Shown here: piece after piece, positions 1-58,987 of the stretch | How positions within the stretch are numbered: the stretch's first letter is position 1 | Layout of the letters: each line of letters begins with the position of its first letter | Virus record (IMG/VR): IMGVR_UViG_3300013126_000003 | Span: 1-58,987 of that record | From: a virus | Strand: one strand, 5' to 3' | Length of the DNA: 58,987 nucleotides | The notes under the pieces: generated by a model | Told to the model about the DNA's origin: nothing | What the model saw: the letters and a program-made list of their open reading frames with translations, nothing else | Databases searched by the model: none | Position numbers and translations under genes: made by a program

Positions 1-123
1 CACCCGAGAGTGAGAGAACTGAATGGCAGAACGGAATTATAGATACGGTTGAGTCTTCATTAAAAGAAACACTCGCTCCCGCACCTGCCCCCACACAAAG
101 TACAGCGTCTAAAGTATTTGCTC
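1..123. repeat. Terminal redundancy, left copy
   Basis: The first 123 bases are identical to the last 123 bases of the window. An overlap of this size at the ends of a contig is what a circular assembly produces. It lies inside an open reading frame that continues in frame across the join, so it is more likely an assembly overlap of a circular or circularly permuted molecule than a true short terminal repeat, though the latter cannot be excluded from sequence alone. Confidence 0.95.
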
Positions 124-3100
124 ACGTCAACGACGCGGTGACCGAGTTATCTGACGCTTTCTTCGATGGCCTTAAGGATGACGAGCAGTACACATTTTAC
201 ACTCACACAATCGACCAAGTTCCGCCTGAGTTTAGAAACACAGCAATGGAGGATAAGTCGGCTGCAAAAAGAAGTAAAGTGCTTGGTTTACCTATAGGTA
301 AACGCCAAGGCACTATATATAAATTCACGGCAAGTGGATTAAAGGCAAAAGAGATGAGAGGTAAAATCATTGAGTCTATGAGCTCAAAGATGGGTACCAA
401 TAAGGCAGAGATATTCGCCAACACTATGCGCTCTGTTGCTAATGTATTCCCCGACCTCAAGTCTGTGTTGTTTGATACTACCGAGGAGATGATAGACTAT
501 GCTAACGGCATCAGCCCTTCACTTGGTGATGGTATCCTTGGTGATGAGGGCGGAATTATTATCACTAAGAATGGTAAGCCGGTGGTGATTTTGATAAACA
601 ATCAAAACTCAAACCCAACCACACTACCTCACGAGGTATGGCATGGCATTCTCTTAAAGGCATTTGGCTCTAATGAACTACTCTTCGCCGAATTTAGAGA
701 GGCTATAAAAGAAAGACTCATCAAGAATGGGTATCAAAATATTGTAGACGAGTTAGATAGATTTGCTAACAATGAGGAGTACATCAAGTCTAACCAACAG
801 GCTGAAGAATGGCTCGTTCAACTTGGTGGGTTGCTTACCGCGTCGGGAATCACTCGCGAGAATATTACCCCTAAGACTAGAGCACTTCTTGATGATATCA
901 AGTCGGTGTTTAATCAAGTTGCTGAAAAACTTTTCGGTTATCCTGTCTTCTTAGAAGATGCTACCGCAGAAGATGTACTTGACTTTATGGTTGCTATCTC
1001 TGAGCGCATGGCTAAAGGGCAGGACATCTCATCATTCTTTAGAGATAAGGAGTCTAAAGCTGCAGCTCAAGGAACTCAAGTGTCTAAGCAGATAGGAGCC
1101 AAGAAGAAAGCTGAATACGCTGCGCGCTTGGAGAAAGAGCGTCCTGATATCGCCAATCAAGGGACTGCTCAAAGCATTGTAGACTTGGTTGAGAAGTTCG
1201 GCGAAGAGAACTCTCAAGACGGCAAGGGTAATCCCAAGCTAGAAAAGCTAGCGTTCCATTGGATTGGTAGAGGTAATGTGAAGTTGCCCGAGGATGGATA
1301 TAAGATTGTTGAAGCAGAGAAGTTGGCCACCAAAAACAAGGTAGACCCATTTGCTTTCTCAAACCCTATCGACATCATGGAGAAGTTTAAGGGTACTATA
1401 AAGGAAAAACCTGTTGACCCTGACACCGTTAAGGAGTTTAGCAATAAGGTGACCATACCCGGAACCAACGTAACCGTATACAATGTCGAGGACACTAAGG
1501 AAGGACAGGCCGCGGTTAGAAGAATTGCTGACACACATTGGGGTAAGAATTGGAATGGATGGTGCCTTATATCTCGAACAGGTAACGATAATGACCTAGA
1601 AAATGGTTGGAAGTTGTGGGAAGAAAACTATAATAAGACACCAAAGAAAATTGCTTTTGACAACGGAAAGATTATCGCCTTTCAAGCTAGTGATACCAAT
1701 CAAGAAAAATGGTGGGATAAAAGAGATGAGCCGTTCGATGGTGTGCCTATTCGTGAAAATATTGAGGACGGAAAGTACAAGGTGAGATCCACGTCTGAAT
1801 CGGGAGATGTTCTGTATACAAAAACATACAAAATAACACCGGGGAAAGAAGAGCAGTGGAATGAAGACGGTGTCAGAATATTCGAGAAAATAAACGACAA
1901 GAATGGAAAAGCTGTTTACGAACAGGAATGGAATGATGATGCTAGTCCAAAATCAAAAACATATTTTAATCTTGGAGGCGCTAACAACGTATTGAAAATA
2001 TCGTTTGATGAAGGAACTATATCTGACTTTAACACAGATATCCATGGTGGTTTTGAAACTGCTGAAAACGCAGACTTAGAAAACTACAAGATATTTAATA
2101 CCGACGGAAGCATTAGTGCCGAGTTATCGACAGAAGAAAACGAAGACGACCTAACAAAGACCATTACAATTACACTATTCAATGACGATGGCTCTGTTCA
2201 GAATCAAGCTCAAAAGGAAATTAAGTATGATGAGTCCATGGATGTATCATTAGGAGCCTCTGTTAAGATAACCGATGAAAACGGATTGGTTAGAAAAAAG
2301 GTTAAGTATCAAGGCTCAGGCCGTGCAGGATTCTACGGGAAGGTAAAAGAGTCGAGTACTTGGTATACCAACGGAAGTAAAAAAAGCGAGGTTCTTAATA
2401 ATACACCCCAAAACTATTCTGAAACTAGAGAGTGGAATGAAAACGGTCAGCTTGTAAAGGAAGATGTTGTTCCGTATGATGAGCAACATTTTGACTATGA
2501 CTATCAAAAAACAGGTGATGGCTCAGGGATGTTTGAGGAGATTCAGAGAATCGCCAAGAGTTACAATGTGGATATCAAGGGGTTTGCTCCTGCTGCAGTT
2601 AGCGAGTTTCAACTAGAGAAAGAGCTACGTCCGTATGGATACTCAGCTAAGCGATCGAAAGCTGAGCCAAGCGGAAGACAACGTGGTGTGTATATCGTTG
2701 ACCCAAAAGGTAGATTCTATAATCCATTTAAGATAAAAGCACAGCGCATCAATCTTGATGCGGGCAACCTTGAGGAGAATGTGTCATCAATCCCCGGCTA
2801 TGCCCGTATGGTTGATGAGGCTAACAAGGTTCTTGAGAAGTCATTGAGACGTGGCAATTCTTGGGATAAGTCGATGGAGAACGTGATGGCTTACGTCACC
2901 AACTCTGCGGTTTACGAGAGAGCTAATGACTCACAGCGTGAGCAGTTGGTCCGCAACGTGCGCGCCGAGTTCGGTAAGAGAGAAAAGTCTGCTCCATCAG
3001 TGGCTAAACTATTTGATACCATCAAGGATATCAAGATGATAACCATGGATGAGGTTGAGTTGCTCAAGAAGCAGCTCCGTGATCTAGCGCGTGGTGCCAA

Positions 3101-6100
3101 GGATGCTAAGATTGCTTGGATGAGTATCGCCAAGGAAGTGGCCAAGCAGATAAAAGAGCTTGTCGTTGCAGGAAAGATAACCAATAAGCAAGCGGCTAGC
3201 GTCATCACAAGACTCGCCAAGGTGAACATGTTCAGTCAGGACTCTATCGACAAGTTCGCGGACTACATGACCAAGGTGTTCAACGATGCTAACTACGACA
3301 TGAAGATTGAGAAGGCCCGCAAGAAATTACCTCGCGCCCTTCAAAACCTCAAGAAGAAAATTGGTATGTCTACCGCCCTTGCTCCGTCATTGGTTAGATT
3401 ATTCTCGATCAACCCTAGTCTCATCCCTGACAAGGTGCTTGAGAGATATCTTGAGTTAGTGGATATGTTCGGAAGCTCAGACACTGTTCTTGAGTTGGAC
3501 AATGTAACCACCGTTACTAACGACGTGAATGAGATACTCAATGCGGTTAGTGATGAGATTGACCTAGCTGACGAACTTGCTCTTCGATTGGAAGAATTTG
3601 AAGACAGAGTGTACGATGAGGATGGCAAGCTAGAGTACGCCAAGACAATAGCCAAGATGTTAGATGCAGATGTCATCTCTCAAGAGGAGGCTGAGGTTAT
3701 GCGCAAGTACAAAAATCAAATCCTACCTCAAGCTGAGAAGTCTGAGGCAACTAAAGAGGAGGTAGAAGAAGAGAAGAAGGGTCTTGTAAGAGCTATCAAG
3801 GCTATGACAATTAGCGTTGAGTTATTGCCAACAAGACTTGAGAGAGACTTGGCCAAGCGATTGGCTAGCCTTCTTAAGTCTGACCTACTCATGAAGATGT
3901 CGGTCAATCAGTTGAACAATGTAATCAAGTTGATTGATAATATCAACAACGGGTATGCACCGCGCTACGCTCAAATCTTGGTTGAGAAACTCAACTCTAT
4001 CGAAAGAGCCAAGGAGGATGTAGTCCCATCAGTTGAGACAGCCAAGCCACTTAAGTTCTCAAACTTTGTGGGCAAGGTGAAGGCGTCGTTCAAGGGAACT
4101 ACCGCTGCTCTTGAGATGATCCGCAGAACTCCGCTCACATTCATTGGCCATATCTTCGGCGACTTTAAGACCAACAAGATGTTCAATGGTGTGTTTGGTA
4201 TGTTGGCATCAAGCCAAGCTGCGTTCGATGCTGAGATGAACAGAGTGAACAAGAAGCTCAATGCGGCTCACGATGCCGTGGCTAAGTCACACAAGTATAG
4301 CACGAACAAAACACTTGAGTCTTCATTTAGAATGATGGCTTATATGCTTCAGCTTGAGTACGACAGTAATCCGGGTAGTGACAAAGTGAACACAGCGGCT
4401 AGCTTTATCAGAGCTACCCTTAAACATATCGCTAAGGACAAGGCTAAGTACAAAGAGAAAGATGCTGCATTGCTAGAAGATATCCTTGATAAGTACGGCA
4501 AAGACGTGACAGACAAGAAGGGTAACACGGTTAGAGAGATTGATATGAACAAGCTGCACAAGTCTTTCAATAAGGCTGAGCTTGAGGCTATCAAAACCAT
4601 TCGTGAAATAAATGATGGACTCACAGAGAAGGCTGTATACACTGCGTCAATCATTCGCGGTGAGAACATCTCTGTGCTAAACAACTATGTTCACCTTCCT
4701 GTTCTTCATGACTACAACCCGAACGAAAGGTCTACCGGTATTCAGAATGCTAACGCTTACAACAACTCACGAAGAGCGTCTTCTAAAGCTAAGACGTTAG
4801 AGGAACGCTCGGGTGATGTTTCACCGATTAACTTCGATGCCTTCGCATCTGCGCAGAGAGGGGCCAAATTTACACTCTTAGACTTCCACATGACTGAGGC
4901 TATCAGAACTGCGAGAAAGACCATTACAGAGGCCCGCGCGATGATGGAGGATAAGGGTACATTTAAGGGTGAGAAGAGAGAGATTCTCAACGCGATAGAC
5001 AAAGCTCTCGAGGAAGCGATCCGCAATGTGCTTACCAACAACTTCATCACCGATAGTTTTTGGGAGTCTGTTGCTAACGAGATATCTAAGCAGGGGTACC
5101 GTGCTATTCTTGCTAGCGCAGAGAGGTTCACAGCTGAGCTTGCATCTAACATGAGCTTTGTTCTGCTATCGGACCACGCGTCATTTGTTACAGGTGCTAA
5201 GTACAGCTCGGTGGTTATGTCTCCTGACGCTGTTCATATCATGGACAACGTGAGAAGTAAACAAACCAATCGACTATTCAGCGGTGATGCATTAACGGGC
5301 CGACTTATAGACACCTCCATCTTAGGTCAAGCAAGCGGAGTTAGATCGGTGGTATCTAGGAGTGCTGTTGCTGATGTGTCGAACATCATCTACAATCACT
5401 CGCTTAAGAAATTCAAGAACGGGGTTGAGGTTGTAGCTGACACGCTCATCTCTACTCCCGATAAGGTGGTGATGCGCCCTGTTTGGTTTGGTGCTTTTGC
5501 TAATGAGTTCAAAGCTATCACAGGTAAAGAGGTTGACTTCAAGAAGATTGCTGAGAATGATGAGGCTTACATGAATGCCAACAAGGATGCTATTAGTAGA
5601 GCTCGTGATGTTGCCGACACAAAGTCTATGTTTACCGGTGCTAGTGACAACCCATTTATGGGTATTCTTAAGAGCGCTGTTCATGCAGACGATGGCACGG
5701 TGAAGAGAGCGTACAAGAACTTCAACAACTTCATGACTCGATTCACTATCTACGAATACTCAGTAGCAAGACAAGGTATCTATGCCGCTATGGGTAATGG
5801 GTCTATCACAAAAGCTCAAGGGGTTAAACTTATTGCAGGTGTTACCGCTCGTATGACTACCTACACTCTGTTGACATCACTACTTGGAAGCGCTGTATTA
5901 TCTATGTTTGGTATCGAAGATGAGGAAGAAGAAACTAAGAAGACTTTCTTACAGAAACTTTCTCAAGCTCTAGCATCGTCAGCCACGTCGCTTATTGTAG
6001 GGCGTGACTTTGGTAATGCAGTGAAGGCATTCACCAATGCGGGTGTCGAGAAGATAAACGAGGAGTTCTTTACCGCCTTGAGAAAGGCTGATGTGAATGA

Positions 6101-6965
6101 ACGCACGGGCGAGGTAACTTATCCATACGATCCGTATACCGACGCCATTTCTTACTCACCTCTTCCTAAGTCTAAGAAAGGACAACAGACAGACCTAGGT
6201 GATATCTTAACCATATTCGCCGGGTCGTTCACTCCTCTTGCAAAGACAGCAGACTTAGCAATCAAGAAGACATTTGAGGGACCTAAGAAAGAAGCGTCTG
6301 CTATCGAGAGGCAGAAGAACGAGATACTCTTACGATTGCCACTTGAGATACTTGGCAACATGGGTATGATACCTCTTTATAAAGACGTGAGAAGGGTTGT
6401 GATGGGTACAATATACGAGGACCTTCAGAAAGAGCAGCGTGCAAAAACAAAAGCACAGCAGGAGAATGAGTTCCAAAAGAGCAGACTTGGCATCTATCAG
6501 TCCAAGGAAGATATGAAGCGATACGACCCTGACTTGTACGAGAAAACATTCGGGCCATCGTCTCCTTACTACGAGGAGGACGAGCAACATCGCGCTGAAG
6601 AAAGAGCTAAGTCAAAAGCAAAGAGAGAAGCCAAGGACTTTCAGTTTGGTTACGAACAAGACCAAGTGATTGAGAAGGATGAGCTTACCCGAGCAGAGCT
6701 TAAGCGTTATTTCCCTCAAGAGTATGAGAAGAAGTATGGCAAGAGTGCGCCCAACTACAAAGAGATAGAGGCCGAGCGAAAGAAGAGTAAGGAAGAAAGA
6801 CTTAAGAGAAGACAGATGCTTGATAAGCAGTTTGGATACACATCTACCGAGAGAGGTTCTAGCACAAGAGGGACCGGCTCAACTCGTGGTGAGTCAACTA
6901 GAGGAGAAGGCTTAACTAGAGGAGGGTCGAGCACAAGAGGTGGGTCAAGTCTTAGAGGGAGGTGA
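1..6965 (+). CDS. Giant internal virion/polyvalent protein, C-terminal two thirds
   Basis: This is the 3' part of a 3396-residue protein whose start is at 55639; the frame is open from the first base and matches across the circular join. Visible parts, numbered on the whole protein: a zincin-type metal site HEVWH at about 1286-1290 inside LPHEVWHGIL; a Trp-rich segment around 1590-1660 (THWGKNWNGWCLIS); about 240 residues of short 'W..NG....E' repeats resembling YwqK/MORN-like repeats (about 1665-1905); long helical, Lys/Glu-rich stretches; a hydrophobic segment near 3040-3065; two tandem copies of a motif ending QFGY; and a C-terminal tail of TRG repeats (about 3356-3396). Size, mosaic layout and position after two internal virion proteins match phage polyvalent proteins that are ejected with the DNA. 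The peptidase activity is inferred only from HExxH. Confidence 0.9.
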   Translation, partial: PESERTEWQNGIIDTVESSLKETLAPAPAPTQSTASKVFAHVNDAVTELSDAFFDGLKDDEQYTFYTHTIDQVPPEFRNTAMEDKSAAKRSKVLGLPIGKRQGTIYKFTASGLKAKEMRGKIIESMSSKMGTNKAEIFANTMRSVANVFPDLKSVLFDTTEEMIDYANGISPSLGDGILGDEGGIIITKNGKPVVILINNQNSNPTTLPHEVWHGILLKAFGSNELLFAEFREAIKERLIKNGYQNIVDELDRFANNEEYIKSNQQAEEWLVQLGGLLTASGITRENITPKTRALLDDIKSVFNQVAEKLFGYPVFLEDATAEDVLDFMVAISERMAKGQDISSFFRDKESKAAAQGTQVSKQIGAKKKAEYAARLEKERPDIANQGTAQSIVDLVEKFGEENSQDGKGNPKLEKLAFHWIGRGNVKLPEDGYKIVEAEKLATKNKVDPFAFSNPIDIMEKFKGTIKEKPVDPDTVKEFSNKVTIPGTNVTVYNVEDTKEGQAAVRRIADTHWGKNWNGWCLISRTGNDNDLENGWKLWEENYNKTPKKIAFDNGKIIAFQASDTNQEKWWDKRDEPFDGVPIRENIEDGKYKVRSTSESGDVLYTKTYKITPGKEEQWNEDGVRIFEKINDKNGKAVYEQEWNDDASPKSKTYFNLGGANNVLKISFDEGTISDFNTDIHGGFETAENADLENYKIFNTDGSISAELSTEENEDDLTKTITITLFNDDGSVQNQAQKEIKYDESMDVSLGASVKITDENGLVRKKVKYQGSGRAGFYGKVKESSTWYTNGSKKSEVLNNTPQNYSETREWNENGQLVKEDVVPYDEQHFDYDYQKTGDGSGMFEEIQRIAKSYNVDIKGFAPAAVSEFQLEKELRPYGYSAKRSKAEPSGRQRGVYIVDPKGRFYNPFKIKAQRINLDAGNLEENVSSIPGYARMVDEANKVLEKSLRRGNSWDKSMENVMAYVTNSAVYERANDSQREQLVRNVRAEFGKREKSAPSVAKLFDTIKDIKMITMDEVELLKKQLRDLARGAKDAKIAWMSIAKEVAKQIKELVVAGKITNKQAASVITRLAKVNMFSQDSIDKFADYMTKVFNDANYDMKIEKARKKLPRALQNLKKKIGMSTALAPSLVRLFSINPSLIPDKVLERYLELVDMFGSSDTVLELDNVTTVTNDVNEILNAVSDEIDLADELALRLEEFEDRVYDEDGKLEYAKTIAKMLDADVISQEEAEVMRKYKNQILPQAEKSEATKEEVEEEKKGLVRAIKAMTISVELLPTRLERDLAKRLASLLKSDLLMKMSVNQLNNVIKLIDNINNGYAPRYAQILVEKLNSIERAKEDVVPSVETAKPLKFSNFVGKVKASFKGTTAALEMIRRTPLTFIGHIFGDFKTNKMFNGVFGMLASSQAAFDAEMNRVNKKLNAAHDAVAKSHKYSTNKTLESSFRMMAYMLQLEYDSNPGSDKVNTAASFIRATLKHIAKDKAKYKEKDAALLEDILDKYGKDVTDKKGNTVREIDMNKLHKSFNKAELEAIKTIREINDGLTEKAVYTASIIRGENISVLNNYVHLPVLHDYNPNERSTGIQNANAYNNSRRASSKAKTLEERSGDVSPINFDAFASAQRGAKFTLLDFHMTEAIRTARKTITEARAMMEDKGTFKGEKREILNAIDKALEEAIRNVLTNNFITDSFWESVANEISKQGYRAILASAERFTAELASNMSFVLLSDHASFVTGAKYSSVVMSPDAVHIMDNVRSKQTNRLFSGDALTGRLIDTSILGQASGVRSVVSRSAVADVSNIIYNHSLKKFKNGVEVVADTLISTPDKVVMRPVWFGAFANEFKAITGKEVDFKKIAENDEAYMNANKDAISRARDVADTKSMFTGASDNPFMGILKSAVHADDGTVKRAYKNFNNFMTRFTIYEYSVARQGIYAAMGNGSITKAQGVKLIAGVTARMTTYTLLTSLLGSAVLSMFGIEDEEEETKKTFLQKLSQALASSATSLIVGRDFGNAVKAFTNAGVEKINEEFFTALRKADVNERTGEVTYPYDPYTDAISYSPLPKSKKGQQTDLGDILTIFAGSFTPLAKTADLAIKKTFEGPKKEASAIERQKNEILLRLPLEILGNMGMIPLYKDVRRVVMGTIYEDLQKEQRAKTKAQQENEFQKSRLGIYQSKEDMKRYDPDLYEKTFGPSSPYYEEDEQHRAEERAKSKAKREAKDFQFGYEQDQVIEKDELTRAELKRYFPQEYEKKYGKSAPNYKEIEAERKKSKEERLKRRQMLDKQFGYTSTERGSSTRGTGSTRGESTRGEGLTRGGSSTRGGSSLRGR

Positions 6966-7382
6966 GAACCTCACATACTTCAAAGACTTCTGCTTCTCGT
7001 AGTATACCATAAGCTCAACATCGCTGACAGCACCATTGCGGGGAGTTCTACCTCCCTGCCTTATCTGTCCTTCTAGCTTGTCAGGCTTACCGTATATGAT
7101 ACCATCCTCACACGCCCATATGATGACAGGGTTGAGACGTTTGTCTACGAGCTTAATAACCTTATGGGCAGAAATAGGAAGAGGATAAGCCTCTCTCATG
7201 GTTCTTATCCTCCCCTTTACCTCAGCGTACCCTACAACCTTACCGTCTTTATCGAACACTTTGTAGTCGATATCGAATGGGTCTAGCTTCTGATACGACC
7301 CTGAGAATATCTTGACGAAAGTCTCGATAGCCCTCTTCTCTCTTGCTAGGTCTTCTTCGGTTTCAAAAATCATCTTCTTCAA
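6945..7382 (-). CDS. PD-(D/E)XK-like nuclease
   Basis: A 145-residue protein with the pattern D-IDYKVFD...GYAEVKGR, the usual D...ExK core of a restriction-endonuclease-like fold, at about residues 37-57. It could be a Holliday-junction resolvase or a small endonuclease acting in recombination or packaging. It is the last gene of the leftward operon: its start overlaps the preceding gene by 20 bases, and its 3' end overlaps the 3' end of the giant gene by 21 bases on the other strand. The fold assignment is by motif only. Confidence 0.7.
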   Translation of the reverse strand: MKKMIFETEEDLAREKRAIETFVKIFSGSYQKLDPFDIDYKVFDKDGKVVGYAEVKGRIRTMREAYPLPISAHKVIKLVDKRLNPVIIWACEDGIIYGKPDKLEGQIRQGGRTPRNGAVSDVELMVYYEKQKSLKYVRFSPPSKT

Positions 7383-7545
7383 TGGATTTGATGACGCATC
7401 GGAGCTCCATGATTAGAAACTTAACGTCTCTATCTACCTTGCTAAACTCTCTATCGACTACATTCTCGTAGACCTCGGCAAGCAAGGTGTGGTATTCGTT
7501 AAATCGTAACGATAACCGTTGGGCTCTTTCGTCTTCTGCGCTCAT
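7363..7545 (-). CDS. Hypothetical protein, 60 aa
   Basis: Short helical, acidic protein of unknown function. It overlaps its upstream neighbour by 4 bases (ATGA-type coupling) and its downstream neighbour by 20, so it belongs to the translationally coupled nuclease/DnaA-like cluster. No motif was recognised. Confidence 0.6.
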   Translation of the reverse strand: MSAEDERAQRLSLRFNEYHTLLAEVYENVVDREFSKVDRDVKFLIMELRCVIKSIEEDDF

Positions 7546-8054
7546 TTGAATAGGCCGCCGTTAAACATTTCTTTAATCTTCATATGCAGCACATCTTCCA
7601 TGTCGTGAGGCGTTCTTTCATGCATCTCCTTTAGGATATTCTTAAAACGTATGTGCATGCTCTTGTAGTTTTGTAACTTTCCGTTTTCCAAAATTAGTGA
7701 ATCTATTCGAGATTGCAACTCTTCTGTTAAACTCTGTGAGAACGCATTGCCGAACACGCGATTAGGGTTGACGCCTTCATTGAAAGACTTGCTACACTCG
7801 GTGTACACATCTCTCAAATACTTATCAACGGTGACTAGCTCATAAAACTTTCTGACCCCACACAAAACGGTTGCGTGGTCTTTATAAACATAGTTCCCAA
7901 TCATCTGCTGTGTATGACCCTTGCTCCGCATGATAACATAAAATACCATGCGTCCATAAACATAGTCTCGCTTACGCATCTTGTTCTTTATATCTACCCC
8001 CATGACCGCTTGGATAATATCCCTAAGCATGTCAAACTCTTGTTTCCTTGTCAT
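7542..8054 (-). CDS. DnaA domain IV-like DNA-binding protein
   Basis: 170 residues. The first 90 residues resemble the DnaA C-terminal helix-turn-helix domain: KDHATVLCGVRKFYEL matches the signature helix of DnaA domain IV (DHTTVLHACRKI type), preceded by RMVFYVIMRSKG. There is no AAA+ ATPase domain. The rest is a predicted coiled coil. It may recognise DnaA-box-like sites at the phage origin or recruit host initiation factors; the role is inferred. It overlaps the VRR-NUC gene by 4 bases. Confidence 0.75.
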   Translation of the reverse strand: MTRKQEFDMLRDIIQAVMGVDIKNKMRKRDYVYGRMVFYVIMRSKGHTQQMIGNYVYKDHATVLCGVRKFYELVTVDKYLRDVYTECSKSFNEGVNPNRVFGNAFSQSLTEELQSRIDSLILENGKLQNYKSMHIRFKNILKEMHERTPHDMEDVLHMKIKEMFNGGLFK

Positions 8055-8290
8055 CCCTTGTAAACTTCTGTTTTGATTCCGTGGTTATTTAATTCCTTCA
8101 TGCGATACTTCTGCAGCTCAGACGGTTCTTTACCCGGCTGCTTTACCTCACTGAACAGCACGTTGCTATTCGGAGGTATAGCTAGCAGGTCGGGTATGCC
8201 ATTCTTGTTTGTACGAATGAGCTTTATCACATAGTACCCCTGAGCCTCAAGCTCTTTGATACGCTTACTCTGTATCTGTTGTTCCTTCAT
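8051..8290 (-). CDS. VRR-NUC domain nuclease
   Basis: A 79-residue stand-alone VRR-NUC protein, the length typical of phage versions. Conserved blocks are GIPDLLA (about residues 31-37) and FSEVKQPGKEPSELQ, giving the D...ExK catalytic arrangement, followed by the characteristic C-terminal 'L...G.KTEVY'. VRR-NUC enzymes are structure-specific nucleases, so a role in processing replication or recombination intermediates is likely. It is next to the DnaA-like gene in the same operon. Confidence 0.85.
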   Translation of the reverse strand: MKEQQIQSKRIKELEAQGYYVIKLIRTNKNGIPDLLAIPPNSNVLFSEVKQPGKEPSELQKYRMKELNNHGIKTEVYKG

Positions 8291-8549
8291 TGTACGCTAC
8301 TCTTAATCTGAACATGTGATTGAGTTGGTTCGCTTGCTTGAGAGCGGTGCTATTTGGCACGCGCCTGTTCTTTCTCAAATACTTTGCAGTCCATTCAATG
8401 AATGTATCCTGTTGTTTCTTAGTCATGGTATATAGGTCATACCAATTATCCTTTCGATCCTTGATATCGTTATACCCAAGGTCTATCTCAGCGATGATAA
8501 ACATCACATCAATAATCTCCTTTACCATATCAGCATTCGTCTTTCTCAT
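8265..8549 (-). CDS. Conserved small phage protein, 94 aa
   Basis: Function unknown. It contains WYDLYTMTKKQQDTFIEWTAKYL, a segment like one seen in many small uncharacterised phage proteins. It overlaps the VRR-NUC gene by 26 bases and is part of the leftward replication operon. Confidence 0.65.
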   Translation of the reverse strand: MRKTNADMVKEIIDVMFIIAEIDLGYNDIKDRKDNWYDLYTMTKKQQDTFIEWTAKYLRKNRRVPNSTALKQANQLNHMFRLRVAYNEGTTDTE

Positions 8550-8637
8550 TTGCCCATTGTATTAGTTGGAAAATAAATCCTAGCACCGATGCACCTAGTA
8601 TAAACAAAAGTACAATCCATAAAGCCTGTGATATCAT
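8530..8637 (-). CDS. Small single-pass membrane peptide, 35 aa
   Basis: An ATG 4 bases after the stop of the upstream gene opens a 35-codon frame beginning MISQALWIVLLFILGASV. Residues 5-25 form one strongly hydrophobic segment, followed by a polar tail. It overlaps the next gene start by 20 bases, as neighbours in this operon often do. Hydrophobicity and tight spacing support it; there is no homology I can name. Confidence 0.45.
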   Translation of the reverse strand: MISQALWIVLLFILGASVLGFIFQLIQWANEKDEC

Positions 8638-8641
8638 AGCT

Positions 8642-8851
8642 CTACTTGTTGTTAAACTTTACAGGCTCCCAATAAAAGACCTCGTCCCCTTTATAATTCA
8701 AACCCCACGCAACTTTATACACAACCTCAGCCTTTTCCAACCATCTTGTTTCTAAATTTAATGTTAACGGGAACCACAGGAACCCCGTCTTGATTACCTC
8801 ACGCTTTTGATGATAAGCGTCTCTCATTTCTTTTTGTCTTGTGAATCTCAT
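8642..8851 (-). CDS. Hypothetical protein, 69 aa
   Basis: A basic, Trp-rich small protein (WFPLTLNLETRWL, WGLNYKGDEVFYWEPV). It starts in a 4-base ATGA overlap with the upstream gene, which supports the start. Function unknown. Confidence 0.6.
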   Translation of the reverse strand: MRFTRQKEMRDAYHQKREVIKTGFLWFPLTLNLETRWLEKAEVVYKVAWGLNYKGDEVFYWEPVKFNNK

Positions 8852-9168
8852 AGCTTTCTTATGTATATGTTGTGTAAATTAACTATGTGCTCTGCGGTTT
8901 CATTGTCTAAAAGACCTGCGGGCACAACCATATACTCCTCAATCTCGCCACCATCATCAAATAGTAGTGGCTCTACAGTTGCAATCATTCGGCACCAACA
9001 TGCCTCACCTTGTGAGCAGGCGTCTACCCTCCACTTCACGGTGAGTGACTTCTTTTTTGCCTCCTGATAGGTCATGACCTCTGACTCTTCTTCTGTTTCG
9101 TCCGGCTCATTGTACGGAGCGCGAGGATCGCCCTCTGCGCCCCAAGGTAAGTTACTGTTCATCGTCAA
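8848..9168 (-). CDS. Hypothetical protein, 106 aa
   Basis: Acidic N-terminus (about residues 15-30) followed by a mixed domain with CSQGEACWC. The first two in-frame Mets (positions 1 and 3) are both possible. It overlaps the upstream gene by 17 bases. Function unknown. Confidence 0.55.
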   Translation of the reverse strand: MTMNSNLPWGAEGDPRAPYNEPDETEEESEVMTYQEAKKKSLTVKWRVDACSQGEACWCRMIATVEPLLFDDGGEIEEYMVVPAGLLDNETAEHIVNLHNIYIRKL

Positions 9169-9421
9169 ATAATTTTAATTGGTTCTCATCTGTCTTGAAA
9201 TGCACTCGCTCTATTGGAACTTCTGCCGCTTTCTGAGCCTCAATGATTAGCTTCTTCATGTAGATAGCATGGTCTAATGATTCCTCGTAAGCGTGTTGCA
9301 TCCATTTGAGAGCATCAAGCTCGGCCCTGTCAACACTGACACCGTACTTTTCAATGCCCATTTTTTCTCTAGCTCTAAGGTCAAGCATGACCTGAGCATA
9401 AACTTTCTTTGGTCTACCCAT
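9152..9421 (-). CDS. Conserved phage protein, possible MazG-like helical protein
   Basis: 89 residues: MGRPKKVYAQVMLDLRAREK then GIEKYG and a helical segment ending in EESLDHAIYMKKLI. Proteins with this 'R..KYG...ExxxDxxxY' arrangement are common in phages and look like short all-alpha nucleotide-pyrophosphohydrolase relatives, but I do not see a full set of metal ligands. It overlaps the helicase gene by 8 bases. Confidence 0.55.
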   Translation of the reverse strand: MGRPKKVYAQVMLDLRAREKMGIEKYGVSVDRAELDALKWMQHAYEESLDHAIYMKKLIIEAQKAAEVPIERVHFKTDENQLKLFDDEQ

Positions 9422-10922
9422 GTTGTGTTCTTTTTTTGAAGTGATTTAATGTATAGTCTTTCTTCTTGGTCACCGCTTTATAAATGTCGTACTCGATACC
9501 ACCCTTGGCGAATATCCAATACACGTCACTTGTAAGTCTGTCGTTGGTGGTCATGCGGTCTCTTGCCTGCCAATAACTTGTAGCACTAAAGTCAATGTTG
9601 TAGAACACCAAGCTATCCGCATTGCTTAAGCTGATGCCTTCTCTACCCGATACAATCTGAAGAGCAATGCTCTTATGTTGCGAGTTGTTAAACTCGTCAA
9701 GGTCTGTGGTGAGCATATCACCGAACACTGACTTGAGTGCATTGAGTTCCTCCTTGAACTTGTAGAATATCCCCACCTTCTGCCCTATGAAATTGTCATA
9801 GATGAACTGAGCCTTTGAGTTATCAAGCACCATGGAGTCACCGCTCTCAAACTTGATAGTCCCTGAGTAAAGCTGATGCAGTTTCATCATGAGCTTCACC
9901 GATGTGTCGGCAAGGATTGTATTCACCACACCTTCCACAACCAAGTCCTTCTCAAGACGCTTGATTAGTTTGTAGGTAGACTCCTTCATATCCACCTCAA
10001 TCACATGCTCCTTGGTCTCTACCTTAAAGCCCGCCTCCTTCTGTGAGTAGCTAATGGTGTATGGCTTCATAGCCTCAACAATACTATCGCGTCCTCGGCT
10101 GTAGTCATTGATGAACATGCCGTTAACTTTTTTCTGCTTCACGTCCACATAGTCAGCGCAGAATTTGTAGAAATTTGCGTAATGACTAAATGGATTATTT
10201 GGTATACCATATACTTGGTGGTATATCTGAGAGTAAGACTCGGGCGATGGTGTTCCCGAAAGTAGTATCACCTTACATGCAGCCTTCTTGATAATGTCCT
10301 TCACCTGTTTAGCTCTATTGCTAGGCTTGGGGAATGCACCCATGCTGTGCGCCTCATCACAAATGATGAGCTCCCACTTCTTTTCAGGTAGCTTGTGCGC
10401 ACTCTCGTAGTTCATCACTGTTAAATCATACATTGGAGCTAGCTTCTTGTAGTCCGCCTCAATACTACTCATCGCCTTCTTCTTTGTTAAAAACAAAACG
10501 TCACCGATACAAGTCTTTGATGCGATGCCAAGACTTGTAAGTGTCTTGCCGGTGCGCACCTCCATGGCTAAGTATAGGAATCCGTGGTCGGCCAATATCT
10601 TAGAGCCATCATGAATTATCTTAGCTTGATAGTCTCTGAACTGAACACCAACCATGGGTGATGGTAGCGTGAGTTTCTCCTCGACCACGTCCTTTGCAAT
10701 CTGTTCCTTGAGGTACAGGTCTTTGTAGTACTCAGCGCTTCTTATGATTCTATCTAGCACAACAGGATCGTTCTTAAACTTAGGAACATCTATCATGACA
10801 GGCTTCTTTTTAACTACCCTCTTCACTTTCTTAGTGGCGAGTAGCGTGGTCTTGAGTAGCTCCATCTTGTCCCACATACTTTTGTTGTTGCAGAATGGGT
10901 CTCTTGGTATAATGTCTTCCAT
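9414..10922 (-). CDS. Superfamily 2 DNA helicase (DEAH type)
   Basis: 502 residues, normal for phage SF2 helicases. Visible motifs: the Q-like FRDYQAKII, Walker A EVRTGKT (about 121-127), motif II CDEAH (188-192), motif III LSGTPSP (about 221), and the second RecA lobe with a YWQARDR motif VI-like segment near residue 470. It unwinds DNA using ATP, probably in replication together with the primase-helicase gene 7 bases upstream. The arginine-finger region is YWQARDRMTT instead of the QxxGRxxR seen in many relatives, which is common in this phage group. Confidence 0.9.
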   Translation of the reverse strand: MEDIIPRDPFCNNKSMWDKMELLKTTLLATKKVKRVVKKKPVMIDVPKFKNDPVVLDRIIRSAEYYKDLYLKEQIAKDVVEEKLTLPSPMVGVQFRDYQAKIIHDGSKILADHGFLYLAMEVRTGKTLTSLGIASKTCIGDVLFLTKKKAMSSIEADYKKLAPMYDLTVMNYESAHKLPEKKWELIICDEAHSMGAFPKPSNRAKQVKDIIKKAACKVILLSGTPSPESYSQIYHQVYGIPNNPFSHYANFYKFCADYVDVKQKKVNGMFINDYSRGRDSIVEAMKPYTISYSQKEAGFKVETKEHVIEVDMKESTYKLIKRLEKDLVVEGVVNTILADTSVKLMMKLHQLYSGTIKFESGDSMVLDNSKAQFIYDNFIGQKVGIFYKFKEELNALKSVFGDMLTTDLDEFNNSQHKSIALQIVSGREGISLSNADSLVFYNIDFSATSYWQARDRMTTNDRLTSDVYWIFAKGGIEYDIYKAVTKKKDYTLNHFKKRTQHG

Positions 10923-10929
10923 CGTTGAA

Positions 10930-13317
10930 TTACTTTTTAATAATTATCCATCTGCCGTGCGCATCGCGCCCTTCCTCGGCGGGCATGTCGCTAACGAATG
11001 AGGCGTAGGCGGTGAGCCACTTGTAGAACTTGGTTCTACTTATAGTCATCTTGGCCCTCGGTCCATAGTCAGGATACTCGTCAATGAAGGCGTCGAAAAT
11101 ACCCTGCTTGTACAGCTTAGTGTTAAGCATGATAGGCGATTCTTTAGTATCCGACCCTTGCACAAGTCCTAGCCACTCGATGAACTCATGGCATGTCTCT
11201 GCTGACAGCTGACGCACATTAAGGTTAACGAACTTACTCTTCACAAGTCCTGTCACTAGGTAATTTCTCAAGCAGTTAATCATGTAGTTATCAAACTCGC
11301 ACCAATCATCATCGTTCCAATCACCGAACATCAACTTGCCGAACTCGTCAAGCGGAGTGAATGACTTGGTGTAATACTGATGCAGCTCAAGCTCCCACTT
11401 ACGACGAGCGAATGAGTTGCCCGCTCCCTTGATAGCGTAGTTGGTGGTGATAGCAATCTTCGGTGACTTGCTAAATGGTATCTTGATAGCATCCTTGTTC
11501 TTCTTCTCAAGGGTTAACCCTTCGGTTACCACCGAGAACAATCGCTCGAACTCAAAGTGTTTCTTCACGTCATCAAAGCAAAGTATCTGCGTGTCCGCTG
11601 ATACAAGTTGATAGGCAAAGCTCCGCTCAAAGGTGAACGACTTACCATCTATCACCACAAGTTTCTTCATCTGACTCAGAGCGTTCATGATAAGACCCTT
11701 ACCTGTGCCACCCTCGGGATTGTCGCTGATGACCTCGTCATTGAGTATCACCGCAGGACAGAACGATAGGTTCTTATGGCCATGCATTAAGAAGCCAATG
11801 GTACTCTCCATTGAGCGCATGCGGTTGTCGTCACCGGCATTGATGTTTGATATGAATTTCCTAAAGTCACATCGGTCCGTCACCATGCATTGATTGAATA
11901 CGCGGTCGATGACGTGGTCTTTCCACACGTATCCACCTAGGTCTAGGTAGTCGATCGACGTCACGCTATCCCTAGTAATCTTCACCGCGCAGTTGCGGTA
12001 GTATAAGTACACCGTGTCCTTAGTGTCTGCAATGAAGTAGATATCAATGGTCGACAGCATAGACAAGAACTCTTCCTTAAAGAACCGAGTGTTGTCAGCA
12101 AAGTAATTGTACACCGAGAAGTCATCTAGGTCAATCAAATGCTTTAACACGTAGTCCTTAATCTCTTTCTCAGAGGTGTGGTCGATGAGGTTGTTGGTTA
12201 CCTTAACAAAGACGTAGTTCTTGCTACCCTCGGGGCAGTACTTATAGAACCCGTTGTCCTCAAGGAACTGCTTGAACAAGATGTGCACCACCTTGATTTG
12301 CCCCTTGTCGTTCTTAGTCCAAAAGATTTGCTTCTCGTTCTCCTCTTCTACTTTATTAAGCACCGCTTCAATGACATCGTCACTCAGGTTGGACTCTTGT
12401 AGCTGATGACGGACCTCTTTTTTTGATACACCTCTGCGTAGCTTGGCCTTGATTTGATTCATCCGGTCATCGTCCTCGTAGTACTTGGTGCCGAAGTTGG
12501 CCACGTTCTTATACGCCGAGTCAATAGTCGTGGCTATCTCTCCAAGAGAGAAGTCATCTGTAGCGTATTGGTTTAAGATGTAGGCGGCCAAGCTCTTGTT
12601 GATACCAAAGTCGTTGAACGCCACGGCAAGGACGTAGCAATTCTGATTGCGCTGTCCCTCTGTCATGGGGTACTTCTTTGTCCACCACTTTACAAGTATC
12701 TCCACGATTTTATTCTCGTCCGTAATAGGGATGGTTGGTGCATCACGCACCTTACTCACCTCGGTGTACTCATGCTCCTCGATGTGTGTCCATACAGAAG
12801 AGTTCTCGTTGACGTAGATTAAGGGGTCGTAGGACTCATAACAAACGCGAGATAGGTTCTTACTCGTCTTATCGAAATAAGGTGAGTTAAAGTGCCTTTC
12901 TAGGCTATTGAAGTAGGCTGTGTGGTTCTGCGGGTCAGCAGGAATTTTTACTAATACCTTCAGGCCATTGCCCGATGGTGAAATGAATACGCTAAAAACA
13001 TATTTGCTCTTGGTTAAATTCTCCTTGTCTTGCAGGAGTTCTTTCTGCTTCTCGTAGCCATCGAAGTCCAAGCATATGAAACCACTGTGCTCTATGAGAG
13101 CTTGGTCTGCACGCTTAGAGAATGTACCACTGAAACAGATAGCGGGTAATTGTTTCTTAATCTCATTACGCATGGACTTGTCCTTCTCCATGCGTATCTT
13201 CTTCACGATGTCGCTACTCTTGCCATCCTTTACTCGCTCGAGTAATTTGATTACGTCCACAAAGAACGGTGTGTCTGTGTCGCGTATCGACTTGAATATG
13301 GTTGCTTGTCCTGTCAT
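10930..13317 (-). CDS. Primase-helicase (VirE-N-like / PriCT-2 / SF3-type ATPase)
   Basis: 795 residues. The N-terminal part (about 1-190), with CLDFDG and FISPSGNGLKVLVKI, matches the BT4734/VirE-N-like primase domain common in Bacteroidota elements. A PriCT-2-like helical linker follows (about 205-285, GQRNQNCYVLAVAFNDFG). The C-terminal part is a D5/SF3-like ATPase with Walker A GGTGKG (536-541) and an acidic Walker B-type ILCFDDV. It should prime and unwind DNA at the fork and, with no phage polymerase visible, hand over to host enzymes. It is the first gene of the leftward replication operon after the intergenic region 13318-13529. Confidence 0.88.
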   Translation of the reverse strand: MTGQATIFKSIRDTDTPFFVDVIKLLERVKDGKSSDIVKKIRMEKDKSMRNEIKKQLPAICFSGTFSKRADQALIEHSGFICLDFDGYEKQKELLQDKENLTKSKYVFSVFISPSGNGLKVLVKIPADPQNHTAYFNSLERHFNSPYFDKTSKNLSRVCYESYDPLIYVNENSSVWTHIEEHEYTEVSKVRDAPTIPITDENKIVEILVKWWTKKYPMTEGQRNQNCYVLAVAFNDFGINKSLAAYILNQYATDDFSLGEIATTIDSAYKNVANFGTKYYEDDDRMNQIKAKLRRGVSKKEVRHQLQESNLSDDVIEAVLNKVEEENEKQIFWTKNDKGQIKVVHILFKQFLEDNGFYKYCPEGSKNYVFVKVTNNLIDHTSEKEIKDYVLKHLIDLDDFSVYNYFADNTRFFKEEFLSMLSTIDIYFIADTKDTVYLYYRNCAVKITRDSVTSIDYLDLGGYVWKDHVIDRVFNQCMVTDRCDFRKFISNINAGDDNRMRSMESTIGFLMHGHKNLSFCPAVILNDEVISDNPEGGTGKGLIMNALSQMKKLVVIDGKSFTFERSFAYQLVSADTQILCFDDVKKHFEFERLFSVVTEGLTLEKKNKDAIKIPFSKSPKIAITTNYAIKGAGNSFARRKWELELHQYYTKSFTPLDEFGKLMFGDWNDDDWCEFDNYMINCLRNYLVTGLVKSKFVNLNVRQLSAETCHEFIEWLGLVQGSDTKESPIMLNTKLYKQGIFDAFIDEYPDYGPRAKMTISRTKFYKWLTAYASFVSDMPAEEGRDAHGRWIIIKK

Positions 13318-13373
13318 TTGAGTGTCGTCTCTGTGTTGTTCTTCTTTTCTGTAACCCTTATTATTTCTATACT

Positions 13374-13390
13374 ATGTCAATAATGTCAAT
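13374..13390. repeat. Direct repeat ATGTCAAT x2 upstream of primase gene
   Basis: Two copies of ATGTCAAT, at 13374-13381 and 13383-13390, in the AT-rich gap between the SSB-like gene and the primase-helicase gene. Read on the minus strand they give TTGACAT twice, about 65 bases before the primase start; they could be part of a promoter or operator. No TAnnTTTG element was found in this gap. Confidence 0.4.
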
Positions 13391-13484
13391 TATTATTCTC
13401 TAAAATAGAAATATAAAAAAGAGAGAGTAGTAAAATACATATAGTAGAGATATGGGTTTTGATTTCGGCATTTTCGACATGATG

Positions 13485-13506
13485 AAAAAGGGGAGTTGCC
13501 TCCCCT
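13485..13506 (-). terminator. Rho-independent terminator after the SSB-like gene
   Basis: On the minus strand: a 7-bp stem AGGGGAG/CTCCCCT closed by the tetraloop GCAA, followed by a T tract (TTTTC). It lies 24 bases past the stop of the SSB-like gene and separates it from the primase operon. Confidence 0.85.
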
Positions 13507-13529
13507 CTTTTACATGTGGGTCTACCTGT

Positions 13530-13808
13530 TTAGAACGGAAGGTCATCATCCGTATCTGCGCTTGGCTGTGATGCCTGACCTTGCTTACCCGAACTCTTTT
13601 CCTTTGGTTCAAAGGTGTCTAGCTCGACGTAGTAATTACCGGTGCGTGCCTGCTTCACTTGCAGGTTAACCCATCCGTTCTTCTCATGTTTACGCATGAA
13701 GGCGACAGCCTCATCCAACTTGAGTGATAGTGATCCGATTACGAAATCGGGTGCGGTCTCCTTTCTCTTGAAAACGAAACCTTCAGCAAAGATTTTTTCT
13801 TCTGCCAT
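13530..13808 (-). CDS. ssb: Short single-stranded DNA-binding protein (SSB-like)
   Basis: 92 residues, shorter than bacterial SSB. The C-terminus is a Ser/Gly/Gln-rich linker ending in DTDDDLPF, the acidic tip by which SSB proteins recruit partner enzymes. The first 65 residues could form a minimal OB-like beta domain (FVFKRKETAPDFVIGSLSLK). Position beside the primase-helicase, and a strong terminator after it, fit a replication protein. The domain fold is inferred; the acidic tip is clear. Confidence 0.75.
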   Translation of the reverse strand: MAEEKIFAEGFVFKRKETAPDFVIGSLSLKLDEAVAFMRKHEKNGWVNLQVKQARTGNYYVELDTFEPKEKSSGKQGQASQPSADTDDDLPF

Positions 13809-13905
13809 TTTGATTTTTGTTAAACGCCCTAATCTATTTGTAACTAAGCGCAGAATCTTTAGGGCTAAACGCTACGCTTAGTGTATGCCTTCACCGGCAC
13901 ATGTC

Positions 13906-14169
13906 TTACTGCCAACCAAGAGCCTCAACCACTTCTTTGTATGGCATAAGCAGGTTGAAAAACTCTCCGCTCTTTAGGTACACTACGCACAGATTATCAT
14001 CTATGATGTGCTCATCATCAGGCGCTTGCTGTCTAACCACTGCCACCTCGTTGAGGTCAATGATTGTCTCGGCAATTGCGATGTGTTCTACACCTGTAAC
14101 GTCAAGCATTTTTAGATTGACAATTTCAATCTTGGTCTTTAGGAATCTTCCCATGTTATTCAAATCCAA
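13906..14169 (-). CDS. Hypothetical protein, 87 aa
   Basis: A small alpha/beta protein: DNNLCVVYLKSGEFFNLLMPYKEVVEALGW at the C-terminus looks like a short beta-hairpin plus helix. It overlaps the upstream gene by 14 bases. Function unknown. The 97 bases between its stop and the SSB-like start hold inverted repeats (CTAAGCG/CGCTTAG and GCCCTAA/TTAGGGC) that could be a leader or operator. Confidence 0.6.
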   Translation of the reverse strand: MDLNNMGRFLKTKIEIVNLKMLDVTGVEHIAIAETIIDLNEVAVVRQQAPDDEHIIDDNLCVVYLKSGEFFNLLMPYKEVVEALGWQ

Positions 14170-14368
14170 TTTGAGATTCTAACAAAAGCAGTCTCTCGTT
14201 TAAGCACTGAATGTATGCGGCCATTATGACGTGTTGCATTTGAAGCAATGCCTGCTGTGCATTGTCTAGCTCAAAAAACTTATCTTCAAATAAGAAAGCA
14301 CCTAGCTTAACGTGCTTCTCCCGTAGTTCGTCGCGCTCGACAACAAGTCTCTCTATAAATGTACTCAT
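14156..14368 (-). CDS. Hypothetical helical protein, 70 aa
   Basis: The start at 14368 (MSTFIERLV) is preferred to one 36 bases further upstream because it gives a 4-base ATGA overlap with the preceding gene. The protein is almost entirely helical and coiled-coil-like (RDELREKHVKLG..., NAQQALLQMQHVIM). Function unknown. Confidence 0.6.
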   Translation of the reverse strand: MSTFIERLVVERDELREKHVKLGAFLFEDKFFELDNAQQALLQMQHVIMAAYIQCLNERLLLLESQIGFE

Positions 14369-14613
14369 TTGTTCAACCCCTTGGCAATGCCCTTTACTCC
14401 GCACATCTGTGCTGTCTCAAGCTCAGTCATGGCGATACTGAAGCAACGCTTGGCTTCGCCGTCCTCAGTGGATTGCAGCTCATTGTTGCAATAGTCAATG
14501 GCATCAGCCATCATGCGCTTGAATGTTCCAATCTTATCGTCAGCGGACGGATTGAAATTGATGTGACATCTCGACTCCCCGAGTGTCAACTCTTTCTTTG
14601 GTGTTAAAATCAT
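14365..14613 (-). CDS. Hypothetical protein, 82 aa
   Basis: Contains KRMMADAIDYCNN and a helical C-terminus (FSIAMTELETAQMCGVKG) like that of small uncharacterised phage proteins that monitor nucleotides or bind other proteins. It is coupled by 4-base overlaps on both sides. Function unknown. Confidence 0.6.
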   Translation of the reverse strand: MILTPKKELTLGESRCHINFNPSADDKIGTFKRMMADAIDYCNNELQSTEDGEAKRCFSIAMTELETAQMCGVKGIAKGLNK

Positions 14614-14867
14614 AACTTGTCTTTGTAGAGATTTGCATTGTAATAGTGCTCTTCAATCTTCTCGCTGTAGTAAGCGATTGATATAGCAACGAGCATCACG
14701 ATAGATGAGACCGAGCCTACTGATTGTATCTGCTCAGAATACACATTGAATATTGACCACCAAACAGCGCAGAACGCTGATAAGACACAGGCCAATACAG
14801 CTATAATAGCTGAGACGATTGTCAAGGTGTCGAACACCTGATAGAGAATTGTGTTTTTGTTTTTCAT
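14610..14867 (-). CDS. Small membrane protein with two TM segments, 85 aa
   Basis: Two hydrophobic segments (about residues 12-35 and 50-66) separated by WSIFNVYSEQIQSVGS, with a short charged C-terminus. It may alter the host membrane, but no family was recognised. It follows the structured RNA region and overlaps the next gene by 4 bases. Confidence 0.6.
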   Translation of the reverse strand: MKNKNTILYQVFDTLTIVSAIIAVLACVLSAFCAVWWSIFNVYSEQIQSVGSVSSIVMLVAISIAYYSEKIEEHYYNANLYKDKL

Positions 14868-14882
14868 AGATTTAAGTTTAGC

Positions 14883-14984
14883 AGTCAGGACAGGACTCGA
14901 ACCTGTACCTACGCAATCGGTTTGGTACTGCCACTTCCGTGGTGATCCCTTTTCGTTGTGCTACCCAATTACACGCACCTGACT
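14883..14984 (-). ncRNA. tRNA-like RNA, unusual or degenerate tRNA
   Basis: Read on the minus strand, a perfect 7-bp acceptor-like stem (AGTCAGG / CCTGACT) encloses a D-arm-like segment with TAATTGGGTAG between GTG and CAC, and a textbook T arm (ACAGG-TTCGAGT-CCTGT). The interval between the D and T arms is about 50 bases instead of 22-40 and holds hairpins CCAC-GGAA-GTGG and GTACC...GGTAC. I cannot place a standard anticodon arm, so no amino acid is assigned. No CCA is encoded. It could be a tRNA with an insertion, a decaying tRNA, or a tRNA mimic. Confidence 0.55.
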
Positions 14985-14988
14985 ATTT

Positions 14989-15133
14989 GTGGCTATCTCG
15001 TCAGCCACCAACGTCCCTGATTAAATTGATAGGTATATGTAGGAACATTGAGTCCTCGCGCTCTCCCATCACGCATTCAATCTGTGTCTAAGCCAACCGC
15101 GAGACAACGGTACAAGGCCAATTTTAGAGCGCG
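14989..15133 (-). ncRNA. Structured non-coding leader next to the tRNA-like RNA
   Basis: This gap between the exonuclease gene and the tRNA-like element has no convincing ORF but has nested complementarity: an 8-bp long-range pair CGCGCTCT (15057-15064) with AGAGCGCG (15126-15133), an inner hairpin with ACCG/CGGT and GCC/GGC arms, and a hairpin with arms GTGGCT (14989-14994) and AGCCAC (15003-15008). This suggests one folded transcript together with the tRNA-like domain. Function unknown. Confidence 0.4.
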
Positions 15134-15135
15134 AA

Positions 15136-15879
15136 TTAATACAGTAGTTCTGCAATGAAGTAGTCATCAATACTCTCGGTGGGGTTGGGCCCGAAGAACT
15201 TATTAAAAACCTCAATAGCCTTCTCGACCTTAGCCTCACCACTCTTAATGAAATCCTCAGTAGGACGGAACACACCGAGTTGATGTGTCGTCTTGTCAGC
15301 CACAAAGAATACGAGTGGCTTACCAAACAACTGCTGATAGATGTAACATTGAGAGTCGTAATTGTAACTCTTCGCTGAGTACTTAAACTTCTGAATATCT
15401 CCTGTGGTCTTGAGGTCGATTATCATTTCATCTGTAATGATATCCGCCTTCCCCTTCCACATCATGCCTTTAATTTCTCCAACGGCAGGTTCCTCATATA
15501 GGTTGCCGTCTTTGTATATCTCATCAAAGAAGTAGATGTTACTCTTGATGGTGCTAACAAGGGCGTCAATCGCATCCTTCTCTTCCTTTAACATGCAGAA
15601 TGGTATGCTGTTCTCACGAACAAAGTCCTTGTAGATGTTGGTATTACGACTGCTTGCCTCAACAAACTTAGTTAGTACCGCCTTCTCCGGTTCAATAAGT
15701 GATTGGTGAAAGTACCTACCCTCAGCAAAACTCTTATTGTTAGGTCGGCTTACGCCGAACAACTTTGGGTTGGACAGCAACGTGCCGATGTCTGAGTTGG
15801 ATAGGTATTGCTTACCCACCCCTCCGTAATACTCAGAGTCATCTCTGAGTGTGTCAATGACTGATTGGTTATTGTGCAT
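15136..15879 (-). CDS. RecE/RecB-like PD-(D/E)XK exonuclease
   Basis: 247 residues from the start at 15879, chosen over one 27 bases upstream because AAGGAGGAAGG lies just before it. Catalytic core: GKADIITDEMIIDLKTTGD (D...DLK) followed by YDSQCYIYQ, the QxxxY element of RecB-family nucleases (PDDEXK_12-like). It probably resects double-stranded ends to give single strands for the annealing protein encoded immediately upstream, with which it overlaps by 11 bases. Together they form a RecE/RecT-type recombination pair. Confidence 0.88.
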   Translation of the reverse strand: MHNNQSVIDTLRDDSEYYGGVGKQYLSNSDIGTLLSNPKLFGVSRPNNKSFAEGRYFHQSLIEPEKAVLTKFVEASSRNTNIYKDFVRENSIPFCMLKEEKDAIDALVSTIKSNIYFFDEIYKDGNLYEEPAVGEIKGMMWKGKADIITDEMIIDLKTTGDIQKFKYSAKSYNYDSQCYIYQQLFGKPLVFFVADKTTHQLGVFRPTEDFIKSGEAKVEKAIEVFNKFFGPNPTESIDDYFIAELLY

Positions 15880-16525
15880 TGCCTTCCTCCTTGAATAGGT
15901 TAGCAATCTCTTTCTTTACTGCCGCACTCATCTTGTACTTGCGGTTAAGACGAACGCCAATCTCCTCTAACCCCAAGTCTTTGTTGGCCTCGATGTATTT
16001 AATCACCTTGTCCCAAGTCTCAGAGCCTTTCTTTAGCTCGATCAATTGAGCAGTTCCCGCCGCCACCGCCGGAGCAGCCGCTGTTTTTGCGGGCGTCTCT
16101 GTCTCGGGCAAGTCTTCTCCTGCATAGATGTAGATGCCAAGTCCAAACATAGCTAGGTTCTTCACTAAGCAACGCATGATTGTCTTGTTGATATCAAACA
16201 TGGTAGCTGCATCAACACTCTTCTCACCGTACTTAGTCATGTACGTGTAAGGCTCGCTCTTCATTGCTCGGTTAGCGCCGTCCATTACAGGAAGCCACAT
16301 CTTCAATGTCTCTCCCTCAATGGTCACCTGAGTGTGACACATGTATCCGAGTGATGGGTCGTACTCAGTATTGAATACCTCATACGTGGCGTTTGGATAT
16401 GCCTTCTTCACCTCGCTCCAAGCCCAAGCCCAAGACAGGTAGGTCATCCCGCTATTAGCTTTCTTTTCAACGTGGTCGTTAACATTGATGGCCGATAGCC
16501 TTTCAAAAACACTTTGCTTTTCCAT
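15869..16525 (-). CDS. DUF1071 single-strand annealing protein
   Basis: 218 residues. N-terminal YLSWAWAWSEVKKAYPNA and DINKTIMRCLVKNLAMFGLG are the hallmark segments of the DUF1071 family, Rad52/Sak-like phage recombinases. The C-terminus is a helical tail after an Ala/Pro-rich linker (residues 150-165). It should coat and anneal single-stranded DNA produced by the neighbouring exonuclease. The two genes overlap and are co-transcribed. Confidence 0.87.
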   Translation of the reverse strand: MEKQSVFERLSAINVNDHVEKKANSGMTYLSWAWAWSEVKKAYPNATYEVFNTEYDPSLGYMCHTQVTIEGETLKMWLPVMDGANRAMKSEPYTYMTKYGEKSVDAATMFDINKTIMRCLVKNLAMFGLGIYIYAGEDLPETETPAKTAAAPAVAAGTAQLIELKKGSETWDKVIKYIEANKDLGLEEIGVRLNRKYKMSAAVKKEIANLFKEEGNAQ

Positions 16526-16536
16526 TTGATTTGATT

Positions 16537-16845
16537 TTAAGATTTGATTTTTACTGAACTTGCAATGTTGCTAAGCACCTGAGCATAGTCTTTGTCTTTG
16601 TGCTTGTGTTCCTCCGCCCTGCGAACGCCGTTCATGATTGCGCTCTGCTGAATTGGTAGACCACGCTCCGACATGTAGTCTCTTAGAGCGTAGATAGGGA
16701 TTGGTCTTGTCACGCATAGATAGAACAACATCTGTCTTGCATCTACTACGGTTTGCTTCTTGGTTTGAACGAACAAGGACTCTTCCTCAACACCAAATGC
16801 TGAGGCCACCTTGGTAACGTACTGATTGAAAATATCTTTCTTCAT
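16537..16845 (-). CDS. DnaA domain IV-like protein, 102 aa
   Basis: The whole protein resembles the DnaA C-terminal domain: VTKVASAFGVEEESLF, then VVDARQMLFYLC (the ARQ/ARHM-type helix) and IMNGVRRAEEHKHKD at the position of the DNA-contacting helix. There is no ATPase. It is the second such protein in this genome and may bind origin or operator sites. It leads the recombination operon and has a promoter just upstream (16865-16897). Confidence 0.7.
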   Translation of the reverse strand: MKKDIFNQYVTKVASAFGVEEESLFVQTKKQTVVDARQMLFYLCVTRPIPIYALRDYMSERGLPIQQSAIMNGVRRAEEHKHKDKDYAQVLSNIASSVKIKS

Positions 16846-16864
16846 TAGATTGGATTTGATTCTA

Positions 16865-16897
16865 CAAATATAGTTAGTTTCTTGTTAGTTTACACAA
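16865..16897 (-). promoter_or_regulatory. Bacteroidota-type promoter for the recombination operon
   Basis: On the minus strand TATATTTG (16872-16865) fits the TAnnTTTG -7 element; a TTG about 22 bases upstream (16897-16895) may be the -33 element. It lies 20 bases before the start of the DnaA-like gene. Confidence 0.65.
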
Positions 16898-16900
16898 TGA

Positions 16901-17335
16901 TTAGTAATCTTTTTTCCACAAATTTAACATCTCTTCTATGAACAAGTTGTAAACTTGAGAGACCACGGTGTCGAAGTCTCGGTTGGTCATCGTAATCCAC
17001 ACGCCGTCAAAGAATCCTTCAAAGTGGTAGGCCACTCCGGGCCTCTCTCCAAGCACTTGGATGTTGATGCCAAAGGCAAACGTCAGCATAGAGCTGCACT
17101 CTTTCTGCACATGTGTCTTGGGATATCGCTTCTCAAACTCTTGGCGAGGCACCTCTCTCATCGTGCTGATGAAGTCGTGTATCTCTATACGCTTCTTGAA
17201 CCACATCTTCTCAAGGTTTTTGATGTAGTACTTGTCGGGCCTGAGCCTTCCTTGCTCCTCCACTACAGAGTTGTGTATAGCTAAATCCTTTTTGCTTAAC
17301 GTGTCCTCACCTATTGGCTTGTATAGATTACTCAT
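16901..17335 (-). CDS. Hypothetical protein, 144 aa
   Basis: Unknown function. The C-terminal half contains an aromatic beta-rich segment (GVAYHFEGFFDGVWITMTNRDFDTVVSQVYNLF cut by short loops) typical of a small alpha/beta fold. It overlaps the upstream gene by 4 bases. Confidence 0.6.
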   Translation of the reverse strand: MSNLYKPIGEDTLSKKDLAIHNSVVEEQGRLRPDKYYIKNLEKMWFKKRIEIHDFISTMREVPRQEFEKRYPKTHVQKECSSMLTFAFGINIQVLGERPGVAYHFEGFFDGVWITMTNRDFDTVVSQVYNLFIEEMLNLWKKDY

Positions 17336-17556
17336 TTACTATCTCCGAATGTTTTGGTGTAAATTCTTTTTAAGTTTAAGTACGCACTACTCACGCTAAA
17401 CACATCAGCATAGTCTAAACATTTTTGTGGTACGGATAATTGGTTGAAAAGAACTCTCGACTCGGCGGTGTCCGTGTCAATGTTGTTAAAGATTAACTCG
17501 AAGAACTCCTCGAGTGTGGCCACGTCGTAGCCTGATAGGATTTGTTTGGTCACCAT
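17332..17556 (-). CDS. Hypothetical protein, 74 aa
   Basis: Helical small protein of unknown function. Its ATG overlaps the end of a 52-codon frame just upstream, and its stop overlaps the next start by 4 bases, so it is part of a tightly packed accessory operon. Confidence 0.55.
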   Translation of the reverse strand: MVTKQILSGYDVATLEEFFELIFNNIDTDTAESRVLFNQLSVPQKCLDYADVFSVSSAYLNLKRIYTKTFGDSK

Positions 17557-17708
17557 TGCTTTGCTTTTGCTTCCAAATATCGGAAGTAAAGTTCAACATT
17601 AAATGAACCACCTTTGTCACCGCACTCGGTGAGGGTTTGGCCTCTCCAAAACCTGACGCATTGCATCAGGTTGGAGGGCTCTTGAAGATTTCTAATGGGT
17701 GTAATCAT
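17550..17708 (-). CDS. Hypothetical protein, 52 aa
   Basis: A frame starting at ATG 17708 (MITPIRNLQEPSNLMQCVRF) begins in a 4-base ATGA overlap with the preceding gene and ends inside the start of the next one. This fills an otherwise empty 148-base gap exactly, in the style of this operon. Ends in FRYLEAKAKQW. Function unknown. Confidence 0.6.
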   Translation of the reverse strand: MITPIRNLQEPSNLMQCVRFWRGQTLTECGDKGGSFNVELYFRYLEAKAKQW

Positions 17709-18037
17709 GTTGCGTCTCTTAAGGTACAAGCATACTCATAATTCTCTTCGGCAATAGCCTTACTTAGGGCTTCGTCAATCGTTGTGAAGTGTTCACTCGC
17801 AGTCCATCGAACTCCGTATGTCGGCATGACGCTTCTTCTGCAATTGCACATGAGCATCTCTCTATCGGTTGGTTCGTTAGATACGTTGATCGACTGAGAC
17901 CCACACGCTTGGCAGTAGACAACGTCAAGCACCTTATACACCTGACCTTTTACTCTTGTCTGACATCTGTCTGCTACAGCGCTTGGGGTGGAGTTTAACG
18001 CCACCACTCGGTCGCCTATGTTGAATCTATTTTGCAT
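17705..18037 (-). CDS. Zinc-binding hypothetical protein, 110 aa
   Basis: N-terminal beta-rich domain like a small SH3 barrel (FNIGDRVVALNS, GQVYKVLDVVYC), with a CxxC (CQAC) and a second pair (CNC) that could hold zinc. The C-terminus, ALSKAIAEENYEYACTLRD, resembles the UVR motif of UvrB/UvrC and of clp adaptor proteins. Function not assignable. Confidence 0.6.
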   Translation of the reverse strand: MQNRFNIGDRVVALNSTPSAVADRCQTRVKGQVYKVLDVVYCQACGSQSINVSNEPTDREMLMCNCRRSVMPTYGVRWTASEHFTTIDEALSKAIAEENYEYACTLRDAT

Positions 18038-18063
18038 AATGGTTTGTTGGTTTTCATACGAAG

Positions 18064-18285
18064 TTATGTATTATGTGGTTCTAAGCCAATCTCTCCACCC
18101 TCGTAGTTGATTTGCTCGTTGATTGACTCCATGATGTAATGACCTGTAAGCACACTGCTTAACACCTCGGCGGCCATGCGGTCGTCGCACTTGAACTTAT
18201 CCCTCACATCATTGATGTGCCACAGGTTGTCTACAAAATACCCCGCGTCCTTCAGGACTTGCTTTGCTTGTTCAATTGTATTCAT
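18064..18285 (-). CDS. Hypothetical protein, 73 aa
   Basis: MNTIEQAKQVLKDAGYFVDNLWHINDV is a segment widely seen in small Bacteroidota phage proteins of unknown role, followed by LSSVLTGHYIMESINEQI. Overlaps the upstream gene by 4 bases. Confidence 0.65.
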   Translation of the reverse strand: MNTIEQAKQVLKDAGYFVDNLWHINDVRDKFKCDDRMAAEVLSSVLTGHYIMESINEQINYEGGEIGLEPHNT

Positions 18286-18623
18286 AGCTTGAATTTTTGG
18301 AAGGTTTGTTCAAAGGTGTTGGTGATTGATTCTTTGTCAACTTTAACATCACCAATATGTCCTGCAAAAGTCCATTTTAGAGAATTGTTTTTAGTAGTTA
18401 GATTAGAACCTTCTCCATAAGCAAACACTTTCTCGGCAGACGTAGCAAGAGCTTCTTTGATTACCTTCTCCGTGTACTCATTAAGTTGCTCAGGTGTGAA
18501 GAAGTAGCCTTCTTTTTCTACTACTCCCGTTATTGTTTCTAACCAATGAGAATGGTCATTACATACAACTTTTTCTTGTTCACCATTTACAGGTAAATAA
18601 ACTTCTCGTTTGATTGGTGTCAT
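18282..18623 (-). CDS. Hypothetical protein, 113 aa
   Basis: Contains FTPEQLNEYTEKVIKEAL followed by a Thr/Asn-rich stretch. The DNA from here to about 19616 looks more AT-rich, with more TTT/AAA codons, than its neighbours, suggesting a separately acquired block. Function unknown. Confidence 0.6.
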   Translation of the reverse strand: MTPIKREVYLPVNGEQEKVVCNDHSHWLETITGVVEKEGYFFTPEQLNEYTEKVIKEALATSAEKVFAYGEGSNLTTKNNSLKWTFAGHIGDVKVDKESITNTFEQTFQKFKL

Positions 18624-18625
18624 AG

Positions 18626-18871
18626 TTACTTGATATTGGTTAGTGGATAAGCGTTGAGTATAGAGTTATCATCGACACCCCATATAGGTCTAAATGAACC
18701 CTCTGAAATTTCTACATGGTCTATTGGCGTTATCTCAGCCTTATCACTTGCTGCTTTAAGTGCTGCTTCAACGTGTAGTTTAGCAAATTCAATCAGCCAT
18801 TCATCAACTGATGTGCTTTGAAACCTTTGTGCATTATTGGATAAAAATTGTTTTGCTGTTGGTATACTCAT
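18626..18871 (-). CDS. Conserved Bacteroidota phage protein, 81 aa
   Basis: Contains EWLIEFAKLHVEAALKAASDKA and ends SILNAYPLTNIK, both recurring features of small uncharacterised proteins in Bacteroidota phages and prophages. Two bases separate it from the next gene and it overlaps the previous one by 4. Function unknown. Confidence 0.65.
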   Translation of the reverse strand: MSIPTAKQFLSNNAQRFQSTSVDEWLIEFAKLHVEAALKAASDKAEITPIDHVEISEGSFRPIWGVDDNSILNAYPLTNIK

Positions 18872-19239
18872 AGTTGTTTTATAGTTAGTTCCTCACCTGT
18901 TAGAGCGAAGTAAAGGTTTTGAAGTTGGTGAACGTATTTGATTGAAATAATTGTTTCTAAATTATTGCTTTTTAGATGCACAAAATCATCATCATTATAG
19001 CTGACTAAAAGAAACAAATCAGTATCTAAAACCAAATCATCGCCATCCTTCTCAAACCCAAACTTCACCAACCATTCTTCTGTTAGTGGGATGGGTTTAA
19101 TCAAGTCATATTTGGCATGGATAAAATTTCCTTGCATCGTTTTTAGAGTACACACACCATCTGACATTAAATTCTCAATAGTGTTTAAGCAACCGTCATT
19201 TGAAACTAAGTTACCTATACGAAGTTCATTTGCTTTCAT
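18868..19239 (-). CDS. Conserved Bacteroidota phage protein, 123 aa
   Basis: Begins MKANELRIGNLV, continues with PIPLTEEWLVKFGFEK and ends HQLQNLYFALTGEEL. These three blocks define a common but uncharacterised family of Bacteroidota phages and prophages, so the start is secure. It is flanked by 4-base overlaps. Confidence 0.75.
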   Translation of the reverse strand: MKANELRIGNLVSNDGCLNTIENLMSDGVCTLKTMQGNFIHAKYDLIKPIPLTEEWLVKFGFEKDGDDLVLDTDLFLLVSYNDDDFVHLKSNNLETIISIKYVHQLQNLYFALTGEELTIKQL

Positions 19240-19616
19240 AGTTCAAAAAGGTATTTACCACAAGCTACTACTTGTCCTTGTGAGTTGGTTGTTGTTTGAG
19301 GTTCTTCTATTTTATTCATACCATCATCAGTTATTCCTATTACTTCAATTTCAAAGTCGAAGTGAGTAGGAAAAGTAAATACACCTTCTTCTAGTGGTGG
19401 AAGCAAAGGCACTCCTTCAAGGATTGGTGAGTTGTTGAGTGGCAAATGAAATAGTATCTCAAAACACTCATTGAGATATGAATTTTCTACCTCAGAAAAT
19501 CGTATCACATTTCGGTATCTCATCGAATAAACATTGAGATTGCTTGGCATATCTACTAGATGCTCTTTTTCTACAACAAGTAGATATTCGTTTGTTTTGA
19601 TTAGTTCTTTTTTCAT
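19236..19616 (-). CDS. Hypothetical protein, 126 aa
   Basis: Begins with a Lys-rich segment, then NEYLLVVEKEHLVDM, and ends with TNSQGQVVACGKYLFEL. It is the first gene of the AT-rich block; a copy of the recurrent palindrome lies 14 bases upstream of its start. Function unknown. Confidence 0.6.
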   Translation of the reverse strand: MKKELIKTNEYLLVVEKEHLVDMPSNLNVYSMRYRNVIRFSEVENSYLNECFEILFHLPLNNSPILEGVPLLPPLEEGVFTFPTHFDFEIEVIGITDDGMNKIEEPQTTTNSQGQVVACGKYLFEL

Positions 19617-19630
19617 GTCGGAAGTTTTAG

Positions 19631-19652
19631 AGAGTACGGTTGACCGTACTCT
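19631..19652. repeat. Recurrent palindrome, copy 1
   Basis: Core AGTACGGTTGACCGTACT (19633-19650) with 10-base arms in all. It sits between the stop at 19657 and the start at 19616 of two minus-strand genes. Confidence 0.9.
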
Positions 19653-19656
19653 TTGG

Positions 19657-20097
19657 TTAAAGTTGTTTGCGTTCTACCTTGTATATCTCATACCCTCTGC
19701 TCTTAAGGAACTCGATAGCGTCACGCTCACTCATGGTGCTAGGTTCAGGTATGAATTGTGCATTGGCTTCCTCAGCCGCAGCCACCACAGACGCCTTGTC
19801 CATCTCCTCTCTCAGCTTGTTGCGCTTTTTGCGCTGCTCGGCATACCTCTTGACGCGCTCTTTGTGTGAGGCAATAATTCGATCGACCATGTCCGATGTT
19901 GGCATAGACACGATCCAATTACACACGTCGGTGGTTACCGATGCAACGTACCCCTCATGTCTTAAGGTGGTGATGATAGATGCATCGACCTTGTGGTTCT
20001 TGATTATTGATGATACAACAAAGGTCTTTTGATGAGCGCAGTCGTCGATGAATGCGCTGTACTTCTTGCGGGTCTTGTCTTTAATTGTGTTTACCAT
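19657..20097 (-). CDS. Hypothetical basic protein, 146 aa
   Basis: N-terminal VNTIKDKTRKKYSAFIDD and a long, strongly basic, helical middle (KERVKRYAEQRKKRNKLREE) suggest nucleic-acid binding. The C-terminus ends with the phage-like EFLKSRGYEIYKVERK. It overlaps the upstream gene by 7 bases and is followed directly by palindrome copy 1. Confidence 0.6.
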   Translation of the reverse strand: MVNTIKDKTRKKYSAFIDDCAHQKTFVVSSIIKNHKVDASIITTLRHEGYVASVTTDVCNWIVSMPTSDMVDRIIASHKERVKRYAEQRKKRNKLREEMDKASVVAAAEEANAQFIPEPSTMSERDAIEFLKSRGYEIYKVERKQL

Positions 20098-20585
20098 GAC
20101 TGAAAGATTTGTGGTTTATTTAATATGTGTGGTTCAAGTTCGTCGACAGCACTTTCGATAAAGTCGTACTCAGACTCATACTCCTCGCCATTAAATACAT
20201 ACATACCGGTGTCCTCGTTGTACCTAAAGTTTATACAGCTGCCGTCGTACATCTTGATACTAGCAGGGCGTATCGGATTGAACACAGCCTTGCCATATAG
20301 CCCCATGCCTGACTCATCAAACCGATGCTCATACTCAACCTTAAAGCGTCTGCCGATAAGCATGATAGTAGATAGAGCAGGTGACCACTTGGATAAGAAT
20401 TGATAGTCACCTTTGTCCCATCCTTGTATATCGAAAAGATAGGGTGCATTGTACCTTTCACATGCCAACCACTCAGGGCGAACCCCCTCTGTAGATAGCA
20501 TCATCTTGCTGAACAGCGCATCGACCTTGTCTAGCGCAGAGGGACTTCCCTTGAAAGTCACATTGTTGTTGCACCAATTAGGCAT
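20091..20585 (-). CDS. YubB/Api92-like ferredoxin-fold protein
   Basis: 164 residues starting MPNWCNNNVTFKGS, the signature start of the Api92-like/YubB (ferredoxin-like domain) family found on phages and plasmids. It also has the conserved DIQGWDKG...WSPALS and EYEHRFDESGMGLYG segments. Its biochemical function is unknown. It overlaps the next gene by 7 bases. Confidence 0.8.
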   Translation of the reverse strand: MPNWCNNNVTFKGSPSALDKVDALFSKMMLSTEGVRPEWLACERYNAPYLFDIQGWDKGDYQFLSKWSPALSTIMLIGRRFKVEYEHRFDESGMGLYGKAVFNPIRPASIKMYDGSCINFRYNEDTGMYVFNGEEYESEYDFIESAVDELEPHILNKPQIFQSW

Positions 20586-21012
20586 TTCTTTGCGTGTTAT
20601 TGTCGTTCAACATTTGCTTGATGTCATTGAATAATCGCTCGTCATCGAAACGAACTGCATCAAAAAAGTCATCGCCGTCAATCTCAATAGTGGCCGTAAC
20701 ATCCAACCGCCCCGACCTTGTCTCGCAAGTATCGTAGTGGACGGTGGCAAACTCTCCATATGTACCTCCGCAGTTCAATGAGTGTACCCTAGCATGGTTC
20801 ATAGCTATGGTTACGATGCGCTTAATGACGTCGTCAGGTATCACATCTACCGTGAGTACTTGCTCATCGGGCAGTACGCTGACGCTGTTAGATAGGTGGT
20901 TAATAATACCAAGCAAGTCATCGCTAGTGAATATCGAGCCCGTAAAAATTGATTGAGGTCTTTGAATATTATCCTTAACCTCGTTAATGATTTGTAATAC
21001 CTGTGCTTTCAT
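20578..21012 (-). CDS. Hypothetical protein, 144 aa
   Basis: An alpha/beta protein with RIVTIAMNHARVHSLNCGG and a C-terminal half that looks like a beta sandwich (CETRSGRLDVTATIEIDGDDFFDAV). Function unknown. Confidence 0.6.
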   Translation of the reverse strand: MKAQVLQIINEVKDNIQRPQSIFTGSIFTSDDLLGIINHLSNSVSVLPDEQVLTVDVIPDDVIKRIVTIAMNHARVHSLNCGGTYGEFATVHYDTCETRSGRLDVTATIEIDGDDFFDAVRFDDERLFNDIKQMLNDNNTQRNA

Positions 21013-21301
21013 TTCTGTTTATTCTAATTGGTTCCATTCTGTGATACACCTCTTGCCAATGATTGTGTCCTTGGCTTGTGCGAGACCATATGATTCTCGC
21101 ATCTACAACGTCTCTCCAATCCCGTAGCATTTTTACTCCGCCATTAAAGAAGACTTGCTCTTCTAAAAATCTTTCTCTCAAGATTATAGCTGATGCCTTA
21201 GAGAGTCCTTGGTCTTCACGGACTTTGATTACGAAAGACCTTTTCCACTCCCGCCACTCTTCAGGTGTCATCCATGCTTCAAAAAATTCATATCGTGTCA
21301 T
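20984..21301 (-). CDS. Hypothetical Trp-rich protein, 105 aa
   Basis: Begins MTRYEFFEAWMTPEEWREW and is rich in Trp and Arg. It overlaps the following gene start by 29 bases; a later start is possible but there is no good internal Met. Palindrome copy 2 lies about 30 bases upstream of its start. Function unknown. Confidence 0.55.
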   Translation of the reverse strand: MTRYEFFEAWMTPEEWREWKRSFVIKVREDQGLSKASAIILRERFLEEQVFFNGGVKMLRDWRDVVDARIIWSRTSQGHNHWQEVYHRMEPIRINRNESTGITNH

Positions 21302-21329
21302 GTGGGTAGTGTTAAATGGTGAGAGAAAA

Positions 21330-21351
21330 AGAGTACGGTTGACCGTACTCT
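21330..21351. repeat. Recurrent palindrome, copy 2
   Basis: Identical core AGTACGGTTGACCGTACT (21332-21349). The outer arm reaches the stop codon of the amidoligase gene. Confidence 0.9.
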
Positions 21352-22603
21352 ATTTGATATCAGCAGATTCGTCAGTAAGGTCAACGTCATTGTACAATGA
21401 GCTATACTCAACGAACAACTCAACCTTACGCATCATCTTCTCCTTGCCTACCACCGACTCAATGTGCTTGTGTAACTCAGACGTTGAGTCGCAAAGCATA
21501 CGCAGTACATCGCGCTCACTTGCACCGAAGTTTCGCATGATGATACGCAACAGCTCAACACGCCACAATAAGTTCTTCACGTTCTTCACGGCAGGGAAGA
21601 TGCGGAACTCCAAGGTATCGCCACGAACGTAGATGCTCGAGCGTTTGTCTCGGTTAAGGTACTCATGCTTCTTCTTAGCGAACGAATAGCCCACGTCAAG
21701 ACGCTTGACGTACAAAGAGTAAAGCACAGGGAAAAATCCCGACACGCCCTCGAATATCTCCTCGACCGTGTACTTACTTGATGCAACGTGGATGTGACCA
21801 CCGCATCGGTTGCTGAACGTGCCGTTGATGTGTTGCTTAAGCAACTCGCTACTCTCAATGTCATCTTCGTGTAGCGTACCGAACAGGTCATACACCGGAC
21901 TGATGAGCTCATACCCGCTGTCGCTATCCAAACTAGCATCTGTCTCTTTAGTCCAACCATGCGGTAGGTCTCTAAAGCTACAGCTTATTCTCGCATCGAG
22001 GTCTTCCTTCTCAACTTCAAACCCCATAGTAAACTCAGTACCCTCGGGTGTTCTCCAACCACGCCCACCACCACGGTGATACGAAGCAAGATGGTCGTCA
22101 GACGCAGAGACTGATGACCGTGATGGATAATACGGAGGGTTTGGCGAAGTTTCTTCATCGTCATCGTCCTCGTCATACGGCGCGTCGTCGCAGTGACGCC
22201 ACTCGTCGACCGAGTCATAGTAATACACGTCGCGGTGATTGGCAACACGCTCACTGATGTAGTACATATCATTCGTCTCACAACGAACATAGTCCTCATC
22301 ATCGGTTATGAAATACCCCTCATCGCCTCCGCCGTTGAGGACACCCCATGTGCAGTCATCTCGGTAGGCATACCCACTACCCTCGACCCACACAATATCT
22401 CGAGACTCCTCCTCATGCTCATGGAATAAATCACCGCAGATTGTTGCATGAATCTCGTCTGAGTCGTCATCTCTGTGGCAGACCTCGCCCGATGCTAACA
22501 CTTGAATATCAGAGTCGCCGTTACGATACCACTCACCTGAGTGAATACCGATTGTGAATTGAGAGCACTCATCCATGTAAGGAAGAACTAATTTTTGTGA
22601 CAT
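21350..22603 (-). CDS. Putative amidoligase (COOH-NH2 ligase, glutamine-synthetase-like)
   Basis: 417 residues. The C-terminal half carries the amidoligase-family motifs GFEVE (194-198), a KETDASLDSDSGYELISP strand pair, CGGHIHV (267-273) and LEFRIFPAV (about 347-355). These supply the Glu/His metal and ATP ligands of the glutamine-synthetase-like fold. The N-terminal 180 residues are unusually acidic with repeated Cys/His pairs (VCHRDDD, CETND, WRHCDD), perhaps zinc-binding or substrate-binding modules. The family is predicted to form amide bonds on peptides or cell-wall compounds with ammonia from a glutaminase, and the adjacent gene encodes one. The substrate is unknown. Confidence 0.82.
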   Translation of the reverse strand: MSQKLVLPYMDECSQFTIGIHSGEWYRNGDSDIQVLASGEVCHRDDDSDEIHATICGDLFHEHEEESRDIVWVEGSGYAYRDDCTWGVLNGGGDEGYFITDDEDYVRCETNDMYYISERVANHRDVYYYDSVDEWRHCDDAPYDEDDDDEETSPNPPYYPSRSSVSASDDHLASYHRGGGRGWRTPEGTEFTMGFEVEKEDLDARISCSFRDLPHGWTKETDASLDSDSGYELISPVYDLFGTLHEDDIESSELLKQHINGTFSNRCGGHIHVASSKYTVEEIFEGVSGFFPVLYSLYVKRLDVGYSFAKKKHEYLNRDKRSSIYVRGDTLEFRIFPAVKNVKNLLWRVELLRIIMRNFGASERDVLRMLCDSTSELHKHIESVVGKEKMMRKVELFVEYSSLYNDVDLTDESADIK

Positions 22604-22632
22604 ATGAATTGAATTAAAGTGGTTGAAAATTT

Positions 22633-22654
22633 AGAGTACGGTTGACCGTACTTT
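22633..22654. repeat. Recurrent palindrome, copy 3
   Basis: Core AGTACGGTTGACCGTACT (22635-22652) directly after the stop of the amidotransferase gene and 31 bases before the amidoligase start. Confidence 0.9.
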
Positions 22655-23529
22655 TAGTTGGCGACTCCATCGTACATTGCATCACAACATACTCTGCACA
22701 GGGGTGCTTGATACGTCTCATCGTATACACACAGCTTGTCCTCAAGACACGATTCGCATCGTTCGTAATTCGTGTCACGAGAATAGTTGAAGTCGGGTTT
22801 ATCAAAGGGGTTCCCGCTCTCCTCTCCGTAGTCCGTGAAGTCATCCGACTCGGTAAAATCCTCACGCTTGTCATACGTTCGGGTCTTGGGATTCCACTTA
22901 TACTTCCTCTCCCAATCGGTATCTTCCCAATTGTCATCTCTGCTATATCTAAAGCTCGGCATAGACCTGCCACCAACGTCAAGGTATCGGCCAATTTTAT
23001 AGGTGGTATTGCTGAACCAACAGCCCATGTCCCACACACCTGCCTCCTCGTTAATGATGTACGCATCATTGTCTGTGTTGAGGAATAGCAGTTTACTGCC
23101 ACCGATGTATCCCGACACGAGCTCATAGATGGCGTCGTTATGTATCCAATCAACAGGTAGCTTCTTGAGTACAAGTTCGTTGAACAAATTGGTATCGCTC
23201 TTGTCCTTGTCTCGACCGATAGAGGATATCATGCCGTTATGCACGAAGCCCCACTTGTCATTGGTAATAAATGGATGGCAGTTCTCAAGATTGATACGGC
23301 CATGTGTCCCGATACGGAAGTGGATGACCACCTGACTCTCCGCATGGTCTTTGCGCACACTTAGGTAGTGGTTGTAGAACTTGTCAAAGTTCTTCATCTC
23401 CTTGTGGGCGGTTAGCTTCTTGTCTTTTAGGTACAAGAGTCCCGCTCCGTCCTTGTTGTTGTCCCAACACGTCTTGAGTATGCTTTTCTCAAGCGTCACG
23501 TCGTTAGGGTTTAGAATGGCAATGCACAT
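22654..23529 (-). CDS. Class II glutamine amidotransferase with C-terminal zinc site
   Basis: 291 residues. The protein starts MCIAI: after Met removal Cys2 is the N-terminal nucleophile of the Ntn fold. Other family blocks are DGAGLLY, HFRIGTHG, NCHPF and FVHNG. The enzyme domain spans about 1-190. The C-terminus adds a charged linker and a probable zinc knuckle (CESC...CRVCC). Such enzymes release ammonia from glutamine; the natural user is the amidoligase encoded 50 bases downstream. A well-formed promoter precedes the gene, so the two are probably one transcription unit with the palindrome between them. Confidence 0.88.
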   Translation of the reverse strand: MCIAILNPNDVTLEKSILKTCWDNNKDGAGLLYLKDKKLTAHKEMKNFDKFYNHYLSVRKDHAESQVVIHFRIGTHGRINLENCHPFITNDKWGFVHNGMISSIGRDKDKSDTNLFNELVLKKLPVDWIHNDAIYELVSGYIGGSKLLFLNTDNDAYIINEEAGVWDMGCWFSNTTYKIGRYLDVGGRSMPSFRYSRDDNWEDTDWERKYKWNPKTRTYDKREDFTESDDFTDYGEESGNPFDKPDFNYSRDTNYERCESCLEDKLCVYDETYQAPLCRVCCDAMYDGVAN

Positions 23530-23573
23530 AGTGAAATAGATTTAAGTTTAACACGATTTTTTAATTGACTCTG

Positions 23574-23605
23574 CAAAGATACGACATTACTTTGCAAAAA
23601 GCAAA
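23574..23605 (-). promoter_or_regulatory. Promoter of the amidotransferase-amidoligase unit
   Basis: Minus strand: TTTG (23605-23602), a 20-base spacer, then TATCTTTG (23581-23574). This matches the Bacteroidota -33/-7 consensus exactly. It lies 45 bases before the start codon. Confidence 0.88.
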
Positions 23606-23610
23606 TAAAG

Positions 23611-23883
23611 CTACTTTAGAACTTTCTTCGCTTTGGCAAGTAGGCTGTCTATATCCCCGCCTTTTAGTGCGCTTTTGATTTGCGATCGTAGCACATCTGA
23701 CACGACAGAGGTAAGGTCTGCATCGCACGGCTTCCCGTCTATTTGATACTCACCACTTGGCTCATCCAATTGCAAGTCACTCACTTTTATCCACCTACCT
23801 TCACGGTCTTTCTTGTACACCTCTGCTCCATAGGCAAAGGCTATAATAAGCGGTAGCATTTTCTTACACTCGTGTCTTGTCAT
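23611..23883 (-). CDS. Hypothetical protein, 90 aa
   Basis: Begins MTRHECKKMLPLIIAFAYG and continues with YKKDREGRWIKVSDL and EYQIDGKP; this looks like a small phage protein with a beta-rich middle. Palindrome copy 4 lies 25 bases upstream. Function unknown. Confidence 0.6.
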   Translation of the reverse strand: MTRHECKKMLPLIIAFAYGAEVYKKDREGRWIKVSDLQLDEPSGEYQIDGKPCDADLTSVVSDVLRSQIKSALKGGDIDSLLAKAKKVLK

Positions 23884-23908
23884 TTGTTTAGGTATTGGTT
23901 AATTGAAA

Positions 23909-23926
23909 AGTATGGTTGACCGTACT
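23909..23926. repeat. Recurrent palindrome, copy 4
   Basis: AGTATGGTTGACCGTACT, one change from the common core; the left arm T gives a G-U pair if the RNA folds. It is adjacent to the stop codon at 23927. Confidence 0.88.
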
Positions 23927-24148
23927 CTAGTTATTGTTGTTCTTGCTCTCAAGCGTGTTGACAACAGCAAGGCATAGCGACACTCCCGCACCGACAATGA
24001 ATACACCGACGGAAAAGAAGTTTTGCGCCACCTCAAGATAGTTAACCCAAAAGGTTAAACTGATTACGGCGCAAAGGAATGAATAGGTGAGTGCAAATAG
24101 CACTGCATAGGTGCTAAGCACCACGAAAGGTTTAAGGGTTTTGTGCAT
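23927..24148 (-). CDS. Small membrane protein with two TM segments, 73 aa
   Basis: Two hydrophobic stretches (about residues 8-33 and 43-65) with a short loop WVNYLEVAQNFF. It may modify the host envelope. No family recognised; four bases separate it from the preceding gene. Confidence 0.6.
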   Translation of the reverse strand: MHKTLKPFVVLSTYAVLFALTYSFLCAVISLTFWVNYLEVAQNFFSVGVFIVGAGVSLCLAVVNTLESKNNNN

Positions 24149-24152
24149 ATAA

Positions 24153-24392
24153 TTATGGTTTTAGTTGAATCATTGAACAGCTTTGACCTTTGTAGATAAG
24201 CACCACAGTGCTATCGTCAATGGTATACTTGTATAGGCTACCTCCTCGCTCTTCATGCAGTAGCTCCATGACTACCCTACTCTTGACTACGTCAGGTTCT
24301 TTGGATGTGCAATCAGTTGAGATTGTCTCGATACCCCAAATCATTACCCCTATGGTTAGGACGATGTCCCAAGACGGCATAATTTTTCTCAT
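24153..24392 (-). CDS. Small exported or membrane-anchored protein, 79 aa
   Basis: Positively charged start followed by a hydrophobic segment (SWDIVLTIGVMIWGIETIS), then a Cys (STDC) and a beta-rich domain with KYTIDDSTVVLIYKG. It could be inserted in the inner membrane by a signal anchor. Function unknown. Confidence 0.55.
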   Translation of the reverse strand: MRKIMPSWDIVLTIGVMIWGIETISTDCTSKEPDVVKSRVVMELLHEERGGSLYKYTIDDSTVVLIYKGQSCSMIQLKP

Positions 24393-24416
24393 GTTGATAT
24401 TGAATTTAAGTTTTAC

Positions 24417-24707
24417 TTAGCAGTCCCCATTGCAATAGCCTCGCTCCTCACAATCCCCGTATCCCATCTCGCACTTGAACTCGTTGTGGGTGTAGTTGAG
24501 TTCAAAGTCTAGTTCTTGTTGCACCTCTATATCAATTTGCTCTTGCCAAAACTTAGGTAGGTCGGTGTATTTAACCACGCTCTCATTGCCCTTGCAGTCA
24601 TCAATAACCTCTTGTTTGTCGGTATAGCGAACTATCTTCCCGCTCCACTCAAATTGTAGGACGTGGTCATTCGCCTCATCGTAAAGTACATATATGTTAT
24701 CGTTCAT
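24417..24707 (-). CDS. Cys-rich hypothetical protein, 96 aa
   Basis: Acidic protein ending with four cysteines in CEMGYGDCEERGYCNGDC, a likely metal-binding tail. Its leader contains promoter 24786-24817 and palindrome copy 5, so it heads its own transcription unit. Function unknown. Confidence 0.65.
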   Translation of the reverse strand: MNDNIYVLYDEANDHVLQFEWSGKIVRYTDKQEVIDDCKGNESVVKYTDLPKFWQEQIDIEVQQELDFELNYTHNEFKCEMGYGDCEERGYCNGDC

Positions 24708-24723
24708 GTTGTGAAAGGTTTTG

Positions 24724-24741
24724 AGTATGGTTGACCGTACT
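24724..24741. repeat. Recurrent palindrome, copy 5
   Basis: AGTATGGTTGACCGTACT in the 5' leader, downstream of a clear promoter and 16 bases before the start codon at 24707. There is no gene end immediately upstream, so it is not simply a terminator. Confidence 0.9.
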
Positions 24742-24785
24742 CTTGGTTAGTGCCGTCATACTATACTTTGGTTGGTAAGAAAGTG

Positions 24786-24817
24786 CAAAGATACAACAAA
24801 GTTATATCGAATGCAAA
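24786..24817 (-). promoter_or_regulatory. Bacteroidota-type promoter
   Basis: Minus strand: TTTG (24817-24814), a 20-base spacer, TATCTTTG (24793-24786). It reads into palindrome copy 5 and the Cys-rich gene. Confidence 0.88.
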
Positions 24818-24844
24818 TAAGTTCTTTGCAACAATTGTAAACGA

Positions 24845-25042
24845 CTACCACTCAAGTTCACCGCACTCACATAGCATGTCGTTGTACTTGAATACGCCTG
24901 TCTCTAGGTAGGCCATGACTTCGCCCTTACAAGCCGACTCATAGACCTTACCTTCGGTAGTCCTAAGCGTATAGAGGCCGTCATCGGTTGGTTGAATAGT
25001 GGTGTTCACTAGTAAGTGAATGAGGATGTACATTGTGTTCAT
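24845..25042 (-). CDS. Hypothetical protein, 65 aa
   Basis: Small protein with a beta-rich middle (DDGLYTLRTTEGKVYES) and C-terminal Cys pair (CECGELEW). Palindrome copy 6 lies 27 bases upstream of its start. No promoter element was seen in its leader. Function unknown. Confidence 0.6.
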   Translation of the reverse strand: MNTMYILIHLLVNTTIQPTDDGLYTLRTTEGKVYESACKGEVMAYLETGVFKYNDMLCECGELEW

Positions 25043-25069
25043 ATATACGAGGGGTTTTGATTAGCGAAG

Positions 25070-25087
25070 AGTACGGTTGACCGTACT
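25070..25087. repeat. Recurrent palindrome, copy 6
   Basis: Core AGTACGGTTGACCGTACT in the leader of the 65-residue protein gene, downstream of a terminator. Confidence 0.9.
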
Positions 25088-25103
25088 TTTGAAATTGGGT
25101 TAG

Positions 25104-25124
25104 TATTAGTGTTACACACTAATA
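25104..25124. repeat. Perfect inverted repeat TATTAGTGT / ACACTAATA
   Basis: Nine-base arms around TAC, between the terminator of the 255-residue protein gene and palindrome copy 6. It could be an operator or an RNA hairpin. Confidence 0.7.
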
Positions 25125-25156
25125 AAAACAAAATACGCCCACCATATAGGTGAGCG
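25122..25156 (-). terminator. Rho-independent terminator
   Basis: Minus strand: 8-bp stem CGCTCACC / GGTGGGCG around TATAT (one G-T pair), followed by TATTTTGTTTTT. It ends the transcript of the 255-residue protein gene 30 bases after its stop. Confidence 0.85.
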
Positions 25157-25185
25157 CATCTTGCTTCGAGGGGTGAATTGGTATC

Positions 25186-25953
25186 TTAAGATACCATATC
25201 CATAGTCACTTCTTCTTCGATACCGCCTTGTAGGATATCAAGCATAGCTTGTTTTTTAGCGTTTTTCTTCGCCTTATCCACAGAGGCATTCGCCTTCACA
25301 TCCACCTTAGCTTGTGTCTCAGCTTTCAGCTGCTTAAGCGACTTTTGCAAGTAAGCAATTGCTTTAGCAATATCATCCTTGGTAGCGGTTGTTTTCACCT
25401 CACCTTTGTCGGTTATCCTTAAGGATACATTGTTCATCTTCATGGCTTCGCCATTAAACGTGAATGTAACGATAGGCTTCGCCTTTGTATCCACGGCAAC
25501 CTCATTAGCTTCGCTAACGCCACCCTCTTCGTTACCCTCATCCTCATTTAATCCTAAAGGATTAGCGGTTGAATTGTCGTGTTTCTTGATGAATTTCTCG
25601 AAATTCTCAAGAGAATAACTTGCCGCACCTTGTAACGCATCGCATTGTGAGACGAACTCTTCGGCAATTTGTGGCAAACGCTCTGTAGCTTTAGCTACAC
25701 GAATGTAAAGGCCGTATTGCTGTTTGCTAAGGCCGTAGGCCATTTTCACCACCTCTTCCTGTGTGAGTGCGGTGTCTTTCAAGAAGGTTTTACCTTCTTC
25801 GCTTTTAAGCCATTTGTAACCTTTCAAAAGAAAGGTAGCCATTTCCACGGACTTGGCGAATGACTTGCCTTGTGCGTTTTTCACGGCGTTTGCTAGTGTG
25901 TTCACTTGAGCGGTGTGCAACATCTTGTGTGCAAGAGACGAAAGATTTTTCAT
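25186..25953 (-). CDS. Promoter-proximal leftward protein, 255 aa, unknown function
   Basis: First gene left of the divergent hub, with its own promoter and terminator, so probably early and strongly expressed. Residues 1-125 are helical, with LLKGYKWLKSEEGKTFL and LSKQQYGLYIRVAKA; an acidic Asn/Glu linker follows; then a beta segment (PIVTFTFNGEAMKMNNVSLRI) and a Lys-rich helical tail. I do not recognise the family. The basic tail and position would suit a DNA-binding or host-takeover factor, which is inference. Confidence 0.75.
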   Translation of the reverse strand: MKNLSSLAHKMLHTAQVNTLANAVKNAQGKSFAKSVEMATFLLKGYKWLKSEEGKTFLKDTALTQEEVVKMAYGLSKQQYGLYIRVAKATERLPQIAEEFVSQCDALQGAASYSLENFEKFIKKHDNSTANPLGLNEDEGNEEGGVSEANEVAVDTKAKPIVTFTFNGEAMKMNNVSLRITDKGEVKTTATKDDIAKAIAYLQKSLKQLKAETQAKVDVKANASVDKAKKNAKKQAMLDILQGGIEEEVTMDMVS

Positions 25954-26001
25954 ATGATAAAAGGTGTTAAATTTTGTCGTATCATTTGTTCAACGACTTT
26001 G

Positions 26002-26034
26002 CAATACTACGACAATTCTCTACACAAAGTCAAA
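26002..26034 (-). promoter_or_regulatory. Leftward early promoter
   Basis: Minus strand: TTTG (26034-26031), a 21-base spacer, then TAGTATTG (26009-26002), one mismatch from TAnnTTTG. It is the promoter of the 255-residue protein gene, 49 bases before its start. Confidence 0.65.
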
Positions 26035-26114
26035 TTTTTTTTTTGCACCTTCCAAAAACCTCAGTGTTTATGCGGGTTTCAGGGCTGATTTTTTTTTGGC
26101 TAGGTAACGAAATG

Positions 26115-26132
26115 AGTATGGTTGGCCGTACT
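26115..26132. repeat. Recurrent palindrome, copy 7
   Basis: AGTATGGTTGGCCGTACT, the most divergent copy. It lies upstream of the leftward promoter at the edge of the GC-rich hub and is about 161 bases from the nearest start codon. Confidence 0.85.
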
Positions 26133-26410
26133 CTGACAAGGTCGGAAAGCCTCGTGATGCACTCGTAATGTGCTCATGATGAGCGTGATGCGAGGGTGAT
26201 GCGGGCTATGCGCGAGCGATGTGCGCGTGTGTGCGCGCGGATCGCGTGGGTATCGGGCGACGTGGTGCGGTGCGTGGCCATGGGCTAGGGGAAAAACGCC
26301 AAAAATCCTCGGGCGCGCGGGCGATTTGCACACCCCCCTGCTTGTTACACATGCGTTTTCGGCGCGGGGGTGACCGTCGCAGAGCGGGGTATAGTCCCAA
26401 CACTACTATC
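26133..26410. other. GC-rich non-coding divergent hub (candidate origin or packaging site)
   Basis: Together with 26035-26114 this is the main part of the 481-base gene-free gap 25954-26434. It is strikingly GC-rich in an AT-leaning genome. It starts with degenerate units of about 11 bases (GTGATGC, GTGATGCG, TATGCGCG, GATGTGCG) from 26154 to about 26275 and ends with complementary arms CACCCCC (26331-26337 region) and GGGGGTG (26366-26372). Transcription diverges on both sides. Open frames here on both strands are Arg/Pro-rich shadows. Position and composition suit an origin or packaging signal; this is inferred. Confidence 0.5.
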
Positions 26411-26422
26411 ATCTAAACTTCA

Positions 26423-26430
26423 TATCTTTG
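26423..26430 (+). promoter_or_regulatory. Rightward promoter element, leaderless type
   Basis: TATCTTTG ends only 4 bases before the ATG at 26435, so transcription would begin at or within a few bases of the start codon. No -33 TTTG is visible at the usual distance. Confidence 0.65.
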
Positions 26431-26434
26431 TCTC

Positions 26435-26632
26435 ATGAAAGGAAACATCTATCAACACGGCGGAGGTCTCCGCGTGGAAGGTGGTCGTTTGGTAAACGAT
26501 GCACCTTGTCCTGTAATGGGGCTACAAAGGATGGCAGAGGAACGCAAAAGCATGAAGAGAACTGAAAAGGTTTCTTCCATGGCTGAGGCGCATGTTTCTG
26601 CTAATGTTCAATCTAAACTTATGGGGCTATGA
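26435..26632 (+). CDS. Hypothetical protein, 65 aa
   Basis: Begins MKGNIYQHGGGLRVEGGRLV and ends in a short amphipathic segment. First gene of the rightward arm, overlapping the holin-like gene by 4 bases (ATGA). Function unknown. Confidence 0.65.
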   Translation: MKGNIYQHGGGLRVEGGRLVNDAPCPVMGLQRMAEERKSMKRTEKVSSMAEAHVSANVQSKLMGL

Positions 26633-26793
26633 ACAAGGAACAAGTATTAGGTTTGGTTCGCCATACCTTAACCTTCTTTGGTGGTATCCTTTTGTCAAAA
26701 GGAATCATTAGTGAATCGCTCATGACCGACATGGTTGCGTCGATTTTGGTCCTTATCGGAGGTGTTTGGTCTATCGTGGCCAAATCAAAATAA
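26629..26793 (+). CDS. Pam3-gp28-like holin, 54 aa
   Basis: A short frame, MNKEQVLGLVRHTLTFFGG then ILLSKGIISESLMTDMVASILVLIGG cut by a polar turn, ending VWSIVAKSK. The layout RH-L-T--GG-L--KG...D-V-S-----GG-WS--AK matches the Pam3-gp28 family of putative phage holins: two hydrophobic helices joined by a short loop. It would make membrane pores at lysis, but the endolysin gene is 5.6 kb away. It is coupled to the upstream gene by a 4-base overlap and followed by a terminator. Confidence 0.82.
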   Translation: MNKEQVLGLVRHTLTFFGGILLSKGIISESLMTDMVASILVLIGGVWSIVAKSK

Positions 26794-26812
26794 CATCTCA
26801 CGTCTTAAAATT

Positions 26813-26846
26813 GAGGGAGCTATTTTCTAGTTACCCTCTTTTTTTT
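26813..26846 (+). terminator. Rho-independent terminator after the holin-like gene
   Basis: Stem GAGGG-AGCTA paired with TAGTT-A-CCCTC (one bulged A, one G-T pair) around TTTTC, followed by eight T. It separates the first rightward unit from the chaperonin region. Confidence 0.85.
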
Positions 26847-27152
26847 GTATTGAAGTGTCAGTAATCGACATCTTAGTGTTAATTTTAGTGTCATCTTTTT
26901 TTTTATAACTTATTGATTATTAATATATTATTTTCTTAATGTCGAAAATGTCGAAAATAAAGAAGAAATATATAAGATAGAAATAATAAAAGGAGGGAAA
27001 TTATATATAGAGAGTATAGGAAAAAAAAACGACATATTCGACATCTACCCACTTTAGGGGGTAGGATGACGGGTACTGTCCTCGATGTCCGACCCCTCAT
27101 TCATTAACCACATTTTGATGGCTTAGTGACTGAGTCTTCGGTCAAAAAAATA
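26847..27152. other. AT-rich non-coding region with TGTCGAAAAT repeats
   Basis: Part of the 411-base gene-free gap 26794-27204. Two overlapping direct copies of TGTCGAAAAT occupy 26940-26958, and inverse copies (CGACAT, ATTCGACAT) lie at 27030-27044, with a further CGACAT at 26866-26871. The intervening sequence is almost pure A/T with long A runs. The motif ATTTTCGACAT recurs at 13470-13480 beside the other AT-rich gap. Iterons, a DNA-unwinding element or regulator sites are possible. Confidence 0.45.
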
Positions 27153-27184
27153 TTTGCATAGCTCTGCATGGTGGTATATATTTG
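27153..27184 (+). promoter_or_regulatory. Promoter of the chaperonin cassette
   Basis: TTTG (27153-27156), a 20-base spacer, TATATTTG (27177-27184), then 20 bases to the GroEL ATG. It is a close match to the Bacteroidota consensus. Confidence 0.88.
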
Positions 27185-27204
27185 CTCACACAAAATCAAA
27201 TTGA

Positions 27205-28812
27205 ATGGACTCAACACTTGGATATTCTCCGAAAGACCTTCGCTTCGATGCAGACGCGAGAGGTAAGTTAATCAAAGGTGTAGTAAAAATGTCTCGTGCT
27301 GTCAAGAGTACTTTGGGCCCTAGCGGGAACACGGTGCTAATTGAGTCGGCCGAGCACACCCATGGGCTGACCGTCACCAAGGATGGTGTTACGGTGGCCA
27401 AATCTATTTTTCTCATTGACCCGGTTGAGAACCTAGCGGTCCGTATGATGAAAGAGGCGGCAGATCGCACGGCGACTTCTGCAGGTGATGGTACCACTAC
27501 GGCAATTGTTCTTACTGAGGCGCTTGTGCTTGCGGGTAATGAGCTGATGAGTCCTGACTTGAATCGCACTGAGGTGCTTCGCTCTCTTGTGGAGCAGTCA
27601 AACGGTGTGGTGGACAAGCTCAAGAAGCATTCAAAGAAGTTATCCAACAAGATGCTTGTGGATGTGGCTACAATTTCAGCCAACAATGACAAGTCGGTTG
27701 GGAAAATTATCGCTGACGTGTACAAAGAAGTGGGCAAGAACGGTGTGGTGACGGTTGAGAAGAGTCAAACAAGCGAGACATACGCTGAGGTGACCAAGGG
27801 GATCAAGATTCCTAGAGGGTATTTGAGCAATTTGTTCGCCAATAATCAGCGAAGAGATGAGTGTGTGCTTGAGGACGTGGACATTTTGGTGGCTGACATT
27901 GAGATTTCAAACTTACTGCAGCTTGAGAACATCCTCAAACCAATTATTCAAGAAGGCCGGAAGCTATTTATCATTGCTCCGTGCAATGTGAACGTGGTCA
28001 ATACCCTTGCAGCTAACGTGATGAAGGGGAATTTGAAGGTGTGCGCGGTGCCTCCGCCTAATTTTGGGTACAAACAGCACGAGCTCATGCAAGATATCGC
28101 GGTGAGTGTGGGTGCAACCTACTTCAGCGAGAAGACCGGGGACGATTTGAGCCTCATTACATACGCGGACCTAGGGCATGCTACTAAAGTTATCGTCAAT
28201 AACGAGCAAGCGATCGTCATTCGTTCCAATGTCAAGTCTAATGATGAGAAAATTGCTGAGCGCGTGACCCAATTGTGGCAGTCACATGAGGAGGCGACCC
28301 GCAAAGCTGACAAAGATTTTATTTTAGAACGTATTGCTTCCCTAACAGGGGGCATCGGGGTGATATTTGCCGGTGGCAACACTGACCTTGAGCAAAAAGA
28401 GTTGTATGATCGCATTGATGACGCCGTGTGCGCGGTGCGTTCGGCCCTTGAGGAGGGTATATTGCCGGGTGGCGGCATGTCGCTCGCGTATATGGTGAAC
28501 GACAAGGCTGAGGACGGAATGAGCAAGGAGAAGATGGCTGCACGCAACATCTTAAACCTAGCCCTTGTGTCGCCAATGAACCAAATCATTGAGAACGCAG
28601 GGCTGTGCGCCAACAATTTATACAATGGCCGTGAGGAGTTTGGTGAGGGAGTCAATGTGAAGACCGGCGAGAAGGGTAATCTCATCCAAATGGGGGTGAT
28701 TGACCCGCTTAAGGTGACTCGATCGGCCCTTGAGAACGCAGTGAGTGTGGCCACAACAATTCTTAGTACTAATGCCGTGGTGACCATGGCTCGAACTTAT
28801 GATGCTCAGTAA
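27205..28812 (+). CDS. groEL: Phage GroEL-type chaperonin (60 kDa subunit)
   Basis: 535 residues, full length for the equatorial-intermediate-apical layout. The nucleotide-binding loops TLGPSGNTV (36-44) and GDGTTTA (94-100) are intact, the RIDDAV segment keeps the catalytic Asp expected at the D398 equivalent, and GILPGGG and DPLKVTRSALENAVSVA mark the returning equatorial domain. The C-terminal GGM-repeat tail of bacterial GroEL is missing (ends ARTYDAQ). It should form ATP-driven folding rings with the GroES encoded two genes on, probably for capsid or giant virion proteins. It is well diverged from bacterial GroEL, so an old phage gene. Confidence 0.95.
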   Translation: MDSTLGYSPKDLRFDADARGKLIKGVVKMSRAVKSTLGPSGNTVLIESAEHTHGLTVTKDGVTVAKSIFLIDPVENLAVRMMKEAADRTATSAGDGTTTAIVLTEALVLAGNELMSPDLNRTEVLRSLVEQSNGVVDKLKKHSKKLSNKMLVDVATISANNDKSVGKIIADVYKEVGKNGVVTVEKSQTSETYAEVTKGIKIPRGYLSNLFANNQRRDECVLEDVDILVADIEISNLLQLENILKPIIQEGRKLFIIAPCNVNVVNTLAANVMKGNLKVCAVPPPNFGYKQHELMQDIAVSVGATYFSEKTGDDLSLITYADLGHATKVIVNNEQAIVIRSNVKSNDEKIAERVTQLWQSHEEATRKADKDFILERIASLTGGIGVIFAGGNTDLEQKELYDRIDDAVCAVRSALEEGILPGGGMSLAYMVNDKAEDGMSKEKMAARNILNLALVSPMNQIIENAGLCANNLYNGREEFGEGVNVKTGEKGNLIQMGVIDPLKVTRSALENAVSVATTILSTNAVVTMARTYDAQ

Positions 28813-28814
28813 TT

Positions 28815-29171
28815 ATGATCGACATTATACATGTGGCCAAGGCGTGCCACGAGGCGAACAAGGTGTACTGCGAGAGTCTTGGTGACTTTACGCAGGAGCA
28901 TTGGGAGAATGCACCCCAATGGCAGAAGGACAGCGCGGTGAGCGGGGTCAAGCACATCATTGACAACCCTGACGTTACCGCTGAGCAGATGCATGACAAT
29001 TGGATGGCTGAGAAGAAGGCTGACGGGTGGCGATTTGGGATAACCAAGGACGCATTTGCTAAGACACACCCCTGCCTCATCCCATATAACTTCCTTCCTA
29101 TTGAGCAACGGATGAAGGACACACTATTTATTTCAATCGCAAGATCATTCTACAATGAAGCCAATCGGTAA
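28815..29171 (+). CDS. RyR-domain protein, 118 aa
   Basis: The single domain matches the RyR (ryanodine-receptor-type) repeat family as found in phages: ENAPQWQKDSAVSGVKHI, ENPD-like DNPDVTAEQMHDNWM, KADGWRFG and HPCLIPYNFLPIEQRMKD. RyR domains in phages have no proven role; a ligand- or protein-binding function is likely. It starts 2 bases after groEL and overlaps groES by 17 bases, so all three are one unit. Confidence 0.85.
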   Translation: MIDIIHVAKACHEANKVYCESLGDFTQEHWENAPQWQKDSAVSGVKHIIDNPDVTAEQMHDNWMAEKKADGWRFGITKDAFAKTHPCLIPYNFLPIEQRMKDTLFISIARSFYNEANR

Positions 29172-29412
29172 GTATATCATCGTGACCAATCTCGAGGAGG
29201 AGGTCAAGACAGACGCAGGGCTAATCCTTTCAGGTGAGGACCTAAATCAATTCAGATACAAAAAGGGCGTGGTCGTTGAGCCGGGCACTGAGGTGACCAC
29301 TATTTTTAAGGACGACAAGATTTACTACGACAAGACGCACAGCTTTACAATGATGATTGGGGGAGGGCATTATACTGTTCTTCGCGAAGCCGACGTTGTT
29401 GTTGTCGAATAG
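29155..29412 (+). CDS. groES: Phage GroES-type co-chaperonin
   Basis: 85 residues. It starts MKPIGKYIIVTNLEEEVKTD, has a mobile-loop segment AGLILSGEDL where GroES has its hydrophobic GroEL-contacting tripeptide (here LIL), then GVVVEPG and a C-terminal EADVVVVE strand like the DILAIVE end of GroES. It should cap the phage GroEL ring. Its last 68 bases overlap the minus-strand regulator gene. Confidence 0.88.
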   Translation: MKPIGKYIIVTNLEEEVKTDAGLILSGEDLNQFRYKKGVVVEPGTEVTTIFKDDKIYYDKTHSFTMMIGGGHYTVLREADVVVVE

Positions 29413-29836
29413 ACTCGTTTCTAATTTGTATCTGCTCAACGTGACGCTTGTCTACACGGCGTTGTGTCTTCTTGCGATACAAGGGTGAGTTCTGTTCTTG
29501 TATAAACCCACCCTCTAGTTGTTTGTACAATGCACTCACAAGTACTGAGCCTTTGCGTGATATCTGATAGCGCGCTGCGCGTGGACCCTTTGTCTTCTTA
29601 AAGATATCCACCCACCCATTCTCAACAAGTTTCTTAAGTCGTATTCGATTGAGCTTTAATGACCGGTCAAATGCCAAGAACGTCTTCATGGTGAAGTAGG
29701 GCTCGGAGTACAAGAAGATAATCATATCAAGATCGGAGCTCGTCAGGTTGTACTTCACCTTAGTGTAGTGATAGATGGTGCGCCAATACTTGAGGTAGTC
29801 ATGCTTTCTCTTCGGTGGTTTTTCTCTTGGGATCAT
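29345..29836 (-). CDS. Winged-helix (MarR-like) transcription regulator
   Basis: 163 residues from ATG 29836, chosen because promoter TAACTTTG lies just upstream; longer starts would run through the promoter. NLTSSDLDMIIFLYSEPYFTMKTF, then RSLKLNRIRLKKLVENGWVDIFKK and the ARYQISRKG wing fit a MarR-like winged helix. The tail is Arg/Gln-rich. It is the only minus-strand gene in the right arm, divergent from the next plus-strand genes and convergent with groES, so it may regulate one or both. Confidence 0.78.
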   Translation of the reverse strand: MIPREKPPKRKHDYLKYWRTIYHYTKVKYNLTSSDLDMIIFLYSEPYFTMKTFLAFDRSLKLNRIRLKKLVENGWVDIFKKTKGPRAARYQISRKGSVLVSALYKQLEGGFIQEQNSPLYRKKTQRRVDKRHVEQIQIRNESIRQQQRRLREEQYNALPQSSL

Positions 29837-29853
29837 CGTAAAGTAAATTTGAT

Positions 29854-29861
29854 TATATTTG
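29854..29861 (+). promoter_or_regulatory. Rightward promoter element TATATTTG
   Basis: A -7-type element 22 bases before the GTG start at 29884. It overlaps the leftward promoter region of the regulator gene, so the two transcripts should compete. Confidence 0.6.
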
Positions 29862-29863
29862 TG

Positions 29864-29894
29864 CAAAGTTAATCTACAAGATTGTGAACTCAAA
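29864..29894 (-). promoter_or_regulatory. Leftward promoter of the winged-helix regulator
   Basis: Minus strand: TTTG (29894-29891), a 19-base spacer, TAACTTTG (29871-29864), then 27 bases to the ATG. Confidence 0.8.
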
Positions 29895-30126
29895 AGAATC
29901 TCCAAAAGACAAACCCGAGGATATTGCATTCCGCAATAACGTCATCAATCGCCTATCAAACCTTGAGAGTACTTACAATACTCAAAGAGAAGAGAGGGTA
30001 AAAGCGGCTAAGGCTTCTAACATTCTCAAGAAGAATTTAGGCAAGGCAGCGAGAGAGATTGCCGGCCTTCAGTCTCTAGGTGGATTCAATTCAGGTCTAG
30101 GTAATCCCACAAAAATCATAAAGTAA
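29884..30126 (+). CDS. Hypothetical coiled-coil protein, 80 aa (GTG start)
   Basis: Helical protein NSKESPKDKPEDIAFRNNV then VINRLSNLESTYNTQREERV, with a Gly-rich end. The GTG at 29884 is the only start giving full length and follows the divergent promoter pair. Possibly a minor virion or DNA-packaging accessory protein. Overlaps the next gene by 1 base. Confidence 0.6.
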   Translation: MNSKESPKDKPEDIAFRNNVINRLSNLESTYNTQREERVKAAKASNILKKNLGKAAREIAGLQSLGGFNSGLGNPTKIIK

Positions 30127-30329
30127 TGGCTAAGAAAAACACTCCAATCGAGGAACCCGAGGTTGACGAAACCGCAACAAATGGGTTAGAAGAATTAAAT
30201 GTTGAAGAGGCTGCTCCTGTGCATGCTCCCGCAGAAGACGGCGCAGAAGAACCTTCTGTCGACGAGGCTCCTGTTCAAGAGGTACATCCTCACCAAGTTG
30301 GACACGCAACACGCGCATATCGTGGCTGA
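30126..30329 (+). CDS. Acidic low-complexity protein, 67 aa
   Basis: MAKKNTPIEEPEVDETATNG followed by Glu/Ala/Pro-rich sequence; intrinsically disordered. It is supported by tight packing with both neighbours. Function unknown. Confidence 0.6.
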   Translation: MAKKNTPIEEPEVDETATNGLEELNVEEAAPVHAPAEDGAEEPSVDEAPVQEVHPHQVGHATRAYRG

Positions 30330-30339
30330 TAAGTCCAAA

Positions 30340-30612
30340 ATGAAATGCAATAGCCCACGTCCTTCTGACCGACCCGGCAAGAAGATGATGGTGAAAGCCT
30401 GCTCCGGAGGTGAAGAGAAACTTCTTCACTTCGGGGCCAAGGGCTATGGCAACAACTATTCTGCTGCAGCTCGCAAGAGTTTCAAAGCAAGACACAGTTG
30501 TGACACCGCAAATGATAAGTTGACCCCACGTTATTGGGCATGTAAGTATTTGTGGAAAGGACCGGGTGGCGCAACCACTCCAAATCCTTCAAACAGGAAA
30601 GGAAAATATTAG
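30340..30612 (+). CDS. Conserved Cys-containing phage protein, 90 aa
   Basis: Start at 30340 is chosen 10 bases after the previous stop; a longer in-frame start at 30199 would overlap a real gene and add unrelated sequence. The core KKMMVKACSGGEEKLLHFGAKGYG cut at GYG, then SAAARKSFKARHSCDTANDK and ARYWACK-like PRYWACKYLW, defines a family widespread in phages, including marine ones, with no known function. The His/Cys pattern suggests metal binding. Confidence 0.75.
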   Translation: MKCNSPRPSDRPGKKMMVKACSGGEEKLLHFGAKGYGNNYSAAARKSFKARHSCDTANDKLTPRYWACKYLWKGPGGATTPNPSNRKGKY

Positions 30613-30620
30613 TATCTTTG
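30613..30620 (+). promoter_or_regulatory. Promoter element, leaderless type
   Basis: TATCTTTG starts directly after the preceding stop codon and ends 4 bases before the ATG at 30625. Confidence 0.65.
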
Positions 30621-30624
30621 TTCT

Positions 30625-30786
30625 ATGAAATCTCAAAGCAGAGGTCTAGGAGACACTATTGAAAAGATCACCAAAGCTACCGGCATCAAGCAAGTTGTCG
30701 AGAAAGTAGCTGAGGCGGCGGGCACCGATTGTGGATGCTCTAAAAGAAAAGACACATTAAACAGGGTATTCCCCTACAAACAATAA
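30625..30786 (+). CDS. Small Cys-containing protein, 53 aa
   Basis: MKSQSRGLGDTIEKITKATG followed by KQVVEKVAEAAGTDCGCSKRKDTLN. The ending 'DCGC..RK..LN..FPY' recurs in small Bacteroidota phage proteins near structural genes. It is preceded by the TATCTTTG promoter. Function unknown. Confidence 0.7.
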   Translation: MKSQSRGLGDTIEKITKATGIKQVVEKVAEAAGTDCGCSKRKDTLNRVFPYKQ

Positions 30787-30789
30787 GAA

Positions 30790-31251
30790 ATGAGCGCACC
30801 AAGAATACAAGCCTCTCGAGCATTAGCTGTTCAACCTAATGACGATGTCAACATTCCTTACCCCAACGTGGTTGTCGGGGGATCTGTATCGGGAGTAACG
30901 CCTTATCAGTTAAAAGATATCAGCGTCGACTTTATTACATTAGGAATTAAAACAGGTGACACTGTTTGGAATGTGACAACAAGTGAATACGCTTATGTTA
31001 CAGGTGTTTTCACCAATTACCTAGAATTGTCGTTAGACATTTTTACTCTAGTTGGAACTCCATATGCTGTATACCAAGGTGTAAATTCCGGATGTATGCT
31101 TTACGTTGGGTCCTCCGGTGATATTTCGGTTGAAACATGTGATGGAGATCAAGTCACTTTTGCCGGCGTCAATGCAGGGCAGTTTTTACCCGTGCAAGTG
31201 GTGAAGGTTTTAACCGGAACAACCGCATCTAAGATATTAGCGTTGTGGTAA
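30790..31251 (+). CDS. Decoration/spike-base-like virion protein, 153 aa
   Basis: The C-terminal 55 residues (YVGSSGDISVETCDGDQVTF, GQFLPVQVVKVL, TASKILALW) match the small 'spike base' domain of phage capsids, usually decorating vertices. The middle (DFITLGIKTGDTVWNV...VGTPYAVYQ) is a separate beta domain that also occurs in the connector protein at 44199-45152. Virion location is inferred. Confidence 0.7.
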   Translation: MSAPRIQASRALAVQPNDDVNIPYPNVVVGGSVSGVTPYQLKDISVDFITLGIKTGDTVWNVTTSEYAYVTGVFTNYLELSLDIFTLVGTPYAVYQGVNSGCMLYVGSSGDISVETCDGDQVTFAGVNAGQFLPVQVVKVLTGTTASKILALW

Positions 31252-31394
31252 GTGGGCTTCAAATATCAATAATCATTGGTATTGATGGGAGTATCCCATC
31301 TACAGGAGGAGCTATATCTCCTAAACAAATTGTTACACAATCAGGTGTTCCGATTATCACTCAAGGCGGAGCAACCATCATAATACAGGCTTAA
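31245..31394 (+). CDS. Small hydrophobic/beta protein, 49 aa
   Basis: A GTG start overlapping the previous stop opens VVSGLQISIIIGIDGSIPST and ends ITQGGATIIIQA, filling a 145-base gap exactly. It looks like beta-strand repeats. Weakly supported because of the GTG start. Confidence 0.45.
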   Translation: MVSGLQISIIIGIDGSIPSTGGAISPKQIVTQSGVPIITQGGATIIIQA

Positions 31395-31396
31395 AA

Positions 31397-31894
31397 ATGT
31401 CGGTAAAATTTTCAGACTTTGCATCTAGTACTTTAACAAACAACATACAGATTGTTGGGTATGACCTAGTGGCTAACGCAAATGTGCAGTTACCTAAATC
31501 TGCATTAGATGCAGTTTATTCTCAAGGCAGTGCTCTTGCGGGAAACTTAAATGGAGGCACTGTTGGTGTTGGTGTAACGACTTATATAGGTTTTGGCGTT
31601 GGAACAACAAATACTGTTGAAGCACAGCGAAGAACAGTTGTAAGTAAAGGAACTATTACCGGATTTTATTTAAGAACATCAGGTGTAATGACAGGTGCTT
31701 TAGTTGCTACTGTTATGAAAAATGGTGTAGCAACAAGTATGTCTTTCACCGTCGCTGCAGGAAGTGCAGCCGCTTTATACGGCACTACTTCAAATCAATT
31801 TACTGTAGTAGATGGAGATGGGCTTTCAATTAGGCTTGCTCAAGCAACTGCTGTAAGTGTAGGAATTTACTCATTTGGAATAACTATAAGATAA
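31397..31894 (+). CDS. Fibre/decoration-like protein, 165 aa
   Basis: N-terminal MSVKFSDFASSTLTNNIQIVG is like the attachment segment of Bacteroidota phage fibre proteins. The remainder is Gly/Thr/Val-rich beta sequence with periodic strands (FYLRTSGVMTGALVATVMKNG). It probably forms a short trimeric fibre or head decoration. Overlaps the next start by 1 base. Confidence 0.65.
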   Translation: MSVKFSDFASSTLTNNIQIVGYDLVANANVQLPKSALDAVYSQGSALAGNLNGGTVGVGVTTYIGFGVGTTNTVEAQRRTVVSKGTITGFYLRTSGVMTGALVATVMKNGVATSMSFTVAAGSAAALYGTTSNQFTVVDGDGLSIRLAQATAVSVGIYSFGITIR

Positions 31895-32094
31895 TGAGCT
31901 ACACCTACGAACCTATAGCTGACACTACATTGTACGAGCTTCGTACAGGTAACATCATTTTTGTACTTGATAGTGCCGAGACCGCATACGCAAAGATGCT
32001 TGCTGACTTTAATGATCCAAGCAATATTGAAACTTTCGTGGCCTTGTTAAACAACAACCCAAGTACTGCATTTGCAATTTATAATAACCTGTAA
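31894..32094 (+). CDS. Hypothetical protein, 66 aa
   Basis: MSYTYEPIADTTLYELRTGN then IIFVLDSAETAYAKMLADFN. Function unknown. It overlaps both neighbours by one base (TAATG). Confidence 0.6.
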   Translation: MSYTYEPIADTTLYELRTGNIIFVLDSAETAYAKMLADFNDPSNIETFVALLNNNPSTAFAIYNNL

Positions 32095-32321
32095 TGAAAA
32101 CGGCGACAGAAGTGCAAGATACAATAGCAGGAGTGGGGGCTTATACCTCAATCGTTAGCGCAATAGCCGCAAAGGCAACAGAATTTCAGCCTATCATATC
32201 TGCCGTGTCAGGGCTTATAGCTATTATCACAGGGTTTTTTGCGATAGCGTATTACATGAAAAAAATCAACTCTACTAATGGCAAAGCAAACAACAACAAC
32301 TCAGAAGCTGACGAAGACTAA
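32094..32321 (+). CDS. Holin-like membrane protein, 75 aa
   Basis: Two hydrophobic segments (about 14-27 and 33-53, the second being IISAVSGLIAIITGFFAIAYY) followed by a polar Asn-rich tail and acidic end. Size, topology and the position just before the endolysin gene suggest a holin or spanin-like accessory. No family was recognised with certainty. Confidence 0.6.
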   Translation: MKTATEVQDTIAGVGAYTSIVSAIAAKATEFQPIISAVSGLIAIITGFFAIAYYMKKINSTNGKANNNNSEADED

Positions 32322-32412
32322 GGTCCGCAGAAAAGGCATTCACGCCAAGACTAAGCAAAGCCTAAACAAGTCAAGTAAGAACTACATTAAACTCACCCGA
32401 GGACAAGGGTAA
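32278..32412 (+). CDS. Small basic protein, 44 aa
   Basis: MAKQTTTTQKLTKTKVRRKG then HAKTKQSLNKSSKNY and a TRGQG ending: a very basic peptide of a type found in many Bacteroidota phages near the lysis genes. It starts inside the preceding gene (44-base overlap) and ends 4 bases before the endolysin start. Possibly nucleic-acid binding. Confidence 0.75.
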   Translation: MAKQTTTTQKLTKTKVRRKGIHAKTKQSLNKSSKNYIKLTRGQG

Positions 32413-32416
32413 TACT

Positions 32417-32935
32417 ATGACTGATAAAATTTCCCTAGACAGAATCGAACTACTTCATCCTGCAATCAAGGATAAGGTACGCAAAGCATTTCTTAATGCA
32501 GGAGAAAGACTCACCGGCCGGGCAACTCTTCGTCTAGCCTACACGTTACGCACGTTCAAAGAGCAAGACAATCTATTTGCACTTGGAAGAACGGTGATTA
32601 AAGACGCCAAAGGCAATAAGGTTCGTATTGTTACCAACTCAAAAGGCGGTCAGTCGTTCCATAACTACGGGCTTGCTTGGGACATCGTCCTAATCATTGA
32701 TGGTAAGGAGGCTTCTTGGGATACTCTCAAAGATTTTGATGGGGATCGCGTGGCAGATTGGATGGAGGTGGTAGATGAGTTCAAAAAGATTGGCGCCGAG
32801 TGGGGAGGCGATTGGAAAGGTTCGCTTGGCGATAAGCCTCATTTCCAATTTTCTTTCGGATACACTTGGAAGCAGTTGCTCGAGAAGCACAACAACGAGG
32901 ACTTCCTCCTTAATTCCACCTATGTAAAACTTTAA
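32417..32935 (+). CDS. M15 L-Ala-D-Glu peptidase endolysin
   Basis: 172 residues. The LRTFKEQDNLFALGR segment (TxRTxxEQ type), SFHNYGLAWDI (zinc ligands His82 and Asp89) and DKPHFQF (His142) are the three hallmark blocks of the M15/VanY-CwlK endopeptidases. It cuts the stem peptide of host peptidoglycan at lysis. There is no signal peptide, so it needs a holin; membrane proteins lie on both sides. Confidence 0.92.
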   Translation: MTDKISLDRIELLHPAIKDKVRKAFLNAGERLTGRATLRLAYTLRTFKEQDNLFALGRTVIKDAKGNKVRIVTNSKGGQSFHNYGLAWDIVLIIDGKEASWDTLKDFDGDRVADWMEVVDEFKKIGAEWGGDWKGSLGDKPHFQFSFGYTWKQLLEKHNNEDFLLNSTYVKL

Positions 32936-32939
32936 TTGA

Positions 32940-33491
32940 ATGAAAAACATATTTGGCTTCGGTAAAAAGAAGCGCGCCAAAAAAGAAGCTGAGGCTCCTG
33001 TGGAGTCTGTTGCCGCTGAGGTGGCTCAGCAAGAAGAGCCTAAGAAGAAATTCAAGGACACGGCTGTCGGTCAGTTCATGAAAGATAAGGCGCCACAAGT
33101 GCTTGACGTTGTGGGCGACTTCCTCCCTAGTCAGGGAGTTTTGGGGATTGTAAAGAACCTCATCTCCAAAGACATGAGTATTTCAGAAGTTGACAAGGCG
33201 GAGATTTACAAACAGCTTGTGGATGCCTACGGGTCAGAGGTTGAGGATCGCGCATCGGCCCGCACTCGTCAAGTCGAGATGACTAAAGCGGGGAGTCACG
33301 ACTTCCTTTTCTACGTCACCGGTATTATCGGTCTCGGCGTGTTCGTGTTTATGGTTTACTCCATCACTTACGTGCAGGTCCCTGAGCGCAATGAGGACCT
33401 ATGGATACACTTAATCGGTATCTGTGAGGGTGTAGTACTCTCCATCTTCGGATACTTCTTTGGAAGCGCCATGAAGAAAAATGTGGAGTAG
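32940..33491 (+). CDS. 3TM-type holin family protein, 183 aa
   Basis: A Lys/Glu-rich N-terminus, a helical middle, then ARTRQVEMTKAGSHDFLFYV and two strong TM segments (about 120-140, FYVTGIIGLGVFVFMVYSI; and 157-177, ending GYFFGSAMKK). This layout matches the phage holin superfamily III/3TM-holin proteins, which end 'G.FFGS..'. It follows the endolysin by 4 bases. Role in lysis is inferred from family and position. Confidence 0.75.
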   Translation: MKNIFGFGKKKRAKKEAEAPVESVAAEVAQQEEPKKKFKDTAVGQFMKDKAPQVLDVVGDFLPSQGVLGIVKNLISKDMSISEVDKAEIYKQLVDAYGSEVEDRASARTRQVEMTKAGSHDFLFYVTGIIGLGVFVFMVYSITYVQVPERNEDLWIHLIGICEGVVLSIFGYFFGSAMKKNVE

Positions 33492-33502
33492 GATTTTTGT
33501 CT

Positions 33503-33510
33503 TATATTTG
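33503..33510 (+). promoter_or_regulatory. Promoter element TATATTTG
   Basis: A -7-type element 24 bases before the ATG at 33535, just after the holin stop. No clear -33 element. Confidence 0.6.
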
Positions 33511-33534
33511 TAGAAATAATCAAATCAAAATACA

Positions 33535-33792
33535 ATGGCAGAAGCTACGGTTTTACTGAAAGAAGAGTTGGAGTTACTTCAACAATTAACTAGAGACTTT
33601 AACAACGCTAAATCTACCCTAGGTGATTTAGAATTGCGAAAGCATAATGTTCTCAAAGATATTGATGCAATTCGTCAAGTGTCTGCTGAGAACGAGAAGA
33701 AGCTAATAAGCAAATACGGTATTGACTCTGTCATCAATATTCAGACAGGAGAGATTACTAAAGATAAACAAGAGACAGATGGCGCCAAATAA
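33535..33792 (+). CDS. Coiled-coil hypothetical protein, 85 aa
   Basis: Heptad-rich LLKEELELLQQLTRDFNNAK, continuing as coiled coil to about residue 60, then YGIDSVINIQTGEIT. Of a kind common next to DUF5856 genes. Function unknown. Confidence 0.65.
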   Translation: MAEATVLLKEELELLQQLTRDFNNAKSTLGDLELRKHNVLKDIDAIRQVSAENEKKLISKYGIDSVINIQTGEITKDKQETDGAK

Positions 33793-34120
33793 GTTCATCG
33801 GAATGTTATTCCAATCGCGTGATGCAATGCACATTGCGCACCTTCAGACAACTTCGTATGCTGAGCACAAGGCTCTCAATGGATACTATGATGGTATCCT
33901 AGACCTTACAGACAAGTTTACAGAGGTGTTCTTTGGTCGCAACAAGCGAGTTGAGATTGTCATTCCGGAGTCTAAGAACTTAGATGCCGTTTCTCATCTT
34001 AAAGAAATGCAACAACTTGTTGATGGTGAAAGAGTTAATTACTCTTCTGAGCTTCAGAACATCATGGATGAGATGCTAGTATTGATCAATCAAACGCTTT
34101 ACCTTTTAACCTTGTCATAA
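33779..34120 (+). CDS. DUF5856 protein, 113 aa
   Basis: Start 33779 gives MAPNKFIGMLFQSRDAMHIA, the natural beginning of this family; a longer frame would duplicate the previous gene. Conserved blocks are HIAHLQTTSYAEHKALNGYY and LTDKFTEVFFGR: a four-helix, ferritin-like bundle with His/Glu positions. It is common in phages of Bacteroidota and marine bacteria. Function unknown. Confidence 0.78.
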   Translation: MAPNKFIGMLFQSRDAMHIAHLQTTSYAEHKALNGYYDGILDLTDKFTEVFFGRNKRVEIVIPESKNLDAVSHLKEMQQLVDGERVNYSSELQNIMDEMLVLINQTLYLLTLS

Positions 34121-34923
34121 TGGCCAAGATAAGTACATACCCTTCAGACTCATCAGTATCTCTTTCCGATAAACTTATTGGGACGGATGCTGAGAACGCT
34201 AACGCAACCAAGAATTATCTTATCTCAGACATCTTGGGTCTTGTTGATTTTAGTGGGTATGTCCCATATACAGGTGCTACAGGAAATGTTGATCTAGGCG
34301 CTAACAACTTTTCTGCAAATGCATTATCATCTAGTACAGCATCATTTAACGAGGCATCAACAGGGGACTTGTATGTAAACGGAGTTCTGTATTTAGATGG
34401 GGATGAGGGTACGTCAGGATATGTTTTAACCTCAAACGGGCCCGGTAATATCCCCGGATGGGAGCCAATTCCAACACCTTCGGGTGCTTCGGGTGTTTAT
34501 GGGTCTTATAGCAACCCGTTTGCTCAGTCCGTTACAGCTATAAATACCCCGCAATCTGTTGAGTTTTCTTCAACGATTGCTGAAAATGGTGTTTCATTAG
34601 TTTCGCTTACTCAGTTAACTATGTCTCAGATTGGAACTTACGAAGTAGAGGTTTCCTTTGCTGTAAACTCTACTTCAGGTACAAATAATTTTTGGTCGTG
34701 GATTTCTAAAAATGGAGTTGACGTTGTCGGATCAAATGGATTTCTATCTTTGAACGGGCTTAGAACGGTAACACGAACCTTTACCGTGACATGCACAACC
34801 ATTGGTGATTACTTTAAAATCAAATGGGTGTCTTCATCTGTCAATCTTTACTTGTATGCGGGAGTGTTAGCCTATGGTCCCGATGCGGTATCATCTTCTG
34901 TGTGTGTTAAAAAGATTAGCTAA
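34120..34923 (+). CDS. Tail-fibre-like protein, 267 aa
   Basis: The N-terminus MAKISTYPSDSSVSLSDKLI, then VPYTGATGNVDLGANNF-type repeats and SGYVLTSNGPG are typical of Bacteroidota phage fibre proteins. The C-terminal 130 residues look like a C1q/TNF-type jelly roll (GTYEVEVSFAVNSTS). It is likely a receptor-binding or decorating fibre. Confidence 0.75.
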   Translation: MAKISTYPSDSSVSLSDKLIGTDAENANATKNYLISDILGLVDFSGYVPYTGATGNVDLGANNFSANALSSSTASFNEASTGDLYVNGVLYLDGDEGTSGYVLTSNGPGNIPGWEPIPTPSGASGVYGSYSNPFAQSVTAINTPQSVEFSSTIAENGVSLVSLTQLTMSQIGTYEVEVSFAVNSTSGTNNFWSWISKNGVDVVGSNGFLSLNGLRTVTRTFTVTCTTIGDYFKIKWVSSSVNLYLYAGVLAYGPDAVSSSVCVKKIS

Positions 34924-35156
34924 TGCATTCAGGTGATATTCGTAAAATATCTATCGGCTCTGACTACAAAAATGCCATGCATTATGTAGTTGGTCAGCGC
35001 GTGCTTACTGATACTTACGAGATTCACCTTATCAAGTATGATGTCGCCAAGAGATCTATAAAAATCTACATCATAAACTCAAAAGAAGAAGTTCTTTTAT
35101 GGAAAGAGTTCAACTCTTCCGTGCCTATTTCAATCGAATTTAATATCAACTACTAA
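34923..35156 (+). CDS. Hypothetical protein, 77 aa
   Basis: Beta-rich small protein (MHYVVGQRVLTDTYEIHLI, SIKIYIINSKEEVLLWKEF). One-base overlaps on both sides. Function unknown. Confidence 0.6.
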   Translation: MHSGDIRKISIGSDYKNAMHYVVGQRVLTDTYEIHLIKYDVAKRSIKIYIINSKEEVLLWKEFNSSVPISIEFNINY

Positions 35157-35719
35157 TGAAATCACCCTTGTATTTTATAACAAGGCCATTAGAGGGAAAA
35201 AGATACAGCAACACAAAGAACATAGCAGGGGTGGAATTTATATTCAACACCTCAGAAGAAGAACATAAGTTTTCAAATCGTGAAGCTGTAGTTATAGAAA
35301 CTCCTCTTTGGTACAAAGGCCCTATAGTCCCGGGCGACACACTGCTTGTTCACCACAATGTGTTCAAGTTCTATAACGACATGAAGGGCCGCAGGAAAAG
35401 TGGCAAGAGTTTTTTCAAAGAAGACATCTTCCTTATTGATAATGAGCAATTCTACATGTACAAGCATGATGGAGAGTGGCATGCATACGATAGGTATTGC
35501 TTTGTAAAACCAATGCCGGCCGTTGAGTCTTACATTAAGAAGCCTTTCTCTGAAGAACCACTTATGGGCATCATGGCATACCCCAATGAGTACTTGCTTA
35601 GTCAAGGAGTAAAGGCCGGTGACTCGGTCATGTTTGCTCCCGATAGTGAGTATGAGTTTAATGTAGATGGAGAGAAGATGTACAGGATATTCGATCACCA
35701 AATTACTGCAGTCGTATGA
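35156..35719 (+). CDS. Possible double GroES/gp31-like protein, 187 aa
   Basis: Two halves each read like a co-chaperonin barrel. The first has EAVVIETPLWYKGPIVPGD followed by TLLVHHNVFKFY; the second has GVKAGDSVMFAPDSEYEF and ends FDHQITAVV, like the GD-V-F...I-AVV end of GroES. It lies upstream of the terminase genes, where T4-type gp31-like assembly factors would be useful. The fold is inferred from pattern only. Confidence 0.5.
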   Translation: MKSPLYFITRPLEGKRYSNTKNIAGVEFIFNTSEEEHKFSNREAVVIETPLWYKGPIVPGDTLLVHHNVFKFYNDMKGRRKSGKSFFKEDIFLIDNEQFYMYKHDGEWHAYDRYCFVKPMPAVESYIKKPFSEEPLMGIMAYPNEYLLSQGVKAGDSVMFAPDSEYEFNVDGEKMYRIFDHQITAVV

Positions 35720-36018
35720 AGATGGACCCAAAGAAATTAAAGCTCAAGATTATTGATGCCGGGTATAAAGCCGTAGAGCATCTCATTGAGGTAGCTGAAG
35801 AAAAGATTGTTCAGAAGATTATTGGAGAAGAGGGAGAGGTTTTCGAGTTAGCCGCTGACCGGCTCAAGAATGCCGCAGCCACTAAAAAAATAGCTATCTT
35901 TGATGCATTCGAGATACTTAATCGTATAGAGGCAGAGAAAGAATCTCTTGAATCTATAGAAAATGGACCAAGTAAAATCGACACAAAACAAGGGTTTGCT
36001 GAAAGAAGATCAAAATAA
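35716..36018 (+). CDS. Helical protein upstream of TerL, possible small terminase
   Basis: 100 residues, nearly all helix (EHLIEVAEEKIVQKIIGEEG, RLKNAAATKKIAIFDAFEIL). Position directly before, and overlapping by 56 bases, the terminase large subunit suggests a terminase small subunit, but no DNA-binding motif is clear. Confidence 0.5.
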   Translation: MKMDPKKLKLKIIDAGYKAVEHLIEVAEEKIVQKIIGEEGEVFELAADRLKNAAATKKIAIFDAFEILNRIEAEKESLESIENGPSKIDTKQGFAERRSK

Positions 36019-38242
36019 TCTATACAGGGTACTCAGTGGATTCATACCGAAAGCTACATTAGCAAAAAACAACGCAAAGAAGGCTTGGGAGTATGGGTAC
36101 AACGAGGACTATGACATGATTGTCATTTCTAAGAACGGCACCATAGGTGAAGTCTACAACATAGAGGGGATAAACATAGCTCTCCCTGAATTATCTAGCG
36201 ATTGCTACAAGAGAAGGGAGACTAAAGAAGATCAGTATTGGGAGAGGCAAGAGTTGCCGCAACCATTGTCAAAAATCAAAACCATATTCCAATGGAATGA
36301 TACTCCATCTGAGTTTAAGAGCAGGTGGGTTGACTACATTGAGAAACAATTTGACTATCGCGAGGAAGGCTTTTGGTTTATGAATAATGGCAAGCCTACT
36401 TACGTCACGGGGTCTCATTGGATGTACCTGCAGTGGTCTAGTATTGATGTAGGCTATCCTGATTTTCGTGAAGCAAATAGAATCTTTTGGATATTTTGGG
36501 AGGCATGTAAAGCAGATGATAGATGCTTTGGTATGAACTACCTTAAGATACGCCGATCGGGATTCTCGTTCATGTCGTCATCGGAGTGTATCAACATAGG
36601 AACGCTCGTTAGAAATTCTCGAATAGGTATATTGTCAAAGACCGGAGACGATGCTAAGAAGATGTTTATTAACAAGGTTGTTCCTATTAACAGCCACCTT
36701 CCTTTTTTCTTCAAACCTGTTATGGATGGAATGGATAAGCCGAAAACTGAATTGGCGTATCGCGTTCCTGCTTCAAAGATTACGAAGAAGAACATGTTTG
36801 AAACTTCTGAGGAAGTGATGGAGGGTCTTGATACCACAATAGATTGGAAGAACACAGAAAGCAACTCATACGATGGAGAAAAACTAAAGCTACTTGTTCA
36901 TGATGAGAGTGGTAAATGGGTAAAGCCAAACAATATTAAAGAGAATTGGCGCGTAACAAAGACATGCTTACGACTAGGTCGAAAGATTATAGGAAAGTGT
37001 ATGATGGGGTCTACCTCTAATGCGTTGGCTAAAGGGGGACAGAACTTCAAAGATATGTTTGAAGACTCTCGCATTTCTACTCGAAATGCAAACGGACAAA
37101 CCAAGAGCGGGCTATACGCCTTGTTCATTCCAATGGAATGGAACATGGAAGGGTTCATTGATATTTACGGAATGCCGGTATTCAGAAAGCCCAAGACAAA
37201 AGTTAGAGGCATTGACGGTGGTTGGATCACCAACGGCGCCATTGACTTTTGGGAAGCTGAGGTTGAAGGATTAAAGAATGATGCTGACGCTCTTAATGAA
37301 TTTTACAGGCAGTATCCACGCACTGAGTCTCACGCATTCCGCGATGAGAGTAAGCAAGCATTGTTTAATCTAACTAAGATTTATCAGCAGATTGACTACA
37401 ACGACACGCTCATTAGAGATAGAGTTATTACCCGTGGAAACTTTATGTGGAGGGACGGGATTAAAGATACGTCAGTCATATTTAGCCCCGACAGAAATGG
37501 TAGGTTCTTCGTGAGTTGGACGCCCAACAAAAACCTTCAGAACAATGTGCATGTACGCAATGGGATAAAATACCCGGGCAATGAACATATCGGTTCGTTC
37601 GGGTGTGACCCTTACGATATCTCAGCTGTAGTGGATGGGCGTGGATCGAACGGCTCTCTTCATGGTATGACTAAATTCCATATGGACGAGGCGCCGGTAA
37701 ATGAGTTTTTCCTAGAGTATATCGCTCGACCGCAAACGGCAGAGATATTTTTCGAGGACGTGCTAATGGCTTGTGTGTTTTACGGAATGCCGGTGCTCGC
37801 GGAAAACAATAAGCCACGATTACTATATCATTTCAAAAACAGAGGGTACAGAGGGTTTGCCATGAACAGGCCCGACAAGGTGTATGCGAAGCTGTCTAAT
37901 ACAGAAAAAGAACTTGGGGGTATACCTAATACCTCTGAAGATATTAAGCAGTCTCACGCGTCTGCAATCGAGTCGTATGTAGAAAAATACATAGGCTTCG
38001 ATACCTTGGGTACATACAGAGAGCCTGACGTTGTAGGCAACATGCCATTCACAAGAACACTAGAAGATTGGGCAAAGTTCGATATAAATAACCGGACAAA
38101 GTTTGACGCCTCTATTAGCTCAGGGTTGGCTATCATGGCTAATCAAAAACATATGTATGTGCCTGAGAAAAAAGAAAGGAAAATAAGTGTTAACTTTGCG
38201 AGATATAGCAACAAAGGAACTACAAGCGAAATAATTAGATGA
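35963..38242 (+). CDS. terL: Terminase large subunit
   Basis: 759 residues. The ATPase half has an atypical Walker A, KIRRSGFSFMSS (about 195-206), and a Walker B-type LLVHDESGKW (about 309-318). GKCMMGSTSNALAKGG is the coupling segment and the nuclease half starts at SFGCDPYDIS (about 547). This is the terminase form seen in podoviruses of Bacteroidota, including crAss-like phages. It pumps DNA into the prohead and cuts concatemers. The canonical GKS/T is absent, which is usual in this lineage. Confidence 0.92.
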   Translation: MDQVKSTQNKGLLKEDQNNLYRVLSGFIPKATLAKNNAKKAWEYGYNEDYDMIVISKNGTIGEVYNIEGINIALPELSSDCYKRRETKEDQYWERQELPQPLSKIKTIFQWNDTPSEFKSRWVDYIEKQFDYREEGFWFMNNGKPTYVTGSHWMYLQWSSIDVGYPDFREANRIFWIFWEACKADDRCFGMNYLKIRRSGFSFMSSSECINIGTLVRNSRIGILSKTGDDAKKMFINKVVPINSHLPFFFKPVMDGMDKPKTELAYRVPASKITKKNMFETSEEVMEGLDTTIDWKNTESNSYDGEKLKLLVHDESGKWVKPNNIKENWRVTKTCLRLGRKIIGKCMMGSTSNALAKGGQNFKDMFEDSRISTRNANGQTKSGLYALFIPMEWNMEGFIDIYGMPVFRKPKTKVRGIDGGWITNGAIDFWEAEVEGLKNDADALNEFYRQYPRTESHAFRDESKQALFNLTKIYQQIDYNDTLIRDRVITRGNFMWRDGIKDTSVIFSPDRNGRFFVSWTPNKNLQNNVHVRNGIKYPGNEHIGSFGCDPYDISAVVDGRGSNGSLHGMTKFHMDEAPVNEFFLEYIARPQTAEIFFEDVLMACVFYGMPVLAENNKPRLLYHFKNRGYRGFAMNRPDKVYAKLSNTEKELGGIPNTSEDIKQSHASAIESYVEKYIGFDTLGTYREPDVVGNMPFTRTLEDWAKFDINNRTKFDASISSGLAIMANQKHMYVPEKKERKISVNFARYSNKGTTSEIIR

Positions 38243-40674
38243 AAGACGTAGTAATAAAAGTATCCTCTACGGCATTCCCAAATCAGTTTAAGCCCGATTC
38301 TGAAAAGGCAAAGATTGAATATGGATTGCAGGTAGGGCAAGCCATTCAGTATGAGTGGTTTAGAAAGGATGGAAATAAATGCAGATACTACGGGCAGTGG
38401 AGAGACTTTCACAGGCTTCGCTTGTATGCTCGCGGTGAGCAGTCGGTTGGTAAATACAAGAACGAACTTGCTATTGATGGCGACTTGTCCTACTTGAATT
38501 TAGATTGGACTCCTGTTCCAATCATTCCAAAATTTGTGGACATTGTTGTCAACGGAATGTCCGATCGCTTGTTTAAGGTTAAGGCATATGCGCAAGACGC
38601 AATGTCTCAGGCTAATAGAAGTAAGTATCAAGATATGCTTGAGGGGCAGATGGCCGCCAAGGACATCCTTACAATCATTCAGCAGAAGACAGGTGCCGAT
38701 CCATTTATGATGGACCCCGATGAGTTGCCTGAAAGCGATGATGAGATGAATCTTTACATGCAGCTCAACTACAAGCCTGCTATTGAGATTGCTGAAGAAG
38801 AGGCTATCAATACAATCCTTGCAGAAAACCACTACGAGGATGTTAGAAAGCGAATAGACTACGACCAAACTGTGTTGGGTATTGGCGTGGCAAAGCACGA
38901 GTTCCTTCCCGGTGCAGGCATTCAGATATCTTATGTTGACCCGGCTAACGTGGTGTATAGCTACACCGAGGACCCATACTTTAGAGACTGCTTTTATTGG
39001 GGTGAGATTAAAACTCTTCCGATCACAGAGTTACTAAAGATTGACCCGACTCTTACCAACGAAAACCTTGAAGAGATTTCTAAGTATAGTCAAAGTTGGT
39101 ATGACTACTACAATGTAGCTCAGTTCTACGAGAACAGCATGTTTCATAGAGATACCTGCACTTTGCTTTACTTTAACTATAAGACTACCAAGAAGGTGGT
39201 GTACAAGAAAAAGTATCTTGAAGGAGGTGGGGTTCGTTACATTGAGAAAGGAGAAGAGTTTAACCCTCCTGCTGAAATGATGGCAGAAGGCGGCTTTGAA
39301 AAAGTTGAGAAGACTATTGATGTTTGGTACAATGGCGTTATGGTTATGGGTACCAATATCATGCTCAAATGGGAGTTAGCAGAGAACATGGTTCGCCCTA
39401 AATCTGCATCGCAACACGCGCTTCCAAACTATGTGGCCTGCGCGCCACGCATGTACAAGGGTGTTGTTGAATCCCTTGTTCGACGAATGATTCCGTTTGC
39501 TGACCTTATTCAGATTACTCACTTAAAACTACAGCAAGTTATTGCGCGCACCGTCCCTGATGGCGTGTTCATTGATGCTGACGGTCTTAATGAGGTTGAC
39601 TTGGGCACGGGCGCAGCTTACAATCCCGAGGACGCGCTTCGATTGTATTTCCAAACGGGTAGCGTAATTGGACGTAGCTACACGCAGGATGGTGAGTTTA
39701 ACAATGCGCGAGTTCCTATTACTCAGCTTACATCAAACTCAGGATTTTCTAAAACTCAGATGTTGATTGCTAACTACAATCACTATCTTGATATGATTCG
39801 CTCTGTAACCGGCCTTAATGAGGCACGGGATGGTAGCACACCTGACCCTGACTCGTTAGTTGGTTTACAGAAGTTAGCAGCGCTTAACTCAAACACAGCT
39901 ACCCGTCATATCCTTGAGGGCGGCCTTCACATATATCGCTCGATAGCTGAGGGGTTAACCTATCGCATTTCTGACATTTTAGAGTATGCAGACTTCAAGG
40001 AAGACTTTGCTAATAAAATCGGGAAGTATAATGTGTCCATCCTTAATGAAATCAAAGACCTTTACATCTACGACTTTGGAATCTTCATCGAGATTTCTCC
40101 TGATGAAGAAGAGAAAGCTCAACTCGAAGCAAACATACAAACAGCATTGGCTAAAGGAAACATTGATATTGAAGATGCTATTGACATTAGAGAGATTAGG
40201 AATACCAAACTCGCTAACCAATTACTTAAGCTGAAGCGAAACAAGAAGCAAGACCGAGAGGAGAAGATGGAGATGCAAAAACAAGCTATGGTTGCGCAAC
40301 AGAACTTAAAAGCTCAAGAGTTGGCAGGTCAAGTAGCTATGCAGAAAATCCAAATGGAGTCTCAGTCTAAGATGCAAATCAAGCAGGCTGAGGTAGCATT
40401 TGACATTGAGCGAATGAAGCAGGAGGCTGCGCTTAAAGCTCAGCTTATGGCTGAGGAGTTTAAGTACAACCAACAGCTTGCGCAGATTCAATCAGGCGCC
40501 CTCAACGAAAGAGACATGAAGAAGGAAGAGGCGAAGGATAAGAGAATAAGTATTCAAAATACACAGCAATCAAAATTGATTGAACAGAGAAAGAACAACC
40601 TTCCGTCATTAAACTTTGAATCCAACGAAGATAGCCTAGATGGATTCGATTTTGGGGAGTTTGAGCCTCGATAA
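38239..40674 (+). CDS. Portal protein
   Basis: 811 residues, the length of large podovirus portals. Evidence includes location after terL (4-base ATGA overlap), a helical crown with LIGLQKLAALNSN-like VGLQKLAALNSNTATRHILE, the tail-facing beta domain in the middle, and a long C-terminal coiled coil rich in Gln, Lys and Met (about 665-800). It forms the dodecameric DNA channel at the vertex. The C-terminal helix may form the barrel that extends into the capsid. Confidence 0.85.
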   Translation: MKDVVIKVSSTAFPNQFKPDSEKAKIEYGLQVGQAIQYEWFRKDGNKCRYYGQWRDFHRLRLYARGEQSVGKYKNELAIDGDLSYLNLDWTPVPIIPKFVDIVVNGMSDRLFKVKAYAQDAMSQANRSKYQDMLEGQMAAKDILTIIQQKTGADPFMMDPDELPESDDEMNLYMQLNYKPAIEIAEEEAINTILAENHYEDVRKRIDYDQTVLGIGVAKHEFLPGAGIQISYVDPANVVYSYTEDPYFRDCFYWGEIKTLPITELLKIDPTLTNENLEEISKYSQSWYDYYNVAQFYENSMFHRDTCTLLYFNYKTTKKVVYKKKYLEGGGVRYIEKGEEFNPPAEMMAEGGFEKVEKTIDVWYNGVMVMGTNIMLKWELAENMVRPKSASQHALPNYVACAPRMYKGVVESLVRRMIPFADLIQITHLKLQQVIARTVPDGVFIDADGLNEVDLGTGAAYNPEDALRLYFQTGSVIGRSYTQDGEFNNARVPITQLTSNSGFSKTQMLIANYNHYLDMIRSVTGLNEARDGSTPDPDSLVGLQKLAALNSNTATRHILEGGLHIYRSIAEGLTYRISDILEYADFKEDFANKIGKYNVSILNEIKDLYIYDFGIFIEISPDEEEKAQLEANIQTALAKGNIDIEDAIDIREIRNTKLANQLLKLKRNKKQDREEKMEMQKQAMVAQQNLKAQELAGQVAMQKIQMESQSKMQIKQAEVAFDIERMKQEAALKAQLMAEEFKYNQQLAQIQSGALNERDMKKEEAKDKRISIQNTQQSKLIEQRKNNLPSLNFESNEDSLDGFDFGEFEPR

Positions 40675-40694
40675 AATCGTATTAGAATTTTGCT

Positions 40695-40702
40695 TAACTT
40701 TG
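40695..40702 (+). promoter_or_regulatory. Promoter element of the scaffold-capsid unit
   Basis: TAACTTTG in the 43-base gap after the portal gene, 15 bases before the scaffold ATG. It allows capsid genes to be expressed more than portal. Confidence 0.65.
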
Positions 40703-40717
40703 TGAAAATTAAATCAA

Positions 40718-41821
40718 ATGGAAAACATTAAAGTTAGATTAGTAGAAGGCACTGAAACAAAAGGTGTGGCAGAAAGAGAAGCTGAGTTGTTAGCGAACCA
40801 CGAGGCAGAGCAAGCAGCAGCGCAAGCAGCGGCAGAGGCAGCAGCAGCGGCAGAAAATCCTCCCGCAGAAGATGAAGAGCCGGAGTCTACTGAACTAAAA
40901 GAAGAAGACGTTCTTTCATATATTGGTAAACGATACAATAAGCAAATCAACTCATTTGAAGAGTTGATGGCTGAACGTAGTCAGGCAGAGGAAATGCCCG
41001 AGGACGTAGCTGCTTATATGAAATACAAGAAGGAGACAGGCCGTGGATTTGAAGACTTCCTCAAATTGAGAAAAGACTTTGACACGATGGACCCCGATCA
41101 ACTTCTTAAAGAATACATGAGTGCGACTCAACAGGGTCTTGACCCGGAGGATATCGACGTTATGATGGAGGAATACCAATATGACGAAGAACTCGATGAT
41201 GAGTCAACCGTGAAGCGAGTAAAAATCGCTAAGAAAAAAGCTGTTGCTGAAGCGAAGAAATTCTTCAATCAACAAAAGGAGCAATACAAGTTGCCGCTTG
41301 AGTCAAGCGTATCAGCTGTTCCTGATGAGGAGAAAGAGGAGTACGAAGCGTATAAGCAATACACCAAGCAAGCTAAGACTTTGCAGGAAGAAAACGAGCG
41401 CAAAGCACGATGGTTTGAGAACAAGACTAACGAGTTGTTTAATGGAGAGTTCAAAGGTTTTGAGTTCAATATAGATGACAAGACTGTTAAATTCACACCC
41501 GGAGATGCTTCCGAGCTTAAGAGAGCCCAATCAAGTCCGATGAACCTTATCGGTAAATTCTTAGATGAGAACGGGATGATTAAGGATGCCGTTGGATACC
41601 ACAGAGCATTAGCTGTTGCAATGAACCCGGAGAAGTTTGCCAAGTTCTTTTACGAACAAGGAGTGGCGAGCGCAACGGACGACGTGATGAGAAGAACAAA
41701 AAACATCAACATGTCAGAACGTGCAGCTCCTCAAGTAGCAACTCCGGGAGGTTTTCAGGTTAAAGCTGTTAATCCTGACTCCGGAAGAAAATTAAAAATA
41801 AGCAGCGCAAAAAAACTATAA
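40718..41821 (+). CDS. Head scaffolding protein
   Basis: 367 residues, highly charged and helical, with an Ala/Glu-rich low-complexity segment (about 28-60), coiled coils in the middle, and a basic C-terminus (GRKLKISSAKKL). Location between portal and major capsid protein and this composition are typical of scaffolds that direct prohead assembly. Confidence 0.8.
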   Translation: MENIKVRLVEGTETKGVAEREAELLANHEAEQAAAQAAAEAAAAAENPPAEDEEPESTELKEEDVLSYIGKRYNKQINSFEELMAERSQAEEMPEDVAAYMKYKKETGRGFEDFLKLRKDFDTMDPDQLLKEYMSATQQGLDPEDIDVMMEEYQYDEELDDESTVKRVKIAKKKAVAEAKKFFNQQKEQYKLPLESSVSAVPDEEKEEYEAYKQYTKQAKTLQEENERKARWFENKTNELFNGEFKGFEFNIDDKTVKFTPGDASELKRAQSSPMNLIGKFLDENGMIKDAVGYHRALAVAMNPEKFAKFFYEQGVASATDDVMRRTKNINMSERAAPQVATPGGFQVKAVNPDSGRKLKISSAKKL

Positions 41822-41839
41822 AACTAAAAAAGTAAAAAA

Positions 41840-43300
41840 ATGGCTAGTGCTTTATTAAGCTCTCCGAGCTACAATTTGCAACCGTCAGCCGAGCAGGTTG
41901 CTTTGCAAACCAATTACATACCATCTAACGGATTCAACTTCTTGACTCAGTATCTTCCTGATACTTATGAGAAAGAATTTGAGCGTTATGGTAATCGTAC
42001 CGTATCATCATTCTTACGAATGGTAGGTGCTGAGATGCCGTCTAATTCTGACCAAATCAAATGGGCAGAGCAAGGACGTCTTCACATTAAATACACAAGT
42101 GTAGGATGTTCTGCTGCTACTGCTGCAGGCTCTCCTACAGCTACTTTCCAAATCAACGATTCGGGAGTAACATCTTCCGCTATTCGTACAGGTCAGACTG
42201 TTATGCTTCAAAGAAACACCACCGGTGTTTACAACAAAGCTATCGTAACAGCTGTTTCAACTCCGACCGGTGGTCCTTACACTTTTACTGTTGCTTTCTA
42301 CGAAGGAACAGGTTTGGCCGCTGTAGGTACAGGTGTAGGAAACGCTGACTTCACCGTATTTATTTACGGTTCTGAGTTCAAGAAAGGAACCACCGGAATG
42401 GTTGGATCATTGGAAGGTGAAGATGACATCTTCTCTAACAACCCAATCATCATCAAAGACAAGTACGCTGTCAATGGCTCTGACATGGCTCAAATCGGAT
42501 GGGTAGAAGTTACTACCGAGAACGGTGCTAACGGATACCTTTGGTATTTGAAATCAGAACACGAGACTCGTCTTCGTTTTGAAGACTACTTGGAGACTGC
42601 AATGATCGAAGCTGTTCCTGCTGTGACAGGCGCCGGCGGCGGTGCTGCAGCCGCAGGATATGTGGGGTCTCAAGGGGTGTTCTATGTTGTTAACGCTCGC
42701 GGTAACGTATGGGGAGGTGGTACTCCAACCTCATTGGCAGATTGGGATTCTATCGTATCTCGCTTAGACAAGCAAGGAGCTATCGAAGAAAACGTAATCT
42801 TCGCTAACCGTCAGTTAAGTTTCGACATCGACAACATGTTGGCCACATTGAACGGTTTCAACGGCTCTTTAGCTGCAGGTGCTGCTTCATTCGGTCTTTT
42901 CGACAACGACACTGAGATGGCGTTGAACTTAGGATTCACCGGATTCCGTCGTGGATATGACTTCTACAAGTCTGATTGGAAATACTTGAACGACCCAACC
43001 ATGCGCGGAGGTCTTAACGCTACCGCTGCAACCGCAACAGGTACCGTTACAGGTATGTTAGTACCTGCAGGTTCTACCTCAGTGTACGATCAGATTATGG
43101 GTAAAAACGCTAAGCGTCCATTCTTGCACGTTCGCTATCGCGCTACAGAAGCTGAAGATCGTCGTTACAAAACGTGGATCACAGGTTCTGCCGGAGGTGC
43201 TGCAACAAGCGACCTTGACGCAATGGAGGTTAACTTCCTTTCTGAGCGCTGCGTATGTACCTTGGGCGCAAACAACTTCGTATTATTCCGTTACGGATAA
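41840..43300 (+). CDS. Major capsid protein
   Basis: 486 residues. N-terminal FLTQYLPDTYEKEFERYGNRTVSSFLRMVG is followed by a beta-rich HK97-like body with an insertion (about 75-145) and ends with LSERCVCTLGANNFVLFR. Size, position after the scaffold and strong local expression signals (A-rich leader, own terminator) identify it as the shell protein of a podovirus distantly related to crAss-like phages. Confidence 0.88.
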   Translation: MASALLSSPSYNLQPSAEQVALQTNYIPSNGFNFLTQYLPDTYEKEFERYGNRTVSSFLRMVGAEMPSNSDQIKWAEQGRLHIKYTSVGCSAATAAGSPTATFQINDSGVTSSAIRTGQTVMLQRNTTGVYNKAIVTAVSTPTGGPYTFTVAFYEGTGLAAVGTGVGNADFTVFIYGSEFKKGTTGMVGSLEGEDDIFSNNPIIIKDKYAVNGSDMAQIGWVEVTTENGANGYLWYLKSEHETRLRFEDYLETAMIEAVPAVTGAGGGAAAAGYVGSQGVFYVVNARGNVWGGGTPTSLADWDSIVSRLDKQGAIEENVIFANRQLSFDIDNMLATLNGFNGSLAAGAASFGLFDNDTEMALNLGFTGFRRGYDFYKSDWKYLNDPTMRGGLNATAATATGTVTGMLVPAGSTSVYDQIMGKNAKRPFLHVRYRATEAEDRRYKTWITGSAGGAATSDLDAMEVNFLSERCVCTLGANNFVLFRYG

Positions 43301-43314
43301 TCGTTGTAAAAATA

Positions 43315-43347
43315 AAGGGGAGTGTCCATACGGGCACTTCCTTTTTT
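43315..43347 (+). terminator. Rho-independent terminator after the capsid gene
   Basis: A 13-bp stem (AAGGGGAGTGTCC with GGGCACTTCCTTT, several G-T pairs) around a 4-base loop, merging into a run of T. Confidence 0.88.
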
Positions 43348-43348
43348 A

Positions 43349-43356
43349 TACCTTTG
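43349..43356 (+). promoter_or_regulatory. Promoter element TACCTTTG
   Basis: Directly follows the capsid terminator and precedes the next ATG by 23 bases, restarting transcription. Confidence 0.75.
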
Positions 43357-43379
43357 TTTCATAAATTAAATCATATCAA

Positions 43380-44132
43380 ATGTCTATCAAAAAACCCGCT
43401 ACACCTACTGATAAGGTGTATAGATTAGTAAACGGCTCGCCGCTGTCTTACACACTTCCTTCTCGCAACCATCCGCGATTCCCGCTTATGTGGTATGATG
43501 AGAGCAACAATGTTAACCGCGCACTTCGATATGCGGTAAATCAAAAATCACCATTTGAGGACCAACAGGATGGCAACGCTATCATGGACCCTATTGTTTT
43601 TGAAGATGGATTACTTCGTGTTCCAAAGCAAAACCCTGTTCTTCAGGAGTTCTTAAGTTACCACCCATTCAACGGAGTTGTATTCGTTGAGGTAGATAAA
43701 GAGAAGGATGCTCGTGAAGAAGTTGAAGACTTGAACCTTGAGGTGGACGCTCTTATTGAGGCACGCAACTTATCGCTTGATCAAGTTGAGATGGTCACTC
43801 GTGTCATGTTTGGCAAAGACCCATCACTTATCTCTACAGCTGAGCTCAAGAGAGACATCTTGGTGTTTGCTAAGCAAGACCCAAAGACCTTCCTTTCAAT
43901 CATCAACGACCCTGAATTGCTTCAGCAAGATAAGATTCACTTGTTCTTTGAGAGAGGATTGCTTGTCGTTAAAAATAACGGAAAGGATATCTACTTCAAT
44001 ACTCCTACCAACAAAAAGAAAATGTGCTCCATTCCTTTTGGAGAAGACCAATACATAGTGGCCGACCACTTCCTCAGAAGTGACGATGGGATCGACCATC
44101 TGAAGATGTTGGACACCCTCATTGAGGAGTAA
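43380..44132 (+). CDS. Virion-associated protein after the capsid gene, 250 aa
   Basis: Begins with a short beta region (VYRLVNGSPLSYTLPSRNHP), then a helical middle with coiled coil (EEVEDLNLEVDALIEARNLS) and a C-terminal wing-like segment (FFERGLLVVKNNGKDIYFN). It has its own promoter and terminator between capsid and connector genes, so is likely an abundant head or cargo protein. Function unknown. Confidence 0.7.
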   Translation: MSIKKPATPTDKVYRLVNGSPLSYTLPSRNHPRFPLMWYDESNNVNRALRYAVNQKSPFEDQQDGNAIMDPIVFEDGLLRVPKQNPVLQEFLSYHPFNGVVFVEVDKEKDAREEVEDLNLEVDALIEARNLSLDQVEMVTRVMFGKDPSLISTAELKRDILVFAKQDPKTFLSIINDPELLQQDKIHLFFERGLLVVKNNGKDIYFNTPTNKKKMCSIPFGEDQYIVADHFLRSDDGIDHLKMLDTLIEE

Positions 44133-44148
44133 CAAACCATAAAAGATT

Positions 44149-44174
44149 AGGGGCTTACGAGCCCCTATTTTTTT
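44149..44174 (+). terminator. Rho-independent terminator
   Basis: Perfect 7-bp stem AGGGGCT / AGCCCCT around TACG, then A and seven T. Confidence 0.92.
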
Positions 44175-44176
44175 AC

Positions 44177-44184
44177 TATCTTTG
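44177..44184 (+). promoter_or_regulatory. Promoter of the connector-tail operon
   Basis: TATCTTTG, two bases after the terminator's T tract and 14 bases before the ATG at 44199. Confidence 0.8.
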
Positions 44185-44198
44185 TAGAAAAGAAGGCA

Positions 44199-45152
44199 AT
44201 GATAAATTCAGTCAGAAACACTGTACTCTCTGTTCTCAACAAAAATAACTACGGCTACATTTCACCTGCTGATTTTAATCTGTATGCCAAGCAAGCACAG
44301 CTAGAGATATTTGAAGAATACTTCAGCAACTACAACAAGGTTGTTGCCATGGAGAATCTACGCAGAGCAGGCACCGACTATGCTGACTTGGGTCAGGCAT
44401 TGGCTGAAACAATGGAGCACTTCTTATCTTCTAATCTTTTAGTAAAGTCATCTTCAAATAACTTTCTTGCCCCATCCGTTACTACAACAGGAGATGAGGC
44501 GTATATGGTTAGTCGCATCTTGCTATATCCTGACGTTATTTTTAACTCAGCTACCACCTCGTTTTTGTTAAACAATCTAGTTGATGCGACTGCCGACTTT
44601 ATTACGCTAGGTGTTAAAGAAGGAGATGTTGTTTCAAACGCTGTCACTAATCAAGCGGCTACCGTTGTGTCTGTTGTGAGCGCTACTACGCTTCAAATCA
44701 GTGGTAGTATCTTTCCGTCGCCCGGCACTAGCTATTATGTCATATCGTCATCAAATGTAAAAGACATTGAGAGGGTTAGCTCAGGTAAAATTACCATGCT
44801 GAACAACTCAATGCTTACGCAGCCATCCTTATTATTCCCTGCTTACACCTTGCAAAACACTGCGTATATGGTTTACCCGACCACGGTAAATAAACCGGGG
44901 CAGGTAAGAGCTGTGTATTTTAGATATCCTAAAGACCCTAAGTGGACATACGTTACGTTGCTTGGCGGTGAGCCATCGTTCGATCAATCGCAACCTGATT
45001 ACCAAGACTTTGAATTGCCAACAGCAGATGAGTTCAAAATCATCATGAAGATATTGCAGTACTGCGGAATTTCTATTCGTGAAAATCAAGTTGTTGAATT
45101 TGCTATGGCTCAAGAACAACGAGAACAACCTACATTTAGCCAACAACAATAA
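44199..45152 (+). CDS. Head-tail connector (ring) protein, 317 aa
   Basis: Helical N-terminus (LNKNNYGYISPADFNLYAKQ, QLEIFEEYFSNYNK) as in crAss-like ring proteins and other podovirus adaptors. A beta insertion at about 120-185 (DFITLGVKEGDVVSNAV...GTSYYVIS) also occurs in the decoration protein at 30790-31251. The C-terminus resumes the adaptor fold. It likely sits below the portal. Confidence 0.72.
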   Translation: MINSVRNTVLSVLNKNNYGYISPADFNLYAKQAQLEIFEEYFSNYNKVVAMENLRRAGTDYADLGQALAETMEHFLSSNLLVKSSSNNFLAPSVTTTGDEAYMVSRILLYPDVIFNSATTSFLLNNLVDATADFITLGVKEGDVVSNAVTNQAATVVSVVSATTLQISGSIFPSPGTSYYVISSSNVKDIERVSSGKITMLNNSMLTQPSLLFPAYTLQNTAYMVYPTTVNKPGQVRAVYFRYPKDPKWTYVTLLGGEPSFDQSQPDYQDFELPTADEFKIIMKILQYCGISIRENQVVEFAMAQEQREQPTFSQQQ

Positions 45153-45158
45153 TAGACC

Positions 45159-46082
45159 ATGGCATATATCTCAGACTATCAATACTACACCAATAATGGT
45201 AATGCTCCTCAAGATGCTAATTGGGGGTCGTACCAATATGTAAGCCTGTTTGATATTGTCAACAACTTCATGTTGATGTACTCAGGCAATCACTCTCTTG
45301 TAAACAACGAGGAGCGATATAAAGTTTTGTTCCACGCTAAGCGAGCTATTCAAGAGCTGAACTATGACGCGTTCAAAGAAATCAAAGTGCTAGAGCTAAA
45401 TGTTTGTGATGAGTTAAGATTCATCCTTCCTTCTAACTACGTCAATTGGGTGCGCATCTCGCTATTCAAAGATGGGTGGCTAAGACCGCTTACCGAGAAT
45501 ATTCAAACCATCTCGTCAAACGCGTACTTACAGGACAATAACTGCGAGATTTTGTTCGATCAGGATGGTAACATCCTAAAGCCTGAGCACTCAAACATTG
45601 ACACAGAGAGATTGGCAGGAACTAAGAAGAGTATTTACCTAAACCCCGGTAGCCCATTTAACGGGCAAGAAGGTTGGTTTATAAATGGCAATTGGTATTT
45701 CAACTACTCATTTGGTAGCAGGTTCGGATTGGAAACTGAAACTGCAAACGCCAACCCCACATTCAACATAGATAAGAGAGCGGGAGTAATAAACTTCTCC
45801 TCTGACATGGCGGGAGAAATCTGTATTCTTGAATACATATCCGACGGGATGGAGGGCGGAGACGACTCTTTGATTACAGTAAACAAGTTGTTTGAGAAAT
45901 ATGTTTACGCGTACATTCAGTCTGAGATACTGAGCAGTAAGCTCGGTGTTCAGGAGTATATTGTAGCGAGAGCTAGAAAAGAAAAGACTGCGTTATTGCG
46001 TAACGCTAAAATCAGAATGAGTAATATTCATCCCGGTCGTTTGCTAATGAATCTCCGTGGTATGGACAAGTGGATAAAATAA
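45159..46082 (+). CDS. Head-tail connector (ring) protein, 307 aa
   Basis: FHAKRAIQELNYDAFKEIKV and LRFILPSNYVNWVRISLF are typical of the podovirus gp4/T7 gp11-like adaptor family in Bacteroidota phages. It probably forms the second ring between portal and tail. It follows the previous gene by 6 bases and precedes the tail-stabilisation gene by one base. Confidence 0.78.
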   Translation: MAYISDYQYYTNNGNAPQDANWGSYQYVSLFDIVNNFMLMYSGNHSLVNNEERYKVLFHAKRAIQELNYDAFKEIKVLELNVCDELRFILPSNYVNWVRISLFKDGWLRPLTENIQTISSNAYLQDNNCEILFDQDGNILKPEHSNIDTERLAGTKKSIYLNPGSPFNGQEGWFINGNWYFNYSFGSRFGLETETANANPTFNIDKRAGVINFSSDMAGEICILEYISDGMEGGDDSLITVNKLFEKYVYAYIQSEILSSKLGVQEYIVARARKEKTALLRNAKIRMSNIHPGRLLMNLRGMDKWIK

Positions 46083-46083
46083 T

Positions 46084-49000
46084 ATGGCAAACCTTACAAG
46101 AAACTTCGTAGCGGGCAAGATGAACAAGACGTATGATGAGCGTGTTGTTCCGCCCGGTGAGTACATTGATGCGCTCAATATTCGTATGGGGTCTACAGAG
46201 AAATCAGAAGTAGGTGCTATTGAGAATACCATGGGTAACTTGCCACTTACTACCCTCATGTATAATGGCACTCCATTAAGCAGCAATGCTCGCTGTATCG
46301 GCGCGTATGAAGATGGGGCTAATGAGACTATCTATTGGTTTGTACACGACCCAAACTTTCCTATAGGGCCCACGGGGAAAATTGACTTGATTGTATCAGT
46401 GAATGTGCTCACATCAACATTGACTTATCATGTGATAAGCATTGACAACACATTCGGTATCAACACCACGCTAAACTTTAACCCTACATATTTAATTACA
46501 GGAGTCAACAAGGTAGACAACTTGCTGTTCTTTACCGACGACTACAACCCGCCACGGGTTATCAATGTGACTAGGTCTTACCCGCCGCCTGATGGATCGT
46601 TCGTCGATTACAATGGAGACCCTGCTATGCTTGCAGAAACCATACAGGTTATCAAAGAGCCTCCATACAGAGCCCCTACCGTGATTCCATATCTCATTCC
46701 CGGTGAGGAGCAGTTCATGGTAGATAGGTTCATCTCATTTGCATACCGATATCGCTATGCCGACAATGAGTACTCGGCTACATCTCAGTGGTCTGATATT
46801 GCTTTCGTGCCTAAGCCGTTTGATTTCAACACAGACTCGTACCTCAATGAGGGGATGACCAACATGTTCAATGCAGCAACCATTGAGTACAATACCGGTG
46901 GTGCGCTAGTAGTCGGCATCGACTTGCTTTTCAAGGAGGCTAACAGCAATGTCATTAAGGTTATCGAGAAATTAGACAAGGCTGCACTTGGTATACCTGA
47001 TGGATCTATCGGTACCTATCAGTTTTCAAACAGCAAGATATTCACCATACTTCCTCAGTCTGAGATACTTAGGCTGTACGACAACGTACCCCGTTTTGCC
47101 AAGGCGCAAACCGTTATGGGGAACAGGCTTATGTATGGTAACTATGTTGAGGGCTACAACTTAATTGACGACAACGGGAACCCGACTCGATTCACTTACT
47201 ACACAGAGCTTATCTCAGAGGAAATCGGCAACACTATGCTCACTTCAGAAACTGATAGTGCATACTACGATTTTAGAGGGCTACCAAATAGCATTGCCAA
47301 TGGTTCTGTTAGGATTTACCTGACAGACGTGGACTTAACAGAAGGAGGCATATTGAGTATCAACCTAACCATCAATCATTCTACGTTTGATGGTGACACC
47401 CCATTCCCTTCTGAGACTACTCAGAATGTAGAGTTGTCGTTTTCGTTCTACCTCAATCAGTCATATGCCTCGGTGTATGAATTGGTGACAAGCACTGAGT
47501 TTGTAAACGCAGTAGGTATCACCACTAACATCAAACCTATTTATCTTCCCGGGCCCGGCGACACGTCGTGCCAAGGAAGTACTTGGACCGACATATTTAA
47601 CTGCGCGATACCTAACAACTTGAACACATTGTTCAAATACATGAGCGGTATCACGGGGTGGCTTAATCAGCCCATCACTATTTACTGCGCGCCGGGCGAT
47701 GACTTCTTCACCATGCAGTTACCTGCCATGCTATTCATAGACGCTTACCCTGCAACTACTATTCAAACGGTTGAGTATTATGAGATAACAAATACCGAGG
47801 CGGCTTTTCAGCAGATAGCAAACTCACGCAGTCTTCATAGTAATCGAGGATACGAGATTGGTATTGTGTATATGGATCAATACGGTAGGTCAAGCACAGC
47901 TCTTGTTAGTCCCAACAACACGGTCGCCGTACCTTGTGACTACTCACCAAACAAGAACTCTATTCGAGTTACTATTCCGACATCTCAAGTGGCTCCCTAT
48001 TGGGCTACTCATTATAAGTTTGTCATCAAAGCAGACGAGGAGAATTATGATACCATTTTCTCAAACATCTACTTCCAAGACCCTGAGACTAATGCCACGT
48101 ACTTTTTGATTGAAGGAGAGAATCCTCGCAAGGTAAACGTGGGTGACCGACTAATTGTCAAAGCTGATAGTAATGGACCTAGAGAAGATTGCGCGTATGC
48201 AACTGTGCTTGAGAAAGAAGCTAAGCAAGAAAACTTTATAATTATACCGAGTTCATTTGTTCCTGCCGGAACGTATTTGAAAATCAACGCAAATAACTTC
48301 TCTGCAATAAATGACTCAACATCTATTATTGCCCCCGACAAAAGAGAAGCGTGCGTTGGTAGAACTCAGGTTGCGGACTACCCTGTTCTTAGATACCCTA
48401 TGAATATCTACACCGGGACAGGCTATGTTGATTACGATGTTCCTGCGGGTAGTCGTATTAAAATGACGGTTAAGCAAACAAGAAAAGGAATGTTTGGCGG
48501 CGGCGGAAATTGCGAAAGAAGAACATACACTCTTGAGAAGGAGTTTATATCTTCAGCTAACTATGCCAACATGAAAGATTGGTGGGATGGGGACAGCATC
48601 GCGCTTAGCTTGAATAGCGGAACGCCTGATGTTGGAGACCCTGACGCCTGTCCGGTAAACAATGTGTACATCCCCACACTAGCCTCGTCGTACTCTGCTG
48701 TTCCTACAGACTTGTGTACCAACTACTATCAGTTCTGTAGAATATCATCAAGTAATGAATTGGTTTTACTCATCACCGGTACAAAAAAATGTACAGGTGT
48801 AGGGAAAGATAACAAGAAGAGGTCTTGTGTTGAAGCAAACTTCGTGGTAATCAGAGCGGAGAATACCATCGTATTCGAGACTGAACCTACCGACACGTTG
48901 CCTGATGTTTTCTTTGAAAACAACCTGTCTTTCTCTACGCCTAACGGAAATCACTATGGTAACGCGCAAGACCAAGATATTGCTCTTGGTGTACCTGCTA

Positions 49001-50727
49001 TTGTAGATACAGGGTTCTTCAACTGCTTTGCGTTTGGTAACGGAGTAGAGAGTTATAAGGTAAGGGATTCAATCCTTGGCCGATCGTTTAACCTAGGTGA
49101 GCGCGTGACCACCGTTGCCGCTCAAGACTACAAAGAAGCCGACCGATTTGCGGACATGACCTACAGCGGTGTGTACAACGACGAGAGCAACGTCAACAAG
49201 TTGAACGAGTTCAACATGGGCTTGCTTAACTTCAAGCCACTAGAAGACTCGTTTGGTCCTATTCAAATCTTGGACGCGAGACAGACCGATGTGCTCGTTA
49301 TTCAAGAGGATAAGATATCTTATGTCCTCGCGGGAAAGAACTTGCTTTCTGACTCATCAGGCGGCGGCACACTGACGTCTATCCCCGAGGTTCTTGGAAC
49401 GCAGATAGCAAGAGTTGAGAAATACGGAATCAGCTACAACCCTGAGAGTTATGTTCAGTGGGGGTATGACAGGTTTTTCACCGACTCTAAGCGAGGTGCT
49501 GTTATTCAATTGAGAGGGGGGGAGACAGATCAAGGTCAGCTCAAGGTAATATCTGACTCGGGTATGCGCACTTGGTTTAGAGATTTGTTTAACGAATCAT
49601 CTCAAACTCAAAAGCTAGGTGGCTTCGACCCATACTCAAACGAGTATGTATTGTCGTCAAATGAAGAACCAATCCCGTCTATCGAGACTTGTCTAAACTG
49701 CGGGATTACGCAGACATTCACCGTGGAAGCATCGAAGGGTGATAAGCGTAGTTACTGCGTGGACTTAGGCTTTGCTGTTGGTGACGTTGTTATTACATAC
49801 AACATTATCAGCATTGCACCCGGAGGTAAGATTAAGGTTACTTATGATTACAACGGGGGCACAGCATCTACCGGTTGGGTTAGTGCATCAGGATCTATCA
49901 CGTTTGACAAGAACACTAACGCTGTTAACTCAGCCGATATTGAGGTGCTAATAGACTCGCAAGCTATTGTTGAGGTTACAGTTAGTTGCCCTCAAACTAC
50001 ACGACTTACCGTTATAGAGGTTGTTCTTACAAATGATTTTGAATCAGGACAAACCATACACGCAGAGTATAACTACACAGACTCTCCATATGTGTCCCCT
50101 GTTCAGTCAAGCCTTGTTACTTTTGCAACCGGAACTGCAAACCCTCTTGTCTCAAGATACAACGTAACGGTTGGGAATCAAGGAACGGCAGGCATCCCGA
50201 CAGACGGAAGCACAATAAGAATTGCCACAAACAAAATGAGTGGTGACACATTTAACTTTGACCCGTCATACGACTCATTTAAGTACACTCGAACAAACAT
50301 CCTTTATCCTAATACTCCGGTAGGTATAGCGTCTTTACTTGCGACCACATCCCTTGCTGTTCCTATTATCGGTGGCGGTGGCTCGTACAATTACGCAGAC
50401 TTTAGCGCAGGAGGTGCTGCTGATTACCTGTATCTTGTTTGGGATTTTAGAAACTCAACACCGGTTGACCTTTGTTACGATGACAGATCTATTGACAACG
50501 TGTGTTGCGACTGCTCTACATGTGTAGACCCTTGCTCAACATGGAGAGCTTATGCTTTCTCAGACATGGTAATCGGATACTACAACTGCACAACAAATGT
50601 TTATTCTACCGCGACCGTGCTTAGCGGGATTGATACTACATTTTGTGCACGCAGTTGGTACAACCCTACCATTGTGAGCGGAGAAGGAAGTTTAGAATTA
50701 CTTCAAGAATGCGGATGCGGACTTTAA
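46084..50727 (+). CDS. Tail stabilisation/hub protein, 1547 aa
   Basis: N-terminal FVAGKMNKTYDERVVPPGEY, DALNIRMG and VGAIENTMGN are the signature start of P22 gp10-like tail stabilisation proteins in crAss-like and related phages. The body is a long beta-rich needle/propeller region. Residues about 1200-1310 form a CxxCG...YCVDLGFAVGDVVI domain that recurs in the next gene. The C-terminus is Cys-rich (CCDCSTCVDPC, CGCGL), perhaps disulphide- or metal-stabilised. It should form the tail tube/needle. Confidence 0.85.
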   Translation: MANLTRNFVAGKMNKTYDERVVPPGEYIDALNIRMGSTEKSEVGAIENTMGNLPLTTLMYNGTPLSSNARCIGAYEDGANETIYWFVHDPNFPIGPTGKIDLIVSVNVLTSTLTYHVISIDNTFGINTTLNFNPTYLITGVNKVDNLLFFTDDYNPPRVINVTRSYPPPDGSFVDYNGDPAMLAETIQVIKEPPYRAPTVIPYLIPGEEQFMVDRFISFAYRYRYADNEYSATSQWSDIAFVPKPFDFNTDSYLNEGMTNMFNAATIEYNTGGALVVGIDLLFKEANSNVIKVIEKLDKAALGIPDGSIGTYQFSNSKIFTILPQSEILRLYDNVPRFAKAQTVMGNRLMYGNYVEGYNLIDDNGNPTRFTYYTELISEEIGNTMLTSETDSAYYDFRGLPNSIANGSVRIYLTDVDLTEGGILSINLTINHSTFDGDTPFPSETTQNVELSFSFYLNQSYASVYELVTSTEFVNAVGITTNIKPIYLPGPGDTSCQGSTWTDIFNCAIPNNLNTLFKYMSGITGWLNQPITIYCAPGDDFFTMQLPAMLFIDAYPATTIQTVEYYEITNTEAAFQQIANSRSLHSNRGYEIGIVYMDQYGRSSTALVSPNNTVAVPCDYSPNKNSIRVTIPTSQVAPYWATHYKFVIKADEENYDTIFSNIYFQDPETNATYFLIEGENPRKVNVGDRLIVKADSNGPREDCAYATVLEKEAKQENFIIIPSSFVPAGTYLKINANNFSAINDSTSIIAPDKREACVGRTQVADYPVLRYPMNIYTGTGYVDYDVPAGSRIKMTVKQTRKGMFGGGGNCERRTYTLEKEFISSANYANMKDWWDGDSIALSLNSGTPDVGDPDACPVNNVYIPTLASSYSAVPTDLCTNYYQFCRISSSNELVLLITGTKKCTGVGKDNKKRSCVEANFVVIRAENTIVFETEPTDTLPDVFFENNLSFSTPNGNHYGNAQDQDIALGVPAIVDTGFFNCFAFGNGVESYKVRDSILGRSFNLGERVTTVAAQDYKEADRFADMTYSGVYNDESNVNKLNEFNMGLLNFKPLEDSFGPIQILDARQTDVLVIQEDKISYVLAGKNLLSDSSGGGTLTSIPEVLGTQIARVEKYGISYNPESYVQWGYDRFFTDSKRGAVIQLRGGETDQGQLKVISDSGMRTWFRDLFNESSQTQKLGGFDPYSNEYVLSSNEEPIPSIETCLNCGITQTFTVEASKGDKRSYCVDLGFAVGDVVITYNIISIAPGGKIKVTYDYNGGTASTGWVSASGSITFDKNTNAVNSADIEVLIDSQAIVEVTVSCPQTTRLTVIEVVLTNDFESGQTIHAEYNYTDSPYVSPVQSSLVTFATGTANPLVSRYNVTVGNQGTAGIPTDGSTIRIATNKMSGDTFNFDPSYDSFKYTRTNILYPNTPVGIASLLATTSLAVPIIGGGGSYNYADFSAGGAADYLYLVWDFRNSTPVDLCYDDRSIDNVCCDCSTCVDPCSTWRAYAFSDMVIGYYNCTTNVYSTATVLSGIDTTFCARSWYNPTIVSGEGSLELLQECGCGL

Positions 50728-50737
50728 TTAAACAACT

Positions 50738-52033
50738 ATGCCATACTATATAAACGCCCCTACACTTAGTGCAGCTACAGCAATCTACTCAAACCCTGAG
50801 ATGACCATATGTGCGCCTGACGGATATTACGCCGACGGGCCCGTTGTTCGTCAACAGGTTGGATGTATACTTTTACCCGCGCGAGAATGCCCGTTTTGCG
50901 GAGCGGCGTGCGGATGTTCTTTCTCAGGGCCTGTTAATGAAGGCGTGTACTATTTCAGTGTAGACTTAGGGTCGGCAACAGGGCCTGTTCAAATCATTTT
51001 CGACCCATTGGATTTTCCTAATGGCATCGAGGCTGTTTATGATAGCACTTATTACAACACGGTGGTGTCTCCGTTTTTCGGCCCGCTAACCGGAGTTGCG
51101 GGGTTCCCTACATTTATTGGCCTCGACACAGAAGACTGCGGTATTGTTGGAACCCACACGCTACCTGAGTTTGAGTATAGAACCGCTGACACATCATTCC
51201 ACAATTTAGGAACAACAGATGTTATTAATGTCACCGCATCTCAGCTTCAGCTAACTTGGGCAGCACCGGGAACATGCACCATGATTATCCCGAAGCCAAA
51301 CGCTAGCCCAACCAATCTGTTGGTAAGGGTAATAACCACATGCCCTAAAGATTCTTTTGACATATCAATCTTGTGTCCGGGCGATGTTACCGTTTATCCG
51401 ATCACCGCTAGTGGCGAAGGCGGCCCCGGTGATTTGATATGTGGATACCCCGCCGACTACTCTACCTATTATGTGATACCTGTTAATGGGGACGGAACCA
51501 CATTCGGTCTTTATGACTTTGTGTATCAAGATGCTGCATGCTCTATACCCGCCGTCGACAATTACTATCTGTCTGCATTCTGCCCATCCCCATACAAGTG
51601 GTTTAGAATAGAGAATGGAATTATTGTTGAGTTTGGCGACTGCGATGCTACTTACAACTATGACGTCTTGCAATGCGGTAATCCCGCGTTAGGAACATTT
51701 ACCGTACTTAGTCCATTCCTTTTAACACTTGGAAACCTAGTATCATTAGCAGGCCCTTCATACACAGGATGCAAGTTCCAAGTTATATCTACAACAGAAG
51801 GAACTCCTGTAGCTGTGGTTACTGCGCAATACACTGAGACTTGCAGTGATGTATGCGCGTACTACAAAGTGTACAACTATCAATCTACTCCTCAGCTTGC
51901 AAGTTATGCTGACTGCGCGGGCGCGCCTCAGTCTATCACAATACCTGTGCATAGTTTCGCGTATATTTGCGCTCGGGTGGGTTCTATATCAGGCAAGGTA
52001 GAGCCTGTATTTCATAGCTGTCAATGTGAATAA
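50738..52033 (+). CDS. Cys-rich tail protein, 431 aa
   Basis: N-terminal CPFCGAACGC...YYFSVDLGSATGPVQIIF repeats the beta domain of the preceding tail protein. It contains about 20 Cys spread through beta-sandwich-like sequence and ends HSCQCE. It is likely a tail appendage or adhesin whose domain arose by duplication. Ten bases separate it from the upstream gene. Confidence 0.7.
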   Translation: MPYYINAPTLSAATAIYSNPEMTICAPDGYYADGPVVRQQVGCILLPARECPFCGAACGCSFSGPVNEGVYYFSVDLGSATGPVQIIFDPLDFPNGIEAVYDSTYYNTVVSPFFGPLTGVAGFPTFIGLDTEDCGIVGTHTLPEFEYRTADTSFHNLGTTDVINVTASQLQLTWAAPGTCTMIIPKPNASPTNLLVRVITTCPKDSFDISILCPGDVTVYPITASGEGGPGDLICGYPADYSTYYVIPVNGDGTTFGLYDFVYQDAACSIPAVDNYYLSAFCPSPYKWFRIENGIIVEFGDCDATYNYDVLQCGNPALGTFTVLSPFLLTLGNLVSLAGPSYTGCKFQVISTTEGTPVAVVTAQYTETCSDVCAYYKVYNYQSTPQLASYADCAGAPQSITIPVHSFAYICARVGSISGKVEPVFHSCQCE

Positions 52034-52035
52034 TT

Positions 52036-52836
52036 ATGTCGATATACACACTAACATATAGCGATCAAGTAGACGGATGGGTTTCGTTCTACTCTTATGA
52101 GCCTGATTGGATGATTGGGATGAACAACTATTTCTACACTTTTAAGAGTGGCAACTTGTATAGACACAACGTCAACCCAATTAGAAATACGTTTTACGGA
52201 GAGACTTACACGTCTAAAGTAAAGTCTGTGTTTAATGACCTGCCACTCGAGAACAAGCTCTTCAAGACTATGAATATTGAGGGCGATGACGCTTGGCAGG
52301 CTGATATGTATACTGATATCCAAACATCAGGGTTTATTGATTACAGTTGGTTCGAGAAAAAGGAGCAGTCATACTACGCCTTTGTAAGAAATCTAGGCGC
52401 TACACCTGCAGATGTAAGTGAGTATGCCCTACGATCCCTTAACGGAATAGGTAGAAGCTACGACGTGTCAGGCCCTGTCGCTGCAACTGAGATATCTTTC
52501 TCCATCAATCCACTCATCGCCATTGGAAGTATCGTAAGTGTTGGTGATTACTTGTACTACTCACTCCCTCCATACGATGCGCCTGTGTACTGCGGACAGA
52601 TAGTGGCTATCAATCAGAACTACCCTTTAGGTCTTAATGATATCGTGGTTGATACGACCGTCACCGGAGGAGGAACTCCGCCAATATTGGACGCATATTT
52701 CTTGTACATAAAAAACACTGAGGCGGAGTCACATGGCTTGCTTGGTCACTATTGCGTGTTTGAACTTACCAACACAAATCAGAACAAGGTTGAGCTTTTT
52801 GCAGCTGAATCAGAAGTGATGAAAAGTTTCCCTTAA
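52036..52836 (+). CDS. Tail protein, 266 aa
   Basis: The N-terminal 110 residues (DGWVSFYSYEPDWMIGMNNY, FKSGNLYRHN, RNTFYGE) form a segment that in other Bacteroidota podoviruses ends the long tail-stabilisation protein, so this may be a split-off module of it. The C-terminal half is a beta-rich domain with VGDYLYYSLPPYDAPVYCGQ. Two bases from the upstream gene; virion role inferred. Confidence 0.7.
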   Translation: MSIYTLTYSDQVDGWVSFYSYEPDWMIGMNNYFYTFKSGNLYRHNVNPIRNTFYGETYTSKVKSVFNDLPLENKLFKTMNIEGDDAWQADMYTDIQTSGFIDYSWFEKKEQSYYAFVRNLGATPADVSEYALRSLNGIGRSYDVSGPVAATEISFSINPLIAIGSIVSVGDYLYYSLPPYDAPVYCGQIVAINQNYPLGLNDIVVDTTVTGGGTPPILDAYFLYIKNTEAESHGLLGHYCVFELTNTNQNKVELFAAESEVMKSFP

Positions 52837-52841
52837 TTTCA

Positions 52842-52849
52842 TATCTTTG
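52842..52849 (+). promoter_or_regulatory. Promoter of the internal-virion-protein operon, leaderless type
   Basis: TATCTTTG ends 5 bases before the ATG at 52855. It drives the acetyltransferase, two internal virion proteins and probably the giant gene. Confidence 0.7.
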
Positions 52850-52854
52850 TAGGG

Positions 52855-53262
52855 ATGTTTACCATACGCCCTCTCAATGAGTCAGACTATGACAACACCC
52901 TTGTTAAATGGTGGGAAGATTGGGGGTGGGTAGCACCTATGAAAGATATGCTACCTCAAGATGGATTAGGTGGTGTCATTGTATACGATGAAGAAGAGCC
53001 TGTATGCGCGGGCTTTTTGTATATGACAAACTCTAGGATGGCTTGGGTTGAATGGGTGATATCAAGTAAAAGCTACAGAAAGAAACCCCACAGACGTGAG
53101 GCTATTGTGCTCCTTGTAAAAACTCTAACGGATATCGCTAAAGACAACGGAGCCACTTTCGCTTATACGGTGATAAAGAACAAGTCACTCTCTTCTATCT
53201 ATGAACAGGTGGGGTACATCGACGGTGACGACAATATAAAAGAAATGATTAAAAGATTATAA
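52855..53262 (+). CDS. GNAT-family acetyltransferase, 135 aa
   Basis: Begins FTIRPLNESDYDNTLVKWWE, has CAGFLYMTNSRMAWVEWVIS (beta4) and a shortened acyl-CoA loop region YRKKPHRREAIVLLVKTL, then AYTVIKNKSLSSIYEQVGY, the terminal GNAT motif. It likely transfers an acetyl or related group from CoA, to a protein or small substrate. It leads the internal virion operon, so modification of a virion or host component is possible. Confidence 0.82.
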   Translation: MFTIRPLNESDYDNTLVKWWEDWGWVAPMKDMLPQDGLGGVIVYDEEEPVCAGFLYMTNSRMAWVEWVISSKSYRKKPHRREAIVLLVKTLTDIAKDNGATFAYTVIKNKSLSSIYEQVGYIDGDDNIKEMIKRL

Positions 53263-53264
53263 CC

Positions 53265-54110
53265 ATGCCCGCATTTACCACGATAGCAGCAGCAGCAGGA
53301 TTAGCTGCAACAGCAGCAACAACCGCAGGGTCATTTACTCAAGCGAAAAGACAAAGAGATGCTATGCTCAAGGCTCAGGCTGAGGCTGACAAAGCCATGA
53401 CTGAGGCGCGCAATAAACTGAACGTAAATTTCTACGAAGCTCTATCAATCCCTAAAGAGGGCTACGCTCAGCAAGTGCAGGCCAACTTGGTTGCAGGTGC
53501 TCAAGCATTAGAGGCGGGACGTGAGGGTGAGAACCGAGGCGCCACCGCATTGGCAGGACTTGTTCAGGCTCAACAGAATGAGGCTCAGAATAAAATCCGC
53601 GCAGAGATGGGTCAAGATATCTACAATCTTCAAGCGGCTACTGCTCAAGAAGACTCACGCCTTCGTGACATTGGTATTCAATTAGACCTTGGTCAGGTTG
53701 AGGGAGCTCAGCTTGCCGCTGCAAATGCTCAAGAGCTTAGTGCTCAAGCGCTGCAACAAGGCATGCAAGGAGTTACAAGTCTTGCCGGACAAGCCGCTTC
53801 AATGGCTCCGTTGTTTGATAAAAATGCATTAAGACAAAATGAGGCGTTAAACACGCAATACGATCAAGCAAAAGCAGCTTCTGAAAACCAACAATCCCCA
53901 TTAGGAAAAGCGGTGTTAGATTGGGCAGGGGTTCCTGCTAGCGAAATGGGTAGCTATCAACAAGAGTTGGCCAAGATAGGCACCTTTAATGGGGTAGATT
54001 TTTCAGGTGTCGGTAAAATGAAGCCTGAAGAGTTTAATAAGTTTATGATGGAATTAGACCCAAGGACATTAAGGCAGTTGAAAAACCAAGATATTTTTGG
54101 CCTTAAATAA
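53265..54110 (+). CDS. Internal virion protein, 281 aa
   Basis: Ala/Gln-rich helical protein with a hydrophobic N-terminus (AAAAGLAATAATTAGSF) followed by QAKRQRDAMLKAQAEADKAM and further heptads. This is the composition of T7 gp14/P22 gp7-like ejection proteins. It precedes two more internal proteins, the order in which podoviruses encode their ejectosome. Confidence 0.75.
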   Translation: MPAFTTIAAAAGLAATAATTAGSFTQAKRQRDAMLKAQAEADKAMTEARNKLNVNFYEALSIPKEGYAQQVQANLVAGAQALEAGREGENRGATALAGLVQAQQNEAQNKIRAEMGQDIYNLQAATAQEDSRLRDIGIQLDLGQVEGAQLAAANAQELSAQALQQGMQGVTSLAGQAASMAPLFDKNALRQNEALNTQYDQAKAASENQQSPLGKAVLDWAGVPASEMGSYQQELAKIGTFNGVDFSGVGKMKPEEFNKFMMELDPRTLRQLKNQDIFGLK

Positions 54111-54121
54111 AAACCGAAGAC

Positions 54122-55642
54122 ATGTCAACATACTATAAATACGCAGAGCGGAACGCGGGGAGTCAGGTCAATTGGGCTGAGATAGGTAAGAATCTTACCG
54201 AGACGCTTCAAGAAGAGAACAGAATACGCGAGGAGAAGAAGGCTGCCATTGACGAGGCGAGCAGGCAGTATGGCATAACGCTCGAGAAGTCACCGCAAGG
54301 AGACAACACCACATTAAATCAATGGGGGTTGGACTTTGCTGCGCAAGCTCAAGAGGCTCGACTACTTCAGGATAGACTTTTGAAGAGCGGTAAGCTAAAG
54401 CTACGCGACTATACTATGATGCGTCAGAACTTGACCGATGGAACAACAACAGCCTTCGGTTTGATAGATGAGTATAATGCTGAGTACAAAGAGAAGATGG
54501 AGAGAGCAAAGGGCATGGACCCGGCCAACGCATCTCAGTACCTAGAGTCTTGGCTTATGGCTCAGACTGAAGGGTTTGCTAATTTTAAACAATCAAAGCT
54601 GTACATCAACCCAACAAACTTTGCAGTTAGCGTAGCTAAGAATAAAGTAAAAGATGGGGTGGAGTTCATGTCTAACGACCCTAATGACTACACCACTGTC
54701 AACGAACTTCGCAATAGAATTAAAGCTCGCTACGATAAGTTTGATAGCGATGCTTTCTTGAAGGGGCAGGTTGATTTACTTGGTGAAGACAAGAGAGCAG
54801 AGATAGCTAGATTAGCTACAGAGTCTAAAGCAGGAATATTAAAGGTTACAGAGGATGTTACAGCTAAAGAGAATTGGGAAAAAGCTCAAAGCAGTATGCT
54901 TGATATCGCTCTTTCAAACCCGACAAATGTTAGTTCGATACTTACGGATAATCTTCATGGCATCACCAAGGCTGATGGCACGTTGATTCCTTTCACATTT
55001 ACATTTGATCCAAAGGCTGCCGGAGGAGCCGATGGTAATGTCATATATCTTGAGAATATAGATGGGACTCTAATCCCTAAATTTACTGAGGAGCAAAGAG
55101 CTTTGGCTAAAGGATACCTTAAGCAGAAGATGGACGTAATGCTTGACTACAAAGAAGCTATTGACACCTACAACAACCCGGCTAAGTACCATCCATCGGT
55201 AGAACAGCAGAGGTTTTGGAAAGAAGAAAAGAACTTAGTAACAGGACTACAGCAGTGGAATAAACTTCGTACAGGATCGCTTTCAGAAAAAGCGGCAGCG
55301 GCAAAATACTTTGCAGGAACAGACGAAGCTATCAAACAAGTTAGATTCACAAAAAATGGCGGAGGTGTTGAGTTTGTTTATGCCGGAAAAGATGGCGCAG
55401 AAGACCTTGTTGTTCCTTACTACTTCTACGACACAAGAGGTGAGGATGGAGGGGAGCTTAATGGGCCTTCATGGATGGCTGTGGGTAACGAGATGTTCGG
55501 TGGCAAATTAAGCCAAGACCTGATGGATAAGTATGGAACCGGAAAGAAAACAAAACATGAAGGTGAGGAAAAAATTGTAGTAAGCGTAAGACAAGACGGT
55601 GGCATAGACACTAGCATTTACTCAACAAAACCAAATAAATGA
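54122..55642 (+). CDS. Internal virion protein, 506 aa
   Basis: Helical N-terminal half (NLTETLQEENRIREEKKAAI) and an alpha/beta C-terminal half (FTKNGGGVEFVYAGKDGAED). By position it corresponds to a T7 gp15-like ejection protein between the short internal protein and the giant. Its stop overlaps the giant's start by 4 bases (ATGA). Confidence 0.72.
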   Translation: MSTYYKYAERNAGSQVNWAEIGKNLTETLQEENRIREEKKAAIDEASRQYGITLEKSPQGDNTTLNQWGLDFAAQAQEARLLQDRLLKSGKLKLRDYTMMRQNLTDGTTTAFGLIDEYNAEYKEKMERAKGMDPANASQYLESWLMAQTEGFANFKQSKLYINPTNFAVSVAKNKVKDGVEFMSNDPNDYTTVNELRNRIKARYDKFDSDAFLKGQVDLLGEDKRAEIARLATESKAGILKVTEDVTAKENWEKAQSSMLDIALSNPTNVSSILTDNLHGITKADGTLIPFTFTFDPKAAGGADGNVIYLENIDGTLIPKFTEEQRALAKGYLKQKMDVMLDYKEAIDTYNNPAKYHPSVEQQRFWKEEKNLVTGLQQWNKLRTGSLSEKAAAAKYFAGTDEAIKQVRFTKNGGGVEFVYAGKDGAEDLVVPYYFYDTRGEDGGELNGPSWMAVGNEMFGGKLSQDLMDKYGTGKKTKHEGEEKIVVSVRQDGGIDTSIYSTKPNK

Positions 55643-58600
55643 ACGAACAAGCATTACAAGACGCGTATAAATTATTCATTGGCGGGGGATACACAGGATC
55701 GTTTGATGAATTTCGTGGCCTTATAGCTGCAAATCCACAAGCGCTTGAGGATTCGTATAGGTTGTTTACCCAAGCGGGATACTCAGAAGACATTGAGTCT
55801 TACAAAACTTTAATAGGTGTTTCGGGTTCAGCTCAACCTCAACAAACTCAGCCTGAAGTGCAAGCACAGACTGAAGATGGTGGTCCTAAGTTTGACTACA
55901 AAGCTGTGCGTAGTAATTCCGATCGCTCACCATTGCGTGATGTGATGGCGGGTACTGAGGCGTATATGCCAAACTATGAGCAGAACATGCAGGCGCATGA
56001 GGCTGACATGGTTCAAGAGCGAGCAAAAAAAAAAGAAGCATCAAGGTTGGACTTGGCTTCTCAGCAAGAGCTTGTGGAATCTACTGCGAGACAACAACGC
56101 GAAGGTTCTTTATTGGCTTCTCAACAATACGAAGAGGCAGCTCAGAAAAATCCAATACTCCGTAATCGGATTGTAGGCGACGTCTACAAAGAAATCCAAA
56201 AGGAAGAAAACCTTCCTTCATTCGTAAAGGAGCAGCTTGACAATATTAATCCCGCGCTTATTGGGTTGGGCGAGTATGAAGGCACTAATGCATATGCGGC
56301 CGCACCACTATTAGCCTTCGGTCCGGTTGGCGTAGCGTCAGGAGCATTATCTCAAACAATAGCAAGTACAGGTGTTGAAGAAGCTGTAGTTCCTAAGATG
56401 AACTACATGTTTGGACCACTCGGTTTTAAGTTTGAGGAGTCAGGAGCTACCGGTGATTACATGATTGTTACCGCCCCGGACGGAAAAACCAAGCAGGAGA
56501 TATCGTTAAACAATTTCACTAAAGGAGGTGACGAGGAAGAGACTCGCAAGCTAAAAGACTTTATTGCATCTAATGCGGTGAAGATACCAAACATTGAGAA
56601 CTACGCCACTCAGTACGCCGGCACACGAGCTAAGTACAATACCGAGAAAGAAGTAGAGACAGCCGTGTCTAACATTAATAATGAATACGAAGCTCTCAAT
56701 AAGGACGTTGTGTCGTTCAACAGAGACTTTCAAAACATTGAGTCGGAGATGGCTGCGCTTAATGAGGTGCCTGCCAATCTACGCTCTACCCCTGAGTATC
56801 TTGATAGAAAGAGCAAACTCGATGCTGCGCTTTTAGATATTGGAACAAGACGTCAAGACATCATAAACAAAAACATTCAGCTTGGTGCAAGCAAAATATC
56901 CATTGATAAAGCAGTGGGTAAGTATGCGGCCATGAAGCAAGAGCAAGGGACGTGGGGAGGAGCGACTGCTACCGCAATAGGTGAAGGATTGGCTAGTATA
57001 GGAGCAGGGGCTACCAACTTATTTATGGACTTGGTCTCTGTTGACTACACAGGGGATGCTACTCAACAGCGTCAAACAGCAATTAATAAGTCGGTATCTG
57101 ACAAGATCGCAACAGGCGACCCTGCGTTAGACTCTGAGCAGGGAGGCATGGCGGTTGACGCCGCGGTTAGATTGAACAAATATGCATTACTTGGAAAGAA
57201 AGATACGAATGGAAATATAATAATTGATGCGCTACTTGAGGGAAATGCAGTTAGGATGTTAATGGGCGGCGACACTAATGTTGCGGAGTCAAGCAATGTT
57301 AACGCTCAACTTATACCGCTACCTCAAAAAGGTCAGACATATAAGGATTGGTACAACTCATTAACCGAAGGTCAAAGGTCTCAGATTCGTACAAAAATCG
57401 AAGACGATATAACAAAAGACTCAAAGAGAGAGACTGTTCCGTTTGTCAGAGATTTTATTCAAAAAAGAATTTCAGATGCCAACACATCAGAAGAGTGGAA
57501 GAAGTTTGCTGAAGAAGGGTTTTGGGGAGAGGCTTGGTTGGGACTAGCCAAGTCAGCCCCATCATTTGCTATGCCCGGTGGTTGGGCTGCAAGAACGGCG
57601 TCAATGTACGCACAAACATCTGATGCTGTTTACGAGGAGATGAACAACAACCCTGAGTTTGATGAGGTTCCTGAGTCAGAGAAGTTTCTAATTGCAGCAC
57701 CTATAGCTATTACAAGCGCGGCTCTTGAAGAGGTTGGTTTTAGAAACTTAATTTCTAATAAAGGGCTAGTAAACAATCTTATCTTCAGAGCAATAGGAAA
57801 GTCAGGGGCTACGACAACGGCTAAAACTTTTTCTGAGTTCGTAAAGAATGACATTGAGAGCATGGCGGCCCGAGGTCTTTTAACTCTTGGAGGCGCTGCT
57901 CTTGCTGAGGGAGAGACAGGTACTACACAACAAATGGTTGAGTATGCTGTGAAAGACATTTACAATATGGCCAAGGGGAGAAAAATGTTTCAAACCCCCG
58001 ACACGTTCACAGACTATGCAGTTGACGTGCTTCGATCAGGAGCTCAAGAAGCTATTGGTGGTATGATTATGGGCTCGCTCCCCGCCGCTTCTGCTGCTTA
58101 TCGCAAGCAGGGATTTAAGGGGATGAGTAACGAGGAGTTTGAGATATTCGAGGCTACAGCTAACGATAGCAATATACAAAGCTCTTTCATCGCCAAACTA
58201 AAAGCCAACGTAGCTAGTGGCGAAATGACCATGCAAGAGGCCAAAGAACAATTGAGCGACTACCGCCAAGCAGTTGGCCTATACCGCTCTATCTCATCAG
58301 AGCTAAGCACTGAGTCTAAGAAAGAAGCCATGAATCTCGTAAGAGAAAAGCGGGCCATTAAAGAAAGCATTGAAGGGAAAGACGAGGCTCTTGTCCAAAA
58401 ACAAAAGGCTCGCATTGCAGAGATAGATTCCAAGCTAGACAAACTACCTACAGCTGAAGAAGCTAGAGCTGCTGAAGCTGCGGCTTCGGCATCAACACCT
58501 GCGGCGCCTGAGATGACAGGTAATCTTGTTCAGTTAAACCCTAAAGAGAAGGAAAGAAAAACTATTCTTGAAAAATCTATTGAGCTAGCAAAATCTCTTG

Positions 58601-58987
58601 CCGCTGAGGGAGAGTCTTTATCTACTATTTTGGTGGGCGGAGAGGATATTTCATATGACGATGCTCAAGCCGAGCTTGATGCACTTAACAAGAAAGCAAA
58701 TACTCATGTTGCTCTTGAGAATGCTCAAGCTACCACAGCCGCATTAGAGGAACTTCCTCAAGCCGAACGTGTCAATACTACCTTCACCCAAGAAGACGGC
58801 ACAGAGACGCCTATTATGGGGAATGAGCAGATGTTGTCTGAGTTGTTTCATAACGCACAGGCTACACCCGAGAGTGAGAGAACTGAATGGCAGAACGGAA
58901 TTATAGATACGGTTGAGTCTTCATTAAAAGAAACACTCGCTCCCGCACCTGCCCCCACACAAAGTACAGCGTCTAAAGTATTTGCTC
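55639..58987 (+). CDS. Giant internal virion/polyvalent protein, N-terminal part
   Basis: The reading frame starts at ATG 55639 and stays open to the end of the window; across the join it continues in frame to the stop at 6965, giving 3396 residues. Two tandem repeats open the protein: ALQDAYKLFIGGGYTGSFDE and ALEDSYRLFTQAGYSEDIES, each about 30 residues. Hydrophobic segments lie at about 219-245 and 451-469, then a helical region with AMPGGWAARTASMYAQTSDA (about 639-660) and a Pro/Ala linker near residues 950-960. A run of ten A at 56024-56033 codes for AKKK and is a potential slippage site. Ejected with DNA, T7 gp16-like role inferred. Confidence 0.88.
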   Translation, partial: MNEQALQDAYKLFIGGGYTGSFDEFRGLIAANPQALEDSYRLFTQAGYSEDIESYKTLIGVSGSAQPQQTQPEVQAQTEDGGPKFDYKAVRSNSDRSPLRDVMAGTEAYMPNYEQNMQAHEADMVQERAKKKEASRLDLASQQELVESTARQQREGSLLASQQYEEAAQKNPILRNRIVGDVYKEIQKEENLPSFVKEQLDNINPALIGLGEYEGTNAYAAAPLLAFGPVGVASGALSQTIASTGVEEAVVPKMNYMFGPLGFKFEESGATGDYMIVTAPDGKTKQEISLNNFTKGGDEEETRKLKDFIASNAVKIPNIENYATQYAGTRAKYNTEKEVETAVSNINNEYEALNKDVVSFNRDFQNIESEMAALNEVPANLRSTPEYLDRKSKLDAALLDIGTRRQDIINKNIQLGASKISIDKAVGKYAAMKQEQGTWGGATATAIGEGLASIGAGATNLFMDLVSVDYTGDATQQRQTAINKSVSDKIATGDPALDSEQGGMAVDAAVRLNKYALLGKKDTNGNIIIDALLEGNAVRMLMGGDTNVAESSNVNAQLIPLPQKGQTYKDWYNSLTEGQRSQIRTKIEDDITKDSKRETVPFVRDFIQKRISDANTSEEWKKFAEEGFWGEAWLGLAKSAPSFAMPGGWAARTASMYAQTSDAVYEEMNNNPEFDEVPESEKFLIAAPIAITSAALEEVGFRNLISNKGLVNNLIFRAIGKSGATTTAKTFSEFVKNDIESMAARGLLTLGGAALAEGETGTTQQMVEYAVKDIYNMAKGRKMFQTPDTFTDYAVDVLRSGAQEAIGGMIMGSLPAASAAYRKQGFKGMSNEEFEIFEATANDSNIQSSFIAKLKANVASGEMTMQEAKEQLSDYRQAVGLYRSISSELSTESKKEAMNLVREKRAIKESIEGKDEALVQKQKARIAEIDSKLDKLPTAEEARAAEAAASASTPAAPEMTGNLVQLNPKEKERKTILEKSIELAKSLAAEGESLSTILVGGEDISYDDAQAELDALNKKANTHVALENAQATTAALEELPQAERVNTTFTQEDGTETPIMGNEQMLSELFHNAQATPESERTEWQNGIIDTVESSLKETLAPAPAPTQSTASKVFA
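58865..58987. repeat. Terminal redundancy, right copy
   Basis: Exact repeat of bases 1-123, showing that the window closes into a circle of 58,864 bases. Confidence 0.95.

Follow-up and report, generated by a model that had tools for sequence, protein, structure and literature searches.

Palindrome copies in the leftward early arm

The window analysed here covers the full 58,987 bp of a virus record and comes from a tailed phage of Bacteroidetes type. Among annotated genomes its closest relative is the 60,850-bp podovirus MW202828.1 (complete genome), with which it has in common modules for GroEL/GroES, a single-strand-annealing protein, an exonuclease and a primase (77% identity between the two primases). 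Copies of a palindrome, AGTACGGTTGACCGTACT, were found at cistron junctions within just 6.5 kb of the leftward early arm, together with the gene for a 255-residue protein. The features of this region are as follows.

19633–19650, minus strand: palindrome copy 1, perfect; 6 nt past the stop of 19657–20097 and 16 nt before the ATG of 19236–19616
21332–21349, minus strand: palindrome copy 2, perfect; abuts the stop of 21350–22603, 30 nt before the ATG of 20984–21301
22635–22652, minus strand: palindrome copy 3, perfect; 1 nt past the stop of 22654–23529, 31 nt before the ATG of 21350–22603
23574–23605, minus strand: Bacteroidetes-type promoter (consensus match) before 22654–23529, in the sole gap of at least 40 nt without a palindrome
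23909–23926, minus strand: palindrome copy 4, one mismatch (C.A on the mRNA strand); abuts the stop of 23927–24148, 25 nt before the ATG of 23611–23883
24724–24741, minus strand: palindrome copy 5, one mismatch; between the promoter at 24817–24786 and the ATG of 24417–24707 (16 nt)
24786–24817, minus strand: Bacteroidetes-type promoter, TTTG-N20-TATCTTTG, TTTGCATTCGATATAACTTTGTTGTATCTTTG, upstream of copy 5 (consensus match, unmapped)
25070–25087, minus strand: palindrome copy 6, perfect; 98 nt past the stop of the 255-residue protein gene, 27 nt before the ATG of 24845–25042
25186–25953, minus strand: gene for the 255-residue protein, candidate cognate regulator of a new family (from profiling, HMM and predicted structures), with a putative HTH-like N-domain and a small beta-beta-beta-alpha C-domain
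25998–26035, minus strand: tentative weak promoter-like stretch upstream of the 255-residue protein gene, ~80 bp downstream of copy 7 (by eye; the strict pattern is not matched)
26115–26132, minus strand: palindrome copy 7, two mismatches; in a divergent spacer, 161 nt upstream of the 255-residue protein gene

The original prediction listed seven copies in a single orientation with a TG centre, and a plus-strand search of the whole record returned exactly these: seven matches to AGTACGGTTGACCGTACT with 0–2 mismatches, against a chance expectation of 0.02 (mean of 100 dinucleotide shuffles), and no further copy in the 58,987 bp even when 4 mismatches were allowed. Copies at 19633, 21332, 22635 and 25070 are perfect, those at 23909 and 24724 (AGTATGG...) carry one mismatch and that at 26115 carries two. 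The centre reads TG on the plus strand, and CA on the leftward mRNA strand, in all seven. Six copies precede an ATG, as predicted, by 16, 30, 31, 25, 16 and 27 nt; measured from the 18-mer, the range is 16–31 nt and not the 14–31 nt given previously. Four of these six lie 0–6 nt past the upstream stop codon. Among the genes at 19.2–25.9 kb, six of the seven gaps of at least 40 nt contain a palindrome and the remaining one has a strong promoter. The proposed location of copy 5 between a promoter and its gene was borne out by the clear Bacteroidetes-type promoter at 24817–24786. Shine-Dalgarno sequences were absent at the window palindromes, and neither Rfam matches (including hammerhead RF00008) nor tRNAs were detected within the window.

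Palindrome variants and the 255-residue protein family

Relatives were gathered via the shared primase (450 candidate stretches, 80 kept), and 29 genomes were scanned whole or nearly whole for palindromes. All palindromes of the relatives match GTnnnnTYRAnnnnAC. Most primase-sharing relatives carry GTGTCTTYRAAGACAC; MW202828.1 has 14 copies of GTGTCGTTAACGACAC, another relative has GTGCACTCGAGTGCAC, and a GTCTCTT.. and a GTCTCCT.. palindrome were found in one relative each. Palindrome-bearing relatives contain 4–16 copies, scattered over both genome arms, of one of the variants GTCT, CTCT, CTCC, GTCG, ACGG or GCAC, over a near-zero background. Among the 29 genomes, each palindrome-bearing one uses a single variant and has practically no other perfect palindromes of that form; ten genomes have none. 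The exact window palindrome had no match in IMG/VR outside the window. Searching with the 16-bp core and a free centre gave 35 unrelated stretches (the 255-residue family in none, more than one copy in only four), and the amidoligase and amidotransferase neighbours used as bait recovered just two further phages, which had parS-like sites in place of the palindrome. The same kind of system occurs across many related Bacteroidetes-type phages, the window array being one instance.

The palindromes had been suggested to be operators for one regulator, with the 255-residue protein and a winged-helix protein among the listed partners, and a search of relatives for both motif and regulator had been proposed. 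This search yielded the analogous palindromes above and, in an all-against-all ORF comparison over the 29 genomes, ranked the 255-residue family first: by BLAST it was present in 16 of 18 palindrome phages and in none of the 10 others. An HMM profile added G002, a phage whose GCAC palindrome had been noticed before its gene. With G002 and a degenerate-site phage (G027) included, the association was 18/19 versus 0/10 (Fisher p ~5e-7, in a sample of mostly fragmentary records whose related phages are non-independent). One phage with nine sites (G024) has no gene of the family in its 55.5-kb record, one without sites (G022) gave a marginal 40-residue match to the profile, and one without the gene (G017) has five decayed sites with 2 mismatches each. 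A protein-based search detected 68 further viral loci of the family, nearly all with sites, and no match in bacterial genomes. At these loci a palindrome usually precedes the gene by 190–275 nt, and a second one often follows its stop codon directly. The winged-helix protein was ruled out as partner, being near-universal (34 of 37 records, with or without the palindrome). Gene profiling thus picks out the 255-residue family as the probable cognate partner of the palindromes, and a phage-specific site array with a single cognate protein family is well supported.

The 255-residue family had no Pfam, PHROG or PDB relative. Foldseek gave nothing meaningful with the full model; with the N-domain it gave no PDB match and only four viral protein relatives, all unnamed. 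By AF2 the N-terminal 140 residues were predicted as an all-helical domain (pLDDT 93), in which helices 76–84 and 88–98 are spaced as in a helix-turn-helix, suggesting that the protein may be a DNA-binding HTH protein. The second helix of this predicted pair changes with the palindrome variant. The HTH-like segment is FGWQKSFFYK in GTCT phages, YGWNKSYLFK with CTCT, FGWEKAQLHR with CTCC, YGLSKAQGHK with GTCG and YGLSKQQYGLYIR with ACGG. In protein pairs 20–40% identical elsewhere, helix identity was 0.49–0.71 for the same site versus 0.24–0.43 for different sites; this difference was gone in pairs 40–50% identical.

Palindromes were also found inside protein genes of relatives. In the helicase gene of GTCT phages, AGT GTC TTT GAA GAC AC (SVFEDT) forms a complete site, and in the CTCT phage the same position reads AGT CTC TTT GAA GAG AC (SLFEET), which matches its own palindrome; in the window and in palindrome-less phages the residues there are mostly unrelated. 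In the terminase gene, GTCT phages have TGT CTT CAA AGA CAC (CLQRH) and the CTCT phage TCT CTT CAA AGA GAC (SLQRD), most other phages having KDCYKRS-like residues. The homologue of the terminase site in the window is at 36197, within 35963–38242. Since the residues of both proteins track each phage's own palindrome, the nucleotide sequence is the selected thing; and as this holds in two genes and two frames, spacer gene conversion or descent alone is an unlikely cause. The in-gene sites point to a trans-acting reader of the palindrome.

Such a reader could also be a ParB-HTH-like protein acting on parS-like centromeric or genome-organising sites. The dispersal of the relatives' 16-bp palindromes over both arms and their conserved in-gene positions are consistent with this, as is a sub-threshold SopB_HTH match of one family member (E=0.22). 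However, a ParB/CTPase domain was not found in the family by Pfam, no ParA partner was noted in an unsystematic look, and the window sites are restricted to cistron junctions of the early arm. We regard a centromere-like role as improbable.

DNA or RNA as the recognised form

Deduplication left 379 copies, of which 212 lie behind a stop codon on the transcribed strand. The original prediction held that most copies lack a U tract and are not simple terminators. Both points agreed with the data: in the window only copy 2 has a U-rich tail, and a U-tract follows just 10 of the 212 post-stop copies (1 of 62 start-adjacent). Although the hairpins abut stop codons and U-tracts occur at a few copies between convergent genes, these counts, the phage-specific conservation at sequence level and the in-gene copies make intrinsic termination very improbable indeed.

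Alternatively, the 255-residue protein would bind a UCAA-loop hairpin in mRNA, bordering the 3′ side of one cistron and 16–31 nt ahead of the next start, and thereby control translation or decay. Stem variants are compensated, and the mRNA loop is UCAA-like in 7/7 of the window copies as well as in most of the 124 asymmetric post-stop copies of relatives (97 CA versus 27 TG). However, single mismatches in the core were 18 G.U versus 13 A.C (p 0.47), showing no RNA-pairing bias. The mismatch test was able to see RNA selection, because the same set gave 63 G.U versus 6 A.C (p 4e-13) in stem extensions adjacent to ribozymes, a result that itself fits an RNA function. Outside the core, start-adjacent copies, the class of the window, lacked an RNA signal (21 G.U versus 33 A.C). 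The window variants at 23909, 24724 and 26115 show C.A mismatches in the mRNA, and the opposite strand gives the better fold. Coding sites share the same half-site preferences as start-adjacent ones, including A at −1. Ahead of the regulator gene, the conserved copy lies upstream of a promoter-like element and its centre is only slightly biased (19 CA versus 14 TG), and the predicted protein is HTH-like in appearance. DNA is favoured over RNA because the core mismatches have no G.U bias; together with the C.A variants and the half-site preferences, they favour duplex DNA as the form recognised. The earlier suggestion of 5′ RNA hairpins is weakened in its pure form, and binding of the protein to mRNA appears unlikely. 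The centre orientation, 46 CA versus 4 TG beside ribozymes and 29 versus 14 in start-adjacent copies (p 0.03), is biased, which would not be expected if a dimer bound a symmetric DNA site, and is a hint that function depends on direction or on RNA.

The ribozymes are type III hammerheads, 1–3 of which lie between genes of the relatives. About 65 deduplicated copies (~1/3 of the post-stop set) were found directly 5′ of them, where the palindromes cap RNA stems; RF00008 matches beside the palindromes had E values of 4.5e-8 to 9e-6. A further 15 copies of relatives are near mini-tRNA-like elements. Among the scanned genomes, only palindrome-bearing ones had a hammerhead on the early-arm strand. 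After hammerhead cleavage the upstream mRNA would have the palindrome hairpin as its 3′ end, and an added RNA role is likely for the ribozyme-capping copies of relatives. The idea of a switch based on competition between the palindrome stem and hammerhead stem III was dropped: in cases read by eye the stems are mostly adjacent and non-overlapping. Hammerheads flanking single genes in prophages have been reported (PMC3088659); no report of their coupling to regulator sites was found in the literature searched.

These copies bear on a third proposal, that the palindromes are processing sites. Here the palindrome would form the 3′ end of an upstream mRNA, protecting it after a cut by a ribozyme, an RNase P-like enzyme or another nuclease. 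The hammerhead- and mini-tRNA-associated copies and the RNA-selected extended stems agree with this in relatives, and the confinement of early-arm-strand ribozymes to palindrome-bearing genomes among those scanned would fit as well, but processing was not seen in the window, which has no Rfam match or tRNA. The window has no hammerhead, so the primary role of its copies cannot lie in ribozyme coupling. Many copies of relatives, in-gene ones included, also have no processing element, and a processing hairpin would need neither phage-wide sequence identity nor a dedicated protein family; as a general explanation this is hardly probable. A dual use is possible, though doubtful: the palindrome would be both an operator for the new regulator and an RNA-stem cap ending the upstream mRNA, coupled to hammerheads or mini-tRNA elements in many lineages, so that the regulator could tie the control of transcription to mRNA ends made by ribozymes. 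If so, the window would represent a lineage in which the operator array was kept and ribozymes are absent.

A proposed stoperator-like regulator-operator system

The palindromes are probably DNA operators, and, judging from the sequences, the 255-residue protein is best read as a new regulator family for the operator array. Our preferred account, which we consider reasonably likely, is that the regulator acts as a dimer on double-stranded DNA in a stoperator-like early shut-off with autoregulation. The dimer probably binds with the HTH-like segments reading two half-sites, GTACGGTY. The regulator gene heads the leftward early arm; one site precedes it, and the others lie at the junctions of the cistrons that follow. 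As the regulator accumulated it would occupy the sites and hinder RNA polymerase within the early transcription unit, and through the upstream site it would control its own gene. That bound sites block elongation, so that the early genes are shut down, is a conjecture.

In the L5 gp71 system of Cluster A mycobacteriophages, the stoperators are asymmetric 13-mers, to which a monomer with two DNA-binding domains binds (PMC9283540, PMC6550527). Orientation bias is a hallmark of stoperators (PMC6550527), and reversal of a site abolishes elongation repression (PMC9283540). As with L5, many sites lie in short intergenic gaps, mostly in a single orientation (7/7 in the window, 97 CA:27 TG in relatives), the genome-specific motif covaries with the regulator, and a site is upstream of the regulator gene. 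Unlike those of L5, the sites of the window type are palindromes of 16–18 bp, the 255-residue family is unrelated to gp71, sites also occur in coding sequence with adapted residues, and hammerhead-associated copies exist in relatives. By this analogy the array is best read as working most like stoperators, yet outside that family, with a palindromic site and an unrelated protein.

The array resembles the SAS and ESAS of Cluster K mycobacteriophages in having repeated elements 5′ of start codons in a non-structural arm. SAS, however, lie 3–7 bp from the start and have a Shine-Dalgarno core, and ESAS are 17-bp inverted repeats with a 4–13 bp spacer and a consensus that varies by subcluster (PMC3203893), whereas the window has a compact palindrome 16–31 nt from the start, without a Shine-Dalgarno sequence and with its partner gene identified. 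The 1–3 hammerheads between genes of relatives are like prophage hammerhead arrays (PMC3088659); they differ in that an RNA stem tipped by the operator palindrome precedes most of them, and the window has no hammerhead.

KorB of plasmid RK2 and ParB-parS provide examples of a global regulator with many palindromic operators, the half-sites being read by an HTH. Unlike these, the window system has no ParB/CTPase domain match, has another site sequence and is located in a phage early arm.

What was an anonymous repeat can now be put to the test as a regulator-operator pair in which both partners come in dozens of natural variants. The phages concerned are a widespread Bacteroidetes-type group whose transcription control is little known. 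The natural variants are a ready-made specificity code. In the helicase and terminase, residues that track the phage's own palindrome show with rare clarity how protein sequence can yield to a regulatory site, and the hammerhead-coupled copies provide a route to asking what phage hammerheads are for.

RNA elements beside the palindromes of other phages

A related-phage locus, L340, carried hammerhead ribozymes of type III (RF00008) as an array in intergenic positions, and L366, L356 and L373 showed the same pattern. In these arrays, the candidate operator palindrome lay a few nucleotides 5′ of most hammerhead starts, and extended RNA-paired stems accompanied the ribozymes. Mini tRNA-like elements, directly 3′ of palindromes in four viral loci, consisted of an acceptor stem and a T arm with TTCGA, without an anticodon arm. 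ARAGORN made no call for these four elements, which are possibly RNase P substrates. A recurrent structured RNA was built of an outer stem, an inner stem and a loop with AGCC..AAGG; it may serve as an operator for autogenous control or represent a ribozyme of unknown type. It was flanked by a palindrome on one side and a small conserved gene on the other, with the primase gene shortly downstream.

L340:5554-5609, 6468-6523, 8284-8338, hammerhead ribozymes
L082:1378-1440, mini tRNA-like element
L075:5384-5445, mini tRNA-like element
L032:1624-1690, mini tRNA-like element
L244:13745-13830, mini tRNA-like element
L012:9404-9450, structured RNA
L016:9319-9370, structured RNA
L060:8000-8050, structured RNA

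Other palindrome families and decayed sites

Two phages (L007 and L008) sharing the amidotransferase with the window phage carried canonical parS-like sites, TGTTYCACGTGRAACA, in largely noncoding DNA, interspersed with a second palindrome family, TTATTTAGAANN..TCTAAATAA. Each also had one palindrome, TGTACGTYTRAACGTACA, which shares its general form with the window palindrome, upstream of a 140-aa gene that follows recT.

L007:1373-2418, four parS-like sites
L008:5736-6812, three parS-like sites
L007:11559-11576, TGTACGTYTRAACGTACA
L008:16558-16575, TGTACGTYTRAACGTACA

Several imperfect copies of a palindrome, TACGGTTAACCGT, occurred in L089, L110 and L119, which are unrelated viral contigs. 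The regulator homologue was absent from all three, and this palindrome may represent another operator family. In genome G017 (the record behind L036), the palindrome sites were decayed, with two mismatches in each, and no regulator gene was detectable.

The putative regulator gene and its upstream spacer

The mRNA of the putative regulator (25186-25953, minus strand) contained 6.5 short perfect hairpins per kb, compared with 0-3.3 in other genes, and folded 4 standard deviations better than shuffles. Upstream of copy 7 of the palindrome was a divergent spacer:

26133-26420, GC-rich, low-complexity spacer

C-rich CTGCC-repeat spacers were seen at the equivalent place in some relatives. These spacers, including that of the window, are possibly an origin or a leader.

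Follow-up and report, generated by a model that had tools for sequence, protein, structure and literature searches.

What do two adjacent phage genes, one resembling a glutaminase and the other an amide-forming ligase, do together in an infected cell? The question is raised by a viral sequence of 58,987 bases, a whole IMG/VR record that is referred to here as the window. Its minus strand encodes a class II glutamine amidotransferase (GAT; positions 22654–23529, 291 amino acids) and, 50 nt further on, a glutamine synthetase (GS)-fold, Amidoligase_2-like amidoligase (AMD; 21350–22603, 417 amino acids). An earlier note, made from the sequence alone, placed this two-gene unit at 21350–23529, and these coordinates are exact. 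Class II GATases use an N-terminal cysteine to free ammonia from glutamine or to cleave gamma-glutamyl amides, while GS-fold ligases form an acyl phosphate from ATP that is then attacked by ammonia or an amine. The window pair is a reduced, two-gene form of a kind known since 2009; its gene order is swapped, and its AMD has an unusual acidic domain.

The virus and its host

The pair is part of a long gene block whose members are mostly small. By TerL, the closest phage is the podovirus ctfjg026, at 75% identity to the window protein; the TerL proteins of Flavobacterium elemo phages are about 46% identical, and Cellulophaga and Tenacibaculum phages are also among the matches. These relatives, together with promoters of the Bacteroidota type, point to a Bacteroidota-type bacterium as the host. 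Elsewhere, on the plus strand, a small RyR-domain protein (28815–29171, E = 1.9e-11) directly follows the phage GroEL gene (27205–28812), and a Peptidase M15 resembling D-Ala-D-Ala carboxypeptidases (32417–32935) is a putative endolysin active on wall peptides. The latter would become relevant if the GAT/AMD pair modifies the wall.

The glutaminase

GAT begins with Met-Cys and matches Pfam GATase_4 over residues 23–104 (E = 6.8e-7, 28.9 bits against a cut-off of 23). The AlphaFold model has a pLDDT of 81.7, with residues 1–180 mostly above 90, and the Pfam match, the predicted fold and the invariant residues together define these 180 of the 291 residues as a glutaminase domain of the Ntn-fold with an N-terminal cysteine. 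Aligned with VIA-align, the model fits EgtC (4zfk_D; Z = 14.0, rmsd 4.2, 170 aligned) and the glutaminase domain of GlmS (1xff_A; Z = 13.7, rmsd 3.9, 173 aligned), and it also aligns with GFAT and PurF. The fold separates EgtC from GlmS by less than 1 Z. Among NCBIfam profiles, GlmS scores best (E = 7e-7, against 0.04 for EgtC), and the EgtC profile TIGR03442 reaches 13.2 bits against a curated cut-off of 218.65. GAT is not an EgtC equivalog, although the fold is common to both.

The class II glutaminase that had been read from the sequence is borne out by family search, structure prediction and the alignment of relatives. In 43 sequences, the invariant residues are C2, N25, G28, G30, H70, R72, T75, G77, H85, H97, N98, G99, D112 and T113, and all 43 proteins start with Met-Cys. 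We take R72, T75, N98-G99 and D112 to be the counterparts of the GlmS glutamine-binding and oxyanion residues R73, T76, N98-G99 and D123. As GAT itself lacks a synthase domain, it must either rely on a partner or function as a hydrolase.

At the C-terminus, residues 258–282 (22684–22758, minus strand) hold the motif CESC...C...CRVCC, which has the zinc-knuckle-like pattern C-x2-C...C-x2-C; the earlier note had named a zinc knuckle on one of the two proteins. A comparable CxxC...CxxC pair occurs in 44 of the 75 GAT relatives that are long enough to judge. At one related locus (L002, 8001–8856; surveyed loci are labeled L), the GAT frame is broken after residue 208 and the part with the zinc knuckle follows in a different frame, which is either a sequencing error or a real frameshift.

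The amidoligase

The best Pfam match of AMD is Amidoligase_2 (PF12224), which falls below the cut-off (E = 0.0064, 16.8 of the 22 bits needed). Since relatives in the same alignments pass it (L061 with 42.1 bits, L006 with 30.0), the low score of the window protein likely reflects divergence rather than absence of the family. Sequence scores alone being weak, it is the fold and the relatives that settle the assignment. The AlphaFold model has a pLDDT of 89.2, and residues 187–395 (21419–22045, minus strand) form a catalytic core of the glutamine synthetase fold, as judged from fold and invariant residues. This core aligns with glutamine synthetase (2uu7_A; Z = 9.4, rmsd 3.8, 171 aligned) and with YbdK (1r8g_A; Z = 9.1, rmsd 3.8, 182 aligned). 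Foldseek ranks gamma-glutamylmethylamide synthetase (9qur, E = 3.9e-5) first among PDB entries, with YbdK in the top five. Against the predicted viral structures of BFVD, phage amidoligases top the search and make up most of the named matches, including those of Pseudomonas phage tf (E = 1.2e-6), Salinivibrio phage CW02 and Cellulophaga phage phi14:2.

The core carries the motifs GFEVE, D-x-S, E232, GGHIH and EFR, and ten residues are invariant over 49 divergent sequences: G194, E196, E198, D222, E232, G268, H270, R301, E332 and R334. The predicted GS-like amidoligase thus stands on both the alignment of relatives and the predicted fold, with GFEVE and GGHIH both present. Of the GGHIH residues singled out for mutation, G268 and H270 are invariant, while H272 is not essential, since roughly every second relative carries Asn there. 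Key ligands, on whose presence the earlier note had staked its reading, are in place, the catalytic residues of both GAT and AMD being invariant.

The N-terminal part of AMD is more unusual. From the AlphaFold strand pattern, residues 9–140 (22184–22579, minus strand) form an acidic domain of tandem beta hairpins, and residues 11–140 are modeled with a pLDDT of mostly 85–95. The N-terminal 185 residues contain 45 Asp/Glu, 6 Cys and 9 His. A domain both acidic and rich in Cys and His had been described here; the acidic character holds, but the Cys and His residues are common to the nearest relatives only, and on this point the description goes too far. Other lineages carry CxxC/LIM-type zinc arrays in its place (Pfam LIM, E = 3.4e-6 in L217). 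A profile-profile comparison does not support an origin of the acidic domain as a Cys-depleted LIM array (probability 0.2%, E = 0.36), and a profile match to choline-binding autolysin repeats is not significant (E = 0.28).

The pair across viruses

Four GAT relatives were used to scan for related viral contigs; 188 came up, and 80 were retrieved. In every one of the 75 GAT loci with room upstream, meaning that at least 200 bp separate GAT from the contig start, an AMD gene immediately precedes GAT on the same strand. In the reverse direction, two AMD alignments served as queries, and 135 of the 138 loci with room had a GAT next to AMD. After deduplication of the viral loci, 166 GAT genes have an adjacent AMD and six have none, five of these six lying at a contig end and one being a weak match. 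Three AMD loci with no GAT match were inspected. At L217 and L234, the gene after AMD is a different class II GAT (GATase_6, E = 1e-9 and 2e-13), and at L227 no GAT adjoins. The GAT subfamily changes in L217 and L234, and the partnership stays. Both of these loci also carry a recombinase-like gene nearby.

The two genes overlap or lie within 60 nt of each other in 63 of 74 loci. We regard GAT and AMD as a unit of selection because their adjacency is conserved and no third neighboring gene family is constant among the loci. The pairing is far beyond chance, and the pair is under strong pressure to stay together; the consecutive genes noticed in the window are a recurrent arrangement among its relatives, found in phages of Bacteroidota, Methylophilales, Mycobacterium and others. 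The Pfam description of Amidoligase_2, as we understand it, names a glutamine amidotransferase or an AIG2-type cyclotransferase as the gene neighbor, and AMD of the window has the former beside it. Direct searches with the window AMD gave no match in phage records or viral contigs, and its relatives were reached only through GAT and the alignments. One contig scan built from close GAT relatives confirmed no relatives in bacterial genomes, where distant ones may occur.

Gene order in the window

Nearly every other surveyed locus has an AMD before its GAT; in the window, GAT comes first and a single AMD follows. Among deduplicated loci, 163 have the former order and 12 the latter, most of the 12 being second copies in AMD-GAT-AMD arrays. 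Such arrays, in which two paralogous amidoligases surround one GAT, occur in about ten loci (among them L044, L118, L129, L132, L144, L146, L155 and L159), and the window order could be imagined as the remnant of one. The AMD tree (FastTree, with several long branches elsewhere) argues against this: most downstream AMDs of the arrays form a separate clade, and the window AMD groups with the upstream-type AMDs of its nearest relatives, L001, L002 and L013–L015. Because this grouping has a support of 97, the window order probably arose by a local swap rather than from a three-gene array.

Relation to known systems

Iyer et al. reportedly predicted the amidoligase/GAT family of phages in 2009, along with a modification of the wall that would block superinfection. 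Amidoligase (PF12224) and GATase genes have since been noted in the OM43 phages MEP401 and MEP402 and in more than 30 marine viral genomes (PMC10580990), a paper which credits the superinfection idea to Iyer et al. 2009. The MEP401 and MEP402 modules, and that of mycobacteriophage Marvin, consist like the window of the same two families, adjacent and on the same strand. The window GAT is 42% identical to that of MEP402 and 30% to that of Marvin. Unlike in the window, AMD precedes GAT in these modules, their AMDs are only about 20% identical to the window protein and differ in the N-terminal region, and the MEP402 GAT lacks the zinc knuckle. The podovirus ctfjg026 (MW202828) also resembles the window in having an AMD and GAT pair in the early region and dispersed palindromes after gene stops, but its GAT is fused to a GGACT domain, its AMD precedes GAT and is very divergent (E = 1.3e-9).

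A larger cassette has been described as well (Hardies 2013 and Iyer et al., cited in PMC5498523; PMC11945000; PMC3890496, which gives the gene list of UFV-P2). In PMC5498523, it is a seven-gene peptidoglycan modification cassette found in RIO-1/PSA-HP1, phiEco32, LUZ24 and tf phages. Like the window, it contains an amidoligase and a glutamine amidotransferase; its other genes include ATP-grasp, gamma-glutamyl cyclotransferase and additional ligase genes. Searched over the whole window contig, which is possibly incomplete, the cyclotransferase family PF06094 gave no match, while control genomes were positive; COOH-NH2 ligase (PF14395) had no match in the window or in any control genome. The two-gene form can be seen as the seven-gene cassette stripped to its core, and GAT, AMD, glutamine, ATP and a set of candidate acceptors could thus be enough to find out its reaction. 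The pair is a recognized unit already known from phages (PMC10580990; PMC5498523; the two papers draw on Iyer et al.), and PMC11318856 words the role in phiEco32 as if established, with a reference to the same computational study. Our literature search found no experimental test of any member of this kind.

The proposed reaction and its alternatives

Computation gives the folds of both proteins, their conserved active sites and an obligate gene pairing. Because active-site residues are kept in both partners and the pairing is obligate, the most economical reading is a coupled ATP- and glutamine-dependent amide-forming enzyme, which we consider moderately probable, leaving its target aside. GAT and AMD would form, or act as, one two-part enzyme. 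The steps that we infer comprise glutamine hydrolysis, ATP use, contact between GAT and AMD, and the substrate: the N-terminal cysteine of GAT would take the amide nitrogen off glutamine, AMD would use ATP to turn a carboxylate into an acyl phosphate, as in glutamine synthetase, and AMD would then join the activated carboxylate to the ammonia from GAT, or to an amine. The product in the infected cell would be a peptide-like substrate with an amide on one of its carboxylates. The zinc knuckle of GAT and the N-terminal hairpin domain of AMD may serve in docking, either between the subunits or to the substrate. Of the proteins GatD and MurT, the first is a glutaminase of the class I type and the second a Mur ligase. 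In Staphylococcus, these two, like the proposed pair, combine a glutaminase with a separate ATP-dependent ligase that amidates a carboxylate (PMC3267633), a likeness of logic only, with no homology.

For the substrate, our best guess is a tentative one taken from the literature, namely a carboxylate that is free in the stem peptides of peptidoglycan or in their cytoplasmic precursors; amidated peptidoglycan peptides would then alter the wall during infection. Nothing around the pair genes points to peptidoglycan in particular, and this target is an inherited guess, as the papers that name it rest on computational prediction. The claim of amide-bond formation with no named target, as originally made, still appears to be pitched at the right level. 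A result on this pair would decide the 2009 prediction of a wall modification that blocks superinfection, in either direction. A further-reaching reading is that a two-gene system widespread among phages, represented here by a variant whose acidic N-terminal hairpin domain stands where other lineages have zinc arrays, installs an amide or gamma-glutamyl group on a defined host target and thereby reprograms or shields the infected cell. We regard this as doubtful; if true, it would be a covalent route of host modification with no characterized member.

The main rival is a gamma-glutamyl cycle, which shares the ligase step with the coupled enzyme and which we judge rather unlikely. Here AMD, like gamma-glutamylmethylamide synthetase or YbdK, would link the gamma-carboxylate of glutamate to a substrate amine, and GAT would work as a thiol hydrolase in the manner of EgtC, taking the group off or recycling it, and not as an ammonia donor. 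The Foldseek ranking of AMD agrees with this, with 9qur first and YbdK in the top five, as does the structural match of GAT (Z = 14.0) to EgtC, a hydrolase of gamma-glutamyl bonds. The GAT of ctfjg026 is fused to a GGACT (gamma-glutamyl cyclotransferase) domain (E = 7.5e-18), an arrangement more in line with gamma-glutamyl turnover than with simple amidation. The window, however, has no GGACT match, its GAT scores better against GlmS than EgtC in NCBIfam, and two AMD loci pair with GATs of the GATase_6/7 type, a type that occurs in ammonia-donating synthetases. Also in favor of the cycle are published descriptions of a gamma-glutamyl amidoligase together with a cyclotransferase in RIO-1-type phages (PMC5498523) and of amidoligase and cyclotransferase genes in Clostridium prophages (PMC11318856).

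The amide could instead be formed on a phage metabolite, a cofactor or a DNA-base precursor rather than on a wall peptide or protein. The module of MEP-type phages adjoins primase, helicase and DNA polymerase genes, and the GAT and AMD folds are those of cytoplasmic enzymes; yet the neighbors of the pair vary between lineages, and no nucleotide-modification gene was recognized among the searched window proteins, which makes such small-molecule or nucleotide chemistry improbable. A literature search gave no useful link between DNA hypermodification and amidoligases. That GAT and AMD are unrelated and adjacent by coincidence is barely credible for the window: a hairpin between the genes could end transcription, and the gene order is unlike that of nearly all relatives, but the pairing is kept despite the swap. 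For the family, coincidence is already refuted by the pairing in all 75 testable GAT loci and in the deduplicated set. A role in anti-phage defense was also considered and dropped, as PADLOC matched neither protein.

Promoter, hairpins and repeated palindromes

The consensus promoter that had been placed before the pair is located 45 nt ahead of the GAT start codon, as a Bacteroidota-type TTTG-N20-TATCTTTG (23574–23605, minus strand). The window has five such sites, against 1.2 expected. Downstream, the palindrome AGTACGGTCAACCGTACT lies 3–4 nt past the stop codon of both GAT and AMD. Between the genes it forms a terminator-like hairpin at 22635–22652 (minus strand), and after AMD the hairpin AGAGTACGGTCAACCGTACTCT is followed by TTTTCTCTC (21330–21351, minus strand), a tail that makes this the clearest terminator-like case. 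Co-transcription of GAT and AMD is no more than plausible because a terminator-like hairpin follows each stop codon.

These hairpins belong to a near-palindrome, GAGTACGGTCAACCGTACTC, with seven copies between 19635 and 26130, all in one orientation (starts at 19635, 21334, 22637, 23911, 24726, 25072 and 26117). Four of the seven lie 3–9 nt after a minus-strand stop codon, and only some copies have a T-run. The pattern matches 11 times in the window, against 0.27 expected. The copies may be terminators, operator- or stoperator-like sites, or cassette borders. AMD alone lies between the copies at 21334 and 22637, and one might guess that these were the recombination points for the swap in gene order. 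The podovirus ctfjg026 (L009) has its own dispersed palindrome, TGTCGTTAACGACA, in 14 copies over 13748–25168, including copies directly after AMD and GAT; the placement is like that in the window, but the sequence differs.

Seven related phages carry two to five matches per locus (0–2 mismatches) to the bacterial parS consensus TGTTTCACGTGAAACA, a site absent from the window. They lie 0.4–3 kb upstream of the AMD gene (L001, 1373–2418; L002, 3736–4811; L013, 2048–4137; L014, 2540–4325; L015, 2619–4327; L017, 2822–3541; L070, 3025–3147) and may recruit a host or phage ParB. In a further phage, L004 (PV036454), a gene for a ParB-like protein lies near that of the amidoligase.

Follow-up and report, generated by a model that had tools for sequence, protein, structure and literature searches.

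A probable anti-Thoeris RyR-domain protein in an exchangeable gene slot between groEL and groES of a crAss-like phage

Phage proteins with an RyR domain (PF02026) cleave or sequester 2'cADPR and 3'cADPR and defeat Thoeris, according to a preprint of May 2026 that is not peer reviewed (PMC13232231). The founding member, RyDEP of mycobacteriophage DyoEdafos (gp78), cleaves the signals, whereas six of eight other phage homologues bound cADPR signals, two did not, and none cleaved; the catalytic H75/D117 pair is also found in non-cleaving homologues (PMC13232231). In vivo, RyDEP and both of the sponge-type homologues tested block Thoeris (PMC13232231). Tad2 (PF11195) and the Acb2/Tad1 hairpin proteins (PF24729) are different protein families without homology to RyR, and sequestration of nucleotide immune signals is known for members of both. 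Phage group I chaperonin pairs, in which one phage encodes both GroEL and GroES, have been described separately (Marine et al., 2017, as cited in PMC7185714).

The locus analyzed here combines an RyR-domain gene with such a chaperonin pair. It lies in a 58,987-base virus record (IMGVR_UViG_3300013126_000003, about 59 kb), the whole of which is referred to below as the window. The window encodes crAss muzzle-domain and crAss001_48-like proteins together with terminase, portal, and virion proteins, a Sak-like annealing protein, and helicases, and because of these genes the phage is a crAss-like podovirus. Within it, groEL, an RyR-domain gene, and groES are three intact genes in one overlapping unit, as the preliminary description had stated and as profile matches and coordinates confirm (Table 1); 2 nt separate the end of groEL from the RyR start, and the RyR gene and groES overlap by 17 nt. 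A consensus promoter had also been claimed upstream of groEL. The sigma-70-like match at that place is weak (9/12), but an exact box of the Bacteroidota-type pattern TTTG-N20-TAnnTTTG is present there as a putative promoter, from which the three genes would be co-transcribed. Boxes of this type number five in the window against 0.67 expected, and five were reached in none of 100 shuffles; since the boxes are enriched and crAss-like genes are present, the host is probably a member of the Bacteroidota.

Table 1. Coordinates of the chaperonin operon and of a second predicted sponge gene in the window
Feature	Position	Strand	Basis and remarks
Putative Bacteroidota-type promoter, TTTG-N20-TATATTTG	27153..27184	+	Exact pattern match, directly upstream of groEL
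groEL (Cpn60), 535 aa	27205..28812	+	ATPase residues intact, GGM tail absent; Cpn60_TCP1 E 1.7e-52, PHROG GroEL E 1.8e-131
RyR-domain (RyDEP-family) gene, 118 aa, predicted cADPR-signal binder	28815..29171	+	PF02026 E 1.9e-11
RyR key codons	H60 28992-28994; W63 29001-29003; H85 29067-29069; D102 29118-29120	+	Residue mapping
groES (Cpn10), 85 aa, short form without roof-hairpin segment	29155..29412	+	Cpn10 E 5.4e-09
Acb2/Tad1-hairpin protein, 82 aa, FNPS motif	14365..14613	-	PF24729 E 1.3e-08, above cut-off; outside operon

Further exact TTTG-N19-21-TAnnTTTG boxes lie at 23574-23605 and 24786-24817. Downstream of the operon, the 3' end of a convergent ORF (29345-29929, minus strand) overlaps the 3' end of groES. 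This ORF has no Pfam match, the gene in the same place in the nearest annotated record (uncultured Podoviridae sp., MW202828) is annotated as "repressor protein," and its product is perhaps a regulator of the operon.

Both chaperonin proteins retain the features by which their families are recognized. The ATPase residues D52, D87, and D398 of E. coli GroEL correspond to D60, D95, and D406 of the window protein and are all invariant in an alignment with the E. coli sequence, in which the absence of the GGM tail is also evident; the window GroEL is thus a group I chaperonin by its Cpn60 family membership and its aspartates, and its earlier description as full-length, with an intact active site and no GGM tail, was accurate. 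The window GroES combines a Cpn10 domain with a conserved mobile loop (GLIL against GIVL in E. coli) and lacks the roof-hairpin segment. The pair probably folds virion proteins. A phage GroEL accompanied by its own GroES had been considered uncommon, which needs qualification, given that this groEL is present on hundreds of IMG/VR contigs and almost always adjoins groES.

The RyR protein can be placed in the RyDEP family with respect to both sequence and predicted structure. Its PF02026 match exceeds the gathering score and was recovered in a whole-record search as well, and at the sequence level the protein also matches 35tm, the structure entry of RyDEP (E 1.3e-10). When sets of 11 and 56 sequences were aligned, H75, W78, H100, and D117 of RyDEP corresponded to H60, W63, H85, and D102 of the window protein; these four ligand or catalytic residues are invariant in both alignments, the larger of which comprises 56 homologues, while Q54 of RyDEP is replaced by A41, as in most homologues. 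In the PDB, the AF2 model (mean pLDDT 95.8) is matched best by RyR Repeat-12 (R12) structures solved in the presence of AMP-PCP, ADP, or ATP, at Z 8-10 across 118 residues, and the protein is accordingly predicted to adopt the R12 fold with its nucleotide pocket. Publicly recorded Pectobacterium phages encode RyR proteins that are 50-52% identical to it; a Pectobacterium-phage homologue was among the tested sponges (PMC13232231), although it may not come from the phage matched here. Sequestration of the signal is more likely than its hydrolysis, because only the founding member cleaved and none of the eight other homologues did. The PADLOC models returned no match for this protein or for the slot proteins described below.

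The same pocket could in principle serve another small nucleotide, such as ADP-ribose, ATP, or another messenger, in metabolism or in a defense other than Thoeris. Animal RyR R12 domains bind ATP, ADP, and drugs, two of the eight phage homologues did not bind the cADPR isomers (PMC13232231), and no NARP1-like NAD+ synthesis gene (Adps or Namat) was recognized in the window by Pfam searches of its 56 small and medium ORFs and the scanned large ORFs. This reading is nevertheless rather unlikely in view of the six homologues that did bind the signals, the two sponge types that both blocked Thoeris in vivo, and the co-location and fusion of RyR with Tad2 and Acb2/Tad1, which point to immune signals.

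This co-location is seen when the interval between groEL and groES is compared among relatives. The groEL sequences from three IMG/VR searches, to which those of the window and of an annotated relative were added, formed 134 clusters when grouped at 98% nucleotide identity; a single cluster (L381) belongs to another lineage. Among the remaining 133, groES follows groEL in 131 and was undetected in the other two. The distance between the two genes (median 346 bp) is no more than 100 bp in 23 lineages and greater in 108. Across the 131 lineages with both genes, this slot holds RyR in seven, Tad2 in four, and an Acb2/Tad1-like gene in seven, with at least one of the three present in 16; in some relatives it is empty. 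The minimum number of changes on the groEL tree is six for RyR, four for Tad2, and seven for Acb2/Tad1, and on the RyR tree, which rests on a short alignment, chaperonin linkage requires at least five changes, at least two of them forced by well-supported branches. With at least five changes on one tree and at least six on the other, RyR has been repeatedly gained or lost, and exchanged, at a single site. In 49 whole records, mostly large contigs, 14 of the 18 clade matches to the three families lie within the slot, a stretch with a mean length of 0.5 kb in a genome of about 60 kb. All seven RyR-bearing clade members have a single RyR gene, and in each it occupies the slot, while an eighth match comes from L381 of the other lineage; Tad2 lies there in three of four matches and Acb2/Tad1 in four of seven, although four of these seven score below the family cut-off.

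The slot also accepts other kinds of genes, including those for a DGFD family (phrog_13182), zinc-ribbon proteins, a PRTase-like protein (phrog_29004), a class II tRNA-synthetase-like protein with MazG, HNH or PD-(D/E)XK nucleases, and uncharacterized ORFs. The commonest occupant, found in about a third of lineages, is DGFD ("DGFDDAIIGV..RLVYS," about 83 aa; e.g., L061:7611-7850), the model of which is confident (pLDDT 90.6) and has no convincing PDB match; it is a candidate for an undescribed counter-defense family. The PRTase-like protein (weak Pribosyltran match; L046:7867-8382, L038, L044, and others) occurs alone or beside Tad2 and could be NAD-related. In L062, L077, and L170-L182, the synthetase-like protein (PF00152) is often accompanied by a MazG-like pyrophosphatase.

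The preliminary description had rightly reported a phage chaperonin pair with an RyR gene in its operon, and had proposed from the position of that gene that its product is a third chaperonin component (an adaptor, client, or regulator) acting with this GroEL and GroES. The tight, overlapping operon is compatible with that proposal, as are a lone groES adjoined by RyR (L386) and the reversed order groES-RyR-groEL in an unrelated lineage (L381 at 4628-7011, L400, and L405), the GroEL of which is 33% identical to that of the window. However, the expected conservation of a groEL-RyR-groES order extends to the groEL-groES pair only, as RyR occupies the gap in just seven of 134 groEL lineages, has been repeatedly gained or lost, and is absent from about 95% of lineages, with the unrelated Tad2 and Acb2/Tad1-like genes in its place; the use of the same slot by those families also rules out a one-to-one specificity between RyR and the chaperonin. 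Elsewhere, RyR genes mostly lack a neighboring chaperonin gene: of 160 phage RyR loci, one (L381) has groEL within 4-5 kb and four have Cpn10 directly beside RyR, and among 80 bacterial RyR loci no chaperonin gene is directly adjacent, the nearest being 1.1 kb away. Together with the conserved nucleotide pocket and the fusions to other sponges, these observations make a third component very improbable; linkage fails to support it, whether among clade members, in phages elsewhere, or in bacteria. The replacement of RyR by other sponges and its membership of a published anti-Thoeris family indicate instead that counter-defense, rather than a part in the chaperonin, is the most likely role of the middle gene.

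RyR genes are nearly unlinked to chaperonins on this evidence, but their adjacency to co-chaperonin genes in unrelated phages exceeds chance placement, so that the linkage of RyR to the co-chaperonin may itself be meaningful. A gene matching the Cpn10 profile was found in the flanks of six of the 160 phage RyR loci (the four mentioned above and two more about 2 kb away) and of ten of 80 Tad2 loci, two of which are slots of the window clade, and it usually lies right next to the sponge. When each Cpn10 family from beyond the window clade was represented once, the two genes were no more than 650 bp apart in 9 of the 11 families with RyR or Tad2 within 4-5 kb of Cpn10, against 2.0 expected, and none of 20,000 random placements reached that number; this sample is small and drawn from metagenomic contigs, and two of its 11 Cpn10 calls are weak (L616 and L342). 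In L598, L613, and L596, a Cpn10-Tad2 pair is located between portal and scaffold genes, and L267 has RyR-Cpn10. In addition, Cpn10 genes that are 60% identical are followed by Tad2 in L565 (3289-3944) and by RyR in L296 (3437-4204), which suggests that the same exchange has occurred beside the co-chaperonin in another phage group.

These patterns fit a permissive site for cargo next to the co-chaperonin gene, and functional coupling is possible. Sponge and chaperonin might be co-expressed without forming a complex if both are needed when virion proteins are produced, for example if capsid synthesis triggers the signal. Such coupling is compatible with the anti-Thoeris reading and would add a reason for the location of the gene; it would be favored by the proximity of the two genes in nine families, by the portal-Cpn10-scaffold modules, and by the Cpn10 family that adjoins Tad2 in one phage and RyR in another. 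On the other hand, none of ten annotated phages with a head-module GroES has a sponge beside it, GroES adjoins the Tad2 or RyR gene in none of the eight annotated phages sampled for these genes, and a permissive insertion site explains the pattern in this small metagenomic sample equally well, so that the coupling is rather unlikely. It is also tempting to speculate, as a distinctly long shot, that phages in general couple co-chaperonins to NAD-signal sponges, with virion-protein production triggering signals and the sponge being kept and made beside the co-chaperonin gene; if true, this would explain why RyR, Tad2, and Acb2/Tad1 recur beside groES in unrelated phages. Literature searches, with most subscription journals outside their scope, returned no report of co-chaperonin/sponge adjacency, which is new as far as these searches reach.

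In related proteins, RyR domains are joined physically to the same sponge families. An RyR domain is fused to a Tad2-like domain on a Bacteroidetes MAG contig (L487:4986-5651) and to Acb2/Tad1 hairpins in L503 and in Sulfitobacter phage phiCB2047-B (L086). That RyR is fused to members of two known sponge families, and is exchanged with both in the slot, lends independent support to the assignment of the RyR protein to the same functional class. In Aeromonas phage Ahp1_CNU-2021 (L639), a Tad2-like gene is directly upstream of a nicotinamide phosphoribosyltransferase gene. The window itself encodes, outside the operon, the hairpin protein listed in Table 1, which is homologous to slot proteins of relatives and is predicted to be a second nucleotide-signal sponge of this phage.

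Thus, the RyR protein is probably an anti-Thoeris signal sponge, encoded in a cargo slot and co-transcribed with the chaperonin pair of a crAss-like phage. The most likely model is that this phage, probably of Bacteroidota, makes its own GroEL and GroES, probably for virion proteins, and uses the gap between their genes as a cargo slot on one transcript, in which a RyDEP-family gene is carried. Host Thoeris TIR enzymes would convert NAD+ to 2'cADPR, 3'cADPR, or a related signal, which the RyR protein would bind in its R12 pocket (H60, W63, H85, and D102), and the effector would be kept off. Two of the eight homologues in the preprint bound no signals, however, and because the slot also takes HNH endonucleases, a tRNA-synthetase-like gene, and uncharacterized proteins, position alone does not prove a counter-defense role. 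What had seemed a novel chaperonin partner would nonetheless become a testable anti-Thoeris protein of crAss-like phages, and the small uncharacterized genes that clade members carry between groEL and groES, DGFD above all, would become candidate counter-defense genes. Should larger samples bear out the adjacency of co-chaperonin and sponge genes, NAD-signal immunity would be tied to virion assembly.

Compared with the described systems, the window protein shares with RyDEP its Pfam domain, the four ligand or catalytic residues, and a similar size, yet is only about 27% identical to it and is nearer to other phage homologues. RyDEP of DyoEdafos resides in a NARP1 operon, whereas the neighbors of the window RyR gene are groEL and groES; a NARP1-like NAD+ operon around the RyR gene was rejected, no NAD-synthesis family having been recognized among the scanned ORFs of the window, and NARP1 linkage is not a defining trait of the whole RyDEP family. 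With the known phage group I chaperonin pairs, the locus has in common a Cpn60 with intact ATPase residues and its own Cpn10; it differs in that their order is groES-groEL rather than groEL-X-groES, and in its short GroES and the cargo slot between the genes. The closest annotated counterpart, Podoviridae sp. ctfjg026 (MW202828, Manatee Spring), shares the layout, with groEL and groES 62% and 57% identical to those of the window, but its slot is empty and groEL adjoins groES. In relatives, Tad2 and Acb2/Tad1 proteins occupy the very slot that holds RyR in the window. The family and its probable function are already known; what appears to be new is the arrangement, in which the chaperonin operon of a crAss-like phage contains an exchangeable slot for signal sponges.
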